From Aureimonas jatrophae (lineage in GTDB: Bacteria; Pseudomonadota; Alphaproteobacteria; Rhizobiales; Rhizobiaceae), in NCBI RefSeq assembly GCF_900104035.1, contig NZ_FNIT01000014.1, positions 1 to 64,000 on the forward strand: a stretch of DNA of 64,000 nt. Reading direction: 5' to 3'. This document shows, piece after piece, positions 1 through 64,000 of this stretch. A model generated the notes under the pieces. It made no database searches and was not told the origin of the DNA. It saw only the letters and a program-made list of their open reading frames with translations. Both the position numbers and the translations under genes were made by a program. Within the stretch, counting starts at the first letter, position 1. Every line of letters begins with the position of its first letter.

Positions 1-95
1 CCCGCATACTGCACGACCCGCAAGCCACCCCGCGCCAGCGTGTTCGCCGCATCCGACGACCCCGTGAAGTCGTCCCCGATGATCCCAAGATGCAT
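1..95 (-). CDS. DUF1537 four-carbon acid sugar kinase (OtnK/DtnK-like), N-terminal fragment
   Basis: Only the first 31 codons are inside the window; the rest lies beyond the left edge. Reading leftward from the ATG at 95, the peptide begins MHLGIIGDDFTGSSDAANTL. This is the nucleotide-binding start of the DUF1537 family (IIADDFTGAxDAA), ATP-dependent kinases of 3-oxo-tetronates and related four-carbon sugar acids. The start lies 6 bases past the stop of the preceding DenD-like gene, so the two are one transcription unit. DenD plus a DUF1537 kinase is the known core of threonate/erythronate catabolism; an aldolase (OtnC) would be expected further left. The family call is firm, the exact substrate is not. 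Confidence 0.8.
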   Translation of the reverse strand, partial: MHLGIIGDDFTGSSDAANTLARGGLRVVQYA

Positions 96-101
96 GGAAC
101 G

Positions 102-1091
102 CTAGCTCCGGACGGTGGTGGCCGGCGCCTCGTCCTCGAGATGGCGACGGATGATCTCGTCGAACGAGGCGTCCGCCTCGAAGCCAAGCGCCCGCGCGCG
201 CTGCGGGTCGAAGGCCTCCGGCCAGCTTTCGATGATGCGCTGGACGGCCGGGTCGGGCTCGCGACGGATGAGCGCCACGGCCTCGTCGCCGGCTGCGCGG
301 CGCAGCGCCTCGATCGCCTCGCCGACCGTCGCCGACAGTCCCGGCATGTCGAGCGTGCGCCGAACGCCGAGACCGGAGGTGTCGACCTCAGCCGCGCGCA
401 GCACGAACTCGACCGCCCGGCGGGGACTGGCGAACCAGTGGCGCACATCGTCGCCGACGGGCAGCGTCGCTGGAAGGCCGGCCAGAGGTTCGCGCAGGAT
501 GCCGGAGAAGAAACCCGACGCCGCCTTGTTCGGCTGGCCCGGGCGGATCACGATGGTCGGCAGGCGGATGCCGATGCCGTCCATGAAGCCGCGGCGCGAA
601 TAGTCGGCCAGAAGAAGTTCGCCGATCGCCTTCTGCGTGCCGTAGCTCGACAGGGGCGCGAGCACCTGCGTCTCGGGCACAACCGGCGGCAGGGGTTGGC
701 CGAACACGGCGACCGACGAGGTGAAGACGACGCGCGGGCGGTATCCGTCTGCCCCATGAACGCGGCGCACCGCCTCGAAGAGTTCGCGCGTGCCGTCGAG
801 GTTGATGCGGTAGCCCTTCTCGAAGTCGGCCTCCGCCTCGCCCGACACGATGGCGGCGAGATGGAACACGACGTCCGGACGCTCGGCGATCAGTTCCGCC
901 GCGACGCCCGGGGCCGACAGGTCGGCGGCGACGGTGTGAAGCGGGATCGCCGACGCAGGCGCGTCGGTCTTCACGACGTCGGCAAGCGTCATCGACTGGA
1001 TGGCCTGCCCCGACAGATCGCCCTTGCGCAAGAGGGCCGCGGTCAGCTTCCGGCCGATCATGCCGCCGGCACCCAGAATCAGGATCTTCAC
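102..1091 (-). CDS. denD: NAD-dependent SDR, D-erythronate dehydrogenase-like
   Basis: This is an extended short-chain dehydrogenase of 329 residues. It has the Rossmann motif GAGGMIG at residues 7-13, the catalytic Tyr150 and Lys154 in SYGTQK, and an NAD-binding Asp after the second strand. Overall it resembles DenD, which oxidises D-erythronate at C2 to the 3-oxo acid later phosphorylated by a DUF1537 kinase. The kinase gene starts 6 bases downstream, which supports that role. Translation starts at a GTG whose GTGA overlaps the stop of the enoyl-CoA hydratase gene, implying translational coupling. It sits at the end of an operon otherwise about acyl-CoA chemistry, which is an odd pairing. 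Another sugar-acid or sugar-nucleotide substrate remains possible. Confidence 0.75.
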   Translation of the reverse strand: MKILILGAGGMIGRKLTAALLRKGDLSGQAIQSMTLADVVKTDAPASAIPLHTVAADLSAPGVAAELIAERPDVVFHLAAIVSGEAEADFEKGYRINLDGTRELFEAVRRVHGADGYRPRVVFTSSVAVFGQPLPPVVPETQVLAPLSSYGTQKAIGELLLADYSRRGFMDGIGIRLPTIVIRPGQPNKAASGFFSGILREPLAGLPATLPVGDDVRHWFASPRRAVEFVLRAAEVDTSGLGVRRTLDMPGLSATVGEAIEALRRAAGDEAVALIRREPDPAVQRIIESWPEAFDPQRARALGFEADASFDEIIRRHLEDEAPATTVRS

Positions 1092-1900
1092 GTTGAACGG
1101 CCTTCCGTAGCGGGGGAACGGGATGGGAAGACGGGATCCCGCTTCGCGAAGAAGGCGTCTGCCCCCTCGCGCAGATCGGGTCCGTCGAAGATGCGCTGCT
1201 GCGCGGCATTGGCGAGCGAGAGGGCGGCGTCCAAAGGCTGGTCGAGCGCGGCGTCCACGAGACGCTTGGCCAGCCGGTTCGATAGCGGCCCGCGTTGCGC
1301 GATCTCGTTCGCCATCAGCCGGGCTTCCATCACGGCATCCTCGCCCAGCCGGTTCACGAGACCCCAGTCGAGCGCTGTGCGAGCATCAAGGATCGCCCCG
1401 GTGAACAGGAGCTCCTTGGCCCGAGCCGGGCCGACCAGTCGAGCGAGCCGAACGGCACCGCTCGCCGCCAGGCCGCCGAGGCGGCTTTCAGGCAGGCCGA
1501 TCCTGGCCTTGGCACCCGCGACTCGCATGTCGCAGGCGAGCGCCAGCTCGAAGCCGCCGCCCAGAGCCACCCCGTCGATCGCAGCGATCGTCGGCATGGG
1601 AAGCGCGGCCAGACAGCGTAGAACATGGTCCTCGAACAGGATCTTGCGCTCGCTGGCATCGGCGCCGAGCGAGGCGAACTCCCCGATGTCGCTGCCGGCG
1701 CAGAAGGCCTTCGCATGGCCATGCAGGACGACGCAGCGAATGTCGGGCGCGCTCTCGATCTGCCGCAGGACGGCCAGGAGGCCGCGCAGCAGCGCGCGCG
1801 TCACAAGGTTCAGGCGGCCCGCCGCAAGCTCGATCTCGGCATGGCCCCGCTCGATCCGGAGCAAGACCCTTGCCCCGTCGTCCCCGGGCGTGCCTTCCAC
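1088..1900 (-). CDS. Enoyl-CoA hydratase/isomerase family protein
   Basis: This 270-residue crotonase-fold protein would hydrate or isomerise a CoA-bound unsaturated acid. The oxyanion-hole segments are visible: AFCAGSDIGEF near residue 66 and DGVALGGGFELALACD near 108. The family's first catalytic Glu is kept in the GLPES stretch, but the second motif (usually PGxGGTxRL) reads LAASGAVRL, so the chemistry may differ from classical ECH. The start is GTG, 4 bases after the stop of the ABC ATPase gene. Its neighbours, MaoC and a CoA-transferase, suggest that an acid is activated by CoA transfer and then degraded as a thioester. The substrate is unknown. Confidence 0.85.
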   Translation of the reverse strand: MEGTPGDDGARVLLRIERGHAEIELAAGRLNLVTRALLRGLLAVLRQIESAPDIRCVVLHGHAKAFCAGSDIGEFASLGADASERKILFEDHVLRCLAALPMPTIAAIDGVALGGGFELALACDMRVAGAKARIGLPESRLGGLAASGAVRLARLVGPARAKELLFTGAILDARTALDWGLVNRLGEDAVMEARLMANEIAQRGPLSNRLAKRLVDAALDQPLDAALSLANAAQQRIFDGPDLREGADAFFAKRDPVFPSRSPATEGRST

Positions 1901-1904
1901 GGCG

Positions 1905-2738
1905 TCAGCTCGCCATTCGCGTCTGCGGCGTCACACCGTGCAGGACGCCCATGCGCTCGAAATGCTGGTGGATCCGGTCGACATAGGAGGCGAACTCCGG
2001 CGCGTCGCCGAGCACGATCGGGCGCGGGCGCGGCAGTTCCACCGTGATGTCGTCCACCACCTCGCCTGGGCTCGGGCTCATGACGATGATGCGGTCCGAC
2101 AGACCCACCGCCTCCTCGACGCTGTGGGTGATGAAGATCACCGTCGGGCGGCGGCGCAGCCAGAGCTGCTCCAGATCGGTGCGCACCTGAAGCCGCGTCA
2201 GCGCGTCGAGCGCACCGAAGGGCTCGTCCATCAAGATCACGTCGGGCTCGTGAACCAGCGTGCGGATCAGCGAGACGCGCTGGCGCATGCCGCCCGAGAG
2301 CTGGCGCGGATACTTGTTCATCGCATGTTCGAGACGCAGCTGCTGGAACAGCTCGCGCGCCCGCGCCGCGACCGTCTCGCGGTCGAGCCCGCGGATGTCG
2401 GCATGCAGCATCACGTTCTCGAAGGCCGTGCGGAAGTCGAGGAGAAGATGGTCCTGGAAGGCGATGCCGACGTTGGTGATCGGGCGGTCGACCGGCTTCC
2501 CGTCGCAGAGGATCTCGCCGGAGGAGCGCTTGAGCAGGCCCGCCACCATCAGCATGAGCGTGCTCTTGCCGCAGCCCGACGCGCCGACGATCGAGATGAA
2601 CTGCCCCGCGGGAATCTCGATGTCGACGGGCGAAAGCGCGCGGAACGGCTTCTCGGTGTCCTCGCCGAAGACCTTGGAGACGTTGCGGATGGAGATCGGA
2701 ACGCCGGACCGGCCGGCGGAACCTTGAACGGTGGTCAT
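1905..2738 (-). CDS. ABC transporter ATP-binding protein, NitT/TauT (SsuB/TauB-like) family
   Basis: This is a cytoplasmic ATPase of 277 residues, slightly long for the SsuB/TauB group. Walker A is GASGCGKST, the signature is LSGGMRQRV, Walker B with D-loop is VILMDEPFGALD, and the switch His lies in FITHSVEEA. It should power import through the permease at 4372-5232 with the binding protein at 3308-4306. The three transporter genes are interleaved with enzyme genes in one leftward operon, so the cargo is probably the pathway substrate. Family members import nitrate, sulfonates, taurine, pyrimidine precursors or aromatic acids, so the ligand cannot be read from the sequence. Confidence 0.9.
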   Translation of the reverse strand: MTTVQGSAGRSGVPISIRNVSKVFGEDTEKPFRALSPVDIEIPAGQFISIVGASGCGKSTLMLMVAGLLKRSSGEILCDGKPVDRPITNVGIAFQDHLLLDFRTAFENVMLHADIRGLDRETVAARARELFQQLRLEHAMNKYPRQLSGGMRQRVSLIRTLVHEPDVILMDEPFGALDALTRLQVRTDLEQLWLRRRPTVIFITHSVEEAVGLSDRIIVMSPSPGEVVDDITVELPRPRPIVLGDAPEFASYVDRIHQHFERMGVLHGVTPQTRMAS

Positions 2739-2755
2739 GACAAACCTCGGATCGT

Positions 2756-3232
2756 TCAGCTGACGGAGGCCGCAACGGCGGCGAGTGGAGTCTTGGACAG
2801 GAGAAGCGCCTTGCGGCCCCGCTGGAGGACCTCGCCGCGCTCGTTGACGAGCTCGACGTCGAAGGTGGCGATCGCCTGGGTCGGCTTGGAGCGGGAATCG
2901 CGGATCTCAGCGATCACGTAGTTCACGAAGATCGTGTCGCCGAGGAAGATCGGGCCGACGAAGCGCCAGTCCGTGATGCCCAGAAAGGCGATGGCGGTCT
3001 CGCGCAGCTCGCCCGTGCGCGCCCACATCAGGCCATGCGCATAGGAGAGGCCCAGCATGCCGTGCGCGACGCGCCGCCCGAACTGGCTGCTGGCGGCGTA
3101 GACGTCGCTCGTGTGGAGTTCGGAGAAGTCGCCGGTCAGGCCGGCAAAGGCCATGACGTCGGCCTCGCCGACCGTGCGTCCGGGGCTGCGGAAGCGCATG
3201 CCGACGTGAAGATCCTCGAAGCGATAGCTCAT
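2756..3232 (-). CDS. MaoC-family hot-dog hydratase
   Basis: This single hot-dog domain of 158 residues begins MSYRFEDLHVG. I chose the ATG at 3232 because AGGA precedes it; an in-frame extension up to 3304 has no family similarity. MaoC proteins hydrate trans-2-enoyl-CoA thioesters such as crotonyl- or mesaconyl-CoA. The catalytic Asp/His segment is recognisable around DFSELHTSDVYA, followed by the HGML stretch. The ABC ATPase gene starts 17 bases downstream. Having both a MaoC and a crotonase-type hydratase in one operon suggests two hydration or isomerisation steps, or two stereochemistries, on a CoA-bound intermediate. Confidence 0.85.
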   Translation of the reverse strand: MSYRFEDLHVGMRFRSPGRTVGEADVMAFAGLTGDFSELHTSDVYAASSQFGRRVAHGMLGLSYAHGLMWARTGELRETAIAFLGITDWRFVGPIFLGDTIFVNYVIAEIRDSRSKPTQAIATFDVELVNERGEVLQRGRKALLLSKTPLAAVAASVS

Positions 3233-3267
3233 CGATCCGTTCCTGAAGGCGGGGGGTAACGACGATC

Positions 3268-3293
3268 GCGGCCCGGCTTCTGCGCCGGGCCGC
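3268..3293 (-). terminator. Strong intercistronic hairpin upstream of maoC
   Basis: This is a perfect 10-bp inverted repeat, GCGGCCCGGC then TTCTGC then GCCGGGCCGC, between the binding-protein stop (3308) and the MaoC start (3232). No U-tract follows. It could be a partial terminator or an mRNA-stabilising hairpin that keeps binding-protein message above that of downstream genes, a common arrangement in ABC operons. The function is inferred. Confidence 0.5.
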
Positions 3294-3307
3294 AGGTCCG
3301 CCAACGT

Positions 3308-4306
3308 TCAGGGGCAGGCGCGCATCTCGCCTTCGGCGGGCAGGTAGTCGTTGGTATAGTAGCTCGCCGGGTCCTGACCCTGCGGCAACAGCCCGACCTG
3401 CGAGAGAAGGTCCTGCGTCTTGGTCCAGTGCGCGGGTTCGGCGCGACCGACGAACTTCGCGTCCGCGCTGCAGAAGAGCGGCGTGATCGCGGCGAGCTCC
3501 TTGGTGACGAGGTCCGCGTTGGCGTCCGGGAAGAGCGCCTTGACGTCGGCCACCGCCTTTTCGGGATTGTCGAGCGCGAAGCTCCAGCCCTTGAGGCTCG
3601 CCCTGACGAAGTTGCGCAGGATCTCCGGATTCTTCTGGATGAAGTCGTTGGACGCGAAGATCGAGGTCGAGACCGTCGGCACGCCGTAGTCGGCGAAGGG
3701 GAACTCGTCGATCTCGGCGCCCTGCGCGCGGACCTGGATGGCGTAGGAGTCGAGCGAGCCGAGGATCGCCTCGACCTGACCGGTCAGGAGGCTCGGCACC
3801 ATCGAGGGCATGGGCATATTGACGAGCTGCATGTCCTGTTCGGTCAGGCCGTTGGCCTTGAGGAGCAGCGGCAGCATGGTGGTCTGCGAGGAGCCGGCGG
3901 GCACGCCGACCGTCTTGCCCTTGAGGTCGGCGAAGGACTTGATGCCGGTCTTCTTCAGCGCGATCAGCTCGTTCGGGTTGGACTGGTAGATCGTCGAGAC
4001 GACGCGCATGGGCGCGCCCTTGGCGATGAGCTGGCTGACGGCCACCGCGTCGGCATAGGCGAGCTGCGCCTGGCCGCTGGCGACGAGCTGGGCCGTGTTG
4101 CCCGAGCCGTTGCCCTGGACGATCGTCACGTCGAGGCCGGCCTCCTTGTAGAAGCCCTCCTGCAAGGCGGCCGCAAAACCCGCGTTGGCGCCGCCCGCCG
4201 TCCAGTTGAGCTGGAAGGTGACGGGCGTCTGGGCGCTCGCGCTTCCTGCGAACCCAAGGGCTGCGAAGAGGCCGGCTACGGCCGTGACCTTGAGTGTCTG
4301 CATCAT
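3308..4306 (-). CDS. ABC transporter substrate-binding protein, NMT1/THI5-like (NitT/TauT family)
   Basis: This periplasmic binding protein has 332 residues. The start is the ATGATG at 4306, preceded by an AGGGAGGAG ribosome site; a longer open frame upstream is chance. A Sec signal peptide (two Met, Lys, hydrophobic core, cut after ASA-QT near residue 23) precedes the mature protein. The mature start TFQLNWTAGG, followed by a GFYKEAGLDV stretch, is typical of NMT1/THI5-like ligand-binding domains. The next gene along the transcript is MaoC, behind a strong hairpin. It delivers the ligand to the permease encoded just upstream. Homologues bind riboflavin or thiamine precursors, sulfonates or aromatic acids, so the ligand is open. 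Confidence 0.9.
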   Translation of the reverse strand: MMQTLKVTAVAGLFAALGFAGSASAQTPVTFQLNWTAGGANAGFAAALQEGFYKEAGLDVTIVQGNGSGNTAQLVASGQAQLAYADAVAVSQLIAKGAPMRVVSTIYQSNPNELIALKKTGIKSFADLKGKTVGVPAGSSQTTMLPLLLKANGLTEQDMQLVNMPMPSMVPSLLTGQVEAILGSLDSYAIQVRAQGAEIDEFPFADYGVPTVSTSIFASNDFIQKNPEILRNFVRASLKGWSFALDNPEKAVADVKALFPDANADLVTKELAAITPLFCSADAKFVGRAEPAHWTKTQDLLSQVGLLPQGQDPASYYTNDYLPAEGEMRACP

Positions 4307-4342
4307 GATGGCTCCTCCCTGTTGAATGCGTCGCTGGGCTGG

Positions 4343-4364
4343 GGCCCGCCCTCCCGAGCGGGCC
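4343..4364 (-). other. Intercistronic hairpin between permease and binding-protein genes
   Basis: The inverted repeat GGCCCGC ... GCGGGCC with an 8-base loop lies between the permease stop (4372) and the binding-protein start (4306). It probably acts as a processing or stability element allowing higher expression of the binding protein; no U-run is present. Confidence 0.4.
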
Positions 4365-4371
4365 GGATGAA

Positions 4372-5232
4372 TCAGTCGGCTCCCGACCGCTGCCACGGGG
4401 TCATCAGCCATTCGCTGAGTTCGACCACGTAGTTGATGACGATGCCGATCACGGTGAGGACGACCAGCACCGCGAAGGTCAGCTCGATGTCCATCGTGCT
4501 CGTGCCGCGCAGGAGGACGTAGCCGAGCCCCTGGTTGGCGCCGACGAACTCCGCGACGATCGCGGCGGTGGCGGCGATCGTCGCGGAGGTCTTCACGCCC
4601 GAGAAGATCACGGGCAGCGCGGCCGGCACGCGCAGGTAGCGGAAGGTCTGCCAGGTCGAGGCGCCCATGGAGCGCGTGAGGTGCAAGAGGCGCTGGTCGA
4701 GGATCTGGAAGCCGCTGATGCTGGCGATCAGGAGCGGAAAGAAGGTCATGAGGACCGTGAGCAGAACCTTGGACTCCATGCCGAAGCCGAGCCACACCAG
4801 GAAGAGCGGCGCGACCGCGATCTTCGGCACCAGCTGCAGGAGCATGATCGGGGGGTAGAGGATCTGGCGCGCCAGCGGCGACAGGGCGATCACCAACCCG
4901 AGCGGGATGGCGGTCAGGATGGTGAGACCGAAGCCGAGCACGATCTCGGTCAGCGTCACCAGCGCGTTCGACCAGAGCATCGGCGCGTCCGATACGACGC
5001 GCGCGAACACGGCGCCGGGCGCAGGCAGGAGATAGGCCGGAATCTGGAACAGCTTCACCGACAGCGACCAGAAGGCGATGATCGCCACGAAGGTGAGCGG
5101 CGGTAGCGCGTTCCAGGCGATGAGGCGCAGGCGCCTTACGGCGCGCGACGGCGCCCGATGCGGCTTGGGTTCGGCGGCTCGCGCCGCAGATGGGCCGAGC
5201 GTGGCTTCGCCGGTCAGATTGCGTGTGGTCAT
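4372..5232 (-). CDS. ABC transporter permease, NitT/TauT (SsuC/TauC-like) family
   Basis: This is a 286-residue inner-membrane permease with about six hydrophobic segments, the first near residues 37-60. The cytoplasmic EAA loop that contacts the ATPase is visible as the STWQTFRYLRVPAALP region near residue 195. It begins MTTRNLTGEATLG and has a hydrophilic N-terminal tail of about 35 residues. It is the only permease of this importer, so it should work as a homodimer with the ATPase at 1905-2738. A LacI-type operator candidate lies about 120 bases upstream of its start, after the CoA-transferase gene, so the transporter section may have its own promoter. Confidence 0.9.
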   Translation of the reverse strand: MTTRNLTGEATLGPSAARAAEPKPHRAPSRAVRRLRLIAWNALPPLTFVAIIAFWSLSVKLFQIPAYLLPAPGAVFARVVSDAPMLWSNALVTLTEIVLGFGLTILTAIPLGLVIALSPLARQILYPPIMLLQLVPKIAVAPLFLVWLGFGMESKVLLTVLMTFFPLLIASISGFQILDQRLLHLTRSMGASTWQTFRYLRVPAALPVIFSGVKTSATIAATAAIVAEFVGANQGLGYVLLRGTSTMDIELTFAVLVVLTVIGIVINYVVELSEWLMTPWQRSGAD

Positions 5233-5349
5233 CGACCTTCCTCCCGAGTGCGGCGCGGCGACTCCGGTCGCCCACCCCTTCCCTGCGCTCCCGAACGAGC
5301 CGGCTCCACCCGCCTCGTTCTTCGCCCGGCAACCTCCGCGCCGGACTGA

Positions 5350-5363
5350 TGTATCCGCTTACA
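5350..5363. promoter_or_regulatory. Candidate LacI-family operator O1
   Basis: TGTATCCGCTTACA is a partial palindrome with a central CG (5 of 7 pairs match), the typical shape of LacI-family sites. It lies between the CoA-transferase stop and the permease start. The site at 7104-7117 shares 12 of 14 bases. The LacI-type regulator encoded at 7973-9085 is the natural candidate to bind both. Binding is inferred. Confidence 0.5.
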
Positions 5364-5425
5364 TCTTCTTCGCCGCGAGACCCCCTCCTCCTTGGATCGG
5401 GCCTCGCTGGCGGAATGCTTGCGGC

Positions 5426-7054
5426 TTAAGCCGCTGCGCGACGCGGTGCGGGAGCAGCCTCGTCGGATAGCGTGCGGCGTGGCGAACGCGCGGTGCGTGC
5501 GTGCCGGCCGAATTCATCAAGCAGTCCCATGGGCTCGGGCCGGAAGAGCCGAGCGTCCATGGGGCGAAGCTTCGGTGATACGGTGGGCCGGAAGGCCATG
5601 CGGGACAGGACGTCCCGCTCCAGATCGACGCCCGGGGCGATCTCGACGAGTTCCAGCCCTTCCGCGCCAACCGCGAACACGGCGCGCTCGGTCACGAACA
5701 GGGCCTCGCGCCCTTCCGCCCGCGCAAAGGCGCCGTTGTAGCAGATCTGGCGCACCGCCTCGACGAACTTGGAATGGCGGCCTTCCTCTAGCACCGCCAG
5801 CTTTCCGTCGCGGCACTCCACCTTGAGACCGCCCGCCGTGAAGGTGCCGCTGAAGACGACCTTGCGCGCGTTCTGGCTGATGTTGATGAAGCCGCCGACG
5901 CCCACGATCGTATCCGCGAAGCGGCTGACATTGACGTTGCCGGCCCCGTCGATCTCCGCAAACGACAGGAAGGCCACGTCGAGGCCGCCACCGTCGTAGA
6001 AGTCGAACTGGTAGGGCTGGTCGACCATGGCATCGAAGTTCTGGGCGCCGCCGGAATCGGGTCCGGTCAGCGGCGCGCCGCCGATGAAGCCCTGCTCGTT
6101 GCTGAGCGTGATGGCGTCAAGGATCCCCTCCTCCGCCGCCACGGCCGACACGCCCGTTGAGATGCCGGCGCCGAGGTTGCACACCGCACCCGGTACGATC
6201 TCCATCGCCGCTCGGCGCGCGATGATCTTGCGCTCGGTGAACGGCAGGCGCCGCAACCCCTCAGTCGGCACGCGCATCTCGCCGGCATAGCTCGGCTCGT
6301 AGTGGCTGGCGTAGGTCTGGCGCTGCTCGGGATCGACCACGACGTAGTCGACGAGGATGCCGGGAATGCGCACGGAGCGCTGGGGCAGCGTGCCTCGCCG
6401 CGCCACGCGCTTGACCTGCACGATTACCGCCGCGCCCAGCCGCCGTGCGGCCTGGGCGCAGGACAGCATCTCGCCCGGAATCGCCTCCTCCTCCATCGAG
6501 ACGTTGCCCTCCTCGTCGGCCGTGGTGCCGCGCAGGATCACGACGTCGAGCGGGAAGGGCTTGAAGCGCAGCCACTCCTCGCCGTCGATATGCAGGAGTT
6601 CGACGATCTCCTCGCGCGCCGCCATGTTCTGGCGACCGCCGAGCTGACGCGGATCGACAAAGGTGTGAAGGCCCGTGCGGGTCACAAGGCCCGGGCGCCC
6701 CGCCGCCATCTCGCGGATCAGTTGCGAAATCACACCCTGGGGAATGGTGTAGGACGCGAAGTCCTCGTTCAGCGCCATCGGGATGAGAGGCGGCGAGTCG
6801 ATCAGCGCGCTGGTGAGCGAGCGCTTCAACATGCCGGGATGACGGAAGCGCGCGGCGCCCTTGAGCTGACGGTCGCCGATGCCGACCGCATGGATCAGCG
6901 TCAGGTCGCGCGGCTCGCCCTGCTCGAGAAAGCGCGCCTCGATCGCTTCCAGCACCTTTTCGGGAACGCAGTGCCCGCCGCCCGAACCGCTGACCAGGAC
7001 GCTGTCGCCCGGTTGGATGATGCTGGTCGCTTCGGCTGCCGTGATGATCCGCAT
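5426..7054 (-). CDS. Acyl-CoA:acetate/3-ketoacid CoA-transferase (YdiF-like, family I)
   Basis: This 542-residue protein is the fused alpha-beta form of family I CoA-transferases, which move CoA from a donor thioester to a free carboxylic acid. The start is the ATG at 7054 (MRIITAAEA) behind AGGGGAGG. The N-terminal half carries the glycine-rich GSGGGHCVPEKVLEAIE, and the C-terminal half has the catalytic-Glu loop SNEQGFIGGAP near residue 310. It is the first gene of the leftward operon. CoA transfer is therefore the likely activation step before the MaoC and crotonase enzymes act. Similar to YdiF or propionate CoA-transferase; the acceptor acid is unknown. Confidence 0.9.
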   Translation of the reverse strand: MRIITAAEATSIIQPGDSVLVSGSGGGHCVPEKVLEAIEARFLEQGEPRDLTLIHAVGIGDRQLKGAARFRHPGMLKRSLTSALIDSPPLIPMALNEDFASYTIPQGVISQLIREMAAGRPGLVTRTGLHTFVDPRQLGGRQNMAAREEIVELLHIDGEEWLRFKPFPLDVVILRGTTADEEGNVSMEEEAIPGEMLSCAQAARRLGAAVIVQVKRVARRGTLPQRSVRIPGILVDYVVVDPEQRQTYASHYEPSYAGEMRVPTEGLRRLPFTERKIIARRAAMEIVPGAVCNLGAGISTGVSAVAAEEGILDAITLSNEQGFIGGAPLTGPDSGGAQNFDAMVDQPYQFDFYDGGGLDVAFLSFAEIDGAGNVNVSRFADTIVGVGGFINISQNARKVVFSGTFTAGGLKVECRDGKLAVLEEGRHSKFVEAVRQICYNGAFARAEGREALFVTERAVFAVGAEGLELVEIAPGVDLERDVLSRMAFRPTVSPKLRPMDARLFRPEPMGLLDEFGRHARTARSPRRTLSDEAAPAPRRAAA

Positions 7055-7078
7055 GTCGCCTCCCCTGCCGTTCTCTTT

Positions 7079-7117
7079 CCGTTGACAACGGCTGCCGGCC
7101 TCTTGTAACCGCTTGCA
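7079..7117. promoter_or_regulatory. Divergent control region with LacI-type operator O2
   Basis: In the 194-base gap between the divergent CoA-transferase and DUF4286-type genes, TGTAACCGCTTGCA at 7104-7117 is a central-CG partial palindrome resembling O1 at 5350-5363. Next to it, CCGTTGACAACGG at 7079-7091 is an odd-length palindrome (6-bp arms around one base) that contains TTGACA, a possible -35 element. Together they look like the regulatory switch of the locus. Confidence 0.5.
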
Positions 7118-7248
7118 TAACGAACTGGTTCCTTGCATGTCAAGCAGGACCGATCATCGAGAACGCGTGATAGCCGCCGTCTGGGAGCAGTTAGGACGGC
7201 GACACGACGTCCCAATCGAATTGTCTACCGATTGCATGGGAGGACTGA

Positions 7249-7932
7249 ATGGCTTTGGCGGGACACGGCGTTCTGGCGATCTGGAACGGCATCGCGGAGG
7301 AAGCGGAGGCGGACTTCCTCGCATGGCACGTGCGCGAGCATATCCCCGAGCGCGTGGCTGTGCCCGGCTTCCTGCGCGGGCGTCGCTACGTCGCCCTGCG
7401 CGGGATCCCGCGCTACTTCAACTTCTACGAGACGACGTCGCCCGCCGATCTGTCCGCACCCGCCTATCTCGCGCGGCTGGACCGCCCTTCGGACTGGACG
7501 AAGCGGGTCGTGCGCCACTTCCGCGAAACGTCGCGCACCGTCTGCCGGGTCGTCGTCTCGCAGGGACTGGGCGACGGAGCCTGCCTTGCGACGCTTCGAA
7601 TGGAGGGAGACGGGCGCGACGCTGAGAGCCTGGCGACGACACTCGAGCCGCTCAATCAGCGGAACGGCATCGTCGGCGTCCATCTTTTGCGCGGCGACGA
7701 GGCGGCCGGCGGTCAGGCGACGGCGGAGAAGGCGCTCAGGGACACGCCTGACCGCACGGCCTCCTGGGTTCTGCTGGTGGAAGGCGTTGAGGCCGCGGTT
7801 CTGGAAGCCTTTCTGGACCAGGAGGCCGACGCGCTCTGCCGGTCGCTCGGCCTGTCCTGCCCGGTGTCCGAGCGCGGTCTCTATCGTCTCCAGTACGGGC
7901 TGGGACGCGACCAGCTGAGCGCAACGAACTAG
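7249..7932 (+). CDS. DUF4286-type (ferredoxin-like, ABM-fold) protein
   Basis: This 227-residue cytoplasmic protein starts at the ATG after GGAGGACTGA. The N-terminal segment FLAWHVREHIPERVAVPGF, followed by LRGRRY, matches the DUF4286 pattern (WHxxEHxPER...PGFxRGRRY). The second half repeats a similar fold pattern, suggesting tandem dimeric alpha-beta barrel modules. Proteins of this type often sit in catabolic operons for small acids and may be cofactor-free enzymes or binding proteins, but none is well defined. It is the first gene of the rightward operon ahead of the LacI regulator, so it probably belongs to the same pathway. No catalytic role can be assigned. Confidence 0.7.
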   Translation: MALAGHGVLAIWNGIAEEAEADFLAWHVREHIPERVAVPGFLRGRRYVALRGIPRYFNFYETTSPADLSAPAYLARLDRPSDWTKRVVRHFRETSRTVCRVVVSQGLGDGACLATLRMEGDGRDAESLATTLEPLNQRNGIVGVHLLRGDEAAGGQATAEKALRDTPDRTASWVLLVEGVEAAVLEAFLDQEADALCRSLGLSCPVSERGLYRLQYGLGRDQLSATN

Positions 7933-7972
7933 GATCGAAAGCTTCGCGCGGAACGATCGGGGACGGTGAGCC

Positions 7973-9085
7973 ATGAAGACCATGGGTGAGGGAGCGAACG
8001 GCGCGCCACGGCGCGGCGCGGGCCGGAACGGCATGGCGGTTCCAGGTGTCGGCCTGCGCGACGTCGCGCAGGCCGTGGGCGTCTCGACGGCCACCGTGTC
8101 GCGGGCGATCAACCGGCCCGAGGTCGTCTCGGTGGAGCTGCGCGAGCGCATCGCAGCCGTGATCGCCGATCTCGGCTGGATACCGGACGGTGCGGCGCGC
8201 GCGCTGACGACGGGCCGCTCGCAGACCATCGGCGCCGTGTTTCCGACGCTCGGCCTCGGCGACTTTCCGCGCGCGGCCAACGCCATCCAGCGCCATCTTC
8301 TCGCACAGGGCTACACACTGCTCCTCGCCTGTTCCGAATACGATCCGGAGCAGGAATTCCGACAGGTCCGCAAGTTCGCCGAGCGCGGCGTCGACGGCGT
8401 CATCCTGGTGGGTCTGGCCCACCATCCCGACCTCGTGCCCTTTCTCCAGCAGCGCAAGCTGCCCTTCATCAGCTCCTTCGTCTTTGACTCGGCCCGTCCG
8501 GGCCGCTGCGTCGGCCCCGACAACCACAAGGCGCTGGTCCGGATGACGGACTACCTTGCCGAGCTCGGCCACGTGCGCTTTGCCGTGATCGCGCAGGAAA
8601 CCGAGAACAACGACCGCGCGGGCGCGCGCTTGGCCGGCATCCGCGACGCGCTTGCCATGCGGGGCCTGGCCGTGCGCCCCCAGCATCTGGCGATCGGCAC
8701 GTGGACGATCGAGGAAGGCCGCAAGCTCTTCGCGCAGGTCATGGACACCGATCCGCGCCCGACCGCCATTGTGTGCGGCAACGCGCCTCTCGCCGTCGGT
8801 GCCATCCTGGAAGCCGCGGCGCGCGGCGTCCGGGTGCCCGAGGACGTGTCGATCGTCGGCTACGACGACATCGAGATCATGAGCCATCTGCCGGTGCCGG
8901 TGACGACGGTGCGCGTGCCGGGCGAGGAGATCGGCTTGCGCGCCGCGCGGCTGATCCTCGATCTCGTGGGCGGCCGCGAGCCCGACTATCCGCTGGAAAG
9001 CGAGGCCGAGATCGTGGTGCGCGCCTCCTCGGGACCGCCGCCCGGCGAAGGGCCGGCCTCTCCTCGTCTCCATCCCGCAGGCTGA
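7973..9085 (+). CDS. LacI-family transcriptional regulator
   Basis: This 370-residue regulator has an extra N-terminal tail of about 22 residues. The DNA-binding domain follows: VGLRDVAQAVGVSTATVSRA near residues 24-43 with the hinge helix after it (VSVELRERI, GWIPDGAARAL). The effector domain resembles periplasmic sugar-binding folds, with GVDGVILVG and STRVPGxExG-like C-terminal segments. It is flanked by enzyme genes of the rightward operon and probably controls both arms of the locus through operators O1 and O2. It most likely represses until the imported substrate or an intermediate binds. An internal ATG 3 codons in is an alternative start. Confidence 0.9.
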   Translation: MKTMGEGANGAPRRGAGRNGMAVPGVGLRDVAQAVGVSTATVSRAINRPEVVSVELRERIAAVIADLGWIPDGAARALTTGRSQTIGAVFPTLGLGDFPRAANAIQRHLLAQGYTLLLACSEYDPEQEFRQVRKFAERGVDGVILVGLAHHPDLVPFLQQRKLPFISSFVFDSARPGRCVGPDNHKALVRMTDYLAELGHVRFAVIAQETENNDRAGARLAGIRDALAMRGLAVRPQHLAIGTWTIEEGRKLFAQVMDTDPRPTAIVCGNAPLAVGAILEAAARGVRVPEDVSIVGYDDIEIMSHLPVPVTTVRVPGEEIGLRAARLILDLVGGREPDYPLESEAEIVVRASSGPPPGEGPASPRLHPAG

Positions 9086-9092
9086 GCCCCGC

Positions 9093-9935
9093 ATGTCCCT
9101 GTCCCCCACCCCCATGCCGCCGGTGACCGGCGCGACGCGCCTCGTCGGCATGGTCGGCGACCCGATCCGGCAGGCGAAGTCGCCCGAAAACTTCAATCCT
9201 CTGTTCGCGCGGCGTCGCATCGACGCGGTGATGGTCCCCTTCGAGGTCGCCAGCGCACGGTTCGAGGCCGACATGCCGGCGCTCCTGCGCCTGGCCAACC
9301 TTGACGGCATCGTCGTCACCATGCCGTTCAAGACCCGGATCATGCCGATGCTCGATCGGGTGGACGAGGCGGCGCGCCAGGTCGGCGCGGTGAATGCGGC
9401 GCGCCGCCGAATGGACGGCACCTGGGAGGGCGGGATCTTCGACGGCGTCGGGCTCGTCGGCGCGGTGCGCTCGCTCGGCCTTCAGCCGGCCGGCCTTCGG
9501 GTGGGCCTGATCGGTGCGGGCGGCGCGGGGAGCGCCATCGCCTTCGCGCTGGCCGGCCAGGGTGTCCGCTCGCTCAGCGTCGCGGATCAGGACGCCGGCC
9601 GGGCCGCCGACCTTGCTGGGCGCGTCGCGGCAACCGGTGCAAGCGCCGCATCCGTTTCCGCGCTCGACCTCGCGCAGCTCGATCTTCTCGTGAACGCCTC
9701 GCCCGTCGGCATGCGCGAGGGCGACCCGGCGCCCGTGGAGTTGTTCGGGCTTCGCGCAGACCTCGCCGTCGTCGACATCGTGACGCGCCCCGCGACCGCC
9801 CTCCTGAAGGCGGCCGAGCGCGCGGGATGCCGCCATGCCGGAGGCACTGCCATGGTCGCCGCGCAGACCGCGGCGATCGTCGACTTTCTCGGCCTCGCAC
9901 CGGGCGAGAGCCACAGCTTATCTCAACAAGACTAG
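9093..9935 (+). CDS. Shikimate/quinate dehydrogenase-like oxidoreductase
   Basis: This 280-residue protein has the two-domain layout of the AroE family. The substrate domain has KSPENFNP near 30 and VVTMPFKTRI near 73, with the family's catalytic Lys, then AVNAARR. The NAD(P) domain has GAGGAGSA near 138, and a late AAQTAAIVDFLGL carries the usual Gln. The Ser-x-Ser substrate motif of true AroE is altered, and biosynthetic aroE is normally elsewhere, so this is probably a catabolic paralogue such as a quinate/shikimate-like or related hydroxy-acid dehydrogenase. It follows the LacI gene by 7 bases and precedes the FAH-family gene by 9 bases. Confidence 0.8.
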   Translation: MSLSPTPMPPVTGATRLVGMVGDPIRQAKSPENFNPLFARRRIDAVMVPFEVASARFEADMPALLRLANLDGIVVTMPFKTRIMPMLDRVDEAARQVGAVNAARRRMDGTWEGGIFDGVGLVGAVRSLGLQPAGLRVGLIGAGGAGSAIAFALAGQGVRSLSVADQDAGRAADLAGRVAATGASAASVSALDLAQLDLLVNASPVGMREGDPAPVELFGLRADLAVVDIVTRPATALLKAAERAGCRHAGGTAMVAAQTAAIVDFLGLAPGESHSLSQQD

Positions 9936-9944
9936 GGAGACGAC

Positions 9945-10793
9945 ATGAAACTGGTTCGCCATGGGGCCGCTGGGTCCGAGAAGCCGGGCATCGTGGATGC
10001 GAACGGGCGCGTGCGCGACCTGTCGGGCACGATCCGCGACATCGACGGCGAGACGCTGTCGCCCGAAGGGCTGGATCGGCTGCGCGCGATCGACCCCGCC
10101 ACGCTGCCACTCGTCCCCGAGGGCGTGCGCCTCGGCGTGCCTGTGGCCCGCGTCGGCAATCTCGTGTGCATCGGCCTGAACTATACCGACCACGCCGAGG
10201 AGACCAACGCGCCGATCCCCTCCCAGCCCATCATCTTCAACAAGCACACGGGCGCGCTTAGCGGACCCAATGACGACGTCATTCTGCCGCCGGGCTCCAC
10301 CAAGCTTGACTGGGAGGTCGAGCTTGCCTTCGTGATGGGCCGGACCGCCTGGCATGTCGACGAGGCCGACGCCCTTTCCTACGTCGCGGGCTACACGATC
10401 CTCAACGACCTTTCGGAGCGCGAATACCAGCTCGAATGGGAGGGGCAGTGGTCGAAGGGCAAGAGCTACCCGACCTTCGCGCCCTGCGGTCCCTGGTTGG
10501 TGACGGGTGACGAGCTCGGCGACCCGCAGCAGCTCGACCTGTGGCTCGACCTCAACGAGCAGCGCGAGCAGACCGGCACCACGACGCGCATGATCTTCAC
10601 CTGCGCCCACATCGTCAGCTACGCCAGCCGCTTCATGAAGCTGGAGCCCGGCGACATCATCACCACCGGCACACCGCCGGGCGTCGGCCTCGGCCGCAAG
10701 CCGCCGGTCTTCATGAAGGCGGGCGACACGATGCGTCTCGGCATCACAGGGCTCGGCGAGCAGCAGCAGACCGTCCGGCCGCGCGCGGCCTGA
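9945..10793 (+). CDS. Fumarylacetoacetate hydrolase (FAH) family protein
   Basis: This 282-residue enzyme starts behind AGGGAGACGAC. The C-terminal FAH domain shows the metal ligands in DWEVELAFVMG near residues 123-133 and LNDLSERE near 150, and the GTPPGVGLGRKPP loop near the end. Family members are Mg/Mn-dependent and cleave or hydrate 2-oxo acids (fumarylpyruvate, 2-keto-4-pentenoate, 2-keto-3-deoxy sugar acids). It is the last gene of the rightward operon, so it likely performs a C-C bond cleavage or dehydration in the pathway. The specific reaction cannot be assigned; 2,4-diketo-3-deoxy sugar-acid hydrolase is an alternative. Confidence 0.85.
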   Translation: MKLVRHGAAGSEKPGIVDANGRVRDLSGTIRDIDGETLSPEGLDRLRAIDPATLPLVPEGVRLGVPVARVGNLVCIGLNYTDHAEETNAPIPSQPIIFNKHTGALSGPNDDVILPPGSTKLDWEVELAFVMGRTAWHVDEADALSYVAGYTILNDLSEREYQLEWEGQWSKGKSYPTFAPCGPWLVTGDELGDPQQLDLWLDLNEQREQTGTTTRMIFTCAHIVSYASRFMKLEPGDIITTGTPPGVGLGRKPPVFMKAGDTMRLGITGLGEQQQTVRPRAA

Positions 10794-12604
10794 GCGAGAG
10801 CTCACAAAACCCAGGCCCGCCCAACGGGGTGCGCGACGAGCGATCGGAGAGCCGTTCGGTCGGATCACTCGCCGCCCGGCCCCTCGACAACGGATGATCC
10901 ATCCTTCTCGGCTTTCAGGACAACGGGCGGGGAGCGGATGGACTGCTTCCCGTCCAGCCATGCCGTTCGGCCCGCGTCGCGGGCTCGCGTTCGGCGCAGG
11001 CAAGTGGCGCCCTACTATGGACCGCCGGTGCGACTTTGCGGATCGGTTTGTTTGCGTCTGGTATGATCGACCGGTCGCGACCGCAAACCGCTAGCCGGCG
11101 TCCTTCAGAACGGCTGGCGAACGTTCGGTCGATCGCTGGTTTTGGGCCGCGCGGAATGCCGCGACCCGTCTTGCATGGCGCACCTCGGCTCGGTCGAGTT
11201 CCATGAGAAGGTCGTGCATCCAGCCCGGTGTCTGAGGATCGACGCGGTATCGAGGCCTGCCACCCATCCCGCGACGGGTGGAACACCTGTCGCCTTGGGC
11301 CGGAAGTCTCCATCTCGGCATCTCTTGCGCCCCGTTGTTCCGCCAATGGCGTCGCATGGCTCCCTCATGACGGTGAAACGGCCTCGAACAGGGAACCGCC
11401 TGCACTGACCGGTGCTGTCCCAATGCCGTCGACCCCGGAGACGCCGATCGGCAGGACATGCAGACAGAGGAATGGATGAGGACGATGACGGTTCACGGGT
11501 CTACGCTGCCAGCACTGCCAAAACCTCCCGCTCTTAGTCGGGCGAGCCAACGAAGCCGTCAGGCTCCCATTCGAGCGCGAGCGCGCATGTTTTCTCGTTA
11601 GGGTTGCCGCGGAAGAACAGCAAGGGAATGTGCCCGCATCGGCGAAGGGCTGCCGCCGTCTCGACACTGTTCGCCCCAGAGCGAGATTCACGTCCCTCTC
11701 GCTGATATCGATCGGCTCGCCAACGCGTTTGGAGACCCGGCGCTTTCGTCATGTCGGAAGCCTGGCCACAACCAGCGGATCGTGGGTTCGGGAGCGGCGC
11801 TCGTGCACCGGTGTGCATGCCCGCATCCGCAAGGTGGCCTGTTCGAACGCAGCCTTCATCGACGGATCCGCCGGGCGTCTCGCTTAGGTCTGCGAGTGCT
11901 CACAACGGTGCAGGCTGTTCTCGACGCGGTGGCTTCGCTCCGCCGGCAGCCCGTCCTTCTGCGCCAGATGGTTCGGCTCGTCGAGGGCGTCCGCCAGTGC
12001 GGCGTCTCGCAACCGGTCGGCCGTCATGACGCCGATCAGGCGCCGCTTGTTCCTCGCGATGCACAGCCCCTCGCCCGGCCTGATGCCGAGGAGCGCATCG
12101 GTCATCGAACGGCAGCGCCGGGGGTCGCGAGCGGGTCTCTATTCCCACAATCCAGGATTGGCGGCATGCCGCGCGATGCGCAGTCGAGCGTCGGCTTCCG
12201 GGGTTCGCAGAACGCTTTCCGTGACCGCCGTTACCGACATGTGAACCGGGGGTCGGTCGCGCCGGAAGACGCCGCCCTCGTTTAGCGGTCGCGAAAGGTC
12301 GTACGGGATCACCATCCTCTCGTGCGGCTTGCCCGTCACCCGGACATGACGCAGGGACGCATCCGATGCCCTCGCTCGACCGTGCCGGCCGCGTCCGGGT
12401 TCTCGGGAAACCCTTCGAAACGAGGCCGACCGGCGATAGCCTCCCGCATGCGATCGGTCGTCCTCGCAGACGCGTCCGTTGCGGCGACGATCGTCAGCGT
12501 CGCGTCGAGCACGAGATTGGATTGGGGAATGCCCCTGGTCGTCGATCGAGGGCGGAATGGCGCGGTCGATCGGAGCGGCTCCGGGCAGGGGTCTATGGGG
12601 TCGG
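10794..12604. other. Gene-poor 1.8-kb interval
   Basis: I see no recognisable domain here on either strand apart from the weak small ORF listed at 11091-11357. Two other short leftward frames exist. One at 12139-12315 (58 codons, beginning MVIPYDLSRPLNEGG) has a GAGAGG directly abutting its ATG. The other, at 11884-12105 (73 codons), contains RNKRRLIGVMTADRLRD, faintly like half of a CBS domain. The rest has the high-GC look of non-coding or decayed DNA. Confidence 0.4.
11091..11357 (-). CDS. Possible small hypothetical protein
   Basis: This is an 88-codon frame with an ATG at 11357 preceded by GAGGGAG. The C-terminal half (GWMHDLLMELDRAEVRHARR) reads like a charged helix, and the composition is Arg-rich. 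I recognise no family. It is isolated in the gene-poor interval, and other frames are also open here because of high GC, so it may be spurious. Confidence 0.3.
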   Translation of the reverse strand: MRRHWRNNGAQEMPRWRLPAQGDRCSTRRGMGGRPRYRVDPQTPGWMHDLLMELDRAEVRHARRVAAFRAAQNQRSTERSPAVLKDAG

Positions 12605-13552
12605 CTACGCGATGGCCTTGTCAGACCGATGCTCCTTATCGGCGGCAACCGGATCCGGGGTCAGGACATGGGGTGTCAGCCCACGCGCCGGCGCCTCCAG
12701 TGCGAAGAGGCAGCCTTCCATCGGCCGAGAGACGCGGTCCTTCTCGGGCACCGGAAAGCTAGCCGACGTGACGAAAAGCGTGGACAGGTCCACTCCGCCG
12801 AAGGCGGGCATCGTGACGAAGCGTGCGGGCATCGCGATGCGCCGTTCCAGCTTGCCGTCGGGATCGAAGCGAAGCAGGCAGCCCGCTCCGAACGCGGCGC
12901 AGAGATAGAAGCCGTCCGCATCCACGGCCGCGCCGTCCGGTCCCATCCCCTCCTCGACGCGCGCAAACACGCGGCGGTTCTCCGCGGTGCCGGTCGCGGT
13001 GTCGTAGTCGCTGCGAAAGACGGTCTTCTGTGCGGTGTCGCTGTGGTACATCGTCCGTCCGTCCGGACTCCAGGCCAGCCCGTTGGAGGTCTGAACGGGC
13101 GGTGATGCGCAGCCCCACCCTGCGGCCCCATCGTAGCGCCAAAGCGGGGTGCCGTTCCCATCCGTGCCGAGATCGGCAGGTTCGAGCGGATCGATGGGAT
13201 CGAGCATCGTTCCGGCGAAGAACCGGCCGGATCGGTCGCATCCTCCGTCGTTGAACGTGAAGCGGCGGGGATCGAAGGGCGCCGGCGCCAGGAATGTCAT
13301 CGTCCCGCTTCTCGTATCGAAGCGAAACAGGCCGGTGCGCAGCGCCAGGGCCACGACGTCGGTCTCGATCAGCGCGAAGCAACCGATCCAGGCCGGCATG
13401 CCCCAGGTCTCGTTCCGGCCTGTCGCGGGATCGAAGCGGTGCAGCGCCGGGGCACGGATATCGACCCAGTAGAGCCGTTGCTCGGCCTCGCTCCAGACGG
13501 GTCCCTCCCCGTTCAGGGCGCTGGCCCGGCATACCACCTCGACATTGCGCAT
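12605..13552 (-). CDS. SMP-30/gluconolactonase/LRE family protein
   Basis: This 315-residue six-bladed beta-propeller starts at the ATG at 13552 (MRNVEVVCRAS); an upstream in-frame extension to 13618 lacks family similarity. Metal-binding landmarks are visible: GEGPVWSEAEQRLYWVDI near residue 17, FNDGGCDRSGRFFAGTM near 100, TSNGLAWSPDGRTMYHSD near 150, and GPDGAAVDADGFYLCA near 200. These hold the Glu, Asn and Asp ligands of divalent-metal lactonases. Such enzymes hydrolyse sugar lactones (gluconolactone, arabinolactone) to acids. No sugar dehydrogenase is adjacent, so the lactone is not identifiable. It appears monocistronic. Confidence 0.88.
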   Translation of the reverse strand: MRNVEVVCRASALNGEGPVWSEAEQRLYWVDIRAPALHRFDPATGRNETWGMPAWIGCFALIETDVVALALRTGLFRFDTRSGTMTFLAPAPFDPRRFTFNDGGCDRSGRFFAGTMLDPIDPLEPADLGTDGNGTPLWRYDGAAGWGCASPPVQTSNGLAWSPDGRTMYHSDTAQKTVFRSDYDTATGTAENRRVFARVEEGMGPDGAAVDADGFYLCAAFGAGCLLRFDPDGKLERRIAMPARFVTMPAFGGVDLSTLFVTSASFPVPEKDRVSRPMEGCLFALEAPARGLTPHVLTPDPVAADKEHRSDKAIA

Positions 13553-13897
13553 CGCGTCTACCCTTCCTCGGGGAAAAGCGGCGCGCCGAGACCGGGTTCC
13601 TGCCAGAAAGGGCATCATAAGCGTAGCCGGCGAAGGCTGGCTAGCGAGCGCGCCCTATGCCGGACCCTGCGAACCGCTCCGCCTTCCGCAACTGCGGATT
13701 CAGACCAGTCGGTGCCAACCGGGGTCGACGAAGCGGAACGCACAGGTCGGTCCGGTCGATCGCGTTCAACCCTGCGGCGGTCGCTAGCGACAAACAGAAC
13801 CGACGCGAATGCGCGGAGTTAGCCCGTCCTCCCGCAACCCGAACTCGCTCCTCGACGGCGATCGACCGCTTCCAAAAAACGGATATCTCGCTCCCGG
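13553..13897. other. Intergenic, nothing recognised
   Basis: About 345 bases upstream of the SMP-30 gene and downstream of the FNT gene. No convincing ORF, hairpin or operator was seen; the SMP-30 promoter should lie here. Confidence 0.4.
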
Positions 13898-14755
13898 CTA
13901 TCCCGTCTCGATCTCGTCGCGGACCTGTCCGTGGGCGACGACCGCGAAGAGACCGGTACCGCCGATGATGTTGCCGGCCAGCGCCGGAAGTACGAGGCCG
14001 AACACGGCATGCCCGACGCCGACCTCCCCCGACAGCATCAGGAGCCACGCCTCCGTGGATCCGGCCACGACATGGCTGAACCCGCCGATCGCGACGACGT
14101 AGGTGATTAGAAAGACCACCCAGAACTCGCTGCCCCGGGCGTTGGGCAGGATCCAGGCGATCGAGGCGATCAGGAAGCCCGCCGGCATGGCTCGAAGCAG
14201 CGTGTCGCCGGGGCCGTGGGCCAGGATTGTCCGTGAAACGCGCAAGGCGGCCTCCAGCGGTTCCGCGTCGACGAGGACATGGCGAGCCATCAGGAGCGCA
14301 ACCAGGAAGGTGCCCGCCATGTTGGCGGCAAACACCACGACCCAGAGCCGAAGCAGACGAGCCAGATTGCGCCGCGTTGGATGCGTGGCCAAGGGCAGGA
14401 CGGCCGTGACGGTGCTTTCGGTAAAGAGCTGCAGATTGCCGAGGATCACGATCACGAAGCCGACCGTGTAGCCGAGCGAGACAACCAGTTCCGCCCACGG
14501 TGCGCTCGGCAGCCGCATGTGAAGGAACGCCTCCGCCAGGATCGAGGTGCTGACCGCCACCCCTGCCGCAAAGGCGGAGAACAGAAGCGAGCGGACCGGT
14601 CGATCGAGTTCCTCGTCGCCGCGCAGGCGCACGACCTCGTGCACGACCTTGGCCGATCCCGAACCGCGCTCGTCCACGTCCCGCTTGTCGTCCGCCGTCA
14701 GGTCCGGGGACGGTTCAGCCTCGCGGTCGGCAGGTGGCGCTTGGTGGTCGGGCAT
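13898..14755 (-). CDS. Formate/nitrite transporter (FNT) family membrane protein
   Basis: This 285-residue protein starts at the ATG at 14755 (MPDHQAPPADREAEP). It has a charged cytoplasmic N-terminal tail of about 50 residues, then about six membrane helices as in FocA/NirC pentameric channels. The helix-break segments typical of FNT channels can be followed, such as LGYTVGFVIVILGNLQLFTE near 95 and the late LAGNIIGGTG. The long acidic N-terminus and the overall pattern are closer to the YfdC-like branch than to FocA itself. It begins 10 bases after the HAD phosphatase stop, so the two are co-transcribed. Likely substrates are small monovalent anions; the actual one is unknown. Confidence 0.85.
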   Translation of the reverse strand: MPDHQAPPADREAEPSPDLTADDKRDVDERGSGSAKVVHEVVRLRGDEELDRPVRSLLFSAFAAGVAVSTSILAEAFLHMRLPSAPWAELVVSLGYTVGFVIVILGNLQLFTESTVTAVLPLATHPTRRNLARLLRLWVVVFAANMAGTFLVALLMARHVLVDAEPLEAALRVSRTILAHGPGDTLLRAMPAGFLIASIAWILPNARGSEFWVVFLITYVVAIGGFSHVVAGSTEAWLLMLSGEVGVGHAVFGLVLPALAGNIIGGTGLFAVVAHGQVRDEIETG

Positions 14756-14765
14756 CTGAAACGGC

Positions 14766-15434
14766 CTATCGGTCGGCAAGCGGGGACGCGTCGTACTCGG
14801 CCAGAAGGGTCGCGACGTCCTGGTAGATCCGGATCGCGCCGGCTTCCCGCAAGGCCTCATCGGAAAAACCGCCCGAGCGGACCGCCATCGTCCGAAGGCC
14901 GGACTTGAGCGCGGCTTCGACGTCGTAGGGCGTATCGCCGACGACGACCGCCTCGTCCACACCGATCCCGTTCATCCGGGCGAGCGCGGTTGCGAAGATG
15001 TCGGCCGCGGGCTTGGTGCGCGCGACATCCTCGCTGCTGGTCGTGGTCGCCACGAGATCGCGGGCCTCGAGCAGTCCGAGGTAGTGATCGAGTTCCTCCG
15101 CGGATGCGGACGATGCCAGCACCACCTGCTGACCGGCCGCATGAACCTTGGCCAGAAGCGCCCGCGCTCCAGGGAAGGGTTTGGCATCGGGCAGGTATCT
15201 CGCCTGGAAGATCGCCCCGTGCGCTTGGCCGAGCTTCTGCTGCGATGCCTCGTCGAGGTCCGGCAGAAGGGACGGAACCAGCATGTCGGCGCCCTTGCCG
15301 ATCTGATCGTGAATCACGGGGCGCGGCAGCGTGACGCCCATGCCCACAAAGGCCTCCTCCCAGGCGAGCACATGGAGATCGTTGCTGTCGATCAGCGTAC
15401 CGTCGATATCGAAGAGTACCGCCTTGATGGGCAT
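14766..15434 (-). CDS. HAD-superfamily hydrolase (phosphoglycolate phosphatase-like)
   Basis: This is a 222-residue subfamily IA HAD phosphatase starting at the ATG at 15434 (MPIKAVLFDIDGTLIDSN). The nucleophile motif is DIDGT near residue 9, motif II is the LASSAS stretch near 105, and the C-terminal acidic motif is VVVGDTPYDVEAA near 170. The cap domain lies between residues 17 and 85. It probably dephosphorylates a small sugar phosphate or phosphoglycolate. It is transcribed together with the FNT channel gene 10 bases downstream, a pairing I cannot explain functionally. Confidence 0.88.
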   Translation of the reverse strand: MPIKAVLFDIDGTLIDSNDLHVLAWEEAFVGMGVTLPRPVIHDQIGKGADMLVPSLLPDLDEASQQKLGQAHGAIFQARYLPDAKPFPGARALLAKVHAAGQQVVLASSASAEELDHYLGLLEARDLVATTTSSEDVARTKPAADIFATALARMNGIGVDEAVVVGDTPYDVEAALKSGLRTMAVRSGGFSDEALREAGAIRIYQDVATLLAEYDASPLADR

Positions 15435-16055
15435 CGGTCGTCCTTTCCCCAAACCGGCGTCGGGTTCAGGCGGCACGGTAGCCTGCCCGCGAAATGGCGG
15501 TCAGTTCCGTCGCCTCATCGGGCGACGCCACGGTCGTCGTTGCAGGGAGATCGTGGTCCACGTCCCTTCCGGTCAAAGCGTTCGCCGACGCTGGCCGACG
15601 TCGCCGGAACCCGATGGCATCGCACCGCTCGACCGGTCGGCCATCACACCGCAGATGCCACCGAGCGTGTTGCCGCGTTCCTGCACCAGACGCTCGCCCG
15701 TCGTCTCGACGTCATGGTGCGTTCCGAGCGGCTTGCGCGTGCTCATGGTTCTGTCCTCTGCCTGGTCACCCGTCAGGAACGCGTGGGCGAAGGAATCGGC
15801 ACCCCAGCTTGCATAGGCAGCGATGCAATCCGAGCGGCGACACCCTGACGGTTGGTTCCGCAGGGCCGAGGCGGCGGAAGGTGACCGTCCTTCGCCCCCC
15901 CCCCCTGTCGGCCCCCGGAGCCGACCGGCACCAGGACGGGAACGGCCGGACGGGTCGATCCGCGACCGCCACCTCACGGCCGCCGAGGACGTCGCCACCG
16001 AGCTCTCGGATCGGACGTCCATCGCCGCATCGGGCCGATCCGGGAACGGTCCTCG
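15435..16055. other. Intergenic stretch with C-homopolymer
   Basis: These 621 bases separate the HAD and SDR genes. They contain the weak small ORF at 15573-15746 and a run of 11 C at 15895-15905, a spot prone to length variation or sequencing error. Nothing else was recognised. Confidence 0.4.
15573..15746 (-). CDS. Possible small hypothetical protein
   Basis: This is a 57-codon frame starting MSTRKPLGTHHDVETTGERL, with AGAGGA placed 7-8 bases before the ATG. It contains one Cys and a Gly-rich middle, and I recognise no family. The ribosome site and non-repetitive composition make it plausible, but conservation cannot be tested here. Confidence 0.3.
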   Translation of the reverse strand: MSTRKPLGTHHDVETTGERLVQERGNTLGGICGVMADRSSGAMPSGSGDVGQRRRTL

Positions 16056-16781
16056 TCACCAGGGAACCTCGGTCTTCTCGAAGAAGAACCGGCCCGTCGG
16101 CCCATCGGCTCCGAGCGTCGCCAGCCAGGCGATGCCGGCGGCGGCCTGCTCCACGGTGCGGTAGCCGGAATGGTTGTTGAAGTCCGTTGCCGTGTAGCCG
16201 GGATCGGCCGCGTTGACGCGGATGCCATCGTCCCGCAGCGCCTTGGCCAGCGAGACCGTCACGGCGTTGAGGGCGGTCTTCGAGGAGTTGTAGCCGATGA
16301 TGTTGACCCCGTAGAACGGATGGCCCGGATCCGACAGCCAGGCGAGCGAGCCGAGCCCGCTCGTGACCATGACGACGCTGGCGGCCTCGCAGGACCTCAA
16401 CAGGGGCAGGAAGGCCTGCGTCACCCGGATCGGGCCGAACACGTTGGTCTCATAGACCGTCCGGATATCGTCGACGGATTGCGTCGTCGGCGATCCGGAG
16501 TCGCCGGGAATGCCGGCATTGTTGATCAGGATGTCGAGACGGCCGTCCGCTCGGGCGACCTGATCGGCGGCCGCCTGGACGCTGCTATCGCTGGTCACGT
16601 CGATCGCGAGCGCGCGAACATCGAGGCCCTCGGCGGCGAGCGTCTCCGTCGCCTGCCGGCCACGCGCGTCGTCGCGGCTACCGAGCCAGATCCGGTAGCC
16701 GGCGCGGCCGAGCTGGCGTGCCGTCTCGAAGCCGATACTCTTGTTAGCCCCTGTGATGAGGACTGTTCTTCCGGTCATCAT
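16056..16781 (-). CDS. Short-chain dehydrogenase/reductase (carbonyl-reductase-like)
   Basis: This 241-residue classical SDR starts at the ATGATG at 16781 behind GGAGACGACC. It carries the cofactor motif TGANKSIG near residue 9, NNAG near 86, and the catalytic Tyr and Lys in YNSSKTAL near 158. An Arg after the second strand (GSRDDARG) favours NADPH. The sequence resembles carbonyl-reductase-type SDRs that detoxify aldehydes or ketones. It is divergent from the LysR gene at 16865, which most likely regulates it. Confidence 0.9.
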   Translation of the reverse strand: MMTGRTVLITGANKSIGFETARQLGRAGYRIWLGSRDDARGRQATETLAAEGLDVRALAIDVTSDSSVQAAADQVARADGRLDILINNAGIPGDSGSPTTQSVDDIRTVYETNVFGPIRVTQAFLPLLRSCEAASVVMVTSGLGSLAWLSDPGHPFYGVNIIGYNSSKTALNAVTVSLAKALRDDGIRVNAADPGYTATDFNNHSGYRTVEQAAAGIAWLATLGADGPTGRFFFEKTEVPW

Positions 16782-16864
16782 GGTCGTCTCCTGCAGCTGT
16801 CGTTGCGTCGATGGCGAAGAGATGCGCTGTCCGCCATGGTTTGATAATCGCTCTCGATCCGGAT

Positions 16865-17800
16865 ATGGCGATCGCCATGGCGAACAATCCCGAGCGGCTT
16901 CCACTGGATGATCTGACGGTCTTCGTGACGGTCTGCGACGAGCGCGGTTTCCGTGCCGCGGCCAAGCGGCTCGGCCTCTCGCCGGCCAGCGTCAGCGAAC
17001 GGATCGCGCTCCTCGAGAAGCGCCTCGGCGTTCCCCTCCTGACGCGCACGACGCGCAGCGTTTCACCCACAGAAGCCGGGCTCGGCCTGGCCGACCGGGT
17101 CCGCCCGCTTCTCAACGAGACGCGCGCCGCGCTCCAGGACGCCGCGAGCTCCCGATCCGACGTGCGCGGGCTCCTGAAGCTGAACGTCACGGGGGCGGTG
17201 ATGGTCGACATCCTGCCGCCCCTCATCGGCCGCTTTCTGGCGGCGCATCCGCAGGTCCGCGTCGAGCTCGTGGTGGAGGACAGGCTGGTCGACGCGATCG
17301 CGTCCGGCTGCGACGCCGGAATCCGCTATGGCGAGCACGTGGCCCAGGACATGATCGCGGTCCCGATCGGGCCGCCCGTCCAGCGTTTGGCGCTGGCCGC
17401 CGCCCCCTCCTATCTTGCAGCGCGCGGCACGCCCCGGCATCCGACGGAGCTGCTCGGGCACGACTGCATCCGCCTGCGCTTCTCGAGCGGCGCGATGGTG
17501 GACTGGGAGTTCGAGACGGAGAGCGAGGCGATCGCCGTCGACCCGCCCGGGCGCCTGATCGTCGGCGTCGACGGCGCCGCCTCGGCGATCGATCTCGCCT
17601 GCGAGGGACACGGCCTCATCGCGACCTTCGAGAACTGGCTTGCCCCCGTTATCGCCGTCGGCAAGCTCCAGCCCGTCCTGCGGGACTGGTGGATGCCATT
17701 TCCGGGACCCCGCCTCTACTTCTCCAGTCGGTCCATGCCCGCGACGCTCCGGGCGTTCGTCGATCTCGTGGCATCCGAAAGAGCAGAAGCCGGCTCTTGA
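16865..17800 (+). CDS. LysR-family transcriptional regulator
   Basis: This regulator has about 311 residues. The start could be the ATG at 16865 or 16877 (MANNPERLPLDDL); the latter fits the family length best. The winged helix-turn-helix spans residues 5-65 (FRAAAKRLGLSPASVSERI, then LEKRLGVPLLTRTTRSV). The C-terminal LysR effector-binding domain contains the IRYG loop and late SRSMPATLRAFVDL. It is of the AaeR/CrgA/PecT-like branch that regulates adjacent divergent genes, so the SDR at 16056-16781 is its probable target. The effector is unknown. Confidence 0.88.
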   Translation: MAIAMANNPERLPLDDLTVFVTVCDERGFRAAAKRLGLSPASVSERIALLEKRLGVPLLTRTTRSVSPTEAGLGLADRVRPLLNETRAALQDAASSRSDVRGLLKLNVTGAVMVDILPPLIGRFLAAHPQVRVELVVEDRLVDAIASGCDAGIRYGEHVAQDMIAVPIGPPVQRLALAAAPSYLAARGTPRHPTELLGHDCIRLRFSSGAMVDWEFETESEAIAVDPPGRLIVGVDGAASAIDLACEGHGLIATFENWLAPVIAVGKLQPVLRDWWMPFPGPRLYFSSRSMPATLRAFVDLVASERAEAGS

Positions 17801-17831
17801 ACCCCGGCTCGCCCGGCGTTCTCCGACGCCT

Positions 17832-18395
17832 TCAAGCCGGCAGCAGTCCAGCGTCCCGATAGCCGTCGATCAGGGCATCGAACGCGGCGACATCGGCTCG
17901 GCTGCGGGCCATGAGCTGGGCCCCGGCGACGGCGGCGAAGATCGCGCGGGCGCGGGGTTCGCAGTCGGCCGCATTCCTATCGGTCGCCGCGCCCAGGACC
18001 TTGGCGAGCCACGCCACGTTGATCTCGGCAAAGCGCGAGACTTCCGCCTTCACCGGGTCCGGCAGGTCGTCGTGCTCGGCCGACATGAAGCTGCACAGGC
18101 AGATGCGGTTACCGTTCTCGAGCGACCGGCGAAACGTATCGGGATACGCGTGCAAGGCAGCAACGGGATCGACCCCGCCGTTCCACAGGTCGCCCAGAAC
18201 CGCCTCCGAGTCCTCCCAGTAGCGCTTGGCCACCGCCGCACCGAGGTCGACCTTGGTCGGGAAGTGGTAGTGGATGCTCGCGCTCTTGATGCCCACCTCG
18301 GCCGCGAGCTCGCGGAAGTTCAGCCCGGTGTAGCCGTGCGCCTGCGCCGCGCGCCGGGCCGCGCCCAGAATGTCTTCCCTCACGTTCGAACCCAT
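17832..18395 (-). CDS. TetR-family transcriptional regulator
   Basis: This 187-residue repressor starts at the ATG at 18395 (MGSNVREDILGAARRAAQ) behind GGAAGAG. The helix-turn-helix is NFRELAAEVGIKSASIHYHF near residues 27-46, followed by a C-terminal ligand domain with the ICLCSFMSAE segment near 100. It is divergent from the amidase gene, and two near-identical palindromes lie between them. It therefore very likely represses the amidase-SDR pair and itself. An upstream in-frame ATG at 18437 overlaps operator 1 and is less likely. Confidence 0.88.
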   Translation of the reverse strand: MGSNVREDILGAARRAAQAHGYTGLNFRELAAEVGIKSASIHYHFPTKVDLGAAVAKRYWEDSEAVLGDLWNGGVDPVAALHAYPDTFRRSLENGNRICLCSFMSAEHDDLPDPVKAEVSRFAEINVAWLAKVLGAATDRNAADCEPRARAIFAAVAGAQLMARSRADVAAFDALIDGYRDAGLLPA

Positions 18396-18418
18396 CGTCG
18401 GTCTCTTCCAACATTTTT

Positions 18419-18490
18419 CTACCAAGTGATAGATAGACATTGACGCCTCTTTTGTGAAGCTCCAGGTCTTGCCTATCAAGTGATAGATAG
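18419..18490. promoter_or_regulatory. Two tandem TetR operators
   Basis: CTACCAAGTGATAGATAG at 18419-18436 and CTATCAAGTGATAGATAG at 18473-18490 differ by one base, and both contain the core CTATCA-AG-TGATAG (perfect in the second). One lies by the TetR start and the other ends 9 bases before the amidase ATG. Occupancy would block both divergent genes. Confidence 0.75.
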
Positions 18491-18499
18491 GAAGCCCTA

Positions 18500-19906
18500 A
18501 TGACGCCTCCCCTCACACGCCTCGACGCCACCCGGCTTGCCGAACTTATCCGCACCAAGGAGGTCTCGCCCGTCGAGGTCGTCCGGGCGCATCTCGACCG
18601 CATCGAGGCCGTGGACCCACAGGTCAACGCCATCGTCACCGTCGCCGAAGGGGCGCTCGATGCGGCTAGAGCCGCCGAGGCCGCCGTCATGGCCGGCGAC
18701 GAACTCGGGCCCCTGCACGGCGTGCCTTTTACCGTGAAGGACTCGATCGACACGGCGGGCGTCGCGACGCAGCGCGGCTCGCCGATCTTCCGCGGACGCA
18801 CGCCCGATCGCGACGCGACCAGCGTCGCCCGCATGAAGGCGGCCGGCGGCGTGCTTCTGGCGAAGACCAACCTGCCCGAATTCTCCTACTGGATCGAGAG
18901 CGACAATCTCCTCTCCGGCCGCTCCAACAACCCGTGGGACCTCACCCGCACGCCGGGTGGCTCCAGCGGCGGCGAGTCGGCGGCCATCGCGGCCGGAATG
19001 TCCCCGCTCGGCCTCGGCACCGACCTGGCGATCTCCGTGCGCGGACCGGCGGCCCAGACCGGCATCACCTCCATGAAGCCGACGCACGGGCGCATCCCGA
19101 TGACCGGCATCTGGCCGCGCGCCCCGCGCCGCTTCTGGCATGTCGGCCCGATGGCCCGCTCGGTGCGCGACGTGGCGTTGGCCTTCTCGCAGCTTGCCGG
19201 ACCCGACGGCGAGGACGCGTTCTCGACCATCACGGGCCGCTTCGATACCGGGCTCGGCGCGCGGCCCGGCCATCCGCTGCGCGTCGGCTGGATGGTCGGC
19301 CCCGGCTTCGGGCCCGTCGACCCGGAAGTCGCGGCGACCGTCAAGGCGGCCGCGGACGCGCTCGAAGGCCTCGGCGTTCATGTCGAGCCGGTCGGCATCC
19401 CGGCGCTGGAGCGCGATTTCGCGCTCGACGTCTTCAACCGTCTCCATGTCATGGAGATGAAGCCCGCCTTTGCGGACGCGTCGCGCGGCCACGAGGGCGA
19501 GATGTACAAGATGGCGAAGACCACGCTGTCCTTGCCCGACACGTCGATGGCCGACTTCATCGATGCCGAGCAGGCCGCCGAGCGGCTGCGCGACGGCTAT
19601 GCCGACTACTTCACCCGCTTCGACGCGCTCATCACGCATGTCCTCCCGATCCCCGCGCACAAGCACGGGGTCGACCGCTTCACGATCGACGGCCAGGAGG
19701 TCGATGCGACCTATCTCCAGGGCGCGACCGTGCCGCTCAACGTCACAGGGCTGCCCGGGCTTGCGATGCGGTTCGGCACGAGCCGGGAGGGCCTGCCGAT
19801 CAACGTGCAGGTCGTCGGCGCCTGGCAGGCGGAGTCGACCATCCTGCATGTCGCCTCGCTTCTCGAGGGCGTGAGCCCGGTCCGGAACCTCTTTCCCGAG
19901 ATCTGA
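18500..19906 (+). CDS. Amidase-signature family amidase
   Basis: This 468-residue hydrolase of the amidase-signature family would cleave a carboxamide to acid and ammonia. The Ser-cisSer-Lys triad can be placed: Lys in PFTVKDSID near residue 79, cis-Ser in GGSSGGESAA near 155, and nucleophile Ser in GTDLAISVRGPA near 178. The last motif normally reads GSDxGGSIRxPA, so the glycine pair before the nucleophile is replaced by AI, a subgroup feature. The C-terminal part is shorter than in GatA. Two TetR operators overlap its promoter, and an SDR follows on the same strand. It may hydrolyse a xenobiotic amide or plant metabolite; the substrate is unknown. Confidence 0.88.
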   Translation: MTPPLTRLDATRLAELIRTKEVSPVEVVRAHLDRIEAVDPQVNAIVTVAEGALDAARAAEAAVMAGDELGPLHGVPFTVKDSIDTAGVATQRGSPIFRGRTPDRDATSVARMKAAGGVLLAKTNLPEFSYWIESDNLLSGRSNNPWDLTRTPGGSSGGESAAIAAGMSPLGLGTDLAISVRGPAAQTGITSMKPTHGRIPMTGIWPRAPRRFWHVGPMARSVRDVALAFSQLAGPDGEDAFSTITGRFDTGLGARPGHPLRVGWMVGPGFGPVDPEVAATVKAAADALEGLGVHVEPVGIPALERDFALDVFNRLHVMEMKPAFADASRGHEGEMYKMAKTTLSLPDTSMADFIDAEQAAERLRDGYADYFTRFDALITHVLPIPAHKHGVDRFTIDGQEVDATYLQGATVPLNVTGLPGLAMRFGTSREGLPINVQVVGAWQAESTILHVASLLEGVSPVRNLFPEI

Positions 19907-20027
19907 GCCCAAAGGAAAACGGGGGCAACGGCCGGATGAGCGCTGCCCCTCTCCCACACGACAGATGAACCGGATCGGTGCCTTGGCGCGTTCCAGGGCC
20001 GATCGACGGGTGGAAAGGAACCAAGCG

Positions 20028-20741
20028 ATGACGGAACTCAACAGACGCCGTGTCCTGGTGGTGGGCGGAAGCTCAGGCATCGGGCTTGCCGTCGCCCGGC
20101 AGGCCGACCATGCCGGAGCGGCGGTGACGATCGCCTCCCGCTCGCAAGCCAAACTCCAGGCGGCGCGCTCCTCTCTCGGCCCGGCTGCCGAGGCGTCCGT
20201 CCTCGACACAGGCGACATGACCGGGATCGAGACCTTCTTTGCCGAACGCGACGCCTTCGACCATGTGGTCGTGTCGGCCGCGCAGACGGCGACCGGCCCG
20301 GTTCGCAAGCTGCCGCTCGAGGACGCGCGGCAGGCGATGGAGAGCAAGTTCTGGGGTGCCTACCGGGTTGCACAGGCCGCTCGGATCGTGGAGCGCGGCT
20401 CGCTGACCTTCATCACCGGCTATCTCGCGGATCGCCCCTCGGCCGCCTCCGTGACGCAAGGGGCGATCAACGCCGCGCTCGATGGTCTGGCGCGCGGTCT
20501 CGCGCTGGAACTGTCGCCAATCCGCGTCAACACGGTGTCGCCCGGCCTGATCGACACACCGCTGTGGTCGAAACTCTCGAATGATGCACGCGAGGCCGCG
20601 TTCGAGCGGGCGAGGGCGAGCCTGCCGGCAAAGGCCGTCGGACAGCCCGACGACATCGCCAATGCGGTGCTGTTCCTGATGCGGACGCCGTTCGCCACGG
20701 GCTCGACCGTGCGGGTGGACGGCGGCGGCGTCATCGCCTGA
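20028..20741 (+). CDS. SDR-family protein lacking the YxxxK catalytic pair
   Basis: This 237-residue short-chain dehydrogenase starts at the ATG at 20028 behind AAAGGAACC. The Rossmann motif is GGSSGIG near residue 12, and the C-terminal RVDGGG is normal. The active-site region reads SVTQGAINAALDGLARG where YxxSKAAL is expected, so neither Tyr nor Lys is present. An atypical SDR branch with this change exists. These proteins keep the fold, but their catalysis is unclear. It lies 121 bases after the amidase and probably shares its TetR control. Confidence 0.85.
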   Translation: MTELNRRRVLVVGGSSGIGLAVARQADHAGAAVTIASRSQAKLQAARSSLGPAAEASVLDTGDMTGIETFFAERDAFDHVVVSAAQTATGPVRKLPLEDARQAMESKFWGAYRVAQAARIVERGSLTFITGYLADRPSAASVTQGAINAALDGLARGLALELSPIRVNTVSPGLIDTPLWSKLSNDAREAAFERARASLPAKAVGQPDDIANAVLFLMRTPFATGSTVRVDGGGVIA

Positions 20742-21082
20742 AGGGTCGATGGCCGGGCCCCCGGTCTTCAGCCGACCCGGCGGTCTCGCAAGCCGTCTCC
20801 CGAGGATCGCGCCGCGACCGGAACGGCCTCGGATCCGCCGGGACGGCAACGTGCCCGAACGATTGAGGCGGCGGCGCGTCACCATCCGCCCTGAGGCGCC
20901 GCTGAGGACGCGACGGTCGACAACGGTCCGTGTCGCCTCCCTTGGGCAACCCGGCACCTGTTTCCCGGACGGACGGGACCGGCGACGCCGCACTCCGAGC
21001 AGTCACGTGGTGGTGATCGCTGAAGCCGAGGCGCCGGCCTTTCGTATCTGGGTTGTTGGAAAGCCGAACACAGGAGTGGGAC
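20742..21082. other. Intergenic, nothing recognised
   Basis: About 340 bases between the SDR and DUF7282 genes. No ORF or clear hairpin is supported; the promoter of the DUF7282 gene should lie near the right end. Confidence 0.35.
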
Positions 21083-21496
21083 ATGAAGAAGAGCGCGATC
21101 CTCGTCACCGGAGCGCTGTGCCTGGCGGCCTCGTCGGCCGTCGCCCAGTCGGCGATGCAGGGCGTCAAGGCAGTCGATCAGGATGTTTCGAACGGTATCG
21201 TCAGCGCCGATAGCGTCATGGCCGCCAAGAACGGCTGGCTGGTCGTCCACCGCACCGACGCCGCCATGAAGCCGGGTCCCGTGGTCGGACACGCCCCGAT
21301 CCGCGCCGGCACCACGAACGACGTCGCGGCGATCCTGACCGAGGACGTGAAGCCGGGCGACATGCTCATGCTGATGGTTCATTCCGAGGACGGCGGCACC
21401 AAGACGGGCGTGTTCGAATACACGCTGGGTGCCAAGGAGGACGGCCCGATCCGCGTCGACGACAAGCTCGTCATGACCATGATCAAGGCCCAGTAG
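21083..21496 (+). CDS. Exported DUF7282-domain protein
   Basis: This 137-residue secreted protein starts at the ATG at 21083 (MKKSAILVTGALCLAASSAV) after CAGGAGTGGGAC. A Sec signal is cut near AVAQ-SA. The mature part has the DUF7282 beta-sandwich pattern (GWLVVHRTD, KPGPVVGHAPI, DVKPGDMLMLMVHSEDG, GVFEY). It has no cysteines. Proteins of this type are small periplasmic beta proteins of unknown role, often near stress genes. It is monocistronic and followed by a strong hairpin terminator. Confidence 0.8.
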   Translation: MKKSAILVTGALCLAASSAVAQSAMQGVKAVDQDVSNGIVSADSVMAAKNGWLVVHRTDAAMKPGPVVGHAPIRAGTTNDVAAILTEDVKPGDMLMLMVHSEDGGTKTGVFEYTLGAKEDGPIRVDDKLVMTMIKAQ

Positions 21497-21503
21497 CCCA
21501 ACC

Positions 21504-21531
21504 AAGCCCGCCGTCCGATGGCGGCGGGCTT
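21504..21531 (+). terminator. Hairpin terminator after the DUF7282 gene
   Basis: AAGCCCGCCG and CGGCGGGCTT form a perfect 10-bp stem with an 8-base loop, starting 8 bases after the stop codon. The T-tract is short, as is usual in GC-rich genomes. Confidence 0.75.
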
Positions 21532-21986
21532 CGCCCGGCGTCGGGCGCCACGACCCACACGCCGTCGGGAAAAGCGGCGACGACGCAACCATGGCCAGCC
21601 GGCGCCGGAGCCCGGCGTCCACGCTGAACTGTCACGATCGGCTCGGTTGGAATAGGCTGCCGTATCGGGCTGGCGTTGCCGCCCGATCTCCGCGAGCGCC
21701 TTCCGGCGAACCGCGTTGCAGCTCGGACCCTCCGACAAACCCGGCCCTCCCGCCTGTCAGCCTCGATCAGGGCCGCCAACCATCGGCCCGATCACGACCG
21801 ACACGGCGACGTTCCCGGCCGTCGTTCCAGTGGTTCGGTGCGTTGCCTCCGATCAGGATCGAAAGCTCAGGCGTCTTGGGCAGGGCTTCATCCTGGCATG
21901 CGACGGCCTGCAACGATCCCCCGTCGATCCTGTTGCAATCTGCGCCGCGCGCGCGTCGTGCGTTGATCGTTTCAGCGAGGGTATCC
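21532..21986. other. Intergenic, nothing recognised
   Basis: About 455 bases between the terminator and the small gene at 21987. Several frames are open, but none shows family similarity or a ribosome site. Confidence 0.35.
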
Positions 21987-22193
21987 ATGGCGGACTTGCA
22001 GATCGTGTATCGCTCACCCAACGGCGACGACTGGATGGTCGAGCGCGGTTCGTCCAACGACGTGATCGCCGTCGTGCACCAAGCCAATGCCGCGTCCGGC
22101 GGGACGCGCACGCGAACACCGGTCGCGGAGTTTCTGGAGCGAGGTGGCGGTAGCCCCGAGGCTGTAGCCGTCCGGGCGATACTGGCCGAGTGA
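21987..22193 (+). CDS. Small conserved rhizobial hypothetical protein (68 aa)
   Basis: The start is the ATG at 21987 behind AGCGAGGG. The peptide has a recurring pattern of short Hyphomicrobiales proteins: VYRSPNGDDWMVER, then HQANAASGG, then a short helix VAEFLERGGGSPEAVAVR. I recall such proteins (VYxSPNGDxW...HxxNAASGG...FL) from many rhizobial and methylobacterial genomes, always about 65-75 residues, with no assigned function. It is likely a cytoplasmic single-domain protein and stands alone. Confidence 0.65.
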   Translation: MADLQIVYRSPNGDDWMVERGSSNDVIAVVHQANAASGGTRTRTPVAEFLERGGGSPEAVAVRAILAE

Positions 22194-22301
22194 CGCGGGG
22201 CCGTCGGCTCGACCCGTCATCGCGCTGCTGGGATGTGACGGATGCGGCCGCGACCGCCGCTCGTGGCGGTGTGTCCTCTGCGCAGAAAGCTCAGGTGCCG
22301 C

Positions 22302-22643
22302 TCAACTGGGCAGCCGGCTCGTGAACAGCGGAACGACGATCGATATCGCCCCCGCGACGACGTGGGGCCACCAGATGCGGTCCGCAAAGCCGAACAACCA
22401 GGGCGATAGGACCAGAAAAACTCCTGCGACGACATCCAGCGCCAGGTGGACCGTCATCGGGATCAGCCTGTAGAGGCCGAGCTCATAGTCGGTGAGGAGG
22501 CTGTAGAGGATCGCGCCAACGCCGGCCAGGACGAGGATCCATGCCGCAACCGGGATGGCTACGAAGCCGATCAGAAACGGCGCGACGACCAGCAGAACGC
22601 CGTACACGTAGTCGATGACGCCGTGGACCTGGGTCGGGATCAT
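22302..22643 (-). CDS. SPW-repeat membrane protein
   Basis: This 113-residue protein has four hydrophobic segments. It carries the SPW-family pattern: an N-terminal HGVIDYVYGVLLVVAPFLIGF and a second copy HLALDVVAGVFLVLSPWLFGF, each starting with a His and an Asp in the helix. Family members are small inner-membrane proteins of unknown function, sometimes near stress genes. It starts at the ATG at 22643 and appears monocistronic. Confidence 0.8.
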   Translation of the reverse strand: MIPTQVHGVIDYVYGVLLVVAPFLIGFVAIPVAAWILVLAGVGAILYSLLTDYELGLYRLIPMTVHLALDVVAGVFLVLSPWLFGFADRIWWPHVVAGAISIVVPLFTSRLPS

Positions 22644-22820
22644 TCGCCCTTGCGCCTCCGACGAGCCTCGTAAGCAGGACCAAGCTCACGGGAGGCCAAG
22701 TGTTCCCGCAGACGTCGAGCGGAATGGATAGGCTGCTGACCGTCTCGGCTGGCGGAGTTCCAGGACACCGTCAGGATCGCGAACCGGACGCTCGACACGC
22801 GTCCGGGCAGCCATCTCCGT

Positions 22821-23039
22821 CACAGCGTTCGCCGACGCGAACGTGGCCTCGTCGCGCCTGTCGGCGAGGACGCCGCCCAGCAGCAGCGTTTTCTGGATCA
22901 GCTGGGAACGCGCATTCCCCTCAGTCGAGTGGGCGAGGCCGAAGAGATCGCCCATGCCGTTTCGTTCCTGGCCTCCGACGAGGCGCACTTCGCCAACGGG
23001 GTCGAGTTCTTCGTAGACGGTGGCCATGCGCAGGTCTGA
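22821..23039 (+). pseudogene. C-terminal remnant of an SDR oxidoreductase
   Basis: The frame ending at the TGA at 23037-23039 encodes about 59 residues of a classical SDR C-terminus: RFLDQLGTRIPLSRVGEAEE, then FLASDEAHFANGVEFFVDGG, then HAQV. Upstream, GLVAPVGEDAAQQQ resembles the PG-LVATPV region, but the expected RVNxxSPG is scrambled and no cofactor motif or start is present. This is a 5'-truncated dead gene, possibly after a deletion joining it to the SPW region. Confidence 0.75.
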
Positions 23040-23170
23040 CCGGACCCCCAAGGACATCCCCCGGGGTCAGGTGCGACACGGCGTGCTCGATGTCGCGCCC
23101 GGCCGTCGCCAAGGGCGATCGGGGCATCGCCCTCCTCGTCCCCGAGGAGGGCGGGAGATGTCCTCGTTGC

Positions 23171-23548
23171 CTACCGACCTGTTTTCGTCGCGGAATGAAA
23201 GTCGGCCGGCTTGTTGCTAACCCACTTCACGAAACGTGCGACCGTCTCGTTGTCGGTCAGCGGCGTCCCGGCTTCCGCATGGCGGACCAGTTCGCTGGCC
23301 GTGAAGTTGGCATCGATGGTTTCGCGGCAGATGGGATGGACGGCGACGGTCTCGCGACCACCCCGGCTCTTGGGGATGGGATGGAAGCGGTCCACCGTCT
23401 TCCCCAGCGGCCGTCCACAAAGCCAACACGGCTCGGCAGGCCGGCTCTCGGCCGCGTCGTTGGTAGACCAATCGGCATCCCGATTCTTGCGCGCCAAATC
23501 CAGCCTCCCAGCCCATGGAACGGACGCGGCACCCGGCGGGAGTGCCAT
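23171..23548 (-). CDS. HNH-endonuclease-like small protein
   Basis: This 125-residue protein has a C-terminal zinc-finger/HNH-like core: CWLCGRPLGK near residue 41, FHPIPKSRGGRE near 55, and HPICRETIDANF near 70. Two CxxC-type pairs would hold a structural zinc, and the central His-Pro-x-Pro-Lys is the usual HNH beta-hairpin, although the first HNH His is replaced by Phe (FH instead of HH). This may weaken or abolish nuclease activity. The first 30 residues are poorly defined, so the true start may be internal. It lies beside a block of uncharacterised genes. Confidence 0.65.
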   Translation of the reverse strand: MALPPGAASVPWAGRLDLARKNRDADWSTNDAAESRPAEPCWLCGRPLGKTVDRFHPIPKSRGGRETVAVHPICRETIDANFTASELVRHAEAGTPLTDNETVARFVKWVSNKPADFHSATKTGR

Positions 23549-23824
23549 CGCCCTCGGGGCGACTGATGCGGGGCTCGAAGGGCATGGTCAAGCCGACGAA
23601 CGGACCCAGCCGAGGCTCCGGTACGCTCGGACGGTCGGCGCCACCGGCGACCACCGATCGGAACGCTCGTGCAAGCGCCGGGTCCATGGCGGGTCCGTGG
23701 CCTTGGAGCCGATCGCCCGGCCCCGATGCGATGTCGCGATCGCCTCGTGGCACCTCCTCGAAGCACTGTGGAATGGACCGGAAGCGGGTATTCTCAGGAT
23801 CGGAACGCTACCGGGACATCGGCT

Positions 23825-24748
23825 ATGGAACCCGACCGACAGGACGCAGGTGGATCGGCCCACGTCACCGAACACGCGACACGCCTCTACGCCATCATCG
23901 CACGGGACGCGCCGGTCGCCGTGGTGTTCCGGCGCGGTCCCTCCGATCACGTGCAGATGCTGCGCTGGGACCTGTCCAGCGACACGGTCGTGCCCGGCCA
24001 GTGGTTCGCGGGTCGCATCTACGAACGCCGTTGCGACCTGTCTCCGTCGGGCAAGCTTCTGGTCTATCTGGCCTTCAAGCAACCGAGCCAGTTCGGCGCC
24101 TGGAGCGCCGTCTCGCGCCCACCCTACTTCACCGCGCTTGCGCTGTGGCCGAAGACCAGCGGCACCTGGGGCGGCGGCGGTCTGTTCGAGACCGAAACGC
24201 GCATCCGCCTCAACCATCGACCCGACGAGGCGGTGCTGGCGAACGGGTTCGCGCTCGGGAAGGGCATGGTGGTGGAGCCCTTCGGCGTCGACGCCGGCTC
24301 TGGCGAGGACGAGCCGATCTGGGGCGAACGGCGTCGGCGCGACGGCTGGACGCTGGCGCAAGGCGGCCACGCCATGCGCCAGCGCGAGCGGAACGGCGGC
24401 TACTGGCGCATCGACCCGCCACGAGTCTGGCGCAAGCGCTCTCGCAGCAGGTGTTGGCTGGAGGAGCATCTGCACGGCATCGCACGCCCCAACGGTTCGT
24501 GGTACGAGCTCACCTTCCGCGTCCTCGACGGGGCGGGTGAGCCCTTGTTCGAGCTGCGCGAGGCCAACTGGGCGGATTGGCACGGCAGCGACCTTCTGTT
24601 CGGGCGCCACGGCCAGCTATTTCGGCTGCGCGGCAGCAACATGCGCCGCTTCGCCGATCGAGGCGAGGAAGCGTTGAAGCGGGTCGCCGACCTGTCCGAT
24701 CAGCGCTTCCGAACCGTCGTCGCGCCCGCACGAGCGCGGCGCTGGTAG
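23825..24748 (+). CDS. Uncharacterised protein (307 aa)
   Basis: I chose the ATG at 23825 (MEPDRQDAGG) because the similarity-like, non-repetitive sequence begins there; the ribosome site is weak. The protein is soluble, Trp- and Arg-rich, with no signal peptide. Its phrases CDLSPSGKLLVYLAFK and RPPYFTALALWPK resemble strand-turn units of propeller-like proteins, followed by GTWGGGGLFETET. I recognise no named family. It is followed at 53 bases by the SUFU-domain gene on the same strand, suggesting co-expression. Confidence 0.6.
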   Translation: MEPDRQDAGGSAHVTEHATRLYAIIARDAPVAVVFRRGPSDHVQMLRWDLSSDTVVPGQWFAGRIYERRCDLSPSGKLLVYLAFKQPSQFGAWSAVSRPPYFTALALWPKTSGTWGGGGLFETETRIRLNHRPDEAVLANGFALGKGMVVEPFGVDAGSGEDEPIWGERRRRDGWTLAQGGHAMRQRERNGGYWRIDPPRVWRKRSRSRCWLEEHLHGIARPNGSWYELTFRVLDGAGEPLFELREANWADWHGSDLLFGRHGQLFRLRGSNMRRFADRGEEALKRVADLSDQRFRTVVAPARARRW

Positions 24749-24800
24749 CTCGCGCGCCGCGGCCCAGCATGACATGGTCTAGGCCTGCCCCGTCGTCAGC

Positions 24801-25751
24801 ATGGGGGATACGATGGCAAGCGACTCCGCCGACGATGCCGTCCGCGATCTCGGCGCCGTGCTGGATAGGGCGCCGGCAGGCGCGGTCCGGGGGGACTGGA
24901 CGTTCACGACCATGCAGGCCGGCCACGCCAGCTGTAGCGGAGGCTACCAAACCCGCGACGGCTCGCTCGTAGATTCGGATGGCCCACGGCTCGATCAGCT
25001 CGAAGCGATCGTGGAGCGGCTCGGCGGGAACGCCGGGATGCCGATCAATCTCGTGAGGGTCCGTTGGACCCGGGCGAAGCTGCCCTGGCAACGCGGTAAG
25101 GTCGTTTTGGAAACGGCCTTCGACGCCGCGCTGGTTCCACGCGGGCCCAGCGATCCCGTCTATGCCGCCGCGGCCGATGCGCGTCGCCGCTTCTGGAACG
25201 CGGTGGGAAGCGTCGCGCCCGCCTTTGCCGCGGAACGCGGGGCGCCCAACGTCCACGGCCAGACGAAGTGGTTCCAGCCCCATCGCCGCATCCTGCAGGT
25301 GACGGTCGACGACACGACCGTCCTGGCGACCGATGGTCTCTCGACCCCCTGGGCGGGTGTCACGACACCGGAGAACGGGGTCGAATGCGAGATCGTCATG
25401 CGCCTCGGAGGAGCCGGCAATCCGATCGCGGCGGACGAGGCCTCCGTGGCCCTCTGGTCCGACGTCCTGATCGGCGTCGGTGATCTCGTCGCCGACGGCT
25501 ACCGCGTCCTGCGGGACGTCCAGACCAACGGTGCGATCCTGTTCTGCCGTCTTGCCGAGGATTGCCTGCCGATGACGCGGATGGCCCTGAGAATGGATCC
25601 ACGTTTGATCGAAGCGCTGCCGTTCGGGCCGGTGAGCCTCATCGAGGCGGTGCCGCTTCGCGAGGACGAGTTGCCGGAAATCGACGACGACCCGTGGGGC
25701 GCGGCGGCCGCGCTTCTGGCTCTGCGGAAGCGCGCCGCGGTCCGAGACTGA
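24801..25751 (+). CDS. SUFU (suppressor of fused)-domain protein
   Basis: This soluble protein has 316 residues; an alternative start is 4 codons in (MASDSADDA). The C-terminal half shows the SUFU pattern: LSTPWAGVTTPENGVECEIV near residue 183, WSDVLIGVGDLVADGY near 217, and PFGPVSLIEAVPLREDELPE near 275, where the family has the late hydrophobic-Pro-x-x-x-x-Glu-Leu segment. Bacterial SUFU proteins often act as immunity proteins beside toxins or as partners of neighbouring uncharacterised proteins. The N-terminal half is unassigned. It is convergent with the secreted-protein gene that ends 9 bases away. Confidence 0.7.
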   Translation: MGDTMASDSADDAVRDLGAVLDRAPAGAVRGDWTFTTMQAGHASCSGGYQTRDGSLVDSDGPRLDQLEAIVERLGGNAGMPINLVRVRWTRAKLPWQRGKVVLETAFDAALVPRGPSDPVYAAAADARRRFWNAVGSVAPAFAAERGAPNVHGQTKWFQPHRRILQVTVDDTTVLATDGLSTPWAGVTTPENGVECEIVMRLGGAGNPIAADEASVALWSDVLIGVGDLVADGYRVLRDVQTNGAILFCRLAEDCLPMTRMALRMDPRLIEALPFGPVSLIEAVPLREDELPEIDDDPWGAAAALLALRKRAAVRD

Positions 25752-25760
25752 ACGGAGCCG

Positions 25761-27071
25761 TTATTTCTGCTTCAGATAATTCGACCCGTCGATCACGAGC
25801 AGATCGTCCGAGTCCTTCTCCGGTGCGAAGATCGAGAGGCGCTCGGTGCTTCCGTCGTCGCCGACGAGTTCCAGCGTGTAATCCTTGACGCGGTAGCGCC
25901 CGCTTTCGACGGGCCGCTCGCCGCTGGACGCGAAACCGACGCGCGATCCCCCGACCTCTTGGCTCGACATGGCGCCCGTGGATCCCGTCCGCCGGAACGA
26001 CCCATCGCGCCCGAGCTGCAGGATCCGCTCCGAGCTGACGCCGCCCGAACTCGAGGCCGTCATCCCGGAGGATGCGAAGAAGAAGCGCCACTGCCCCTCG
26101 AATGACGTGCCCTCCGGCAGCGGCGGCACGGGGGTGTAGCTGGCCTCACCGATCATCAGGTCCCCGCCGGCCTGCTGGAGCGGCTTGGTTTCCGCGGCAA
26201 GCGTTCCGAAGTCGTCGTCGACGGCTCGCATCTCGATCTCGTTCTGGCGGGACAGGAAGCCCCCACCCTTCAGCGCGTACAAGCCGCAGGTCCGGGGCTC
26301 CCTGCGGCAGTGCTCCGCAAGATCCCCGTCTGCGGGCAGTTCGGTCGCGTAGAGGCCGGAAGGGTCGAACACGGCGAGTTCGCTGTCGGAATAGAAGTCG
26401 ATGCCCCCGAAGGCGTTCGGTCTGACGCCGGTATCGAGATGGGTGTAGACACCGTCGAGGCCGCCATCGCCCTCCCGTGGGACGAGCTCGAAGGCGCGGT
26501 CGCTTCCCTCCAGCTTCAGCGAGCGGACGAGCGCGCCGAAATCCGCCTCGGCGCTGTCCTGCGCGTCGCCGCGAAGCTGGATGTCGAGCAGCGCGAAGTA
26601 GGCCTGCTTGCCTTGAGAGGCCACCCCGACGACGCGTTGCCCGGCCGACAGCTCGTTCAGCCGGCCGCAGCAGCGGTACTCCTGCCGGATCCGATGCCCG
26701 TTGATCGTTGTGCCGTTCGACTTCGTGGTAATATCTTCCGCCGCCATGCCCTGGATGAGGCCCACCACCGTGTCGAAGCCCTTGTCGAACGAGCCGGGTA
26801 GGTTGGCGAACGGCCCGATGACCTGGATCATGGCCGCGCCTTTGCGGCGGTTCTCCTCGGTTTTCGGGAAATCCTTTTGGAGGATGAAGCCGTCCTTCAA
26901 CGTCTGGGACTTCCATCCCGAACTCGCGTCCGGAATTTCAAAGCTCATCGAGCCGATCGTCACGGTTTCGGCGACGGCGCCCGTTGCGACAAGCGCGCCC
27001 CCCGCCATCGCCAGAAGTGCGGCGAGGTGCCATGCGAGACGACATGGGCTGGATGGCGGATCGAACGTCAT
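25761..27071 (-). CDS. Exported uncharacterised protein (436 aa)
   Basis: The start is the ATG at 27071 behind GAAGGAGAAG. A Sec signal peptide with a hydrophobic core (LAWHLAALLAMAGGALVATG) is cut after VAE/AVA. The first mature domain (to about residue 190) starts VTIGSMSFEIPDASSGWKSQ and resembles a beta-rich lipocalin/stress-type fold with one CC pair. The second half ends with RYRVKDYTLELVGDDGS, then LLVIDGSNYLKQ, like a repeat of ligand-binding strands. I recognise no family with certainty. It is probably periplasmic; it is divergent from the membrane-protein gene at 27308. Confidence 0.6.
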   Translation of the reverse strand: MTFDPPSSPCRLAWHLAALLAMAGGALVATGAVAETVTIGSMSFEIPDASSGWKSQTLKDGFILQKDFPKTEENRRKGAAMIQVIGPFANLPGSFDKGFDTVVGLIQGMAAEDITTKSNGTTINGHRIRQEYRCCGRLNELSAGQRVVGVASQGKQAYFALLDIQLRGDAQDSAEADFGALVRSLKLEGSDRAFELVPREGDGGLDGVYTHLDTGVRPNAFGGIDFYSDSELAVFDPSGLYATELPADGDLAEHCRREPRTCGLYALKGGGFLSRQNEIEMRAVDDDFGTLAAETKPLQQAGGDLMIGEASYTPVPPLPEGTSFEGQWRFFFASSGMTASSSGGVSSERILQLGRDGSFRRTGSTGAMSSQEVGGSRVGFASSGERPVESGRYRVKDYTLELVGDDGSTERLSIFAPEKDSDDLLVIDGSNYLKQK

Positions 27072-27307
27072 CGGCTTCTCCTTCGTTCGGCGGACGAAGC
27101 TAATGCAACCTGACGACGACGGAAACGCCCATTCCATGCTTCCTTGCGAGCAGCCTCCCTCGACCGATTCCCAACGGAACGGCGACGGTGAGAACGCTCC
27201 CGCAGCCTTCGGCGCCCCCCATCTCCGCCGGTCTCGCACCGAGGCAACCCCCTCCCCAGGCCGGCGCGCCCGGGTTCTGTTCGGCTCGTCGGCGCAGGGA
27301 GATCGTC

Positions 27308-28195
27308 ATGCCGTCCCAGCGTGAGCTCTGGTTGGGCATGGCGTTCTTCGCTCTCGCGGCGGGTGCGCTCGTGCTCTTCCGGCGCCCGTTCGACGTCGTC
27401 GGGTGGGCGGGCCTTGCCGCTTGTCTAACCTTCGTGGTCCTTGCGGGCGTCGGCCTCGTGAAGCCGGACTTCGGCGTTGCGAGGCGGCCCATCCAAGCCG
27501 AGCGGCAGGCCGTCGACGATACAGTCGCCCCCGACATCCGTCGGACGATCGCCGACGAGCCGGCCCGGGCCATTCCCCTCGGCGATCCGTCGCCGGACGA
27601 ACTCCGCATCATCGAGACCACGATCGGCGCGCTCGAGGCGGTCGGCGGCCTGGAGTGGGGCGAGATCGACGCAACATCGCTATGGCGGGCGGCCCGGGAA
27701 CTCGATCCCGACCATCCGATCGGCTTCCACGAGGCCATCGGCTCGTTTGCAGCCCTCCACGACGCCGGGCACCGTCGTATCGGACGCATGACGTTCGTGC
27801 CGGCCCATACCGAATACGATGCCCCCCTCCTCGCCGAGATCACGGCCTCCGCTCTCGCCTCGCTCGACCATGCCGTGCGGCCTCGCGACATCACCGTGAC
27901 GCTGCCGCCGGGCGGCCAGCAGGGAACGGCCCGGATCGCCTTTTCGATCGACGGAACCAGCCGGACGGTGAGTTGCGAATATCTCTGGAAGTATCCGCCG
28001 GCCGACCTCATTCCCGCGCTCGGCCGCTTCGCACGGCCAGACGACCCGCGCGAATTCGTCTACGGCGACTCGGGCGACCAGACGTTTGTCTGCGTCGCCA
28101 TCCGGGCGGGAACGCTGACCGAACTCAATCGACGCCTCCAGGCCGGGCAGGATCTCTTCCACGAGGCGTCAGGTCCCGGAGGTGCGATCGCCTGA
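27308..28195 (+). CDS. Membrane-anchored uncharacterised protein (295 aa)
   Basis: The start is the ATG at 27308 behind CAGGGAGA. Two transmembrane segments lie near residues 8-24 and 30-50, followed by a soluble domain of about 240 residues with no clear family. The soluble part is acidic and has segments such as LDPDHPIGFHEAIGSFAALH and SCEYLWKYPPADLIPALGRF. It is likely an inner-membrane protein with a cytoplasmic domain. It is divergent from the secreted protein at 25761-27071; a shared promoter region suggests related use. Confidence 0.6.
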   Translation: MPSQRELWLGMAFFALAAGALVLFRRPFDVVGWAGLAACLTFVVLAGVGLVKPDFGVARRPIQAERQAVDDTVAPDIRRTIADEPARAIPLGDPSPDELRIIETTIGALEAVGGLEWGEIDATSLWRAARELDPDHPIGFHEAIGSFAALHDAGHRRIGRMTFVPAHTEYDAPLLAEITASALASLDHAVRPRDITVTLPPGGQQGTARIAFSIDGTSRTVSCEYLWKYPPADLIPALGRFARPDDPREFVYGDSGDQTFVCVAIRAGTLTELNRRLQAGQDLFHEASGPGGAIA

Positions 28196-28234
28196 CGCCT
28201 GGCAAGCCGTGACTGGCGCGAGACCGATCGCGAC

Positions 28235-28261
28235 AAGACGCACCACGGGCGGCTGCGTCTT
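28235..28261 (+). terminator. Hairpin between convergent genes
   Basis: AAGACGCA and TGCGTCTT form a perfect 8-bp stem around an 11-base loop, 40 bases after the stop of the membrane protein and before the end of the convergent ankyrin gene. The flanking AA/TT would serve both directions. Confidence 0.5.
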
Positions 28262-28404
28262 CGCAAGCGCCGCGAACGGAAGCGCTGCCGACGGAGAGAT
28301 CCGGTCGAAGAAAGCGCAGGCACCTCAGCCAGCTGCGAAGCCCGGCACGTGACCGCCCGTCATACTCTGGACCCGTCGATGCGCTCGGTCGCCCGACCGG
28401 GCGT

Positions 28405-29349
28405 TCAACGCGGCGCACCCAGCGCCTGGAGAACCGCCGGCGGCGGTGCTGTAGCTCCCGCCGTGGCAAGGGCCTCGGGCGGCCAGCGCCCTTCGCGGAT
28501 CGCCGCCTTGACCGCGCCGGGGTTCGGCGCCGGCCACGGCGTCCCAGCCGCGCGCAAACTTGCCTCCAAGCGCATTCGTGCCGCCTCCTCGTCAGGTGAG
28601 GTCAGCCTCAGCGGCTGCCCGATCCCGTAGGCCGGCAACGCGCCACCGGCACCGACGGCCCATGGATTGGCGCCGGCTTCGACCAGCACCTCGGCGACCC
28701 GCATCGCATCCATGTCGACCGCATCCTGCAAGGCGGTGCTGTCGGTCCCGTCGACACGATCGATCCGCGCCCCAAACGCGATCAGCAGCTTCGCCGCGGC
28801 GGGATCGGCGACGCGCGCGGCGGTACGCAGCGGCCATCTCGCGTTCGGGCCGCTCGGGTCGGGAGTTGCTCCCGTCGCCAGAAGCAGGCGCATGGCCGTG
28901 AGGTCGTGCGCAGCGACGGCCGTATCCAGCGGCAGCCCCGGCACAGCGCCGTCCGGCGCAGCGCTTGCCGCTAGCAATGCCTCGAGCATCGGGGCGTCGC
29001 AGCGTATGATGGCGATCGACAGAAGGTCGCCCCATTGGCCATCGGGGCGAAAATCGGGATAGCGAGCCGGCGGTACATGCGTCAGCAGAAGGGCCGGATC
29101 CCGATGCGCCAGCGCATGCACCCTCGCCCGATCGCCGGCGAACACTGCCGAAACCATGTCGCGCCCGGCTGACCCGTTCGTCGCCGCCTCCAGGACGAGT
29201 TCCCGGATGGGCTTCGTGGTCGCGTCGGCCTCCCTGCAGGCAGGGGCCGCCGCCGGTGCGCCGCCTGTGGCGAGGGCCGGCACGGCGACCGCTATTATCG
29301 CCGCCAAGACGACGAACCGCGTTGGGGCGGTGCCAGGACTGGACGTCAT
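28405..29349 (-). CDS. Exported ankyrin-repeat protein
   Basis: This 314-residue protein starts at the ATG at 29349. The signal peptide (TRFVVLAAIIAVAVPALATG) leads to a mature domain with degenerate ankyrin repeats: GDLLSIAIIRCDAPMLEALL near 115, LDTAVAAHDLTAMRLLLATG near 150, RTAARVADPAAAKLLIAFG near 185, and TALQDAVDMDAMRVAEVLVE near 218. Two Cys in the mature part may pair. Periplasmic ankyrin proteins are uncommon and usually protect or bind a partner; none is evident. It lies in the block of unknown genes from 23 to 29 kb. Confidence 0.7.
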   Translation of the reverse strand: MTSSPGTAPTRFVVLAAIIAVAVPALATGGAPAAAPACREADATTKPIRELVLEAATNGSAGRDMVSAVFAGDRARVHALAHRDPALLLTHVPPARYPDFRPDGQWGDLLSIAIIRCDAPMLEALLAASAAPDGAVPGLPLDTAVAAHDLTAMRLLLATGATPDPSGPNARWPLRTAARVADPAAAKLLIAFGARIDRVDGTDSTALQDAVDMDAMRVAEVLVEAGANPWAVGAGGALPAYGIGQPLRLTSPDEEAARMRLEASLRAAGTPWPAPNPGAVKAAIREGRWPPEALATAGATAPPPAVLQALGAPR

Positions 29350-30229
29350 TCCGTTCGGCAAACCATCAGCGAAATCAGTTTCGGATTCCAGCGATCCGTT
29401 GGGACGTTCTGAAAAGGCGATCCCGGTGACGGGTGTTCCGTTCACCAGGGCAATTTCGTCGTCCCGTTCCAGATCGGCGACACCCGCCCGGCGCTGCTGC
29501 TCGTTCCGATCTGGGATCCATGACGCCTTCCCGACACGGCACGCAGTGCCGTCGAGCCGACCCCAAGGATCCGAGTGACCGTGCCGTTCAGTCCGCAATA
29601 TTGGGACGTCCACCCGGACGATCTGCCGGCGAAGGCGTCGTGACGTTCATCCCACCAACGCTTCGCGCCACTCGAAGCGTGGACCCGTCCTTCTCTGCGG
29701 TCGCCTCGAGAATAGCGGCGACCAATCACCCCAAGCCGTGGCCGCCGCGGATACGGCGCGCAGCGAACGGCTCCGCGCCCATCAAGGCGACGCCGAACGA
29801 ACCGCTCTTCTCATGGGCCATCGTCACCTGACCCGCACCATGCCAATTGTCGTTTCCAACCAATCGCGATGCCGCTAACCGTTTGATTCTATTCAACCCA
29901 TCCAAAATCCTGAAATCGATTATCCAAAAAGCCTGACCTCAAATCGGAAAGAGCTATTTCTTTCAATAACTTAAGAAACCGCACAGAACGCTCGCACCGA
30001 TCTCCAATGATTGATTAGATCGTGCCGCCAGACACCGCGCGTTGCATCGCGCCGAGTTCGCGTCCCTTGTCACCGTAACCTCCCGGACCACGGCCAAGGC
30101 CGAACGCCATCGCCAAACTGCATGCAAACCGACCTATCCTATGGGCCGTCGAGGGTGACAGGCCGCAACCTACGTCCGGCTACAACCAAACCGTCATTAT
30201 CGACATAGGATCCGCGAGCCCAGGGAGGG
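29350..30229. other. Intergenic, includes an AT-rich stretch
   Basis: These 880 bases have no recognised gene. From about 29860 to 30010 the sequence becomes clearly AT-rich (runs such as TTTCAATAACTTAAGAAA), in contrast to the surroundings. This may be a foreign-DNA boundary or a promoter-like zone. Confidence 0.4.
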
Positions 30230-30514
30230 TCAGTCCTTCGGCACCCCGCGCGAGGCCCCGCTCTCCCAGCCGTCCGCGAGCGATAGAGACACCCTGAAAC
30301 CCGGCCCCATCGTCTCGGTCGCGCCCAGGAAAACGACGCCGCGCTCCTCCAGGACTCGCTTGAGCGCGTCCACATTCGACAGCAGGACGCGCCGGTCGCC
30401 GCCCTCGATCCGCTTGATCGACGGGGTGCTGACGCCGGACAGCCTCGCGAGTTCCTCCTGCGAGATCGACAGGAGGAGCCTCGCAGCCCTCAGGATGTTC
30501 GGGTCCCCGCTCAC
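30230..30514 (-). CDS. XRE-family helix-turn-helix regulator
   Basis: This is a 94-residue stand-alone regulator with a GTG start at 30514. The XRE helix-turn-helix spans residues 5-60 (SISQEELARLSGVSTPSIKR, then IEGG). A short tail follows, in the pattern VVFLGATETMGPGFRVSL, seen in small alphaproteobacterial XRE proteins. No toxin partner is adjacent. A CTTGTC-N11-GACAAG inverted repeat lies 27 bases upstream and suggests autoregulation. The gene is isolated at the start of the decayed islet. Confidence 0.8.
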   Translation of the reverse strand: MSGDPNILRAARLLLSISQEELARLSGVSTPSIKRIEGGDRRVLLSNVDALKRVLEERGVVFLGATETMGPGFRVSLSLADGWESGASRGVPKD

Positions 30515-30540
30515 CGAGCCAAGGTGCCGACACAGGCGAC

Positions 30541-30563
30541 CTTGTCAACAATTTGCCGACAAG
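30541..30563. promoter_or_regulatory. Inverted repeat upstream of xre
   Basis: CTTGTC and GACAAG are separated by 11 bases in an AT-rich segment just upstream of the XRE gene, and are probably its own operator. Confidence 0.4.
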
Positions 30564-30703
30564 TATCAAATAACATACCCGAAGGATTACATGTTGTCTA
30601 TCATACCGTATCCTGGCAATGTCCCCGCCGGGGCAGGGCCACACTGATTCGGGTCCGGCGCACGGTTCCCGAGCGGCGACCAGCCGCACGTCAGGGCAAA
30701 TCG

Positions 30704-31483
30704 ATGATGATCACAGACGCGCAGCAGCAAGCCCCGACGAGCTTGCCCGGTCCCGGACCGGCTGTCAGGACTCGCTGTCGGCTCGCCGACGCCGAACTGC
30801 GAAGGCGGACCCTTGAGGGGAGCCACCTTCCTTCGGTCGAGCAACTTTTGCGCGGGTTCCCGTTCGCGTCCGGCGAGATCGCCAAGGATTCGGCCGAGTT
30901 CGCGCGGGAGCTGCTGGCTTGGTGCGCGGCGCTAGAGGACCCTTCGGTCGCGGAACGGATTCGCCCGGCGCTGGTCGGGCTCCTGGACGGCCCTACCCCG
31001 AGGGCCGTCCAAGGCCTGGCCGATGCCGTTGGACCCGACGCAGGGACACAGCACCCAGAACTGCTAGGCGCGTTCCTTCGATGCCGTGTCTACCTCGCGC
31101 ACCTCGGGTCAGAGAAGGCCGCTCTGGCAGTGGCGCTCGACGCGGTAAGGATCGCCTACTTTCAGGATTGGGAGGCAGAGGGAGACGGGACGGACGTCGT
31201 TTGGCAAAGCCTGGGATGGCTCCTTAGAACCGCCTACTTGAGAGCCTCGCGGCAGGCAGGCGGCAACGTCGAACCGGGCGGCATCGCAACGGCTGTCGTG
31301 CAACGGAATGCCACCGAATTCGAGGCTCGGATCCGGCGATGCGTCGCAGAAACCTCGCCGCTCCCAGAACCTGCCACGTCAACTAGCGGGCGGCAGTTCG
31401 TGGAAACTGAAACCCGTTCTACCCTCCTGTCGCCGAATGGGATCGTCCAGTCGCGGGGGAGTTCGATACGGCGAGGCGACTGA
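30704..31483 (+). CDS. Uncharacterised protein (259 aa)
   Basis: The start is the ATG at 30704 with AGGGCAAA upstream. The protein is soluble, Ala/Arg-rich and mostly helical (FARELLAWCAALEDPSVAER, then LGAFLRCRVYLAHLG near residue 128), with a disordered tail of about 50 residues. I recognise no family. It lies between the divergent XRE regulator and the DUF6634-protease pair. Its 3' end is 30 bases before the DUF6634 gene, so it may belong with that unit. Confidence 0.5.
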   Translation: MMITDAQQQAPTSLPGPGPAVRTRCRLADAELRRRTLEGSHLPSVEQLLRGFPFASGEIAKDSAEFARELLAWCAALEDPSVAERIRPALVGLLDGPTPRAVQGLADAVGPDAGTQHPELLGAFLRCRVYLAHLGSEKAALAVALDAVRIAYFQDWEAEGDGTDVVWQSLGWLLRTAYLRASRQAGGNVEPGGIATAVVQRNATEFEARIRRCVAETSPLPEPATSTSGRQFVETETRSTLLSPNGIVQSRGSSIRRGD

Positions 31484-31512
31484 CACCGACCCCAACGTCA
31501 GTCCATGCCGCC

Positions 31513-31878
31513 ATGCCGCGGCCACAGCTAGAGCCATCGCACATGACCGTCATCCTCCCGTCCGCCGGGTGGTCGGACGAGCTCGACCAAGAGATCGAGC
31601 GCTCCGCCGAACTCCTGCGCGACCTTCGCCATCTGCGCGACCACACCACGCCGCCCCGCAGTGTCCTGGAACGGGCGCCCCTGCTCGACGGCTGGTCGCC
31701 CGCCATCCGGTCTGTCGCCTGCCTCGTCGGCCGGCCCCACGGCCATCCGCGTCTGTCCGGTCGCCGCCCCGCCGCCACCTCGCCGCTCCGCGTCATCTCG
31801 CTCGAGGACGGCTTCGCCCGCACGGAAAGCCGCTTCTATCGCCTCGGCAGGCCCGCGACGGAGACAACCGATGCGTAA
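31513..31878 (+). CDS. DUF6634-type protein
   Basis: This 121-residue protein has a possible internal start at residue 11 (MTVILPSAGWSDE), which would match family starts. The pattern LLDGWSPAIRSVACLVGRPH, then GHPRLSGRR, then TSPLRVISLEDGFARTESRF followed by YRLG is that of DUF6634 proteins found in rhizobial genomes. The stop overlaps the ATG of the AAA-protease gene by 8 bases (ATGCGTAA), so the two are translationally coupled. The function is unknown; the fixed pairing suggests an adaptor or substrate of the protease. Confidence 0.7.
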   Translation: MPRPQLEPSHMTVILPSAGWSDELDQEIERSAELLRDLRHLRDHTTPPRSVLERAPLLDGWSPAIRSVACLVGRPHGHPRLSGRRPAATSPLRVISLEDGFARTESRFYRLGRPATETTDA

Positions 31879-33803
31879 GCGCCTCGACTTCGACGAGCCG
31901 TCCGCCTCGATCGCCGGACGGCTGACGCCATCGGCGCGGCTGTGCGATGAACTCCTGCGCGCGACGTTCGTGCGGGGCGGCTTCGCGCAGGCCCTGGAGC
32001 GGGAGGCCAGCCTTGTCGTCGTCCACGGCATCCGCCCGGTCGACGCGGCGGCCCTGCATCTCTCGGCTCAGCAACTGATCGGCGGCGACGACGAGGACTT
32101 CTTCCAGGTCGACGCCAAGGTCTACGACTGGACGGATCCCGGAAGCCAACGACCGAACTACGTCGAGCGGTTGGTGCTCGAGGCTAGCGTCGCCACCCGT
32201 CCGATGATCGTCCTTTGCGGTCCCCGCTCGCAGGTTCCCGCCGTGGTCGCAACGATTGCCGACGCCGTGCTGACGCTCGCGGACCGGCGGGAGCCGATCG
32301 CCGCATGCGTCGAGCGGGTCGCGGGTTTTCGTCCCGACGACGCGCTCGTTGCGCGCCTAGCGCATCTTCCGCTGACCCATCTCAACCTGGTGCTGCGGCC
32401 CGGCGTGACGGGGGAGCGGATGCGGACCGTCGCCAGACGGCTGCGTCGGGTCATCGATATGGGCAACGACAGGAAGGGCAAGGCGAAGGACGAACGCCGG
32501 GTCACCGCTAAGACACCCGTTGCCGTCGCGGCCGACCACCGACCCAACCGCCTCGAGGACATGCCGGGGATGGGCGAGGCACGAAGCTGGGGCCTGTCGC
32601 TGGCCGCGGACCTCGCGCGGTACCGAGCTAAGACGCTGACTTGGGGCGACATCGAGAATGGCGCTGTCCTGTTCGGCCCACCGGGGACAGGCAAGACATT
32701 GTTTGCGAAGGCGTTGGCCCGGATCGTGCGGCGTGCCGCTCCTGTCGCACTCGGTCGCCGCTTGGCAGGCCAAGGGTCATTTGGGGGACATGCTGAAGGC
32801 CATGCGGGCAGCCTTCGATGAGGCGAGGAAGGCCGCACCGTGCGTCCTCTTCGTCGACGAGCTGGACTCCGTCGGCAGTCGTGAAGAGCCCGTGGGCGAG
32901 CACGCCTCCTACCAGCGCCAGGTCGTCAACGGGTTCCTTGAATGCCTCGACGGCACTGTCGGCCGCGCCGGTGTCGTGGTTGTGGGAGCCACCAATAACC
33001 TGAACGCCATCGATCCGGCAGTGCTGCGGCCGGGACGGTTCGGTCGGCACATCCAGGTCGAGCTTCCCGACGCCGAGGGACGGGTTGGCATCCTACAGCA
33101 TCACCTGCGCGGCGAGCCCGTCGAAGTCGACCTGACCAGCCTTGCCGAGGACATCGGCGAGGTTTCGGGAGCGGTCCTGGCGCAACTCGTCCGCGAGGCT
33201 CGGGCCGCGGCACGGCGGGCCGGCCGGGACCTGCGGGAAATTGACCTTGCTGATGCCGTACCGAAGGGCGTCCTCTTGTCCGAGGCGGCCTTCCGGCGCG
33301 TCTGCGTCCACGAGGCGGGCCATGTCGTCGTCGGAGGTGAACTGGCATCCGTTTCAGGCTTCGTGCCAACGATGGCGACCGTCCGGCGCCGGGTGCGAAG
33401 CGGTGACGAGTTTCGGACCGAGCTGAACGTCATCGAGGGGTTCGACACGACGCGTGAGAGCGTCGAGGCCACCATCGTCATGCTGCTAGCGGGTGTGGCG
33501 GCGGAGGAGGTGCTGCTCGGGTCGCGGGGTAGCGGGTCTGGGGGCGCGGCGGATGCGGACCTCGTTCGAGCGACGCAGCTCGCACAGTCGGCGGAGCGCT
33601 CGCTGGGTCTTGGCAAGCGGCTATCGTCAGTGCCGATGGGTACGTCGCCTGCCGAAAACGATGCCTTGGGCCTTGCGGGACGGGTTGAGCAACTGTTGTC
33701 GAAGTGCCTCCGCGAGGCGAAGGCGCATGTCCAACGGCGGCGCGCCGAAGTCGAGAGTGTTGCGAAGGAACTATCAGATGAGCGTGACATCCGGATCGCT
33801 TGA
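31871..33803 (+). pseudogene. Soluble FtsH-like AAA+ zinc metalloprotease, split by a frameshift
   Basis: One gene is read in two frames. Frame one runs from the ATG at 31871 and has Walker A GPPGTGKTLFAKALA near residue 275. Frame two continues with CVLFVDELDS (Walker B), the SRH segment ATNNLNAIDPAVLRPGRFGR, the zinc motif HEAGH near 33310, and the third-ligand segment SGGAADADLVRAT. Removing one base at about 32723 (CGG-A-TCG) restores LARSCGVPLLSHSVAAWQ, so a one-base insertion broke the gene. This could also be an assembly error. There are no membrane helices, unlike true FtsH. The N-terminal 250 residues are a family-specific domain. Confidence 0.85.
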
Positions 33804-33861
33804 TCGGTACTCGTCGAATTCCTCTTGGATGAAGTTTGCTTGTCGATCGACGCTCCGACAG

Positions 33862-34070
33862 GCCGGATCTACCCAGCGGCCTTTCTCGATTATCCTCGCC
33901 GATCTTGACCAGTTCAAGTCGATCAACGACCGCTTCGGCCATAGCGTCGGGGACGAGGTGCTGCGGCAGACGGCCGAACGCCTACGGGACGGCATCCGCG
34001 AGACGGACCAGTTGGCGCTAATCGACGGCGACGAGTTCACCGCCATCGTGTCGGCCGGATCCGAGCCGCC
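33862..34070 (+). pseudogene. GGDEF-domain fragment
   Basis: In one frame about 55 residues read as the start of a diguanylate-cyclase domain: FSIILADLDQFKSINDRFGH, then SVGDEVLRQTAERLRDGIRE, then DGDEF at the A-site (normally GGDEF). After that the sequence loses similarity, and no upstream sensor or start is present. It is a broken insert 60 bases after the protease gene, inactive as it stands. Confidence 0.75.
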
Positions 34071-34520
34071 GACCGACCTCGCGTTGGAGATCGGCCGACG
34101 TCCAGCGGCTGAGCTCCTTTGCGTAGTCCAGGATCTGTCCGACGGCCTCCCGTCGCCCTTCCGGGTTTCGCCAGCGCTTGCACTCCACGAGGACGGGCAG
34201 CCCACTTGGCGTGACCAGTAAATTGTCGATCTATCCTGCCGGCGTCGGCAGTTCCCTCGAGCGATCGGACGCGCTCGCGCAGCGCCGCCAGTTGGGGTTG
34301 GTCCAGGGGTGACGGCATGGGACGACGCGGGATCGTTCAGATGGTTGGACACCGACGGACCCGAATCGGTCAGCCGATCCGTTCACTATCTGTTCTTGCA
34401 ACGGTACGGGTCAACCTGTGTCGGCGCGCCTGTGGACGACATATGGGTAACCGGCCGCACCGCCTTGCCATCAGGGTGGAGCGTAGACACCTCTCGTCCT
34501 GCCCCGACCTGGAGACGACG
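34071..34520. other. Intergenic, decayed
   Basis: About 450 bases between the GGDEF fragment and the small gene at 34521. No gene was recognised; short similarity-free frames are open in several directions. Confidence 0.35.
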
Positions 34521-34766
34521 ATGCCTGCCAAAACGCTCTTCATCGTGCAACTGTTCGAGCGCAGTGGAAAGCGCCTGATCGGCGGCCGGGCGCTCGACTT
34601 CCGCACGGCCGACGAGGCGGTGGCGCGGGCCGAGCGGGCGTCCACGACCGCGGTCGGCGTGGTCGCGATCCAGCACACGGTCGATACCGACACGGGCGAG
34701 GTGCTGGAGGAGCCGGTCGTGCTCAGCCGCTTCGGCGAGGTGCCGGCCGAGTTTCGGGAGGAGTGA
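34521..34766 (+). CDS. Small conserved rhizobial hypothetical protein (81 aa)
   Basis: The start is the ATG at 34521 after TGGAGACGACG. The pattern MPAKTLFIVQLFERSGKRL, then DFRTADEAVARAERAS, then VVLSRFGEVPAEF is that of a short protein family I recall from rhizobial plasmids and genomes (KxxFVVQxF...FGEVP). It is probably a single alpha-beta domain of about 80 residues, with no known function. It sits among broken genes but is itself intact. Confidence 0.7.
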   Translation: MPAKTLFIVQLFERSGKRLIGGRALDFRTADEAVARAERASTTAVGVVAIQHTVDTDTGEVLEEPVVLSRFGEVPAEFREE

Positions 34767-34782
34767 CCGCCACTAGGGTCTG

Positions 34783-35115
34783 TCATCGCTTGATCCAATC
34801 GAGGACTGCGGCGAGATCCAGCGCAGCATCCGTGCGATCGCCGCGGGAGGCGCCGGCGTCGAGCGGGTCAACGAGCTCCTGACCATGCACTTTGGTCCGC
34901 GCGACGTTCTCGTTGCCCTCAGCCTCGACTTCAACGACCGGATGCAGGCGGCCTCGGTCGAGGAGACCGTCACCAGCATCGAGCGCGCCATCAAGCGGGC
35001 GCACCCGGAAGTGACGCGCGTGTTCATCGAGGCGCAGAGCTTCGATGCCCATCGCAGGAGCATCGAACGCGCCAAGCAGATCGCGGCGAGCGAAACTGCC
35101 GGCCAATCCGTTTGA
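34783..35115 (+). pseudogene. C-terminal fragment of a cation diffusion facilitator (CDF)
   Basis: About 110 residues match the cytoplasmic C-terminal domain of CDF transporters: GVERVNELLTMHFGPRDVLV, then ALSLDFNDRMQAASVEETV, then IKRAHPEVTRVFIEAQS. No membrane part or start codon precedes it; the similarity fades at about 34783, 17 bases after the previous stop. It is a truncated remnant of a divalent-metal efflux gene. Confidence 0.8.
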
Positions 35116-35192
35116 GCCGTTACTAAAGCTATCGACGAAAATCCCTTCTCAATCGATGGCATAGATCGACACGGGAATCCCTAGCATTGCTG

Positions 35193-35209
35193 TCTACTAG
35201 ATGAGTAGA
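35193..35209. promoter_or_regulatory. TCTA-N9-TAGA element, copy 1
   Basis: TCTACTAGATGAGTAGA is a 17-bp element with perfect 6-bp arms (TCTACT/AGTAGA) that ends 26 bases before the GTG of the flavoprotein gene. Two further TCTA-N9-TAGA copies precede the next two transcription units at 40834 and 42743. It also fits the T-N11-A shape of LysR sites. Confidence 0.6.
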
Positions 35210-35235
35210 TTGATGGCAGTTCGAAGGGGTAGATC

Positions 35236-36762
35236 GTGGTGGAACTGGTTGATGTTCTCGTTGTAGGAGGCGGCCCCGCCGGATGCTGGGCAGCCATGTC
35301 GGCGTTGGAAGCCGGCGCCTCGGTGATGCTGGTCGAGAAAGGGTACGTCGGCACGGGTGGTGCGACCGCCTCCGGCAACACGACGATCATCTACACGGCG
35401 CGGGGTACTGCCGAGCGCCGCATGTCCGTCGAGCAGCGCGTGCGCCTGGGGCAAGGGCTTGCCGACCCCACGTTCATCGAGCGCGTCCTCGACCGCACGA
35501 AGGAGAACCTCGACCGACTGGCCGACTGGGGTTACCCGTTCCCATCCTACGAGGACGGCCGGCCGTACCGCGGCATGCTGCGTGGCGTCGACTACCTGCG
35601 CTTCCTGCGTCAGCGCCTGATCAAGCGCGGCGCAGCACTGCGCGACCAATGCCCCGCCGATGGTCTTCTAGTCTCTGACGGCATCGTGTCCGGCGCCACA
35701 GGCTACGATCGTCGGACCGGCGAGCGCTGGACGGTCCGGGCGGGCGCCGTGGTGATCGCGACGGGCGGCTGCGCATTTCTTAGCGGCGCGCTCGGCACCA
35801 ACAACCTGACCGGCGACGGTTACCTGCTCGGGGTCGAGGCGGGGGCGCACCTTTCCGGCATGGAGTTCTCGGCGCAATACGGCATCTCGCCAGTCAATTC
35901 CGGCGTTACGAAAGGCGTCGTCTACTTCTGGGCGACCTTCTCCGACGCGTCGGGCCGAGCGCTCGACCTTGCCGGAAACCGCCACGGCATCGCGTGGCAT
36001 CTTCTCGACGGTCCCGTCTTCGCCATCCTCGACAAGGCTTCGCCACGCCTGCGCGAGGGCTTCCGGAAGGGCCAGCCCAACATCTTCGTGCCCTTCGACC
36101 GGATGGGCATCGACCCCTTCACCCAACGCTTCGAAGTCACGATGCGCCACGAGGGCACGGTGCGCGGCACCGGCGGCGTCCTGGCCGACGACCTCGGGCA
36201 GACGACGGTCCCAGGCCTTTATGCCGTCGGCGACGCGAGCTCGCGGGAACGCATGTCCGGCGCGGTGAGCGGCGGAGGCGGTCCGAACTCGAGCTTCGCC
36301 ATGGCGACGGGCTCCTGGGCCGGAGAGGCCGCCGCGGCGTTCGCGTCGGCGCTCGGCGCCCGCAAGCATACCCGGACCGCCGTGCCGGCTGGCGGAGACG
36401 CCGGGAGCGAACGGCAGAGCCCATCGCATGTGGTCGAGGCGGTGAAGGAGCGGATGCAACCGCTCGACCGCGGCTTCTTCCGCGACGAGGCGAGCCTGAC
36501 GGAAAGCGCCGCGATCTTCGAGACGCTGTGGCGCGACCGATCCTGGAGAGGGCCCGGACGGACCCGGGAAGCCGAAGCGCTTCTGGCGACGGCGCGCTGG
36601 GCGACGGCGGCCGCGCTGGCCCGCCGCGAGAGCCGGGGACTCCAGCGTCGGACCGACTTTCCCGATGCCGACCCGAGAAGCCCCCGCAGCCTTCTTGCCG
36701 GCGGCATCGGGGCTGCCTGGGTGCGGGAGACGCCGGGCGCGGAACGGAGGCTGGCATCGTGA
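35236..36762 (+). CDS. FAD-dependent oxidoreductase, AprA/fumarate-reductase-like
   Basis: This 508-residue flavoprotein has a GTG start behind GAAGGGG. The FAD motif is VVGGGPAGCWAAMSALEAG near residue 10 and the second FAD segment is GLYAVGDASSRERMSGAVSG near 325. The overall fold is the FAD_binding_2 family that includes adenylylsulfate reductase AprA, succinate dehydrogenase and L-aspartate oxidase. GTG of the next gene overlaps its stop (GTGA), and that gene encodes a two-cluster ferredoxin, like the AprAB pair. It lies in one operon with a NitT/TauT-type importer, so it may process the imported compound. The substrate is unknown; true AprA residues cannot be confirmed here. Confidence 0.85.
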   Translation: MVELVDVLVVGGGPAGCWAAMSALEAGASVMLVEKGYVGTGGATASGNTTIIYTARGTAERRMSVEQRVRLGQGLADPTFIERVLDRTKENLDRLADWGYPFPSYEDGRPYRGMLRGVDYLRFLRQRLIKRGAALRDQCPADGLLVSDGIVSGATGYDRRTGERWTVRAGAVVIATGGCAFLSGALGTNNLTGDGYLLGVEAGAHLSGMEFSAQYGISPVNSGVTKGVVYFWATFSDASGRALDLAGNRHGIAWHLLDGPVFAILDKASPRLREGFRKGQPNIFVPFDRMGIDPFTQRFEVTMRHEGTVRGTGGVLADDLGQTTVPGLYAVGDASSRERMSGAVSGGGGPNSSFAMATGSWAGEAAAAFASALGARKHTRTAVPAGGDAGSERQSPSHVVEAVKERMQPLDRGFFRDEASLTESAAIFETLWRDRSWRGPGRTREAEALLATARWATAAALARRESRGLQRRTDFPDADPRSPRSLLAGGIGAAWVRETPGAERRLAS

Positions 36763-37097
36763 TCGAGCTCGTCAGCCACGACCGCTGCATCCAGTGCGAC
36801 ATCTGCGTCGCCGCCTGCCCCGACAACGTCTTCGACGCAATGCCGGACGCCCCGCCCGTCATCGCACGGCAGGGCGACTGCCAGACTTGCTTCCTTTGCG
36901 AGCTCTACTGCCCGGTCGACGCCCTCTACGTCTCGCCGCTGACCTACGAGCGCGACGTTGTGTCGGAGGCCGACCTCGTCGCGCGCGGAGTGCTCGGCAG
37001 CTTCCGGCGCGAGATGGGTTGGCGCAACGCCAAGCCCCGCGGCACCCGCGACGACCTCAGCTACCGCATCTTCGAAGCTGGCACGATCGTGCCGTGA
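36759..37097 (+). CDS. Ferredoxin-type protein with two [4Fe-4S] motifs (AprB-like)
   Basis: This 112-residue protein has a GTG start overlapping the flavoprotein stop by 4 bases, behind GGAGG. Two classic cluster motifs are present: CIQCDICVAACP near residue 10 and CQTCFLCELYCP near 45, followed by a C-terminal tail of about 55 residues that ends FEAGTIVP. The size and two clusters resemble the electron-transfer subunit AprB. It should carry electrons between the flavoprotein and an unknown carrier. It is tightly coupled to the flavoprotein gene, and the binding-protein gene follows at 32 bases. Confidence 0.88.
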   Translation: MIELVSHDRCIQCDICVAACPDNVFDAMPDAPPVIARQGDCQTCFLCELYCPVDALYVSPLTYERDVVSEADLVARGVLGSFRREMGWRNAKPRGTRDDLSYRIFEAGTIVP

Positions 37098-37129
37098 CCC
37101 CGTCCCAGACATCCCGGAGGACCCAGTCC

Positions 37130-38188
37130 ATGCGTCGCATCCTTTCGAGCCTCGCGCTCGCTGCCCTTTTTTCGACCTCGCTCCAGGCGATCGCCTCCGC
37201 CGAGGATTTGCCGCAGGTGATCCGCTTGGGCGACGTCGGCTTCGGCTTCGGCACACCCTTCGGTGTGGGACTCCAGGCCATCGCCGATGCCAAGGGTTTC
37301 GTCGCCGACGAGTTCAAGGGAACGCCGGTCAAGCTGGAATGGACCTATTTCACGGGAACGGGGCCGGCGATCAACGAGGCGCTTTCCAACGGCCAGCTCG
37401 ACTTCGCCTCCTATGGCGCGGTACCCAACATCATCGGCAAGGCGCGCGGGCTTCCGACCCGGATCCTCGCCTCCTATGGCGGCACGACGATCTTCGGGGT
37501 GTCGCGCCCCGACATCGACATTAAGGGCGTTGCCGATCTCAAGGGCCGCAAGGTCGCCATCCAGAAGGCGACCATCATCCATTGGGGGTTGATCTCGGCT
37601 CTGAAGTCCGCGGGCCTTACCGAGAAGGACGTGACGATCGTCGACCTGAAGAACGCCGACCAGCTCGCCGCGTTGAGCGCCGGCAGCGTCGACGCGGCCT
37701 TCGGCGCTGACTTTCTCCTGCCACTCGAAGCCAAGGGTCTGGCCAAGGTATTCTACAAGTCCTCGGACCAAGGCGCTTCCGGCGACGGCTTCGGCGCCTT
37801 CCTGGGAACGCAGGACTTCACCGAGGCGTATCCGGAAGCGACCCAGAAGGTCGTCAACGGTCTCGTTCGCGCCGCCGAGTGGCTGGGTCACGACGAGAAC
37901 CGCGAGGACGCGTTCCGGATCTGGAGCCGGGCGGGAACCCCCGTCGAGATCATCCGCAAGGCGAACGAGGGATCGTCCCTCCGCGACAAGTACGACCCGC
38001 GCCTCGACAACCTCTTCCTCGCTCGCTACCGGAGCGGCATAGCCTTCGATCGCGAGCAGAAACTGATCCGCGCCGACGTGGACCTCGACGCCTGGGTCGA
38101 CTCCCGTTTCCTCGACGCGTCGCTGAAGTCGCTCGCTCTCCAAGACTATTGGACGCAACGATCGGCGCCGGCCGCCCTCCAGAACTGA
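37130..38188 (+). CDS. ABC transporter substrate-binding protein, sulfonate/NitT-TauT family
   Basis: This 352-residue protein starts at the ATG at 37130 behind CCCGGAGG. A Sec signal (MRRILSSLALAALFSTSLQA) ends near IASA-ED. The mature N-terminus LPQVIRLGDVGFGFGTPFG and later GQLDFASYGAVPNIIGKARG follow the SsuA/TauA-like fold. It should bind a small organic acid or sulfonate and pass it to the two permeases that follow in the same operon. The linked flavoprotein/ferredoxin pair suggests the ligand then undergoes a redox step. Confidence 0.9.
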   Translation: MRRILSSLALAALFSTSLQAIASAEDLPQVIRLGDVGFGFGTPFGVGLQAIADAKGFVADEFKGTPVKLEWTYFTGTGPAINEALSNGQLDFASYGAVPNIIGKARGLPTRILASYGGTTIFGVSRPDIDIKGVADLKGRKVAIQKATIIHWGLISALKSAGLTEKDVTIVDLKNADQLAALSAGSVDAAFGADFLLPLEAKGLAKVFYKSSDQGASGDGFGAFLGTQDFTEAYPEATQKVVNGLVRAAEWLGHDENREDAFRIWSRAGTPVEIIRKANEGSSLRDKYDPRLDNLFLARYRSGIAFDREQKLIRADVDLDAWVDSRFLDASLKSLALQDYWTQRSAPAALQN

Positions 38189-38197
38189 GGCGGCGCG

Positions 38198-39043
38198 ATG
38201 TCGCTCCAGACCGAGGCGGTCACGACCTCACGCAGGCAAAGGGCGTCGGCAGCGCGCTGGCGCCCGGCCTTGCGCCTGAAGGACTCGGCGGCGGTCCGTT
38301 CGCTTCTGACCCTCATCGGTCCGGTTGCGATCCTCTGCCTGTGGCAGGCGGCGAGCGGTCTGGGACTCATGTCGTCGCAAGTCCTGCCGCCGCCGTCCCT
38401 GGTTTGGGAGACCCTAGTCGATCTCGCGAAAGCGGGCGACCTGTCTGTTAACCTGGCCTTGTCGGCGCGGCGCATCCTCTTCGGGCTCGTAATCGGAGCG
38501 CCGCTCGGCCTTGCCTTTGGCTTGGCGCTGGCCCGATCGCAACGGCTCGAGGACTATCTCGGCCCAACCTTTCGAGCCCTTGCCGCCGTCCCGTCCCTCG
38601 GGTGGATTCCGGCGCTGATCCTGGTCCTCGGCATCGAGGAGTCGCTGAAGATCGTGATCCTCGCCAAGGCCTGCTTCGTTCCGATGGCGATCGCCGCCAT
38701 GGAGGGCGGGCGGGCCGTCCCGCGCGAGCTGTCCGAGGCAGCCGACGTCATGCGCCTGCGGCCCCTCTCCCGGTTCCGCCGGCTGACGCTTCCGGCCGCC
38801 ACGCCGTTCCTGTTCCGCGGCCTGCGCCTCTCGGTCGGTCAGGCCTTCGTGTCGCTCGTCGTGGTGGAGATGCTCGCCGGCACGGACGGCATCGGCTATC
38901 TGATGGTGTGGGGCCGCACGCTCTTCCAGCTCGATCTGGTGATCGCCGGGATGATCGTGGTCGGCGCGACGGGTTTTGCAATCGACTCCTTCCTGCGCCA
39001 TGCGGAGCGGTTGGTCGCGGGTCGGTACGGCGCCGATGTCTGA
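38198..39043 (+). CDS. ABC transporter permease 1, NitT/TauT family
   Basis: This 281-residue inner-membrane permease has about six helices after a 35-residue cytoplasmic tail. The EAA-type loop (LSEAADVMRLRPLSRFRRLT region near residue 178) contacts the ATPase. It starts 9 bases after the binding-protein stop. Its stop overlaps the ATG of permease 2 by 8 bases, so the pair probably forms a heterodimer, in contrast to the single-permease importer at the left end of the window. Confidence 0.88.
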   Translation: MSLQTEAVTTSRRQRASAARWRPALRLKDSAAVRSLLTLIGPVAILCLWQAASGLGLMSSQVLPPPSLVWETLVDLAKAGDLSVNLALSARRILFGLVIGAPLGLAFGLALARSQRLEDYLGPTFRALAAVPSLGWIPALILVLGIEESLKIVILAKACFVPMAIAAMEGGRAVPRELSEAADVMRLRPLSRFRRLTLPAATPFLFRGLRLSVGQAFVSLVVVEMLAGTDGIGYLMVWGRTLFQLDLVIAGMIVVGATGFAIDSFLRHAERLVAGRYGADV

Positions 39044-39833
39044 GATCGCTTCCCCGCCAACGCCTGCCTCCACTGCAAGGCTCCGATACGTTCGGGGCGG
39101 CGCGGTTCCAGCAGCGATGATCCTTCTCTGGATTGCCGCGGTCGCGTCCGGCATCTGGTCGGGACCGCTGGCCGTCTCGCCCGTCGACGTCGCCCTGGCC
39201 CCCTTCCTCGACCCCAACGGACGGCAGGCCTGGGAAGCCCTCGCTCAAAGCCTGGCACGGGTAGCGACTGGAGGAGTCCTCGGAGGCCTGCTCGGTCTTG
39301 CCGCCGGCGCCCTATGCGGACTCTCCCGCTCCGCGGGGCGGGCTCTGTCGCCCCCGCTTCACGCGGCCCGGCAGGTCGCCCTCTTTGCCTGGATCCCGCT
39401 GCTGACAGCATGGTTCGGCAACGGCGAGGCGACGAAGATCGCCTTCACCACCCTTTCGTGCTTCTTTCCGATCTTTCTTGCCACCGAACGCGGCATGCAC
39501 GACGTCCCGCCCCGGCTGGCGGAGGTCGGCCACGCGCTCGCGGTCCGACGCCGGACCCGTCTGCTCAGGCTCGTCCTGCCATCCGCCCTTCCCTCCATCC
39601 GCATCGGCGTCGACGTGGCGCTGATCTCGGCTTGGATCGGCACGGTGGGCGCCGAATATGCCATCGGCAACGGACGGGGCGTCGGCAGCTTCCTTGCCAG
39701 CGCGCGCGACCAGTTCCGCATGGATCTCGTCGCGGTCGGTGTCATCGTCTTGGCCGGGGTGGGCGTTTCGCTCCACGCGCTGTCGCGCGTGGCATTCAAC
39801 CGAATGTTTCCCTGGCTGGAGGCGTCCCGATGA
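39036..39833 (+). CDS. ABC transporter permease 2, NitT/TauT family
   Basis: This 265-residue second permease starts at the ATG at 39036 inside the end of permease 1. It has six predicted membrane helices (first near residue 24). The cytoplasmic loop is LAEVGHALAVRRRTRLLRLV near residue 170. Its sequence is only distantly like permease 1, consistent with a heterodimer. The stop overlaps the ATPase start (ATGA). Confidence 0.88.
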   Translation: MSEIASPPTPASTARLRYVRGGAVPAAMILLWIAAVASGIWSGPLAVSPVDVALAPFLDPNGRQAWEALAQSLARVATGGVLGGLLGLAAGALCGLSRSAGRALSPPLHAARQVALFAWIPLLTAWFGNGEATKIAFTTLSCFFPIFLATERGMHDVPPRLAEVGHALAVRRRTRLLRLVLPSALPSIRIGVDVALISAWIGTVGAEYAIGNGRGVGSFLASARDQFRMDLVAVGVIVLAGVGVSLHALSRVAFNRMFPWLEASR

Positions 39834-40579
39834 GCGCGCTCGAACTTCGCGGCGTCACGAAGGATTACCGGGTGGATGGCCTGCCGGTCCCCGTGCTGAG
39901 AGGGGTGAACCTCGACGTGCAGGAGGGCGAGATCGTCGCGATCCTCGGCGCTTCGGGATGCGGCAAGTCCACGCTCCTACGACTCGCCGCCGGTCTCGAC
40001 CGCGATTATTCGGGAAGCGCGAGAGCGGAGGGACGCGACATCGTAGGGCCCGACACCGACCGCGGCCTCGTGTTCCAGGACCACCGCCTGTTTCCGTGGC
40101 TGACGGCAGCCGAGAACGTCGACCTGGCGCTGGACAGCCTCGGCCTTGACGCGGCGGAGCGGAGCGAACGGGTTCGGCGCCACCTCGACCTCGTCGGCCT
40201 TGCCGAATTCGCACGAGCCTATCCCCGCCAGCTTTCGGGCGGCATGGCCCAGCGCGCGGCAATCGCCCGAGCGCTTGTGACCGAGCCGCGCGTCATCCTC
40301 ATGGACGAGCCCTTCGGTGCACTCGACTCGTTCCTCCGTATCCGCCTGCAAGAGGAACTGCTCCGGATCTGGGAACGCCGCGCCGTCTCTATCGTCATCG
40401 TCACGCACGACATCGAGGAGGCGCTATTCCTAGCTGATCGCGTGGTCGTCATGTCCTCTCGACCCGGACGTATCGTCGAGACGGTGGTCGTCGACGCGCC
40501 CCGTCCCCGCGACCGCAACTGTGCCGAACTGGTCGAACTCAAGCGCCATCTTCTGTCGGGTCTGGGATCGCAGCACTAG
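39830..40579 (+). CDS. ABC transporter ATP-binding protein, NitT/TauT family
   Basis: This 249-residue ATPase has Walker A GASGCGKST near residue 43, signature LSGGMAQRAAIARAL near 131, Walker B VILMDEPFGALD, and switch His in IVTHDIEEALF. It is the last gene of the flavoprotein operon and completes its importer. Its start overlaps the permease 2 stop, so all six genes from 35236 to 40579 are tightly packed and likely one transcript under the element at 35193. Confidence 0.92.
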   Translation: MSALELRGVTKDYRVDGLPVPVLRGVNLDVQEGEIVAILGASGCGKSTLLRLAAGLDRDYSGSARAEGRDIVGPDTDRGLVFQDHRLFPWLTAAENVDLALDSLGLDAAERSERVRRHLDLVGLAEFARAYPRQLSGGMAQRAAIARALVTEPRVILMDEPFGALDSFLRIRLQEELLRIWERRAVSIVIVTHDIEEALFLADRVVVMSSRPGRIVETVVVDAPRPRDRNCAELVELKRHLLSGLGSQH

Positions 40580-40891
40580 CGCGGTCGGGGATGCCTGTTT
40601 GATCTCGCGCTTCCCGATCAGACCGTACGACGCGTTTCATTCGTTGCGAGCCACGAAGGATGCTCGGCCCCGCGGCATGCATGGTCCGCCCGTTCTCTAG
40701 GGAAAAGGAGCCGAGATCGCGTGGTCTTGGCAGCGATCCTGGGCCGACGTCGGAAGGTATTGCCGACTCACGATATGCGCCACGACGATGCAACCGCGGT
40801 CCGGGGCAACGCAACGAACTGCAAGCTCGACAGTCTAGTTTTTTCATAGATAGATAGGGAGAATCAGCGCCGGATTGGCAAGCGAGGGCAT
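40580..40891. other. Intergenic with regulatory element
   Basis: 312 bases between the ATPase and the leader ORF. They contain the TCTA-N9-TAGA element at 40834-40850; nothing else was recognised. Confidence 0.4.
40834..40850. promoter_or_regulatory. TCTA-N9-TAGA element, copy 2
   Basis: TCTAGTTTTTTCATAGA has the same TCTA/TAGA arms and 17-bp length as the copies at 35193 and 42743, with a T-tract in the centre. It lies 105 bases before the ATG of the FAD/NAD(P)-binding protein and 41 bases before the leader ORF. Confidence 0.55.
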
Positions 40892-40951
40892 ATGCAGAGG
40901 TCGGACATGTGGACTGTTGTGGTCCCCTCCGCATCGCACGGCGAGGCCTGA
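40892..40951 (+). CDS. Possible 19-residue leader peptide
   Basis: ATG at 40892 follows GCGAGGGCAT. The frame encodes MQRSDMWTVVVPSASHGEA and stops 4 bases before the ATG of the flavoprotein at 40956. Its position between a regulatory element and the gene suggests a leader or coupling ORF. No run of one amino acid or attenuator hairpin is obvious, so its role is uncertain. Confidence 0.35.
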   Translation: MQRSDMWTVVVPSASHGEA

Positions 40952-40955
40952 CGAG

Positions 40956-42347
40956 ATGCAGGCCGGACGGATCCTGATCATCGGCGGGGGCGCGAGCGGC
41001 GTCTTGCTGGCAGCGCAGCTCCTTCGGGTTGATACGGATAAGGTTGCCGTAACGATCATCGAGCGCCGCGCCGAGATCGGCGCCGGCATCGCCTACTCGA
41101 CCGATCATCCCGACCATCTCCTCAACACCCGCACCGCGGGCATGAGTGCCTTTCCCGATGATCCGGATCACTTCCTTCGCTGGCTTCACGACAACAGCCA
41201 AGACCATACGCAGGACCTTCTCGATCCCGGCGGCTTCGTCCCGCGCCGCCTTTACCGGGACTATCTGCGCGGTCTCCTGGATCCTTGGGCGAATCGTAGC
41301 GACGGTCGCCTTCGCGTCGTACATGGCCAGTGCGTCCGATTGGAGAACACGCCTAGAGCGATCCGCGCGATCCTTGCGGACGGGAGCGTGGAGGAAGCCG
41401 ACGTAGCCGTGCTCGCGACGGGACATGCCGAGCCCCAGCATGCATCCGGCGCCCGCATCTCGGGTCCTTGGTGCAGCGCGGACGAACTGTCGATCGCTCC
41501 TGACGATGCAGTTCTCATACTCGGCACCGGACTGTCGATGGTCGACAACGTCGCGCTTCTGAGAAACCGAGGCCATCGCGGGCCGATCACCGCAGTATCG
41601 CGCCGGGGCCTTCTACCCCGTGTTCACGCATTGACGGCGACGATCCAGATCGAGGTCGCCGACGTCCCCTTCGGCGCCCGGCTCTCGGAGCTGACGCGTT
41701 GGCTGCGACACGCAGCCCGGTCCGCGTCCGAACACGGCGGCGACTGGCGCGGCATCGTGGACGCGCTGCGCCCCCACATGGGCGCTCTCTGGCAGTCCAT
41801 GCCGGTCGAAACGAGACGCCGCTTTCTGCGCCACGGCCGCACGTTCTGGGAAGTCCACCGCCATCGGATGGCGCCGCAGGCCGCTCGCATGATCCGCGAT
41901 GCCATGGCATCGGGGCAGTTGCGGGTGGTGGCAGGTCGCATCCATCCCGGGTCGCTTGCAGGACATGGATCCCGCGTCACGTTGACCGAGCGCGGAGGAG
42001 AAACGCGAACGTTTCCGGCGGATCGCATCATCGACTGCACCGGTATCCTTCGCGATCCCACCACCAGCAGCGGCCATCTCGTTGCCGAGCTGATCCAGGA
42101 AGGTCGCGCTCGCCTCGACCCGCTCGGCATCGGGATCGATGTGCACGAGGACGGTTCGGTTCTCGATTATGCAGGCACGCCCTCGTCACGCCTGTTCGCC
42201 GTCGGGCCGGTGACGCGGGCGCGCTTCTGGGAGATCACGGCGGTCCCCGACATCCGCGTCCAGTGCGGGAAGCTTGCCGCGACGTTCGTGGAAGGCGTGA
42301 GAACGAGCCGGTCTCGGTCAGCGGCGAACCCTTCTTCCAACGCGTGA
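40956..42347 (+). CDS. FAD/NAD(P)-binding protein (NAD_binding_9 type)
   Basis: This 463-residue protein starts at the ATG at 40956 (MQAGRILIIGGGASGVLLAA). The N-terminal dinucleotide motif and the following ERRAEIGAGIAYSTDHPDHL, then LNTRTAGMSAFPDDPDHFLR, are typical of NAD_binding_9 (PF13454) flavoproteins. A second dinucleotide site, LILGTGLSMVDNVALL, lies near residue 187. The reaction is unknown; the family includes hydroxyacylglutathione-like and redox proteins without firm roles. It stands alone between the two importer operons and shares their upstream element, suggesting it belongs to the same pathway. Confidence 0.8.
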   Translation: MQAGRILIIGGGASGVLLAAQLLRVDTDKVAVTIIERRAEIGAGIAYSTDHPDHLLNTRTAGMSAFPDDPDHFLRWLHDNSQDHTQDLLDPGGFVPRRLYRDYLRGLLDPWANRSDGRLRVVHGQCVRLENTPRAIRAILADGSVEEADVAVLATGHAEPQHASGARISGPWCSADELSIAPDDAVLILGTGLSMVDNVALLRNRGHRGPITAVSRRGLLPRVHALTATIQIEVADVPFGARLSELTRWLRHAARSASEHGGDWRGIVDALRPHMGALWQSMPVETRRRFLRHGRTFWEVHRHRMAPQAARMIRDAMASGQLRVVAGRIHPGSLAGHGSRVTLTERGGETRTFPADRIIDCTGILRDPTTSSGHLVAELIQEGRARLDPLGIGIDVHEDGSVLDYAGTPSSRLFAVGPVTRARFWEITAVPDIRVQCGKLAATFVEGVRTSRSRSAANPSSNA

Positions 42348-42742
42348 TCGAGGACTTCAGCTAACCTCTGCCGTGAAGGTGCGGGCGCGGCAGTGAGACA
42401 TTGGTGCCCGGAACGGACCGCGGCCTTGCTCTTCAGAACTGAAAACCGTTCCCTTCCCTCGCAGGCTGAGGCCTGAAACGTCGGAATCGACGGCCTTCCG
42501 CCTGACGCGACCCTACCGGGTTCGACCCTATCTTTGCGCGGCACCGGCTAGGGCGCCCGTGACGCGTGTGATCGCAACCGAACGCGGATCTTGACGGCGA
42601 GCAGGGTCGTCCCCGGAACGGCGCGTCGGTTTGACCGATCGCGAGGACGTTCGGCCAGCCGCCGGCTCCGATGTTGCGGAACAGAAAACTGGAATGTCTT
42701 TTCCTGTCTTGCGGCGACGTCAGCATCGACGTGCTTTTTCAA
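42348..42742. other. Intergenic, nothing recognised
   Basis: 395 bases after the FAD/NAD(P)-binding gene with no supported ORF; the third TCTA-N9-TAGA element starts at 42743. Confidence 0.4.
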
Positions 42743-42759
42743 TCTACAAAAAAGATAGA
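42743..42759. promoter_or_regulatory. TCTA-N9-TAGA element, copy 3
   Basis: TCTACAAAAAAGATAGA matches copies 1 and 2 in arms and spacing, with an A-tract in the centre. It lies 63 bases before the ATG of the peptide-type binding protein that opens the KPN_01854-type operon. Confidence 0.6.
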
Positions 42760-42822
42760 CATTTGGCTCCGGGTCGGCGGTGCCGACGCCCCGAGTGACA
42801 GCCTCTTCGAAGGAACGCCGAC

Positions 42823-44463
42823 ATGATCCGAAGCCCCTTCCCCGCCCTGACCCGCCGTGGCTTCGGCATGATGGCGATGGCCTTGACGCTCGCCGCGTCC
42901 ACGGCCCTCGCGCAGGAGACCCCGAAGACCGGCGGGACGCTGATCTATCTCGAGCAGCAACCCCACACCGTCCTCTACCCTCCGGCCGGTGGCTTCTATC
43001 CGAACGGCGGCATCCTCAATCAGATCACCGACAAACTGACCTACCAAAACCCGAAGACGCTGGAGATCGAACCGTGGATCGCCGAGCGTTGGGAGGTGAA
43101 CACGGATTCCACGCAGTACACGTTCCATTTGCGACCCGGCGTCACCTTCTCCGATGGCACGCCGCTTGATGCCGCGGCCGTTGCCTTGAACTTCGACACG
43201 TTCGGCCTCGGCAACAAGGAGCGCAACTTTCCGGTTTCGGAAGTAGTGAACAACTACGAGCGCTCCGAGGTGCTCGACCCGCTCACCGTACGCTTCCGCT
43301 TCAAGGCGCCGAGCCCCGGCTTCCTCCAGGGCACCTCCGTGATCGGCTCCGGCCTCGTCGCGCCCGCCACCCTGAAGCGCAATTTCGCCGAGCTGGGCGA
43401 CGCCAAGCTGATCATCGGGTCCGGTCCCTTCGTCGTGGAGAGCGAGACGCTCGGCACCGAGCTCGCCCTCAAGGCACGCGAGGACTACGCCTGGGGCCCC
43501 GCGAAGCTTGGGCATCAGGGCCGCCCCTTCCTCGACGCGATCCGCTACGTGATCGTACCCGAGGACGGGGTGCGGATCGGTGCCCTCACCGCGGGACAGG
43601 GCGATGTCGTGCGGCAAATCCAGGCCTATGACGAGGATGGGCTGACCTCGCAGGGATTCACGATCGCCGCCCCCTCGACGCGCGGCGTCAACAATTCCAT
43701 CGTCTTCCGGCCGGACAACCCGCTGGTGGCAGACGCGAAGGTTCGCCGGGCGCTGCTGCACGGGACCGACCGCCAAGCCATCGTCCAGACCCTGTTCTCG
43801 AAGAACTATCCTTTGGCGACCTCGGTGATCGCCTCGACCGCGCTCGGCTACGTTGACCTTTCCGACAAGCTTGGCTTCGATGCGGCCAAGGCCGCTTCCC
43901 TTCTCGACGAGGCCGGCTGGAAGGTCGGTGCGTCCGGTCTGCGCGAGAGGGACGGACAGCGTCTGGAACTCACCGCCTACGAGTCCCTGCCGCAGCCGCA
44001 GAACAAGGCGGCCCTCCAGCTCGTCGCGCAACAATGGGGGACGCTTGGCGTGAAGTTGAACGTGCTCGGCGGCGACGCGGGCTCGGCGGTCGCCGACAAC
44101 CTCGATCCCGCCAAGACCGCCGTCTCGCCGGCCATGGTGGGCCGCGCCGATCCCGACGTCCTGAAAAGTCAGTACTACCCCAAGAACCGAAACGTCCTCC
44201 TCCAGACCGGCGGCGTCAGCGGCAAGGTGAAGAGCTTCCGGGACGACAAGCTGAACGGACTGCTAGAGGGCATCGCGGCGGAGACCGATCCGGAGAAGCG
44301 TTTGGCGCTGGCGGGCGACGTCCAGCGCTACGTCGTAGACGAGGCCTACGCGATCCCGATCTTTGAGGAGCCGCAAGTCTACGGCTCGGCACCCTACGTG
44401 AAGGGTCTTGCCTTCGAGGCCGTCGGGCGCCCGAGCTTCTACGGCGTCTGGCTCGATAAATGA
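42823..44463 (+). CDS. ABC substrate-binding protein, peptide family 5 (KPN_01854-type)
   Basis: This 546-residue periplasmic binding protein of the DppA/OppA class starts behind GAAGGAACG. The signal peptide carries a twin-Arg-like TRRGF before a hydrophobic core and ends at ALA-QE. The mature N-terminus KTGGTLIYLEQQPHTVLYPP and the later VTFSDGTPLDAAAVALNFD are family hallmarks. With the following permeases, fused ATPase, luciferase-like enzyme and two AhpD-like proteins, the order matches the cluster known from Klebsiella as KPN_01854-KPN_01858. The natural ligand is not known. It is coupled to permease 1 by an ATGA overlap. Confidence 0.88.
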   Translation: MIRSPFPALTRRGFGMMAMALTLAASTALAQETPKTGGTLIYLEQQPHTVLYPPAGGFYPNGGILNQITDKLTYQNPKTLEIEPWIAERWEVNTDSTQYTFHLRPGVTFSDGTPLDAAAVALNFDTFGLGNKERNFPVSEVVNNYERSEVLDPLTVRFRFKAPSPGFLQGTSVIGSGLVAPATLKRNFAELGDAKLIIGSGPFVVESETLGTELALKAREDYAWGPAKLGHQGRPFLDAIRYVIVPEDGVRIGALTAGQGDVVRQIQAYDEDGLTSQGFTIAAPSTRGVNNSIVFRPDNPLVADAKVRRALLHGTDRQAIVQTLFSKNYPLATSVIASTALGYVDLSDKLGFDAAKAASLLDEAGWKVGASGLRERDGQRLELTAYESLPQPQNKAALQLVAQQWGTLGVKLNVLGGDAGSAVADNLDPAKTAVSPAMVGRADPDVLKSQYYPKNRNVLLQTGGVSGKVKSFRDDKLNGLLEGIAAETDPEKRLALAGDVQRYVVDEAYAIPIFEEPQVYGSAPYVKGLAFEAVGRPSFYGVWLDK

Positions 44464-45407
44464 CCGGACGTCTCGTCTTGGGTCGCCTTGCACAGGCGGC
44501 CTTCGTCCTCTGGGCGGCCTTCACGGCCTCTTTCGTGCTGCTCCAGCTCATGCCGGGCGACGCGGTGTTGATCCGCTTCGTCGGCGGCGACATGGGGCTG
44601 AGCCCGGAGGCGGTGGCGAACATCCGCGCCTTCTACGGCGCGGACGATCCGGTATGGACCCAATATCTGCGCACGCTCGTCGGCTTCCTCGGAGGCGACT
44701 TCGGCTTCTCGATCGCCTCGGGCGCCTCGGTCGCCGGCGAGATCGCGGCCAACCTTCCCGCAACGCTCTGGCTTTCGGGTCTGGCCTTCGTCGCAGCGAT
44801 CGCCCTGGCGCTGGCCGTCACGCTCCTCGCGACGCTGCCGCCCTTCCGCCTCCTGCGTGAGACCTTCGCGGCGCTGCCGGGTCTGCTCGTCTCGATCCCG
44901 GTCTTCTGGCTTGGCATTGTGCTCGTGCAGATCGTGTCCTTCCGCCTCGGCCTCGTGTCGGTGATCGCCCCGGGACCCTGGGAGCGCCTGATCCTTCCGG
45001 TCGCGGCCATCGCGGTTCCCATCTCCGCGCCGATCGCGCAGATCCTCCTGCGCAATCTCGATGCCCTGTCGACGCAGGGCTTCGTCACCGTCGCCCGCGC
45101 CAAGGGCGCGACGCGGGGCCAGGTCCTCCTGCGCCATACGCTGCGCAACGCGCTCCTGCCTGTCCTCACCATCGCCGGCCTCCTGTTCGGCGAGCTTCTG
45201 GCGGGCGCGGTCGTGACCGAGACCGTGTTCGGCCTCAACGGCATCGGCCGTCTAGCCGAGCGTTCCGTGCGCAACCAGGATGCCGCCGTCCTCCAAGCGA
45301 TCGTCGTGGTCGCGGCGTTCGGCTTCGTCGCCGTCAACCTCCTCGTCGATCTCCTCTACCCCCTGGTCGATCCCCGCCTTTGTCGAACTGCCGAGGTGAC
45401 GGCATGA
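44460..45407 (+). CDS. ABC permease 1, dipeptide/oligopeptide (DppB-like)
   Basis: This 315-residue inner-membrane permease has six predicted helices. It carries the DppB/OppB layout: an N-terminal helix, a periplasmic stretch with QLMPGDAVLIRFVGGD near residue 30, and the EAA-like cytoplasmic loop FVTVARAKGATRGQVLLRHT near 205. It starts in an ATGA overlap with the binding protein and ends in another with permease 2. It forms a heterodimer with permease 2. Confidence 0.9.
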   Translation: MTGRLVLGRLAQAAFVLWAAFTASFVLLQLMPGDAVLIRFVGGDMGLSPEAVANIRAFYGADDPVWTQYLRTLVGFLGGDFGFSIASGASVAGEIAANLPATLWLSGLAFVAAIALALAVTLLATLPPFRLLRETFAALPGLLVSIPVFWLGIVLVQIVSFRLGLVSVIAPGPWERLILPVAAIAVPISAPIAQILLRNLDALSTQGFVTVARAKGATRGQVLLRHTLRNALLPVLTIAGLLFGELLAGAVVTETVFGLNGIGRLAERSVRNQDAAVLQAIVVVAAFGFVAVNLLVDLLYPLVDPRLCRTAEVTA

Positions 45408-46267
45408 GCACCGTGTCCTCCATCGCACCGCTCCCGGACGCGACGTCCCGCACCTTCCGGCCGGGCCGCCTTCGGCACCCGCCGTTCGTCCTCGCGCTGT
45501 CCACGGCCGTGCTGGCGCTCGCGCTTCTATTCGCCGTCGCGCCCTCGCTCTTCAGCGGGCACAGCGCGATCGCCGGACTGGCCGGGCAGCAGTTGAAGCC
45601 GCCATCGATCGCCCATTGGCTCGGAACCGACGAACTCGGCCGCGATGTCTATGCCCGGATCGTGCACGGCGCTCGCTATTCCTTGTCCGGCGCCGCGATC
45701 GCGGTCGGGATCGGCCTCGGTCTCGGAACGCTGGTCGGCCTTCTGGCCGGTGCGCTCGGCGGCCGGACCGACGGCGTGCTGATGCGTCTCGTCGATGTCA
45801 TGCTGGCAATCCCGACCTTGCTCCTGTCGCTCGCCTTCATCGTCATCCTCGGCTTCGGTCATGTGCAGGTCGCGGTCGCGGTCGGTATCACCTCCGTGGC
45901 GAGCTTCGCGCGCCTCGTGCGCTCCGAGGTGATGACGGTCCGCCGGTCCGACTACGTGGAGGCCGCCTTCGGTTCGGGGGGCACCTTTGCCGCGGTGCTT
46001 TGGCGCCACGTCCTGCCGAACTCGATGACGACGGTTCTGGCCTATGCCGCCCTTCAGCTCGGCTGGGCGATCCTCCAGATCTCGGCACTCGGTTTCCTTG
46101 GATACGGCGCGCCGCCGCCAACGCCCGAATGGGGCCTCATGATCGCGGAGGGACGCAACTACATGGCCCGCGCGTGGTGGCTCACGGTCTTCCCGGGTCT
46201 CGCCACCATCGTCGTCGTGCTCGCCGCCAACCGCGTCGGCCGCGCCCTGTCGGGACACGGCCGATGA
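45404..46267 (+). CDS. ABC permease 2, dipeptide/oligopeptide (DppC-like)
   Basis: This 287-residue permease starts at the ATG at 45404 in an ATGA overlap. It has the DppC hallmark after the first helix (HWLGTDELGRDVYARIVHGA near residue 75) and the EAA loop SEVMTVRRSDYVEAAFGSGG near 180. The C-terminal region ends with a short cytoplasmic tail. Its stop overlaps the ATPase start. Confidence 0.9.
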   Translation: MSTVSSIAPLPDATSRTFRPGRLRHPPFVLALSTAVLALALLFAVAPSLFSGHSAIAGLAGQQLKPPSIAHWLGTDELGRDVYARIVHGARYSLSGAAIAVGIGLGLGTLVGLLAGALGGRTDGVLMRLVDVMLAIPTLLLSLAFIVILGFGHVQVAVAVGITSVASFARLVRSEVMTVRRSDYVEAAFGSGGTFAAVLWRHVLPNSMTTVLAYAALQLGWAILQISALGFLGYGAPPPTPEWGLMIAEGRNYMARAWWLTVFPGLATIVVVLAANRVGRALSGHGR

Positions 46268-47889
46268 GCGCCGCACACGCAAGCGTCCCGCCCCTTCGCA
46301 TCGAGGGCCTGAACGTGAGCTACGACGGCCGCGCGGTGGTCCAAGGCGTCGACTTCGCGGTCCGGCCGGGCGAGGTCGTAGCGTTGGTCGGCGAGTCGGG
46401 ATCCGGCAAGACCACGACCGCCCAGGCCCTCATCGGCCTCCTGCCGGCCAACGGGCGCGTCGAAAGCGGCCGCGTCCTGCTCGGCGGCGAGGATGTGTCC
46501 GGCTGGTCGGACCGCCGCCTGTCCGCCCTTCGCGGCCGGGTCGTCAGCCTGATCCCTCAGGACCCCGGCTCCTCGCTCGATCCCGTGCAGACGATCGGAA
46601 CGCAACTCGGGGAGGTCTTCCGCCTCCACGGACATCGCGACAGACGCACCATCCGCGCCGAGGTGCTCGACCTTCTTCGACGCGTCGGCCTATCCGAGCC
46701 GGAACTGCGGTTCGCACAGTACCCGCACGAGCTGTCGGGCGGCATGAAGCAGCGCGTGCTGATCGCCATCGCGCTGGCCCTGAAGCCGCGCCTCGTGATC
46801 GCCGACGAGCCGACCTCTGCGCTCGACGTCACGGTCCAGCGCCGCATCCTGGACCTCATCGACGAGCTACGCCGCGAGCACGGGACGGCCGTCCTTCTCG
46901 TCACGCATGATCTGGCGGTCGCGGCCGACCGGGCCGACCGCATTGTGGTGATGCGCGGCGGCCGGATCGTCGAACAGGGGGACGCGTCCACGCTGCTCTC
47001 GGCACCGCGCGAGAGCTATACACAGCGCCTCTTGAGCGATGCGCCGGCCTTTGCTGCACCCGCGCGGCAGACAACCGCGCCGATCGACGCGCCGCCGATC
47101 ATCGAGGTGGAAGGGCTGGTGCAGGACTTCCCCGCCGGCCGGGGCCGGTCCCGCGCTGTCGACGGCATCGGGTTTCGCATCGCATCCGGTACGACCCACG
47201 CTCTCGTCGGCGAGTCCGGCTCTGGCAAGACTACGACGGGCCGCGCCGTGCTCGGCCTCCTCCAGCCGACCGCGGGTCGCGTCACGGTCGCCGGCCAGGA
47301 CGTCGCGAAGCTGAAGGGGGCGGCTTTGCGCAGCTACCGGCGGACGATCCAGCTCGTCTACCAGAACCCCTTCGCTTCGCTCGATCCGCGCCAGAGCGTG
47401 CGCGAGATCGTGGAGGAGCCGCTTCTCAACTTCGAGCCCGTTTCTCGAGAGGAACGCCGCAGTCGGGTGAGTGCCATCCTCGAACGCGTTCACCTGCCCG
47501 CCGATCTCGCCGAACGGCGTCCCGCCGCCCTGTCCGGTGGCCAGCGCCAGCGGGTGGCGATCGCCCGCGCGCTGATCCTCCAGCCCCGCGTCCTAGTGCT
47601 CGACGAGGCGGTGTCGGCGCTCGACGTCACCGTCCAGGCGCAAATCCTGCACCTCCTCGACGAGTTGCAGCGCGAGCTTGGGCTCACCTACCTCTTCATC
47701 TCGCACGACCTCGCCGTCGTGAGGGCGATCGCCGATACCGTCAGCGTCCTTCGGGCGGGAAAGGTCGTCGAGGAAGGGTGTGTCGAGGACGTCTTCGCCC
47801 GTCCATCCGCCGCCTACACGCGCGAGCTCGTCGACGCCATCCCGGGTCGCCCCCGACCGACATCCTTCCACGAGGTCGCATCCACATGA
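46264..47889 (+). CDS. Fused dual ABC ATPase (DppD-DppF type)
   Basis: This 541-residue protein carries two complete ATPase domains. The first has Walker [10 protein letters not shown] near 43, signature LSGGMKQRV near 158 and Walker [12 protein letters not shown]. The second has Walker A again as GESGSGKTT near 317, signature LSGGQRQRV near 424, and [11 protein letters not shown], where the usual DEPT is DEAV. A fusion of the two peptide-importer ATPases is common in this class. It provides both nucleotide-binding sites for the permease pair. Its stop overlaps the luciferase-like gene. Confidence 0.92.
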
Positions 47890-48908
47890 CCAAGCGCATT
47901 GGGTTCTTTACCCGCATTCTCGACGACGCAGAGCCGGCAGAACGGTATCGGCTGGCCCGCGAGCAGATCGTCTATGCCGAGCGTCTCGGCTTCGACACGG
48001 TCTGGATCGCCCAGCACCACTTCAACCGCGACGAGGGCGGCCAGCCCTCGCCCTTCGTGTTCCTGGCCAACGTCGCCGCGGTGACCTCCCGGATCCGGTT
48101 GGGAACCGGCATCGTGACGCTGCCGCTCGACGAGCCGGTTCGCGTCGCCGAGGATGCCGCCGTGCTGGACGCGCTGTCCGACGGTCGGCTGGAACTGGGC
48201 CTTGGCTCCGGGGGGACCGCCTCCTCGTTCGCCGCTTTCGATCTCGACAGCGCGGAGCGGGGCGCGATCTTCGGGCGCAAGGTCGAGACGCTTCGCCGGG
48301 CGCTGCGCGGCGAAGCGCTGGGCGGCGATAACCGGCTCTACCCCTCGGCCGGCGACCTCGACCGGCGCGTCTGGCAGGCGACCTTCTCCGCGTCGGGCGG
48401 CCAGCGCGCGGGCGAGGCCGGCGACGGGCTGCTCCTGTCGCGCACGCAGCCGCGCCCCAAGGGCCGACCGGATCTGGCGTTGGCCGAACTTCAGCTTCCG
48501 ATCGTCGAGGCCTACCACGCCGCGCTCCCGCCGGGCGTCGCGCCGCGTATCCTCGCCTCGCGCAGTGTCTTCGTCGCTGACCGGCGCGACGAGGCGCAGC
48601 GTCTGGCCGAGATCGGCCTGCGGCGGGTCGCGGCTCACTTCGCGGCTCACGGACACGTGCTGCTCGGCGACGGTCTCGACGATCTCCTGCGCACCTTCGA
48701 CAGCCATGTCGGCACGCCGGACGAGGTGGCGGAAAGCCTGTCGCGCGATGCGACGCTCACGCATGCGACCGAGGTATCGGTTCAGGTCCATTCGATCGAT
48801 CCGCCGCACGCCTCGATCCTGCGCTCGATCGAGCTCTTCGCCGCGGAGGTCGCCCCCGCTCTCGGCTGGCGGGACAGGCCGCGTCCGGTCCTGGCTCGCG
48901 CGGTCTGA
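47886..48908 (+). CDS. Luciferase-like FMN-dependent monooxygenase, KPN_01858-type
   Basis: This 340-residue TIM-barrel flavoenzyme of the bacterial luciferase-like superfamily starts in an ATGA overlap with the ATPase. Segments QIVYAERLGFDTVWIAQHHF near residue 26 and TSRIRLGTGIVTLPLDEPVR near 67, then VLDALSDGRLELGLGSGG, are typical. These enzymes need reduced FMN and oxygen and often cleave C-S, C-N or C-C bonds. With the linked peptide-type importer and two CMD proteins it matches the KPN_01858 family. The substrate is unknown; sulfur release from an imported organosulfur compound is one inference. Confidence 0.88.
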   Translation: MTKRIGFFTRILDDAEPAERYRLAREQIVYAERLGFDTVWIAQHHFNRDEGGQPSPFVFLANVAAVTSRIRLGTGIVTLPLDEPVRVAEDAAVLDALSDGRLELGLGSGGTASSFAAFDLDSAERGAIFGRKVETLRRALRGEALGGDNRLYPSAGDLDRRVWQATFSASGGQRAGEAGDGLLLSRTQPRPKGRPDLALAELQLPIVEAYHAALPPGVAPRILASRSVFVADRRDEAQRLAEIGLRRVAAHFAAHGHVLLGDGLDDLLRTFDSHVGTPDEVAESLSRDATLTHATEVSVQVHSIDPPHASILRSIELFAAEVAPALGWRDRPRPVLARAV

Positions 48909-48932
48909 CATTCGAACCATCACGAGATACCC

Positions 48933-49532
48933 ATGAGCCAACCATCCGCCGACATCATCGACACCTTAGCGGGCGTTCGCGCCGGCTCCGCGCTGGACGC
49001 CATCCGAGCCAAGCGATCCGTCGCACGCGAGAATGCGCAGCGGAGCTACGAGCTTCTGCTTCATCCCGCCGATCCGAGCGACGTGAGCCTCGAGGAGCGC
49101 CGTGCCGTGGCCGCCTTCGTCGCGCTTCTCCATCGGGACGACCCTATCGCCCGGCATTACGTCGACCTCCTTGGTGCGCCCGACCTGAGACGCGCGCTCG
49201 AAGCGGAGGTGCAGGAGGCATCAGCCGAAGGTCCCTATGGCAACTACCCGCCGGGCCCGTTGAGCGGCGAGGATCAGGACGGGCCGGTCTATCACGTGGG
49301 CGAGGACGCACGGGCACGCCTCGGCACTCGTCTCGCTGCCGCGCTGGAGCACGCGCATCTTCTGGTCTTCCACCCGCGTGACGCCAGGGGCGAGGCGCTG
49401 GGCCGCCTGGTCGCCGCGGGCTGGAGTGCGGACGGGATCGTCACCCTGTCGCAACTCGTCTCGTTTCTTGCCTTTCAGATCCGCGCTGCGATCGGACTGC
49501 GCGCGCTGGTCCAAGCCGGAGAAGCCGCATGA
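48933..49532 (+). CDS. CMD-domain protein, Avi_7170-type
   Basis: This 199-residue carboxymuconolactone-decarboxylase/AhpD-fold protein would be cytoplasmic. It matches the Avi_7170 family by context and pattern (IDTLAGVRAGSALDAIRAKR at the start, then SYELLLHPADPS, and a late LSQLVSFLAFQIRAAIGLRA). The AhpD CxxC motif is absent, as it contains no Cys, so it cannot be a thiol peroxidase by itself. It starts 24 bases after the luciferase-like gene and its stop overlaps the next CMD gene. Confidence 0.82.
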   Translation: MSQPSADIIDTLAGVRAGSALDAIRAKRSVARENAQRSYELLLHPADPSDVSLEERRAVAAFVALLHRDDPIARHYVDLLGAPDLRRALEAEVQEASAEGPYGNYPPGPLSGEDQDGPVYHVGEDARARLGTRLAAALEHAHLLVFHPRDARGEALGRLVAAGWSADGIVTLSQLVSFLAFQIRAAIGLRALVQAGEAA

Positions 49533-50164
49533 ACGCTCCCGTCGCCGCTTCGGATGCCTCCGTTCTTGTCAGCCATCCGGACAATCGCGAACCGAGCCGC
49601 TTCACGCAGGACGAATTGAACTGGCTGCCGGCCCTCGCGCCCCTCAAGCTCGATGAGTTGACCGAGCGGCACTACGAAGGCCTGACCGAGAAAAGCCGGG
49701 CCCAGTCCCCCTACTTTCGGCTGCTCGCGCGCGATCCCGAGGTGCTGGGCGCGCGCACCCGCACCGACAAGGACATCTTCTACAACGCGGACGGTGGCCT
49801 GCCGCGTGCCGAACGGGAACTGGCCGCAACCGCCGTCTCGCGCGTCAACGGCTGCATCTTCTGCGCCTCCGTCCACGCCCGCTTCGCGACCCGGCACTCG
49901 GGCCGGCGCGAGGACGTCGACCGGTTGCTCGAGCAAGGGGTGTCGGTGGACCTCGATCCACGATGGAATGCGGTCATCGCCGCGGCCGATCACCTGACGC
50001 GGACGCCGACCGATTTCGGCACCGATGCGGTTGTCAGCTTGCGGCAGGTCGGATTGCGCGACGACGAAGTAGCCGACCTTATCTTCGCGAGCGCCTTCTT
50101 CAACTGGGCCAACCGACTGATGCTTTCGCTTGGCGAGCCTGAGGGTGAGGCACCAAAGGACTGA
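49529..50164 (+). CDS. Alkylhydroperoxidase-domain (AhpD-like) protein, Avi_7169-type
   Basis: This 211-residue AhpD-fold protein has the active segment ELAATAVSRVNGCIFCASVH near residue 95; the CIFC pair and downstream His match the redox-active CxxC-x3-H of AhpD. It starts in an ATGA overlap with the Avi_7170-type gene and ends the operon. In KPN_01854-like clusters the two CMD proteins always accompany the luciferase-like enzyme. It could protect against peroxide made by the flavoenzyme or act on the imported substrate. The role is not known. Confidence 0.85.
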   Translation: MNAPVAASDASVLVSHPDNREPSRFTQDELNWLPALAPLKLDELTERHYEGLTEKSRAQSPYFRLLARDPEVLGARTRTDKDIFYNADGGLPRAERELAATAVSRVNGCIFCASVHARFATRHSGRREDVDRLLEQGVSVDLDPRWNAVIAAADHLTRTPTDFGTDAVVSLRQVGLRDDEVADLIFASAFFNWANRLMLSLGEPEGEAPKD

Positions 50165-50747
50165 AGGCGCCGCCCACGGCGACTCCCCATCTGGAAACTC
50201 CGCCTTCCTTTCGCTGCGATCGGCCGCTCAATCGAACGGCTTTTCGGAAATTCAGCGGGTCAAGCTGAGATTGCTGAGTTCCGGAAGAGTCGATCAGCCT
50301 GATAAGGTCTTCTCTCAGCGTGTGGCACCCGCATTGCGAGCGGAACCAACCGAGGCGCTGGAGTTCGGCATGACCTGCGTATGGAGTATTCGGAATCTGC
50401 CGCTTGGCGCGATCAGAATGTCGAAGCCGCGGCACCCTCCCGCCGCCACGTACTCATAGGTGGGATTGGCAACCCTCTCCAACACTCAGACGTCCGGAGT
50501 TGATACCGCCACCTTCGACCCTTCCAAGACGTCCAGCACGTTGGCGCGCGACGCCGAAAGCGGACGTCGCGGAAGCGCAGCGGGTGTTTATGCTCCCCCG
50601 CACTAGAGCAGGCCGGGGTGAGGACCACCCAGGCTTGAGACTGCCGACCCTTTGTGTTGGGAAGGGGCGACCCTGCCGTCCGCGGCAGATGCCGCCCCGG
50701 ACGTTGGAGTCCGGGGAAGCCTTCGTATGGTTTGCCCTACGCTGAGC
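50165..50747. other. Intergenic, nothing recognised
   Basis: 583 bases between the convergent AhpD-like and Dps-like genes. No supported ORF, tRNA or strong terminator was seen. Confidence 0.4.
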
Positions 50748-51656
50748 CTACTGCGCGGTCGGTATGTTGAGCTGTGTCGGCGCGGTGTTGGCGGGAATGT
50801 CGATCGCCTTACCCTGGTTCAGGATCTCGCCGTTGCGCTGGTCGGTCGGCGTCGACTGGACGTAGGAGCGCATCATCCACTGGTACTTTCCGAGGCTGCC
50901 CTCGACCTCTTGAAGGATGTTGGAGGTCTCGGGATCGTTCTCCTCGGACGCCAGGATGCCACCGCGCACCTCTTCGCCGACCTGCTTGTAGGCCAGCGTG
51001 AACCAGCGCACGACCTCGGCGTCGTCCACGAAACCACCCGGGAACTCCGGCAGCGATGAGGTCTGAACGATCGTGGTCGCTCGTCCGTCCGACGAGACGC
51101 CGATGGCGAGCAGCCGCTCGGCCACCGTGTCGGCGAGCTTGCTCCAGGTCTCGTACTGCTCCTGCAACTGCTCATGCAGGGGATAGAAGAACGGACCGCT
51201 GACGTTCCAATGGGCTTGCTTGGTCTGGAGCTGCAACGTCTGGAGCTCGGTCAGGGTGTTCTGAAGCGAGCGGACCGAGGCCTTCAGTCCTTCCTCCCCG
51301 CCGTTGGGCGATATGTACGGGGCCGAGCTCACCTGATTGTTGGGAAACGGCGCCTGGTCCTGCGGCAAGGCGAGCGAGGCGTCCGGCGAGCTGGACCCGT
51401 CCGCGCCGACGCGCCGCAAGGCAGGGGCTAGGTCGCGCCCTTGCGAAGAGGTTGCCGCCTCAATCGCCTCCTTCCCGGACGATGCGCTGTCGCCGGACGA
51501 GGCCTGACTTGGGGACGAACTCTGGTTGGCAGGAGCGCTTTGGTTTGGCGACGGCTTGGGCGGAGCGGGCGGCGGTGGAGTCTGGGCAAGCGCCGGATAG
51601 GCGGCGCCCGATAGGCAGGCCAGTAGCAGAGATGCGGTCAGGAGCGTCGTGCGCAT
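50748..51656 (-). CDS. Exported Dps-like ferritin
   Basis: This 302-residue protein is unusual for the Dps family, which are cytoplasmic and about 160 residues. The first 25 residues form a clear Sec signal (LLTASLLLACLSGAAYPALA-QT). A Pro/Ser/Gln-rich linker of about 85 residues follows. The Dps core starts near 125 (LKASVRSLQNTLTELQTLQL) and shows the ferroxidase segment QAHWNVSGPFFYPLHEQLQE near 145 and LADTVAERLLAIG near 172, with the His, His, Asp and Glu ligands in place. The protein should be periplasmic, binding iron outside the cytoplasm. It stands alone. Confidence 0.85.
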   Translation of the reverse strand: MRTTLLTASLLLACLSGAAYPALAQTPPPPAPPKPSPNQSAPANQSSSPSQASSGDSASSGKEAIEAATSSQGRDLAPALRRVGADGSSSPDASLALPQDQAPFPNNQVSSAPYISPNGGEEGLKASVRSLQNTLTELQTLQLQTKQAHWNVSGPFFYPLHEQLQEQYETWSKLADTVAERLLAIGVSSDGRATTIVQTSSLPEFPGGFVDDAEVVRWFTLAYKQVGEEVRGGILASEENDPETSNILQEVEGSLGKYQWMMRSYVQSTPTDQRNGEILNQGKAIDIPANTAPTQLNIPTAQ

Positions 51657-51791
51657 GATATCGCCTTGGCTTAAGAGGATGCCCTCACAAGCATCCCAGC
51701 GCCGACCGGGTTGCCCCTATACGAAAGCGTATACAGGAGGCTCGTCGGTGCCTTCGTCGAGGGCGTAACTCTCATCGGAAGGCGCCTTGCT

Positions 51792-51926
51792 TCACCACAC
51801 CCACATGCGATTCAGAAGGCCATCGCGCCGGATGAACTGGTGGTTGAGCGCGCCGGCGACATGCAAGGCGGTGAGCGCAAGGATCGCCCATCCGTTCTGG
51901 GTTTGAGCCAAAACCTGGTGCGCGAG
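51792..51926 (-). pseudogene. C-terminal fragment of cytochrome b561
   Basis: Reading leftward, about 44 residues end at the TGA at 51792: NGWAILALTALHVAGALNHQ, then FIRRDGLLNRMWVW. This is the last helix of cytochrome b561, with its heme-ligand His (ALHVAGAL) and the HH/FxRRDGLL end. No start or earlier helices are present. It is a remnant left between the Dps and LOV kinase genes. Confidence 0.75.
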
Positions 51927-51979
51927 AGAACGGTGTCGGGTATGCCTGCGGTTCGGATTTGGGGAGCAAACGGAAACAC

Positions 51980-53458
51980 GTGCCGGACAGGTTCGAACAG
52001 GATCGCATTCAAGGCGAGATCGGTCGCTCGTCGGCCTCCAGAGACCCGTTCGCGGCGGCTGTTCGTGCCACCCGCATGCCGATGGTCATCACCGACCCGT
52101 TGAAGCACGACAACCCGATCGTCTTCGTGAACGCGTCGTTCGAGCGGCTGACCGGCTACACCCGCGAAGAGTGCGTCGGCCGGAACTGCCGCTTCCTGCA
52201 AGGACCGGGCACGAACCCCGACGACGTCGCCAAACTCCGCGAAGCGATCGCGAACCGAACGACGGTCGAGACCGAGATCCTGAACTACCGGAAGGACGGG
52301 TCCACGTTCTGGAACCACGTCCTGATCTCGCCCGTGTTCGACGACGACGGCGTGGCGGCGTTCTTCTTCGCCTCGCAGTTCGACGTGACGCCCGAGCGCA
52401 ACCGACTGGCGGAGGTTCAACAGGACCGAGCCAACCTAGAGCACGAGATCGAGCGGCGTATCAACGATCTGGCGCGCACCGAGGATCGGCTGAGGTTCAC
52501 GTTGGGAGCGGGCCGCCTCGGAGCGTGGACGCTCGACCTGAAGGACCGCCGCCTCGTCTCGTCGGCACGATGCAAGGAGAACTTTGGTCGCGGGCCGACC
52601 GACACGTTCACCTACGACGACCTCGTCTCGTCGATCCACCCGGGCGACCTTCTACGATGGCAGGAAGCGCTCAACGCTGCGATCACCGACGACGGAGGGG
52701 AGTTCGGCATCGAGTACCGGGCTGTGGCACCGGACGGTCAGGTTCGGTGGGTGGAGGTGCGCGGTCAGGTGAACCGCGATGTCGACAGCGTACCGATCGG
52801 TATGGCTGGCGTGTCGATCGACATCACCGCCCGAAAGCGATCCGACGAACACCGCGAGCTGCTGGCGGGGGAACTCGATCACCGCGTGAAGAACACGTTG
52901 GCGAACGTCCAATCCATCATCAGCCAAACCTTGCAGTCCGCCCCATCCCTCGAGGAAGCGGCCAAGATCCTGAGCAGTCGCATTCAGGCTCTCGCATCGG
53001 CCCACGAGGTGCTTCTGAGCGATGCCGTGACGTCGGCGGACCTTCATCAGCTCATCGCGAACGCCCTCAAGCCGTTTCTGATGGCAGGGGATGGGCGGAT
53101 CAGCGTAACCGGCCCGTCGATCCGTCTCCGGTCTCGGGTTGCGACCACGGTGACGCTCGCGATCTACGAACTTGCGACCAATGCGGCCAAGTACGGTGCG
53201 CTCTCGACCAAGGACGGGTCTGTCTCGATCATGTGGAAGATCGATGGGGCGTTGAACGACAGGTTCGAGCTGTGCTGGGAAGAGAGCGATGGACCGGCGG
53301 TCGCCGCTCCAATGCGGCGGGGCTTTGGATCGAGGGTCTTGGAACGTGCCCTGCCGTTGGAGTTGAACGGCACGGCGACGACGGACTACAGGCCGATGGG
53401 GTTGCGATACTGCCTCCAAGCTGGCCTTTCCGGGATCGTCGAGGGTGCGCCCGTCTAG
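51980..53458 (+). CDS. LOV-PAS-HWE blue-light sensor histidine kinase
   Basis: This kinase has about 492 residues, with a GTG start at 51980 (a TTG at 51959 is the alternative). It has a LOV domain (residues about 25-130) with the flavin-binding GRNCRFLQGP that carries the adduct-forming Cys, a second PAS domain (about 160-280), and a kinase core with the HWE phospho-acceptor ELDHRVKNTLANVQSI near 300, the N-box YELATNAAKYGAL near 398, and CWEESDGP near 440. This is the same arrangement as the Brucella LOV kinase. It likely senses blue light through FMN and signals to a partner response regulator, often the general-stress pathway in alphaproteobacteria; none is adjacent. Confidence 0.9.
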   Translation: MPDRFEQDRIQGEIGRSSASRDPFAAAVRATRMPMVITDPLKHDNPIVFVNASFERLTGYTREECVGRNCRFLQGPGTNPDDVAKLREAIANRTTVETEILNYRKDGSTFWNHVLISPVFDDDGVAAFFFASQFDVTPERNRLAEVQQDRANLEHEIERRINDLARTEDRLRFTLGAGRLGAWTLDLKDRRLVSSARCKENFGRGPTDTFTYDDLVSSIHPGDLLRWQEALNAAITDDGGEFGIEYRAVAPDGQVRWVEVRGQVNRDVDSVPIGMAGVSIDITARKRSDEHRELLAGELDHRVKNTLANVQSIISQTLQSAPSLEEAAKILSSRIQALASAHEVLLSDAVTSADLHQLIANALKPFLMAGDGRISVTGPSIRLRSRVATTVTLAIYELATNAAKYGALSTKDGSVSIMWKIDGALNDRFELCWEESDGPAVAAPMRRGFGSRVLERALPLELNGTATTDYRPMGLRYCLQAGLSGIVEGAPV

Positions 53459-53779
53459 GGCTTCCCCTACACAACATGCCTCTTCCGATCGCCGCGCTGA
53501 CGCATACGTGATCGCTCTAGCTGCAATGTTCGCTAGAGAAGGTAAGCCAACTCAAAGCAGACTGGCAGGTTTCCACCCGGGCGTGCCGATCGGCATTGAG
53601 GAAGCGGACACCCGAAAGCCGTCCATCCGTTTTCGACCCCTTATCGCCCTTCCGACGCTCTAATCGCCTTTCCTGAAGCAGTCATTCGCGACGGATATTG
53701 AGACGGCAGGAGCTTGGCCGATTGAGGTCGATACGGAACGGCATGCTCCGACCTCCCTGGCGGGTCGGGCAAAGAGCAG
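53459..53779. other. Intergenic, nothing recognised
   Basis: 321 bases between the LOV kinase and the convergent HisN-like gene. No gene or terminator was identified with confidence. Confidence 0.35.
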
Positions 53780-54568
53780 TCAGGATATCGCCTCACGCAA
53801 CTCCCGCAGGGCTGCCGAATGGAGCGCCGGCGTGGCAGCGACCAGCACGGGACCACCCTCCTCGGCCCGTGCACCATCCAGCCGCGTGACGACACCGCCA
53901 GCGCGCTCAATGATCGGGATCAGCGCGACGATGTCGTAGGGCTGGAGCGAGGGCTCGAACGCCAGGTCGATCCGTCCCGCCGCGATCATAGCCATCGCAT
54001 AGCACTCGCCGCCGTATCGGGTCATTCGGACCGCCGCCGACAGCCGTTTGAAGCCTGTGGCCAGCTCGTCGCCGAAATGGTCCGGCGAGGTGGTGTGGAG
54101 GATCGCACGATCCAGACTGCCGACGTCGCGAGTGGCGAGCCGCTGGCGCACACCGTCACGCTGCGTCCAGGCACCGTCGTGATCGGCCCAGAACCGCTCA
54201 CGGGTAAACGGTTGGCTCATCATCCCCAACTCGGCACGGCCATCGATCGTCAGCCCGATCAGCGTGCCCCACACCGGCAGGCCGCAGATGAACGGGCGCG
54301 TGCCGTCGACGGGATCGAGCACCCAGCGATAGCGTCCGCTGCCCGTCAGACCCATCTCCTCGCCCAGGATGGCGTGGTCGGGAAACCGATCACCAATCGC
54401 CGCCCGGATCGCGATCTCCGCCTCGCGGTCCGCCTCAGTGACGGGATCGAAGGTGTAGCCCTCCTTGGGTTTTGTATCGACGATGAGATCGGTGCGATAG
54501 CGCGGCAACGTCTCGGCGTCGGCGATGTCGGCCAAGCGGTGGAGGAAGTCGGCATCGCGCAGGTTCAT
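53780..54568 (-). CDS. hisN: Inositol-monophosphatase family, histidinol-phosphatase (HisN-like)
   Basis: This 262-residue Mg-dependent phosphatase starts at the ATG at 54568 (MNLRDADFLHRLADIAD). The metal sites are present: AILGEEMGL near residue 67, the DPVDGTRPFICGLPVWGT motif near 82, and PYDIVALIPIIERAGGVV near 220, where the usual Trp before Asp is Tyr. It would dephosphorylate L-histidinol phosphate or inositol phosphate. The similarity is closest to HisN. Its start overlaps the stop of a truncated MFS gene (ATGA), so it is translated from a fused operon remnant and may lack its own promoter. Confidence 0.85.
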   Translation of the reverse strand: MNLRDADFLHRLADIADAETLPRYRTDLIVDTKPKEGYTFDPVTEADREAEIAIRAAIGDRFPDHAILGEEMGLTGSGRYRWVLDPVDGTRPFICGLPVWGTLIGLTIDGRAELGMMSQPFTRERFWADHDGAWTQRDGVRQRLATRDVGSLDRAILHTTSPDHFGDELATGFKRLSAAVRMTRYGGECYAMAMIAAGRIDLAFEPSLQPYDIVALIPIIERAGGVVTRLDGARAEEGGPVLVAATPALHSAALRELREAIS

Positions 54569-54921
54569 CGTTTCGCTCCAAAGGATGTTGCGGTCCGCGC
54601 GCACAGCGGCATCAGGCAGAGAAGAGCTGCCAGCAACCAGAAGGTCGCAGCGAGCCCGATCCCCCTGGCGACGAAGTCCATTCCGGCGGGTCCGACGAGT
54701 ATGCGTTCATAGCCGATCGTCGTGACGGCAACGATTGAAAGGCCGGCGGGCATCGCGGTCTGCGTGACGGCCCGGCGGAACAGGAAGGTGACGGCGTTCG
54801 AGACGCCGCAGCCGATCAACAGGATGCCGACCAGCGCGAGCGGCACTGCCGCCGCCATCAGCATGACGACGTAGCCGAAGACAGCAACGAGGCATCGTTT
54901 GTCGATCGCCCAACCGCGCGA
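54565..54921 (-). pseudogene. C-terminal fragment of an MFS transporter
   Basis: About 115 residues of the last helices of a major-facilitator transporter: VSNAVTFLFRRAVTQTAMPA near the middle, then IGYERILVGPAGMDFVARGI. An in-frame TAG at 54922 closes the frame upstream, and the first ten helices are missing. A possible internal ATG at 54864 would give only 99 residues. The stop overlaps hisN, suggesting the intact transporter once preceded hisN in an operon. Confidence 0.75.
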
Positions 54922-55066
54922 CTACGGCATCCCCGTTCAGTTCGATGGCGAACATGCTGTAGCCGGGTCGCGCCGATCCTTTTCGACGAAGCGGACGCTC
55001 GGAAGCGATCCTTCCGCTTTGGACCGATCCGAATGCCTCATGCATTCGATGGTGAAGCCTACGCCC

Positions 55067-56221
55067 TCACGAGGCAGAAACCCGACGAACTCCGCCTCCG
55101 ATCCAGGTCCCCCCGACTTCGCCGTTGCCATCCAACCAGACAAAATCAGCGCGACGATCTGTTTCGATACGGCCGCGCGCACGGTCTTGCAGGAACTGGG
55201 CGGGATAGGTTGATGCCATGCGCAGCGACTCTTCAAAGGGAACGCCGACGACGTCGGTCAGGTAGCGCACGGCGCCGATCATCGTGAGGTCCGAACCTGC
55301 GAGCGTTCCGTCGTCGAGCGTCAGCTTCCCGTCGCGACGCGTCGCCCGACGCCCGTTAAGCCAGAACACGTCGTCAGCCACGCCGACCGTCGGCATCGCG
55401 TCCGTGATCGCCAGGACACGACCGACGCCGCGCTTGGCACGCAGGGCAGCCCCGATGGCGGACGGATGGACGTGGTGCCCGTCGGCGATGATCCCGCACC
55501 AAACGTCGTCCCGATCCAGGACCGCCCCAACGAGCCCGGGCTCGCGATGCGCGAGCTGGCTCATCGCGTTGAACAGATGGGTGCCGCAACGGGCACCGGC
55601 CTCGAAGGCGGACGTCGCCTTCGCGAAGTCCGCGTCGCTGTGACCAAGCGAGACCAGGATGCCCGCTGCGACGAGCCGGGCGATCCGCTCGTTCGAGACG
55701 CTCTCAGGCGCGACCGTCAAGAGCAGTGGTCGAACGGTCGTCGCCACGAGGCGGTCGACGTCCGCGTCCGTCATCGCCCGGATCAGGGCGGGATCGTGGG
55801 CGCCCTTGCGGGCGACCGAGATGAAGGGACCCTCCACGTGGATGCCGACGCAACCAGGTACAGCCGCTTCCATTGCGGCGCCGACCGCCTCGATCGCGGC
55901 AAAGGTGACCTCGGGACGATCGGTGATCACGGTCGGCAGGAGGGCCGTCGAGCCGAAGTGTCGGTGGGCCTCGCAGATCGCACGAACGCCCTCGACGGTC
56001 GGAGTTTCGTTCAGAAGGACACCGCCACCGCCGTTGACTTGGATGTCGACGAAGCCGGGGACGAGCAGGCCGCCGTCCAGCTCGACGCGGCGTAGGTCAC
56101 CGGGAAGATCGGCGACGGGACGGACCGTCTCGACGAGACCGTTCCCGACGACGACGGCCACCTCGTCGCGGGTCGCCTTTCCGTCGAACACCGCAGCCCC
56201 GACCAGGGCGAAGCGATCCAT
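55067..56221 (-). CDS. nagA: N-acetylglucosamine-6-phosphate deacetylase
   Basis: This 384-residue metal-dependent amidohydrolase removes the acetyl group from GlcNAc-6-phosphate in the cytoplasm. Landmarks are VPGFVDIQVNGGGGVLLNET near 55, IHVEGPFIS with KGAHDP near 128, LGHSDADF near 195, THLFNAMSQLAHREPGLVGA near 216, and catalytic Asp in ITDAMPTVG near 274. Its ATG overlaps the NagB-II stop by one base. It is the last gene of the amino-sugar operon. With NanK and NanE upstream, the pathway from ManNAc to GlcN6P is complete here. Confidence 0.92.
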   Translation of the reverse strand: MDRFALVGAAVFDGKATRDEVAVVVGNGLVETVRPVADLPGDLRRVELDGGLLVPGFVDIQVNGGGGVLLNETPTVEGVRAICEAHRHFGSTALLPTVITDRPEVTFAAIEAVGAAMEAAVPGCVGIHVEGPFISVARKGAHDPALIRAMTDADVDRLVATTVRPLLLTVAPESVSNERIARLVAAGILVSLGHSDADFAKATSAFEAGARCGTHLFNAMSQLAHREPGLVGAVLDRDDVWCGIIADGHHVHPSAIGAALRAKRGVGRVLAITDAMPTVGVADDVFWLNGRRATRRDGKLTLDDGTLAGSDLTMIGAVRYLTDVVGVPFEESLRMASTYPAQFLQDRARGRIETDRRADFVWLDGNGEVGGTWIGGGVRRVSAS

Positions 56222-57246
56222 CAGACCGTCTCCGTCACCTTCCGCAGACCACGCGGGTTGTCGGGATCATGCCCCCGGGCCCGTGAGAGTGACTCGGCGA
56301 AGCGGTAGAAGGACAGGATCATTGACAGGGGTTCGGTCAGGGGATGGCCTGTCTCGGCATGCGGCAACCTCGTCCCGACCGGGCTCTCGCCGATCGCGAA
56401 AAGACGGGCGCCTGCCCCGTCGAGCCGGCGGCAGAGGTCCTGCATGCCGGGCCGGGAGGCGTCGTCCACAAGGAAGGTGAAGGCCGGGAAGCCCTCCCCG
56501 ACCAGGGAGACCGGCCCGTGGACGATCTCGGCGCCCGAGAAGCACTCAGCATGAAGGATCGAGGTCTCCTTCATCTTCAGCGCCGCCTCGGAGGCGATCG
56601 CGAAGCCCGGACCTCGTCCGGTCGTGTAGAGCGAGGTAGCGGTCCGGCAGGGCCCGATGGCTGCGGACCAGTCCATGTCGAGGGCCTCTGCCAGTCGATC
56701 GGGCAACGCCTCGATCGCCGCCAGGAGAGCTGCGTCCTCGCGCCAATGGGCCAGAAGCGCGACCGCCGCGACGGCCGATGCGACGAAGCTCTTGGTTGCC
56801 GCGACGCTCAGCTCCGGTCCGACCCGCAGCGGAATCTCGAGATCGGCCGCCTTGGACAGGGGCGAGTCCGACACGTTCACCAGGGCGAACGTCCGGGCGC
56901 CCCCCGCCCGGGCCGCCTCAAGAAGGGCGACGATATCGGGGCTGCGACCCGACTGCGAGATCGCGACGGCCGCAACACCCGCAAGCCGTAGAGGCGTGCC
57001 GTAGACCGATGCGAGCGAAGGACCGAGCGAGGCGACGGGCAGCCCGATCGTGATCTCGGTCGCGTACTTGAAGAAGGTCGCGGCGTGGTCGGACGAGCCG
57101 CGTGCGATCGTCGCGAGACTCCGAGGGTCGAGATCGCGGAGGAGCCTTCCGGCTTCCCGCAACTGCTCGCCGGACTGCGCCAGCAACCTCGCGATGGCCT
57201 CCGGCGTCTCCTCGACCTCGCGCTGCATGAAGGTCGGCGTCTGCAT
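56221..57246 (-). CDS. SIS-domain glucosamine-6-phosphate deaminase, NagB-II type
   Basis: This 341-residue protein has two SIS (sugar isomerase) domains and no glutaminase domain, which separates it from GlmS. The start is the ATG at 57246 (MQTPTFMQREVEETPEAIAR). Segments TIARGSSDHAATFFKYATEI near residue 42, AISQSGRSPDIVALLEAARA near 90 and TTGRGPGFAIASEAALKMKE near 205 are the substrate loops. NagB-II enzymes convert glucosamine-6-phosphate to fructose-6-phosphate plus ammonia. Its stop overlaps nagA by one base. AgaS is the alternative name used for close relatives. Confidence 0.88.
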   Translation of the reverse strand: MQTPTFMQREVEETPEAIARLLAQSGEQLREAGRLLRDLDPRSLATIARGSSDHAATFFKYATEITIGLPVASLGPSLASVYGTPLRLAGVAAVAISQSGRSPDIVALLEAARAGGARTFALVNVSDSPLSKAADLEIPLRVGPELSVAATKSFVASAVAAVALLAHWREDAALLAAIEALPDRLAEALDMDWSAAIGPCRTATSLYTTGRGPGFAIASEAALKMKETSILHAECFSGAEIVHGPVSLVGEGFPAFTFLVDDASRPGMQDLCRRLDGAGARLFAIGESPVGTRLPHAETGHPLTEPLSMILSFYRFAESLSRARGHDPDNPRGLRKVTETV

Positions 57247-57316
57247 GGGAATTCCTTCGTTCGTCGACCTGGGAAAGGCACCGCCCACGCGTCGGGCATG
57301 TTCGATGGGTGCGTCC

Positions 57317-58414
57317 TCAGAGCAGACGCTGACCGGATGCCGGGTCGAACAGCATGACCTTGTCTGCGGGAAAATGGACGCGGACCATCTGTCCCTGCGA
57401 CACCGCCCCGGCCGGGCGCCGGACGATCGAAGTCTGGCTCCCGATCTTGAGGGTTACGATATCATCGGGACCCGTCGGCTCGACGAGATCGACCACTGCG
57501 GTCGGACCTGCCGAGGACGACGCGGAGACGTCGACGTTCTCGGGACGGGCGCCGACGAGAAGCTCGCGTCCCTGAAGTGCTCGTAGCACATCGGAGTTCG
57601 GGAGATGGATCGCGTCAGACAAAGCGTCGCCGTCACCGTTCGCGATGCGGAAGCCGTATCCGCTTGTCAGCGGCTCGATGCGCCCCTTCAGAAGCGTCAT
57701 GGCCGGGGATCCGATGAAGCGGGCGACAAAGAGGTTGACCGGCTCGTGGTAGATCTCGGCGGGCGTGCCAGCCTGCTGGACGACACCCTTGCTCATGATC
57801 ACGATCTTGGTCGCGAGGGTCATCGCCTCGATCTGATCGTGGGTCACGTAGACCATCGTACGCCGGATCGTCTGGTGCAGCCGCTTGATCTCGGCCCGCA
57901 GGTCCGTGCGAAGTGCCGCGTCCAGGTTCGACAGGGGTTCGTCGAACAGGAAAAGCTTGGGGTCGCGCACGAGCGCCCGACCGATCGCCACGCGCTGGCG
58001 CTGACCGCCCGAGAGTTCGCGGGGGTAGCGGGCGAGCAATGGCTCGATCTGGAGGAGCCGGGCGACCTCGTCGACCTGGCGGCGGGCCTCGACCTTGTTC
58101 GTGCCCCGCATCTTGAGCGGGAAGCCGATGTTGTCCGCCACCGTCATGGTCGGATAGAGCGCATAGGACTGGAACACCATCGCTACGTCGCGGTCGCGGG
58201 CGGCGAGCTGCGTCACATCGTTGTCGCCGATCAGGATGCGCCCGGAGTCGATCGGATGCAGGCCGGCAATGGCATGGAGCAGCGTGGACTTCCCACACCC
58301 CGAAGGTCCGAGCAGGACGACGAACGCGCCCTCATCGACATCGATGGAAACGTCCTGAAGGACCGGCATCTCGCCGTAGGACTTGCGGGCGGACTGGATC
58401 GAGAGCTTGGCCAT
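57317..58414 (-). CDS. ABC sugar transporter ATP-binding protein (UgpC/MsmX family)
   Basis: This 365-residue ATPase of the CUT1 sugar-importer class starts at the ATG at 58414. It has Walker A GPSGCGKST near residue 38, signature LSGGQRQRV near 134, Walker B LFLFDEPLSNLD near 155, and a C-terminal regulatory TOBE domain from about 240. Members sometimes serve several importers. Here it sits in one leftward operon with two permeases and a family-1 binding protein, so it powers import of an amino sugar, sialic acid or a derived oligosaccharide. Confidence 0.92.
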   Translation of the reverse strand: MAKLSIQSARKSYGEMPVLQDVSIDVDEGAFVVLLGPSGCGKSTLLHAIAGLHPIDSGRILIGDNDVTQLAARDRDVAMVFQSYALYPTMTVADNIGFPLKMRGTNKVEARRQVDEVARLLQIEPLLARYPRELSGGQRQRVAIGRALVRDPKLFLFDEPLSNLDAALRTDLRAEIKRLHQTIRRTMVYVTHDQIEAMTLATKIVIMSKGVVQQAGTPAEIYHEPVNLFVARFIGSPAMTLLKGRIEPLTSGYGFRIANGDGDALSDAIHLPNSDVLRALQGRELLVGARPENVDVSASSSAGPTAVVDLVEPTGPDDIVTLKIGSQTSIVRRPAGAVSQGQMVRVHFPADKVMLFDPASGQRLL

Positions 58415-58425
58415 GATGGGTTCCG

Positions 58426-59238
58426 TCAACCTTTGACGCTGCCGAGGGTCAAGCCGCGGACGATCTGGCCTTGGACAAGGAGCCCGAGAACGATCATCGG
58501 CAGCATGATGAGGCTGCCGGCAGCAGTCAGCGCCCCCCATTGGATGCCTTGGAACGTGAGGAAAGACGTGATGCTGACAGGCAGCGTCTGGGTGCTGCGT
58601 CCAGACAGGACGAGGGCGATGAAGAACTCGTTCCAGGTGAACAGGACGCACAGGATCATCGTGGCGACGATGCCGCCCTTGGCCGCCGGAAGAAACACGC
58701 GGGCGAACACCGTGAACTCACGGGCCCCGTCAACTCGGGCAGCATCCCGCAGCTCCTTCGGGACGTCGGCGAAGAAGGTCAGGAGCAGTGAGATCGCGAA
58801 GGGTACGTTGATGAAGGCGTAGACAGCGATCAGAAGCCAATGCGTGTTGAGCGCGCCGATCCGGGTGGCGAGGAAGTAGACCGGGATCACGAAGAGAAGC
58901 GCCGGCGCGATGCGAAGCGTCAGGATAAACTTCTCCTGGGAACGTCGGTACGGCGCGTCCTGTGATGCGAGGCCGTAGGCTGCCACCGCGCCGATAGCCA
59001 CAGCGATGGCGCTGGAAACGATCGAGACCACGAAGCTGTTGGCGAAGGCCGTCAGGAAGCCCCGATTGGCGAGGATCTTTCGGTAGTTGTCCATGGTCGG
59101 TTCGAAGAACCAGACGGGCGGGATCGCGAAGGCGTCGCGGTTCGTCTTGAACGAAGTAACGACCACCCAGTAGAGCGGGAACAAGACGGCCGCCATCAGG
59201 AGGGCGAGTGCGACGTAGAAGAGGATGCGCTTCAGCAT
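58426..59238 (-). CDS. ABC sugar permease 2 (MalG-like)
   Basis: This 270-residue inner-membrane permease starts at the ATG at 59238 (MLKRILFYVALALLMAAVLF). It has six predicted helices. The EAA loop is LRDAARVDGAREFTVFARVF near residue 167. The ATG overlaps the stop of permease 1, so the two form a coupled heterodimer of the MalF/MalG type. The ATPase gene starts 11 bases downstream. Confidence 0.9.
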   Translation of the reverse strand: MLKRILFYVALALLMAAVLFPLYWVVVTSFKTNRDAFAIPPVWFFEPTMDNYRKILANRGFLTAFANSFVVSIVSSAIAVAIGAVAAYGLASQDAPYRRSQEKFILTLRIAPALLFVIPVYFLATRIGALNTHWLLIAVYAFINVPFAISLLLTFFADVPKELRDAARVDGAREFTVFARVFLPAAKGGIVATMILCVLFTWNEFFIALVLSGRSTQTLPVSITSFLTFQGIQWGALTAAGSLIMLPMIVLGLLVQGQIVRGLTLGSVKG

Positions 59239-60119
59239 CAGCGCTCTCCGGACTTGGGAAAGAGGACGCCATACATCGTGAGGAGCGCGACGTTGGTGAA
59301 CACCGTCAGCACCAAGGCGATGGTCAGGGCGTAGGAGATGTCGAAGTTCGTGAAGGCGGCGACGTAGCCGTAGTAGTTCAGCGTCTCCGTCGAGAGCGCC
59401 GGTCCGCCGCGGGTCATGATGTAGAAGAGGTCGAAGGCCTTGATCGAGTCGATCGCCCGGATCAGCGCGACGACCGCGAGCACCCTGCGCAGCATCGGCA
59501 GGAGGATGTACCAGGTCACCTGCCACTCCCGGGCACCGTCGACGCGCGCCGCGTCCATCGGGTCGGTGGGAGCGGATTCGAGGCCAGCCATGACCAGGAG
59601 GACCACAAAGGGCGTCCACTGCCAGACGTCGGCGATGAGGACCGAGAAAAGGGCGACGTCGGTGCTGCCGAGCCAGTCGACCGGCCCCAGCCCCAAAAGC
59701 GACAGCGAGTAGTTCGCCATGCCCGTCGCGGGATCGAAGATAAACCGCCACGTCAGGCCGACCACGACCGGGGTCATGATGATCGGAACGAGCAAGAGAG
59801 CCCGGACGAGGCGTTTGAATGCGAAGTTGCGATCCAGGAAGAGAACGATCGCCAAGCCGAGTGCAACCTCAATGCCGGTGGCCAGCATCATGAAAAAGAC
59901 GGTTCGGACCAAGGCTGATATGGCACGCGGATCGTTCCACAGTCGGACGTAGTTGGCCGTGCCCACGAAGGCGTCCTGCCCCGCTCGCAACAGCGAGACG
60001 TCGCGGAGCGTCAGCCAGACAACGTAAGCGGTCAGGATCACGGACACGACGCCGAGAGCGGCGACGATCGGCCGGTGGAAGTATCGGGTCGGATCGGCGA
60101 GTGTCGTCAAGGGAGGCAC
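59238..60119 (-). CDS. ABC sugar permease 1 (MalF-like)
   Basis: This 293-residue inner-membrane permease has six predicted helices (first near residues 20-38). The EAA loop is DPMDAARVDGAREWQVTWYI near 190. It starts MPPLTTLADPTRYFHRP, has a cytoplasmic N-terminus and lacks the long MalF insertion. It pairs with permease 2 through the shared operon and overlapping codons. The importer belongs to the CUT1 class of carbohydrate importers. Confidence 0.9.
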   Translation of the reverse strand: MPPLTTLADPTRYFHRPIVAALGVVSVILTAYVVWLTLRDVSLLRAGQDAFVGTANYVRLWNDPRAISALVRTVFFMMLATGIEVALGLAIVLFLDRNFAFKRLVRALLLVPIIMTPVVVGLTWRFIFDPATGMANYSLSLLGLGPVDWLGSTDVALFSVLIADVWQWTPFVVLLVMAGLESAPTDPMDAARVDGAREWQVTWYILLPMLRRVLAVVALIRAIDSIKAFDLFYIMTRGGPALSTETLNYYGYVAAFTNFDISYALTIALVLTVFTNVALLTMYGVLFPKSGER

Positions 60120-60137
60120 CTTGCGTTGACGAGGGAA

Positions 60138-60159
60138 ACCGGGACGAAGCTGTCCCGGT
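60138..60159 (-). terminator. Hairpin after the sugar-binding protein gene
   Basis: ACCGGGAC and GTCCCGGT form a perfect 8-bp stem with a 6-base loop, 16 bases after the binding-protein stop (60176) and before permease 1 (60119). It probably attenuates the downstream part or stabilises the binding-protein mRNA. Confidence 0.5.
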
Positions 60160-60175
60160 CCCCGTCGATCCGGGA

Positions 60176-61471
60176 TCAGCGGGCGAGCGCGGCGTTGTTG
60201 GCCGTATCGGCTTCCTTGAGGGCATCGGACGCGCTCTCGGCGCCGGCAAGGGCCTTCGAGACCGCGATGCCGGTGTTGTTGATCACCTCGTTGGCCTTAT
60301 CGATCGTCGGGAGGTACTGCGGGTTGCCCTGGTCGATCGCGGCGAGCATCGCGTCCTTGAAGGCTCCGTAGCGCTTGCCGAAGGACTCGCCGTTGAGCGC
60401 GGCCAGCGACGTGACGCCGGAGTTCGGATCAGTCTCAAGCGACTTGAGCTGCTGCTCCTTCGCGGTCGCCCAGGCCGCGAAGACGGCGGCGGCTTCCTGG
60501 TTCTGCGAGTCGGCGTTGACGAAGAGGCTATGGACTGCGAGCGAGGAGGAGCCGCCCTTCGGCGACGACGACTTCATCGGTACGGGAACGTATCCAACCT
60601 TGCCAGCGACGGTCGACACGGCGGGATCCTCGTTGAATGCGCCGTTCACGGTGGCGTCGAGCGTCATCGCGGCCTTGCCCTGCTGGAACAGGAGGCGGTT
60701 CTCCTCCCAGCCGAAGTTGGCGACGCCCACCGGACCGTAGTCGCGCAGGACCTTGGTGAAGGCTTCGAGCGCCGCGGTCCCCTCGGGCGTCGCGAGCGCG
60801 GACTTGCCCGAAGCGTCGAGGAACGAGCCGCCGAAACCCCAAAGGTAGGCTGCCCAGACATAGACGCCCTGGATGCCCTGCTGGCCGCGCATGGTGATGC
60901 CGGCGATCTGCTTGTTTGTCTTTTCGGAGACCGTCTTGGCCGCGGTCTCGATGTCCTCGAAGCTCTTGGGCTCGGACAGTCCGTATTCCTGGAAGAGGTC
61001 CTTCCGATACATCAGGAAGGTGCTCTCGCCATACACGGGAAGCCCGTACGTCTTCCCATCGACGACATTGGTGTTGAAGTAGCCGGGAACGAAGTCGGCC
61101 TTGTCGAAATACTGCGGATATTTTGCCAGCGTCTCGTCCATGGGGACGATGTATTTCGAAGCGACGAATCCCGGAACGTAGATGATGTTGTTCTGGACGA
61201 CGTCATAGCGGCCAGAACGCGAGGAGAACTCGAGAAGGGTCTTCGCCGTGATGTCCTGCTCAGGCACCACCTCGAGAGCGACGTCGATGCCCGTGGCCTC
61301 CTTGAACTCCGGTAGCATCTTGCCGATGGCGTCGGTGGTCGGATGGCCTTCCATCAGCACCGAGAGCTGCACGCCGTCGAACGGCTTGTCCTGCGCCACG
61401 GACGCCCGCGGGAACGCCGCAAGGATGCCGACCGCCGCGGTGGCCGCCAAAAGGTTACGCCTGCTGATCAT
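60176..61471 (-). CDS. ABC sugar-binding protein, family 1 (CUT1)
   Basis: This 431-residue periplasmic binding protein starts MISRRNLLAATAAVGILAAF, an N-terminus with a twin-Arg pattern (SRRNLL), and is cut after SVA-QD. The mature fold is family 1 (MalE-like): GVQLSVLMEGHPTTDAIGKM near 33, then MDETLAKYPQYFDKADFVPG near 110. It precedes the two permease genes and the UgpC-like ATPase, with a strong hairpin between. The amino-sugar context suggests N-acetylmannosamine, sialic acid or GlcNAc-containing ligands. Confidence 0.9.
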   Translation of the reverse strand: MISRRNLLAATAAVGILAAFPRASVAQDKPFDGVQLSVLMEGHPTTDAIGKMLPEFKEATGIDVALEVVPEQDITAKTLLEFSSRSGRYDVVQNNIIYVPGFVASKYIVPMDETLAKYPQYFDKADFVPGYFNTNVVDGKTYGLPVYGESTFLMYRKDLFQEYGLSEPKSFEDIETAAKTVSEKTNKQIAGITMRGQQGIQGVYVWAAYLWGFGGSFLDASGKSALATPEGTAALEAFTKVLRDYGPVGVANFGWEENRLLFQQGKAAMTLDATVNGAFNEDPAVSTVAGKVGYVPVPMKSSSPKGGSSSLAVHSLFVNADSQNQEAAAVFAAWATAKEQQLKSLETDPNSGVTSLAALNGESFGKRYGAFKDAMLAAIDQGNPQYLPTIDKANEVINNTGIAVSKALAGAESASDALKEADTANNAALAR

Positions 61472-61520
61472 GCTTCAACTCCTCTTGAAAGTGGCACTGC
61501 CACCCGTGGCTGGACTGCGC

Positions 61521-62534
61521 TTACGAGAGACGGACGACCTCATCCGTCTCGGCCGACCGGATCATGGCCAACGTCAATTCGAGCGAGGCTATGGCCTCCT
61601 CTCCCGTCGCGACCGGGGAATTGCCGCCATCGAGCCAGTCGATGACCCCCTCGAGCTCGCGCTTCAGGTCTCCCTCGACCCTGCCGCCGACGATCGGCCA
61701 GTGCTGGGTATCGATCTCCTGGGAGCGTTCGTTGTCGGCGAAGTAGAGGCCGCTGTCGCCGCACTGGATCTCGAAAGATCCTTCCGTGCCAATGAACTCA
61801 AGACGGGCGTCGATCATGTGCCGCGCGCCCGAAGGCAGTGACCAGGCGCTCTCGAAGTTCACCACCGTTCCGTCGGAGAAGCGGACGATGGCGGCGATCG
61901 TGTCCTGCGTCCCGATGGGTCCGAGAAGGCGGTCTGTCTCCTGAGCGTAGACGGTGACGGGCTTCTGACCCTCGAGCATCCAGAGGGCCAGGTCCACGTC
62001 GTGCACGGTGACGTGCAGGGCGAGCGGAAGCTTGCCGGCGTAGCGCTTCGGCCCCTCCGTCCGGGCGCTGTTACGGCGGGCGTAGAGGTGGATTGGCGCG
62101 CCCGTGCGCCCCGTCGCGATCAGCTCCTTGGCATGGGCGTAGCGGGGATCGAAGCGCAGGAGGTAGCCGATGCCGAGCTTCGTGCCGGCCTTGCGGCAGG
62201 CGTCGACGATCTGTCTCGCCTCGTCCAGCGAGGACGCGATGGGCTTCTCGATGAAAAGGTTCACGCCCTTCTCAGCCGCGGCGAGTGCGGGTGCGAGGTG
62301 AAGGTTGTCAGGCGTGCAGATGCTGATCAGGTCGAGCCGTTCGTTCGCGAGAAGCTCGTCATGCGACGCGTAAACCTTCGCTCCGCCAAGCTTATCGGCG
62401 ACGCCGGTCGCCAGGGCCGTGTTCGGATCGACGATGGCAGCAAGCTCGCAGCCTCTCAGTCGGGCGAAGATCGAGGCGTGCATCGAGCCCATGAAGCCTG
62501 CGCCGATGACGGCGATGCGTTTGGTGTCGCTCAT
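61521..62534 (-). CDS. Gfo/Idh/MocA family oxidoreductase
   Basis: This 337-residue NAD(P)-dependent oxidoreductase has a Rossmann GAGFMGSMHASIF near residue 11, EKPIASSLDEARQIVDACRK near 115 with the family Lys of EKP, and HVTVHDVDLALWML near 178 with the usual His. The start overlaps the nanE stop by 4 bases (ATGA). Members in sialic-acid clusters include NanX, which converts 2,7-anhydro-Neu5Ac, but this one is shorter than the best-known NanX proteins, so that assignment is a guess. Other possible roles are sugar epimer or inositol oxidation. Confidence 0.85.
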   Translation of the reverse strand: MSDTKRIAVIGAGFMGSMHASIFARLRGCELAAIVDPNTALATGVADKLGGAKVYASHDELLANERLDLISICTPDNLHLAPALAAAEKGVNLFIEKPIASSLDEARQIVDACRKAGTKLGIGYLLRFDPRYAHAKELIATGRTGAPIHLYARRNSARTEGPKRYAGKLPLALHVTVHDVDLALWMLEGQKPVTVYAQETDRLLGPIGTQDTIAAIVRFSDGTVVNFESAWSLPSGARHMIDARLEFIGTEGSFEIQCGDSGLYFADNERSQEIDTQHWPIVGGRVEGDLKRELEGVIDWLDGGNSPVATGEEAIASLELTLAMIRSAETDEVVRLS

Positions 62535-63238
62535 TCTGCGGCTTGTCCTTGGAACGTCCGGGAGGGGTTGCGCAGCGCCTCGTCGATGAAGCGCCGCGTG
62601 ATCATGTCGGGCCGGGTGATCGCGCTGCCGACCACGACGAAGCGGGCACCGAGCTCGAAGGCGCGACGTGCTTCCTCGCCCGTCCAGATCCGTCCTTCGG
62701 CTGCGAAGGGCACACCCGCGACGGCAAGCTCGTGCATCAACTCGAAGTCAGGTCCCGGGAGCTTGCGTGAGTGCGGCGTGTAGCCCGACATCGTCGTGCT
62801 CACGATGTCCGCCCCCACCCTCATGGCTGCCACGCCCTCGGCCGCGGTGCTGATGTCGGCCATGGAAAGGCGACCGGCCTGTCGCACCGTCTCGCAGAGA
62901 GTGGCGACCGTATCGGGACGAACGCGGTCAGTGGCGTCAAAGGCAACGATGTCGGCCCCAGCCTCGATGACCGCTTCGACGTCGGCAACGGTCGGCGTGA
63001 TGTAGACGTCGGTTCCGGGCCGATCGACCTTCAGGAGGCCGATCAGCGGGAGGTCAGTTGCGGCACGAACCGCACGGATGTTGGCGATGCCTTGGATACG
63101 CAGTCCGGAAGCGCCGCCGATCACGGCGGAACGGGCCAGTGCCTCGATATGTATCGGTGCGTCGAGCGGGAGACCGGGCTCCGCCTGGCAGGACACGACG
63201 AGCGTGTTCGTGAGTTCGGTGAATTGTGTCGGGGTCAC
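62531..63238 (-). CDS. nanE: N-acetylmannosamine-6-phosphate 2-epimerase
   Basis: This 235-residue TIM-barrel enzyme converts ManNAc-6-phosphate to GlcNAc-6-phosphate. The core LTNTLVVSCQAEPGLPLD near the start, SAVIGGASGLRIQG near 38, LIGLLKVDRPG near 65, DIVAFDATDRVRP near 100 and VPFAAEGRIWTGEEARRA near 175 are typical of NanE. I chose the GTG at 63238 behind CCAAGG; a TTG at 63268 is the upstream alternative. It lies downstream of NanK on the same strand with a promoter/operator-like segment between them. Confidence 0.9.
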   Translation of the reverse strand: MTPTQFTELTNTLVVSCQAEPGLPLDAPIHIEALARSAVIGGASGLRIQGIANIRAVRAATDLPLIGLLKVDRPGTDVYITPTVADVEAVIEAGADIVAFDATDRVRPDTVATLCETVRQAGRLSMADISTAAEGVAAMRVGADIVSTTMSGYTPHSRKLPGPDFELMHELAVAGVPFAAEGRIWTGEEARRAFELGARFVVVGSAITRPDMITRRFIDEALRNPSRTFQGQAAE

Positions 63239-63320
63239 GAGGAGCCTTGGTGCGCTTGTGCGGATCAACTCCGCCGATGCTAAGCACAGCTAAGGCTAAA
63301 GGGAGAATTCCGTCAACATT

Positions 63321-63340
63321 TTTTCTGCGAAGAAAATTTC
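63321..63340. promoter_or_regulatory. Inverted repeat between nanK and nanE
   Basis: TTTTCT-GCGA-AGAAAA at 63321-63336 is a perfect 6-bp inverted repeat, with GAAAATTTC at 63332-63340 next to it. It is AT-rich in a GC-rich region and resembles RpiR/MurR-type operators of amino-sugar operons. A TTGACG close by on the leftward strand could be the -35 of the nanE promoter. Confidence 0.45.
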
Positions 63341-63342
63341 CT

Positions 63343-64000
63343 TCATATCGACGTCACGGCAAGCGCGGCAACTCCGATGAGACCTGCATCGGGTCCCGCC
63401 TCCGCCCTGACGACTTCGCGCTGGAAGGTCGGCGGAAGGTCGTTGACGGCTTCAAGCACCAGCTCAAGGAAGCCCGGCGCAAGACCCACTCCGCCACCGA
63501 GCGCGACGCGTTCGACGTCGCAAACCGCGGACAAGTCCCCGAGCGAGCTGGCGACACGACGGGCTGCAGTCCGGATGACCGTCTTAGCGTTCTCGTTTCC
63601 GCCAGCCGCGATGGCGAAGAGTTCCGGAGCGCCCATCGGTTTTCCGAGTGCGTCGCTGCCCAGGCGTGCCAGCGCCGTCCCGGAAGCCATCGTCTCCAAG
63701 CAGCCCCGCCGCCCGCAACCACAGTGCGGGCCATTGGGGTCGGCAACGACGTGCCCAAGATGACCGGCGAGCCCGCGCCGTCCGACGAGGAGTTGTCCGT
63801 TCACCACGATGCCGGCCCCGATACCCGTGGAGACGGTCATGAACGTGAAGTTGGCACAACCGCGACCGGCACCGTAGCGATACTCGCCCCAGGCCGCGGC
63901 TTGGGCGTCGTTGAGGAGGAGCGGAACGGTTCCGATGGCCTCGGCGAGCGTCTCCACAAGCGGGAAGCCGTTCTCGATCGGCAGGGTGGTCGGGTTGAGC
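63343..64000 (-). CDS. nanK: ROK-family N-acetylmannosamine kinase, C-terminal part
   Basis: About 218 residues are inside the window; the start is beyond the right edge. ROK hallmarks are GYGAGRG-like near the start, STGIGAGIVVNGQLLVGRRG, LAGHLGHVV, and the zinc site HCGCGRRGCLETMASG (CxCGxxGCxE). The C-terminal segment RVALGGGVGLAPGFLELVL closes the fold. NanK phosphorylates ManNAc at O6. The next gene on the transcript is nanE, which uses the product. The gap to nanE (104 bases) holds an operator-like repeat. A ROK glucokinase or GlcNAc kinase is the alternative; the nanE partner favours NanK. Confidence 0.88.
   Translation of the reverse strand, partial: LNPTTLPIENGFPLVETLAEAIGTVPLLLNDAQAAAWGEYRYGAGRGCANFTFMTVSTGIGAGIVVNGQLLVGRRGLAGHLGHVVADPNGPHCGCGRRGCLETMASGTALARLGSDALGKPMGAPELFAIAAGGNENAKTVIRTAARRVASSLGDLSAVCDVERVALGGGVGLAPGFLELVLEAVNDLPPTFQREVVRAEAGPDAGLIGVAALAVTSI

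Follow-up and report, generated by a model that had tools for sequence, protein, structure and literature searches.

Why should three neighboring transcription units of Aureimonas jatrophae each stand behind the same short palindrome? The window, by which we mean the whole 64,000-nucleotide stretch analyzed here, carries three 17-bp elements of the form TCTA-N9-TAGA, which the first-pass annotation had taken as the mark of a single nutrient-scavenging regulon governed from outside the window, perhaps by a LysR-type protein such as CysB. All three are confirmed, and they are the only exact matches in the window (Table 1). We think it probable that they are operators of one sulfur-scavenging regulon, and that the regulator is a four-cysteine repressor of the Rrf2 family, encoded outside the window at C13:270172-270624.

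Table 1. Operator-like elements of the window and the genes that follow them.
Feature	Position	Strand	Remarks
Operator 1	35189..35213 (17-mer 35193-35209)	.	25-bp palindrome around TCTACTAGATGAGTAGA; exact 17-mer; 26-bp gap to flavoprotein start
Flavoprotein, AprA/fumarate-reductase-like, AsfA-like; first gene of unit 1	35236..36762	+	Pfam FAD_binding_2; NCBIfam nadB/frdA/aprA below cut-off
4Fe-4S ferredoxin, AsfB-like	36759..37097	+	Pfam Fer4_21
ABC substrate-binding protein, aliphatic-sulfonate (SsuA) type	37130..38188	+	TIGR01728 142 bits (cut-off 163.5); Pfam NMT1
ABC permease 1	38198..39043	+	Pfam BPD_transp_1
ABC permease 2	39036..39833	+	Pfam BPD_transp_1
ABC ATPase, sulfonate/taurine/nitrate type	39830..40579	+	Pfam ABC_tran; SaoA, NtrCD and TauB models below cut-off
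Operator 2	40830..40854 (17-mer 40834-40850)	.	around TCTAGTTTTTTCATAGA; exact 17-mer; FAD/NAD(P)-binding gene starts 105 bp on
FAD/NAD(P)-binding oxidoreductase; unit 2	40956..42347	+	Pfam NAD_binding_9, E 5.8e-40
Operator 3	42739..42763 (17-mer 42743-42759)	.	around TCTACAAAAAAGATAGA; exact 17-mer; KPN_01854-type binding protein starts 63 bp on
KPN_01854-type ABC substrate-binding protein; unit 3	42823..44463	+	TIGR04028 841 bits (cut-off 468.5)
Two ABC permease genes	44460-45407, 45404-46267	+	ORFs; placed like two annotated ABC permeases of Rhizobium sp. BT04
Fused dipeptide-type ABC ATPase	46264..47889	+	NCBIfam dipeptide ABC ATPase models
Luciferase-like FMN monooxygenase, KPN_01858 family	47886..48908	+	TIGR04027 537.6 bits (cut-off 412.9)
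CMD-domain protein and alkylhydroperoxidase-domain protein	48933-49532, 49529-50164	+	TIGR04029 206.1 bits (100.75); TIGR04030 264.5 bits (233.15)

Three elements and their placement

The genes behind the elements are of recognizable kinds. Unit 1 has the AsfA/AsfB-type layout, a flavoprotein and a ferredoxin followed by sulfonate-type ABC genes; the likeness to AsfA is one of gene order and of description in passages of PMC4267179. Unit 3 holds the KPN_01854 transporter and monooxygenase set, with TIGR04028, TIGR04027, TIGR04029 and TIGR04030 all above cut-off. Sigma-70 scans of the regions upstream of all three units returned no promoter-like site.

Might three copies of a short AT-rich pattern be chance matches, with no common control behind them? 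In 100 dinucleotide shuffles of the window the mean number of matches was 0.07, and no shuffle had three. The genome as a whole (4,590,703 bases in 25 contigs) contains four exact copies, the window's three and one at C15:493624. This last copy lies upstream of a redoxin gene, and after that gene comes a paralogue, 47% identical, of the flavoprotein that opens unit 1. A reversed control pattern gives five matches, so that by raw number the element is no commoner in the genome than its control, and this is the point in favor of chance. It is the placement of the copies, rather than their number, that is abnormal, as three of the four are packed into 7.6 kb.

A 25-bp matrix, trained on exact-arm sites of other genomes with near-identical copies removed, ranks the three elements first in the window. 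This genome and its congener G079 were excluded from the training, while other species named Aureimonas and Aurantimonas were kept. Operator 3 scores 32.5 (rank 1), operator 2 24.2 and operator 1 21.4 (rank 3), against 9.2 for the next non-overlapping match and 10.8 for the best of 40 shuffles. Only five matches above 18 occur in the 1.26 Mb of the genome that were scanned, namely contigs C13 and C15, the end of C18 and the window, and none in three shuffles; C13 was picked for its Rrf2 gene and C15 for the fourth site. The five are the window's three, the one at the C15 flavoprotein cluster, and one at C13:270646, just past the Rrf2 gene. Two looser matches, C19:70913 and C23:348990, have no recognizable sulfur genes adjoining.

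The palindrome in related genomes

Sites in related genomes extend the element to a palindrome of 25 bp, WWW-N-TCTAY-W7-RTAGA-N-WWW, with an AT-rich center; its Y and R are partly preset because the 61-site set behind the logo was found using them. That set is mixed, comprising eight sites from loci picked for their flavoprotein, 22 picked by eye, which lean to AT-rich spacers and leave out the sites of G189, G057, G175 and several others, and the full complement of 31 from four genomes scanned whole. Fifty-three of the 61 lie between genes and have a start no more than 450 bp away, where sites close to a locus edge were skipped and genes are simple longest-ORF calls. For the four whole-scanned genomes, which were chosen for a high ratio of sites to controls, six of the 31 sites fall inside called ORFs and 25 lie between genes with a start at 450 bp or less, as against 15 of 29 in ten hand-picked genomes that lack the candidate gene (p 0.03). 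The median distance to the nearest called start is 51 bp, and the many sites near start codons suit a repressor.

Is the site kept where the genes are kept? The congener G079 carries TCTATCTTAGAAATAGA where the window has operator 1, so that the orthologous place is retained with a changed spacer; a second exact site of G079 has no recognizable sulfur genes adjoining. At full-length flavoprotein loci (11 in relatives and two here), 12 of 13 have a site that scores above every shuffle and lies upstream of the apparent unit. Homologues of the FAD/NAD(P)-binding gene have an exact site within 1.5 kb upstream at 10 of 23 loci in relatives. Eight FAD/NAD(P) homologues contain in-frame stops, all in the final 10 residues of the matched stretch. 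For the KPN_01854 homologues an exact-pattern scan found a site at none of four loci, suggesting that they lack it, but the matrix overturned this idea: weak sites lie about 60 bp upstream at seven of eight loci, six of them beating each of 30 shuffles, and in the rhizobial homologues they stand at the same distance from the gene as operator 3. The eighth locus yielded no site; it belongs to G026, where a search with the candidate Rrf2 protein at E 1e-30 came up empty. That the KPN_01854 homologues elsewhere show weak sites only counts against the regulon as proposed.

The spacing is particular too. Across 80 Rrf2 loci the arms of TCTA-Nk-TAGA stand nine bases apart in 48 cases (28 of these at one Mesorhizobium position, by hand count), and every other k from 3 to 15 turns up zero to three times. 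Clustering, conservation, spacing and the independent matrix ranking all speak against chance, which we regard as extremely improbable and reject, as it is contradicted by the conservation at orthologous positions. Shared control of the three units, with the same operator at each, is the reading that we retain.

Which nutrient lies behind this control? Genes downstream of sites in relatives include ssuA/tauA-like genes, ssuD, sfnG, msuE, cysG and cysteine synthase. In the four whole-scanned genomes (31 sites), 25 sites are intergenic and 36 genes adjoin them; among these genes are those of sulfonate/taurine binding proteins, cysteine synthases, SfnB, CysG and Rrf2 regulators. Sulfur functions are abundant among site-adjoining genes, by family counts that use loose E-values and overlapping models and run partly below curated cut-offs, and none is recognizable in a control set of 17. 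The nutrient-scavenging theme first proposed is thus upheld, with sulfur the most likely nutrient.

A candidate regulator

The candidate is a small protein that clearly belongs to the Rrf2 superfamily (TIGR00738, 106 bits, cut-off 73.3; PF02082, 122 bits, cut-off 30) and falls under the cut-offs of three named equivalog models: CymR, the best-scoring of such models (NF047409, 83 bits against 195), IscR (TIGR02010, 69.9 against 207.55) and NsrR (NF008240, 55.7 against 182). The solved structures closest to it in sequence include the Rrf2 regulator 4cic and CymR (2y75, 3t8r). Four cysteines, spaced C-x8-C-x2-C-x5-C, are invariant in all 86 sequences of its group (67 distinct), which were selected by their N-terminal motif.

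Position links this gene to the sites. At 14 of 23 loci in relatives the FAD/NAD(P)-binding gene has it 29-296 bp on its upstream side, and sites are found upstream of the candidate Rrf2 genes themselves. Against the link, the gene lies away from the window in this genome, and the C13:270646 site is the only strong one beside it, downstream, with none before. The matrix gave no clear site near the Rrf2 gene in either G198 or G175, and a search with exact arms found none near its counterparts in Aureimonas AU20 and S. meliloti ABS7.

Family-wide presence links them as well. When 199 genomes are compared, presence of the candidate gene goes with an approximately threefold higher frequency of the site, counted against the reversed pattern as control: 314 sites to 333 controls in 78 genomes with it, and 154 to 487 in 93 genomes with neither it nor a paralogous Rrf2 clade, eleven genomes below 2.7 Mb being excluded from the latter group (237 to 596 when included). 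The clades were split at 150 bits, a threshold set after viewing the scores, which have a gap from 154.5 to 142.3 bits, and the family-wide p-values ignore phylogeny. Within eight genera having both states there is a trend only (27/37 versus 25/53, p 0.23).

Does the candidate protein bind the sites, or is its gene merely a target of the second clade or of some other regulator? Candidate genes are preceded by sites, as a target would be, and in G153 a site lies upstream of a gene of the second clade, whose members are about 42-50% identical to the candidate. Genomes with the second clade alone, however, lack the site excess, with 22 sites to 77 controls in 17 genomes. The second clade is disfavored as the main regulator by this ratio, and we think it unlikely that it or another protein is the binder.

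In gamma- and betaproteobacteria organosulfur scavenging is controlled by the logic of CysB, Cbl, SfnR and AsfR. The asfRABC genes of Pseudomonas putida S-313, a reductase/ferredoxin pair with a binding protein and an ABC transporter, are required for obtaining sulfur from aromatic sulfonates, and passages of PMC4267179 describe the cluster as activated by a LysR-type protein. The gene set resembles that of unit 1, as far as flavoproteins can be compared by gene order and description. Could the elements then be LysR-type T-N11-A boxes for an activator akin to CysB, Cbl or AsfR? Their geometry allows it, and the within-genus association with Rrf2 is not significant. But the consensus is a symmetric 25 bp with an AT-rich center, of the Rrf2 kind, the family-wide site excess follows the Rrf2 gene, and many of the sites lie as close to starts as a repressor's would. 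Among 73 site-adjoining genes, moreover, Rrf2 accounts for four Pfam matches, while LysR is absent from the 25 of 62 families listed and so matches at most one gene; these counts use loose E-values and overlapping models, with some matches below curated cut-offs. On the form of the sites and the genes adjoining them, LysR or CysB control, as first suggested, seems improbable.

The proposed switch among known systems

How might the four-cysteine Rrf2 protein work? That the protein binds, that it represses and does not activate, and what signal it reads are our inferences. A dimer of the small winged-helix protein would bind the 25-bp palindrome and, when sulfur is plentiful, repress the promoters. 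Under a shortage of sulfur or cysteine it would release the operators, and the AsfA/AsfB-like pair with its sulfonate-type importer, the FAD/NAD(P)-binding oxidoreductase, and the KPN_01854-type importer with its luciferase-like monooxygenase would be induced together. The signal may perhaps be read through a metal or Fe-S center on the four cysteines, or through a thiol switch.

The Fe-S regulators IscR, NsrR and RirA share with the candidate the Rrf2 fold, cysteines in the C-terminal half and palindromic operators. The cysteine spacings of IscR and RirA differ from that of the candidate, and the regulons of the three concern iron, Fe-S and NO rather than organosulfur. The NsrR operator is described in passages of PMC9338935 as a 23-bp site with a 7-bp center. 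CymR, the cysteine-metabolism repressor of Bacillus and Staphylococcus, has in common with the candidate the fold and a sulfur/cysteine regulon, but belongs to another phylum, and the candidate's targets are those of sulfonate, sulfone and taurine scavenging. Further, B. subtilis CymR binds no Fe-S cluster according to the same passages (PMC9338935), whereas the candidate has its four invariant cysteines. The CymR/Rrf2-like IGTS8_peg394 of Rhodococcus is actinobacterial and was proposed from proteomics and annotation; the passages on it give its neighborhood as one without sulfur genes, and give no operator. In the open-licence papers searched we found no account of such a regulator or operator in Hyphomicrobiales.

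What would this mean for the wider group? The sulfonate, taurine and sulfone scavenging switch of Hyphomicrobiales, the rhizobia, Aureimonas and their relatives, now has a proposed operator and a candidate regulator. Both offer a search handle for organosulfur genes that await characterization, among them the KPN_01854 set and the regulator's FAD/NAD(P)-binding partner. More tentatively, with the balance of our judgment just short of even, the four-cysteine Rrf2 proteins could form a subfamily apart from CymR, IscR and NsrR that acts as master regulator wherever Hyphomicrobiales scavenge organosulfur, one that replaces the CysB/Cbl/SfnR/AsfR logic by way of a single 25-bp operator and may sense sulfur through the assembly of its own Fe-S cluster.

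Putative operators in the window and their conservation

The three 17-mers picked out in the first-pass annotation proved to be exact and correctly placed, and they are the sole TCTA-N9-TAGA matches in 64 kb, where 0.07 would be expected. They precede an AsfA/AsfB-like pair with an SsuA-like importer (unit 1; putatively Asf-like, by the description of asf in PMC4267179), a FAD/NAD(P)-binding partner (unit 2), and a KPN_01854 importer with a luciferase-like monooxygenase and CMD proteins (unit 3). The genome-wide scan proposed at the same time gave a divided answer: the raw count in the 4,590,703 bases of the source genome (4) is not above that of the reversed control pattern (5), while all four matches sit upstream of related or neighbouring units.

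A consensus from 73 non-redundant sites reads WWW-N-TCTAY-W7-RTAGA-N-WWW; the pattern used in the search left the outer W's and the AT-rich centre free and partly fixed Y and R. With a matrix trained without the source genome and its congener G079, but including other species named Aureimonas, the window sites rank 1-3 in the window, and 1.26 Mb of the source genome yields five matches above 18 (Table), versus none in three shuffles.

Table. Operators and associated features (C, contigs of the source genome unless another genome is named)
Feature	Position	Setting
Operator 1, matrix match >18	window 35193	unit 1
Operator 2, matrix match >18	window 40834	unit 2
Operator 3, matrix match >18	window 42743	unit 3
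Fourth exact site, matrix match >18	C15:493624	upstream of redoxin gene, then paralogue (47% identity) of the first flavoprotein in the window
Matrix match >18	C13:270646	directly after Rrf2-family gene, before serine-hydrolase gene (PF06821)
Candidate Rrf2 gene	C13:270172-270624	
Second flavoprotein cluster	C15 ~491330-493640	redoxin gene at head, own operator
19-codon open frame (MQRSDMWTVVVPSASHGEA)	window 40892-40951	between operator 2 and FAD/NAD(P) gene
AAA/FtsH-like protein	window 31661-33803	two overlapping frames, 31661-32821 and 32658-33803
Site in relative G153	G153:C2:815628	directly before gene of second Rrf2 clade

Are these sites kept upstream of orthologues? In G079, TCTATCTTAGAAATAGA lies at the same place before an 89%-identical flavoprotein, the spacer changed and the arms kept. 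Full-length flavoprotein homologues of at least 42% identity occupy 13 loci in 199 family genomes (11 in relatives, two in the source genome), and each was scanned by a matrix leaving out its own genome. At 12 of the 13, a site that outscored all shuffles lay upstream of the apparent transcription unit; at the remaining locus, in G057, the score was 12.9 (shuffle maximum 14.3). The best site in the window belongs to the KPN_01854 unit; rhizobial homologues of that unit have weak sites only, about 60 bp upstream, at 7 of 8 loci, 6 of which outscore all shuffles, and the eighth, in G026, has neither site nor Rrf2 gene. At the place that corresponds to C13:270646, G079 has the same gene order with a weaker site, scoring 11.1 (shuffle maximum 5.4).

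Other features were seen in passing. Redoxin-flavoprotein pairs with a site, similar to the C15 cluster, occur in three relatives (G094, G175 and G088). The 19-codon frame could encode a leader peptide, and the seemingly split AAA/FtsH-like frames may reflect either a frameshift in the gene or a fault in the assembly.

An Rrf2-family candidate regulator

The LysR-type regulator first suggested gives way to an Rrf2-family candidate. In the relative G176, a site is followed by an Rrf2 gene and then by a homologue of the FAD/NAD(P)-binding gene. Proteins at least 60% identical to this Rrf2 occur in 11 of 12 genomes searched, the source genome's orthologue being C13:270172 (62%); in the remaining one, G159, the sole Rrf2 is distant (38%), the flavoprotein has no close homologue (best 28%), and a search at E 1e-80 gave none for the FAD/NAD(P) protein either. 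Of 23 FAD/NAD(P) loci in relatives, 14 have the Rrf2 gene 29-296 bp upstream of the FAD/NAD(P) gene, and 10 have exact sites in the 1.5 kb before it. Around 80 named Rrf2 loci, mostly of Hyphomicrobiales, 48 sites have a spacing of 9, against 0-3 at any other spacing between 3 and 15, though the 48 are not independent, because by hand count 28 represent one orthologous Mesorhizobium position. With 106 bits against a cut-off of 73.3 the candidate belongs to the Rrf2 family, but it scores under the CymR, IscR and NsrR cut-offs. Four cysteines are invariant in all 86 sequences picked by an N-terminal motif (67 distinct).

Site and gene also tend to occur together. Scoring the candidate gene as present at 150 bits or more (78 of 199 family genomes), site to reversed-control counts are 314/333 in those 78, 22/77 in 17 genomes with only the paralogous Rrf2 clade, and 154/487 in 93 genomes above 2.7 Mb with neither clade (Fisher p 5e-20, Mann-Whitney p 7e-12, values that ignore phylogeny). 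Within eight genera holding both states there is only a trend (27/37 vs 25/53, p 0.23).

The densest cluster seen, five sites in 15 kb, surrounds the Rrf2 gene of G153:C2; on the same contig, the site before a second-clade gene (Table) suggests cross-regulation between the two Rrf2 paralogues.

Sulfur genes and a possible mode of control

Of all 31 sites in four completely examined genomes, 25 lie between genes and have a start no more than 450 bp away, compared with 15 of 29 sites from ten genomes that lack the candidate gene (p 0.03). Among the 36 genes beside the sites of the four genomes are matches to two overlapping models of taurine or sulfonate binding proteins (5 each), to Rrf2 (3), cysteine synthase (2), NtaA/DmoA-type monooxygenase (2), SfnB (1) and CysG (1), and also non-sulfur genes, such as those for dihydroxyacetone kinase and murein endopeptidase. 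A partly hand-picked set of 73 neighbours adds SfnG (5), SsuD (4), MsuE (3) and CysG (3 in all). No recognisable sulfur gene was found among 17 control genes. Together these results point to sulfur starvation. Separately, plasmid pRetNXC12e of Rhizobium etli NXC12 has four exact sites in 19.5 kb (locus positions 11, 739, 1160 and 19085; matrix scores 28.5-33.3), and the stretch also encodes a flavoprotein homologue, an importer of the dipeptide type and a molybdopterin S/N-oxide reductase.

In size the operator resembles that of NsrR, an Rrf2 protein described in PMC9338935 as binding, as a dimer, a palindrome of comparable size (23 bp with a 7-bp centre). Many sites stand only a short way from a start codon (median distance to the nearest called start, 51 bp), which makes repression relieved by sulfur shortage the likeliest mode: by analogy, an Rrf2 dimer on the palindrome would probably repress, and sulfur shortage would lift the repression. 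Might a cysteine synthase be the sensor partner, as PMC9338935 and PMC2940859 describe for Bacillus subtilis CymR, or might the candidate's own cysteines serve instead? The two cysteine synthase genes beside sites make the question worth asking.

Sulfur-regulating Rrf2 proteins are already known, and novelty is moderate; the open-licence literature searched held no report of this combination of Rrf2 subfamily, operator and regulon. That the three window units form one regulon, as first claimed, is well supported, and the sulfur genes beside the sites narrow its nutrient theme to sulfur.
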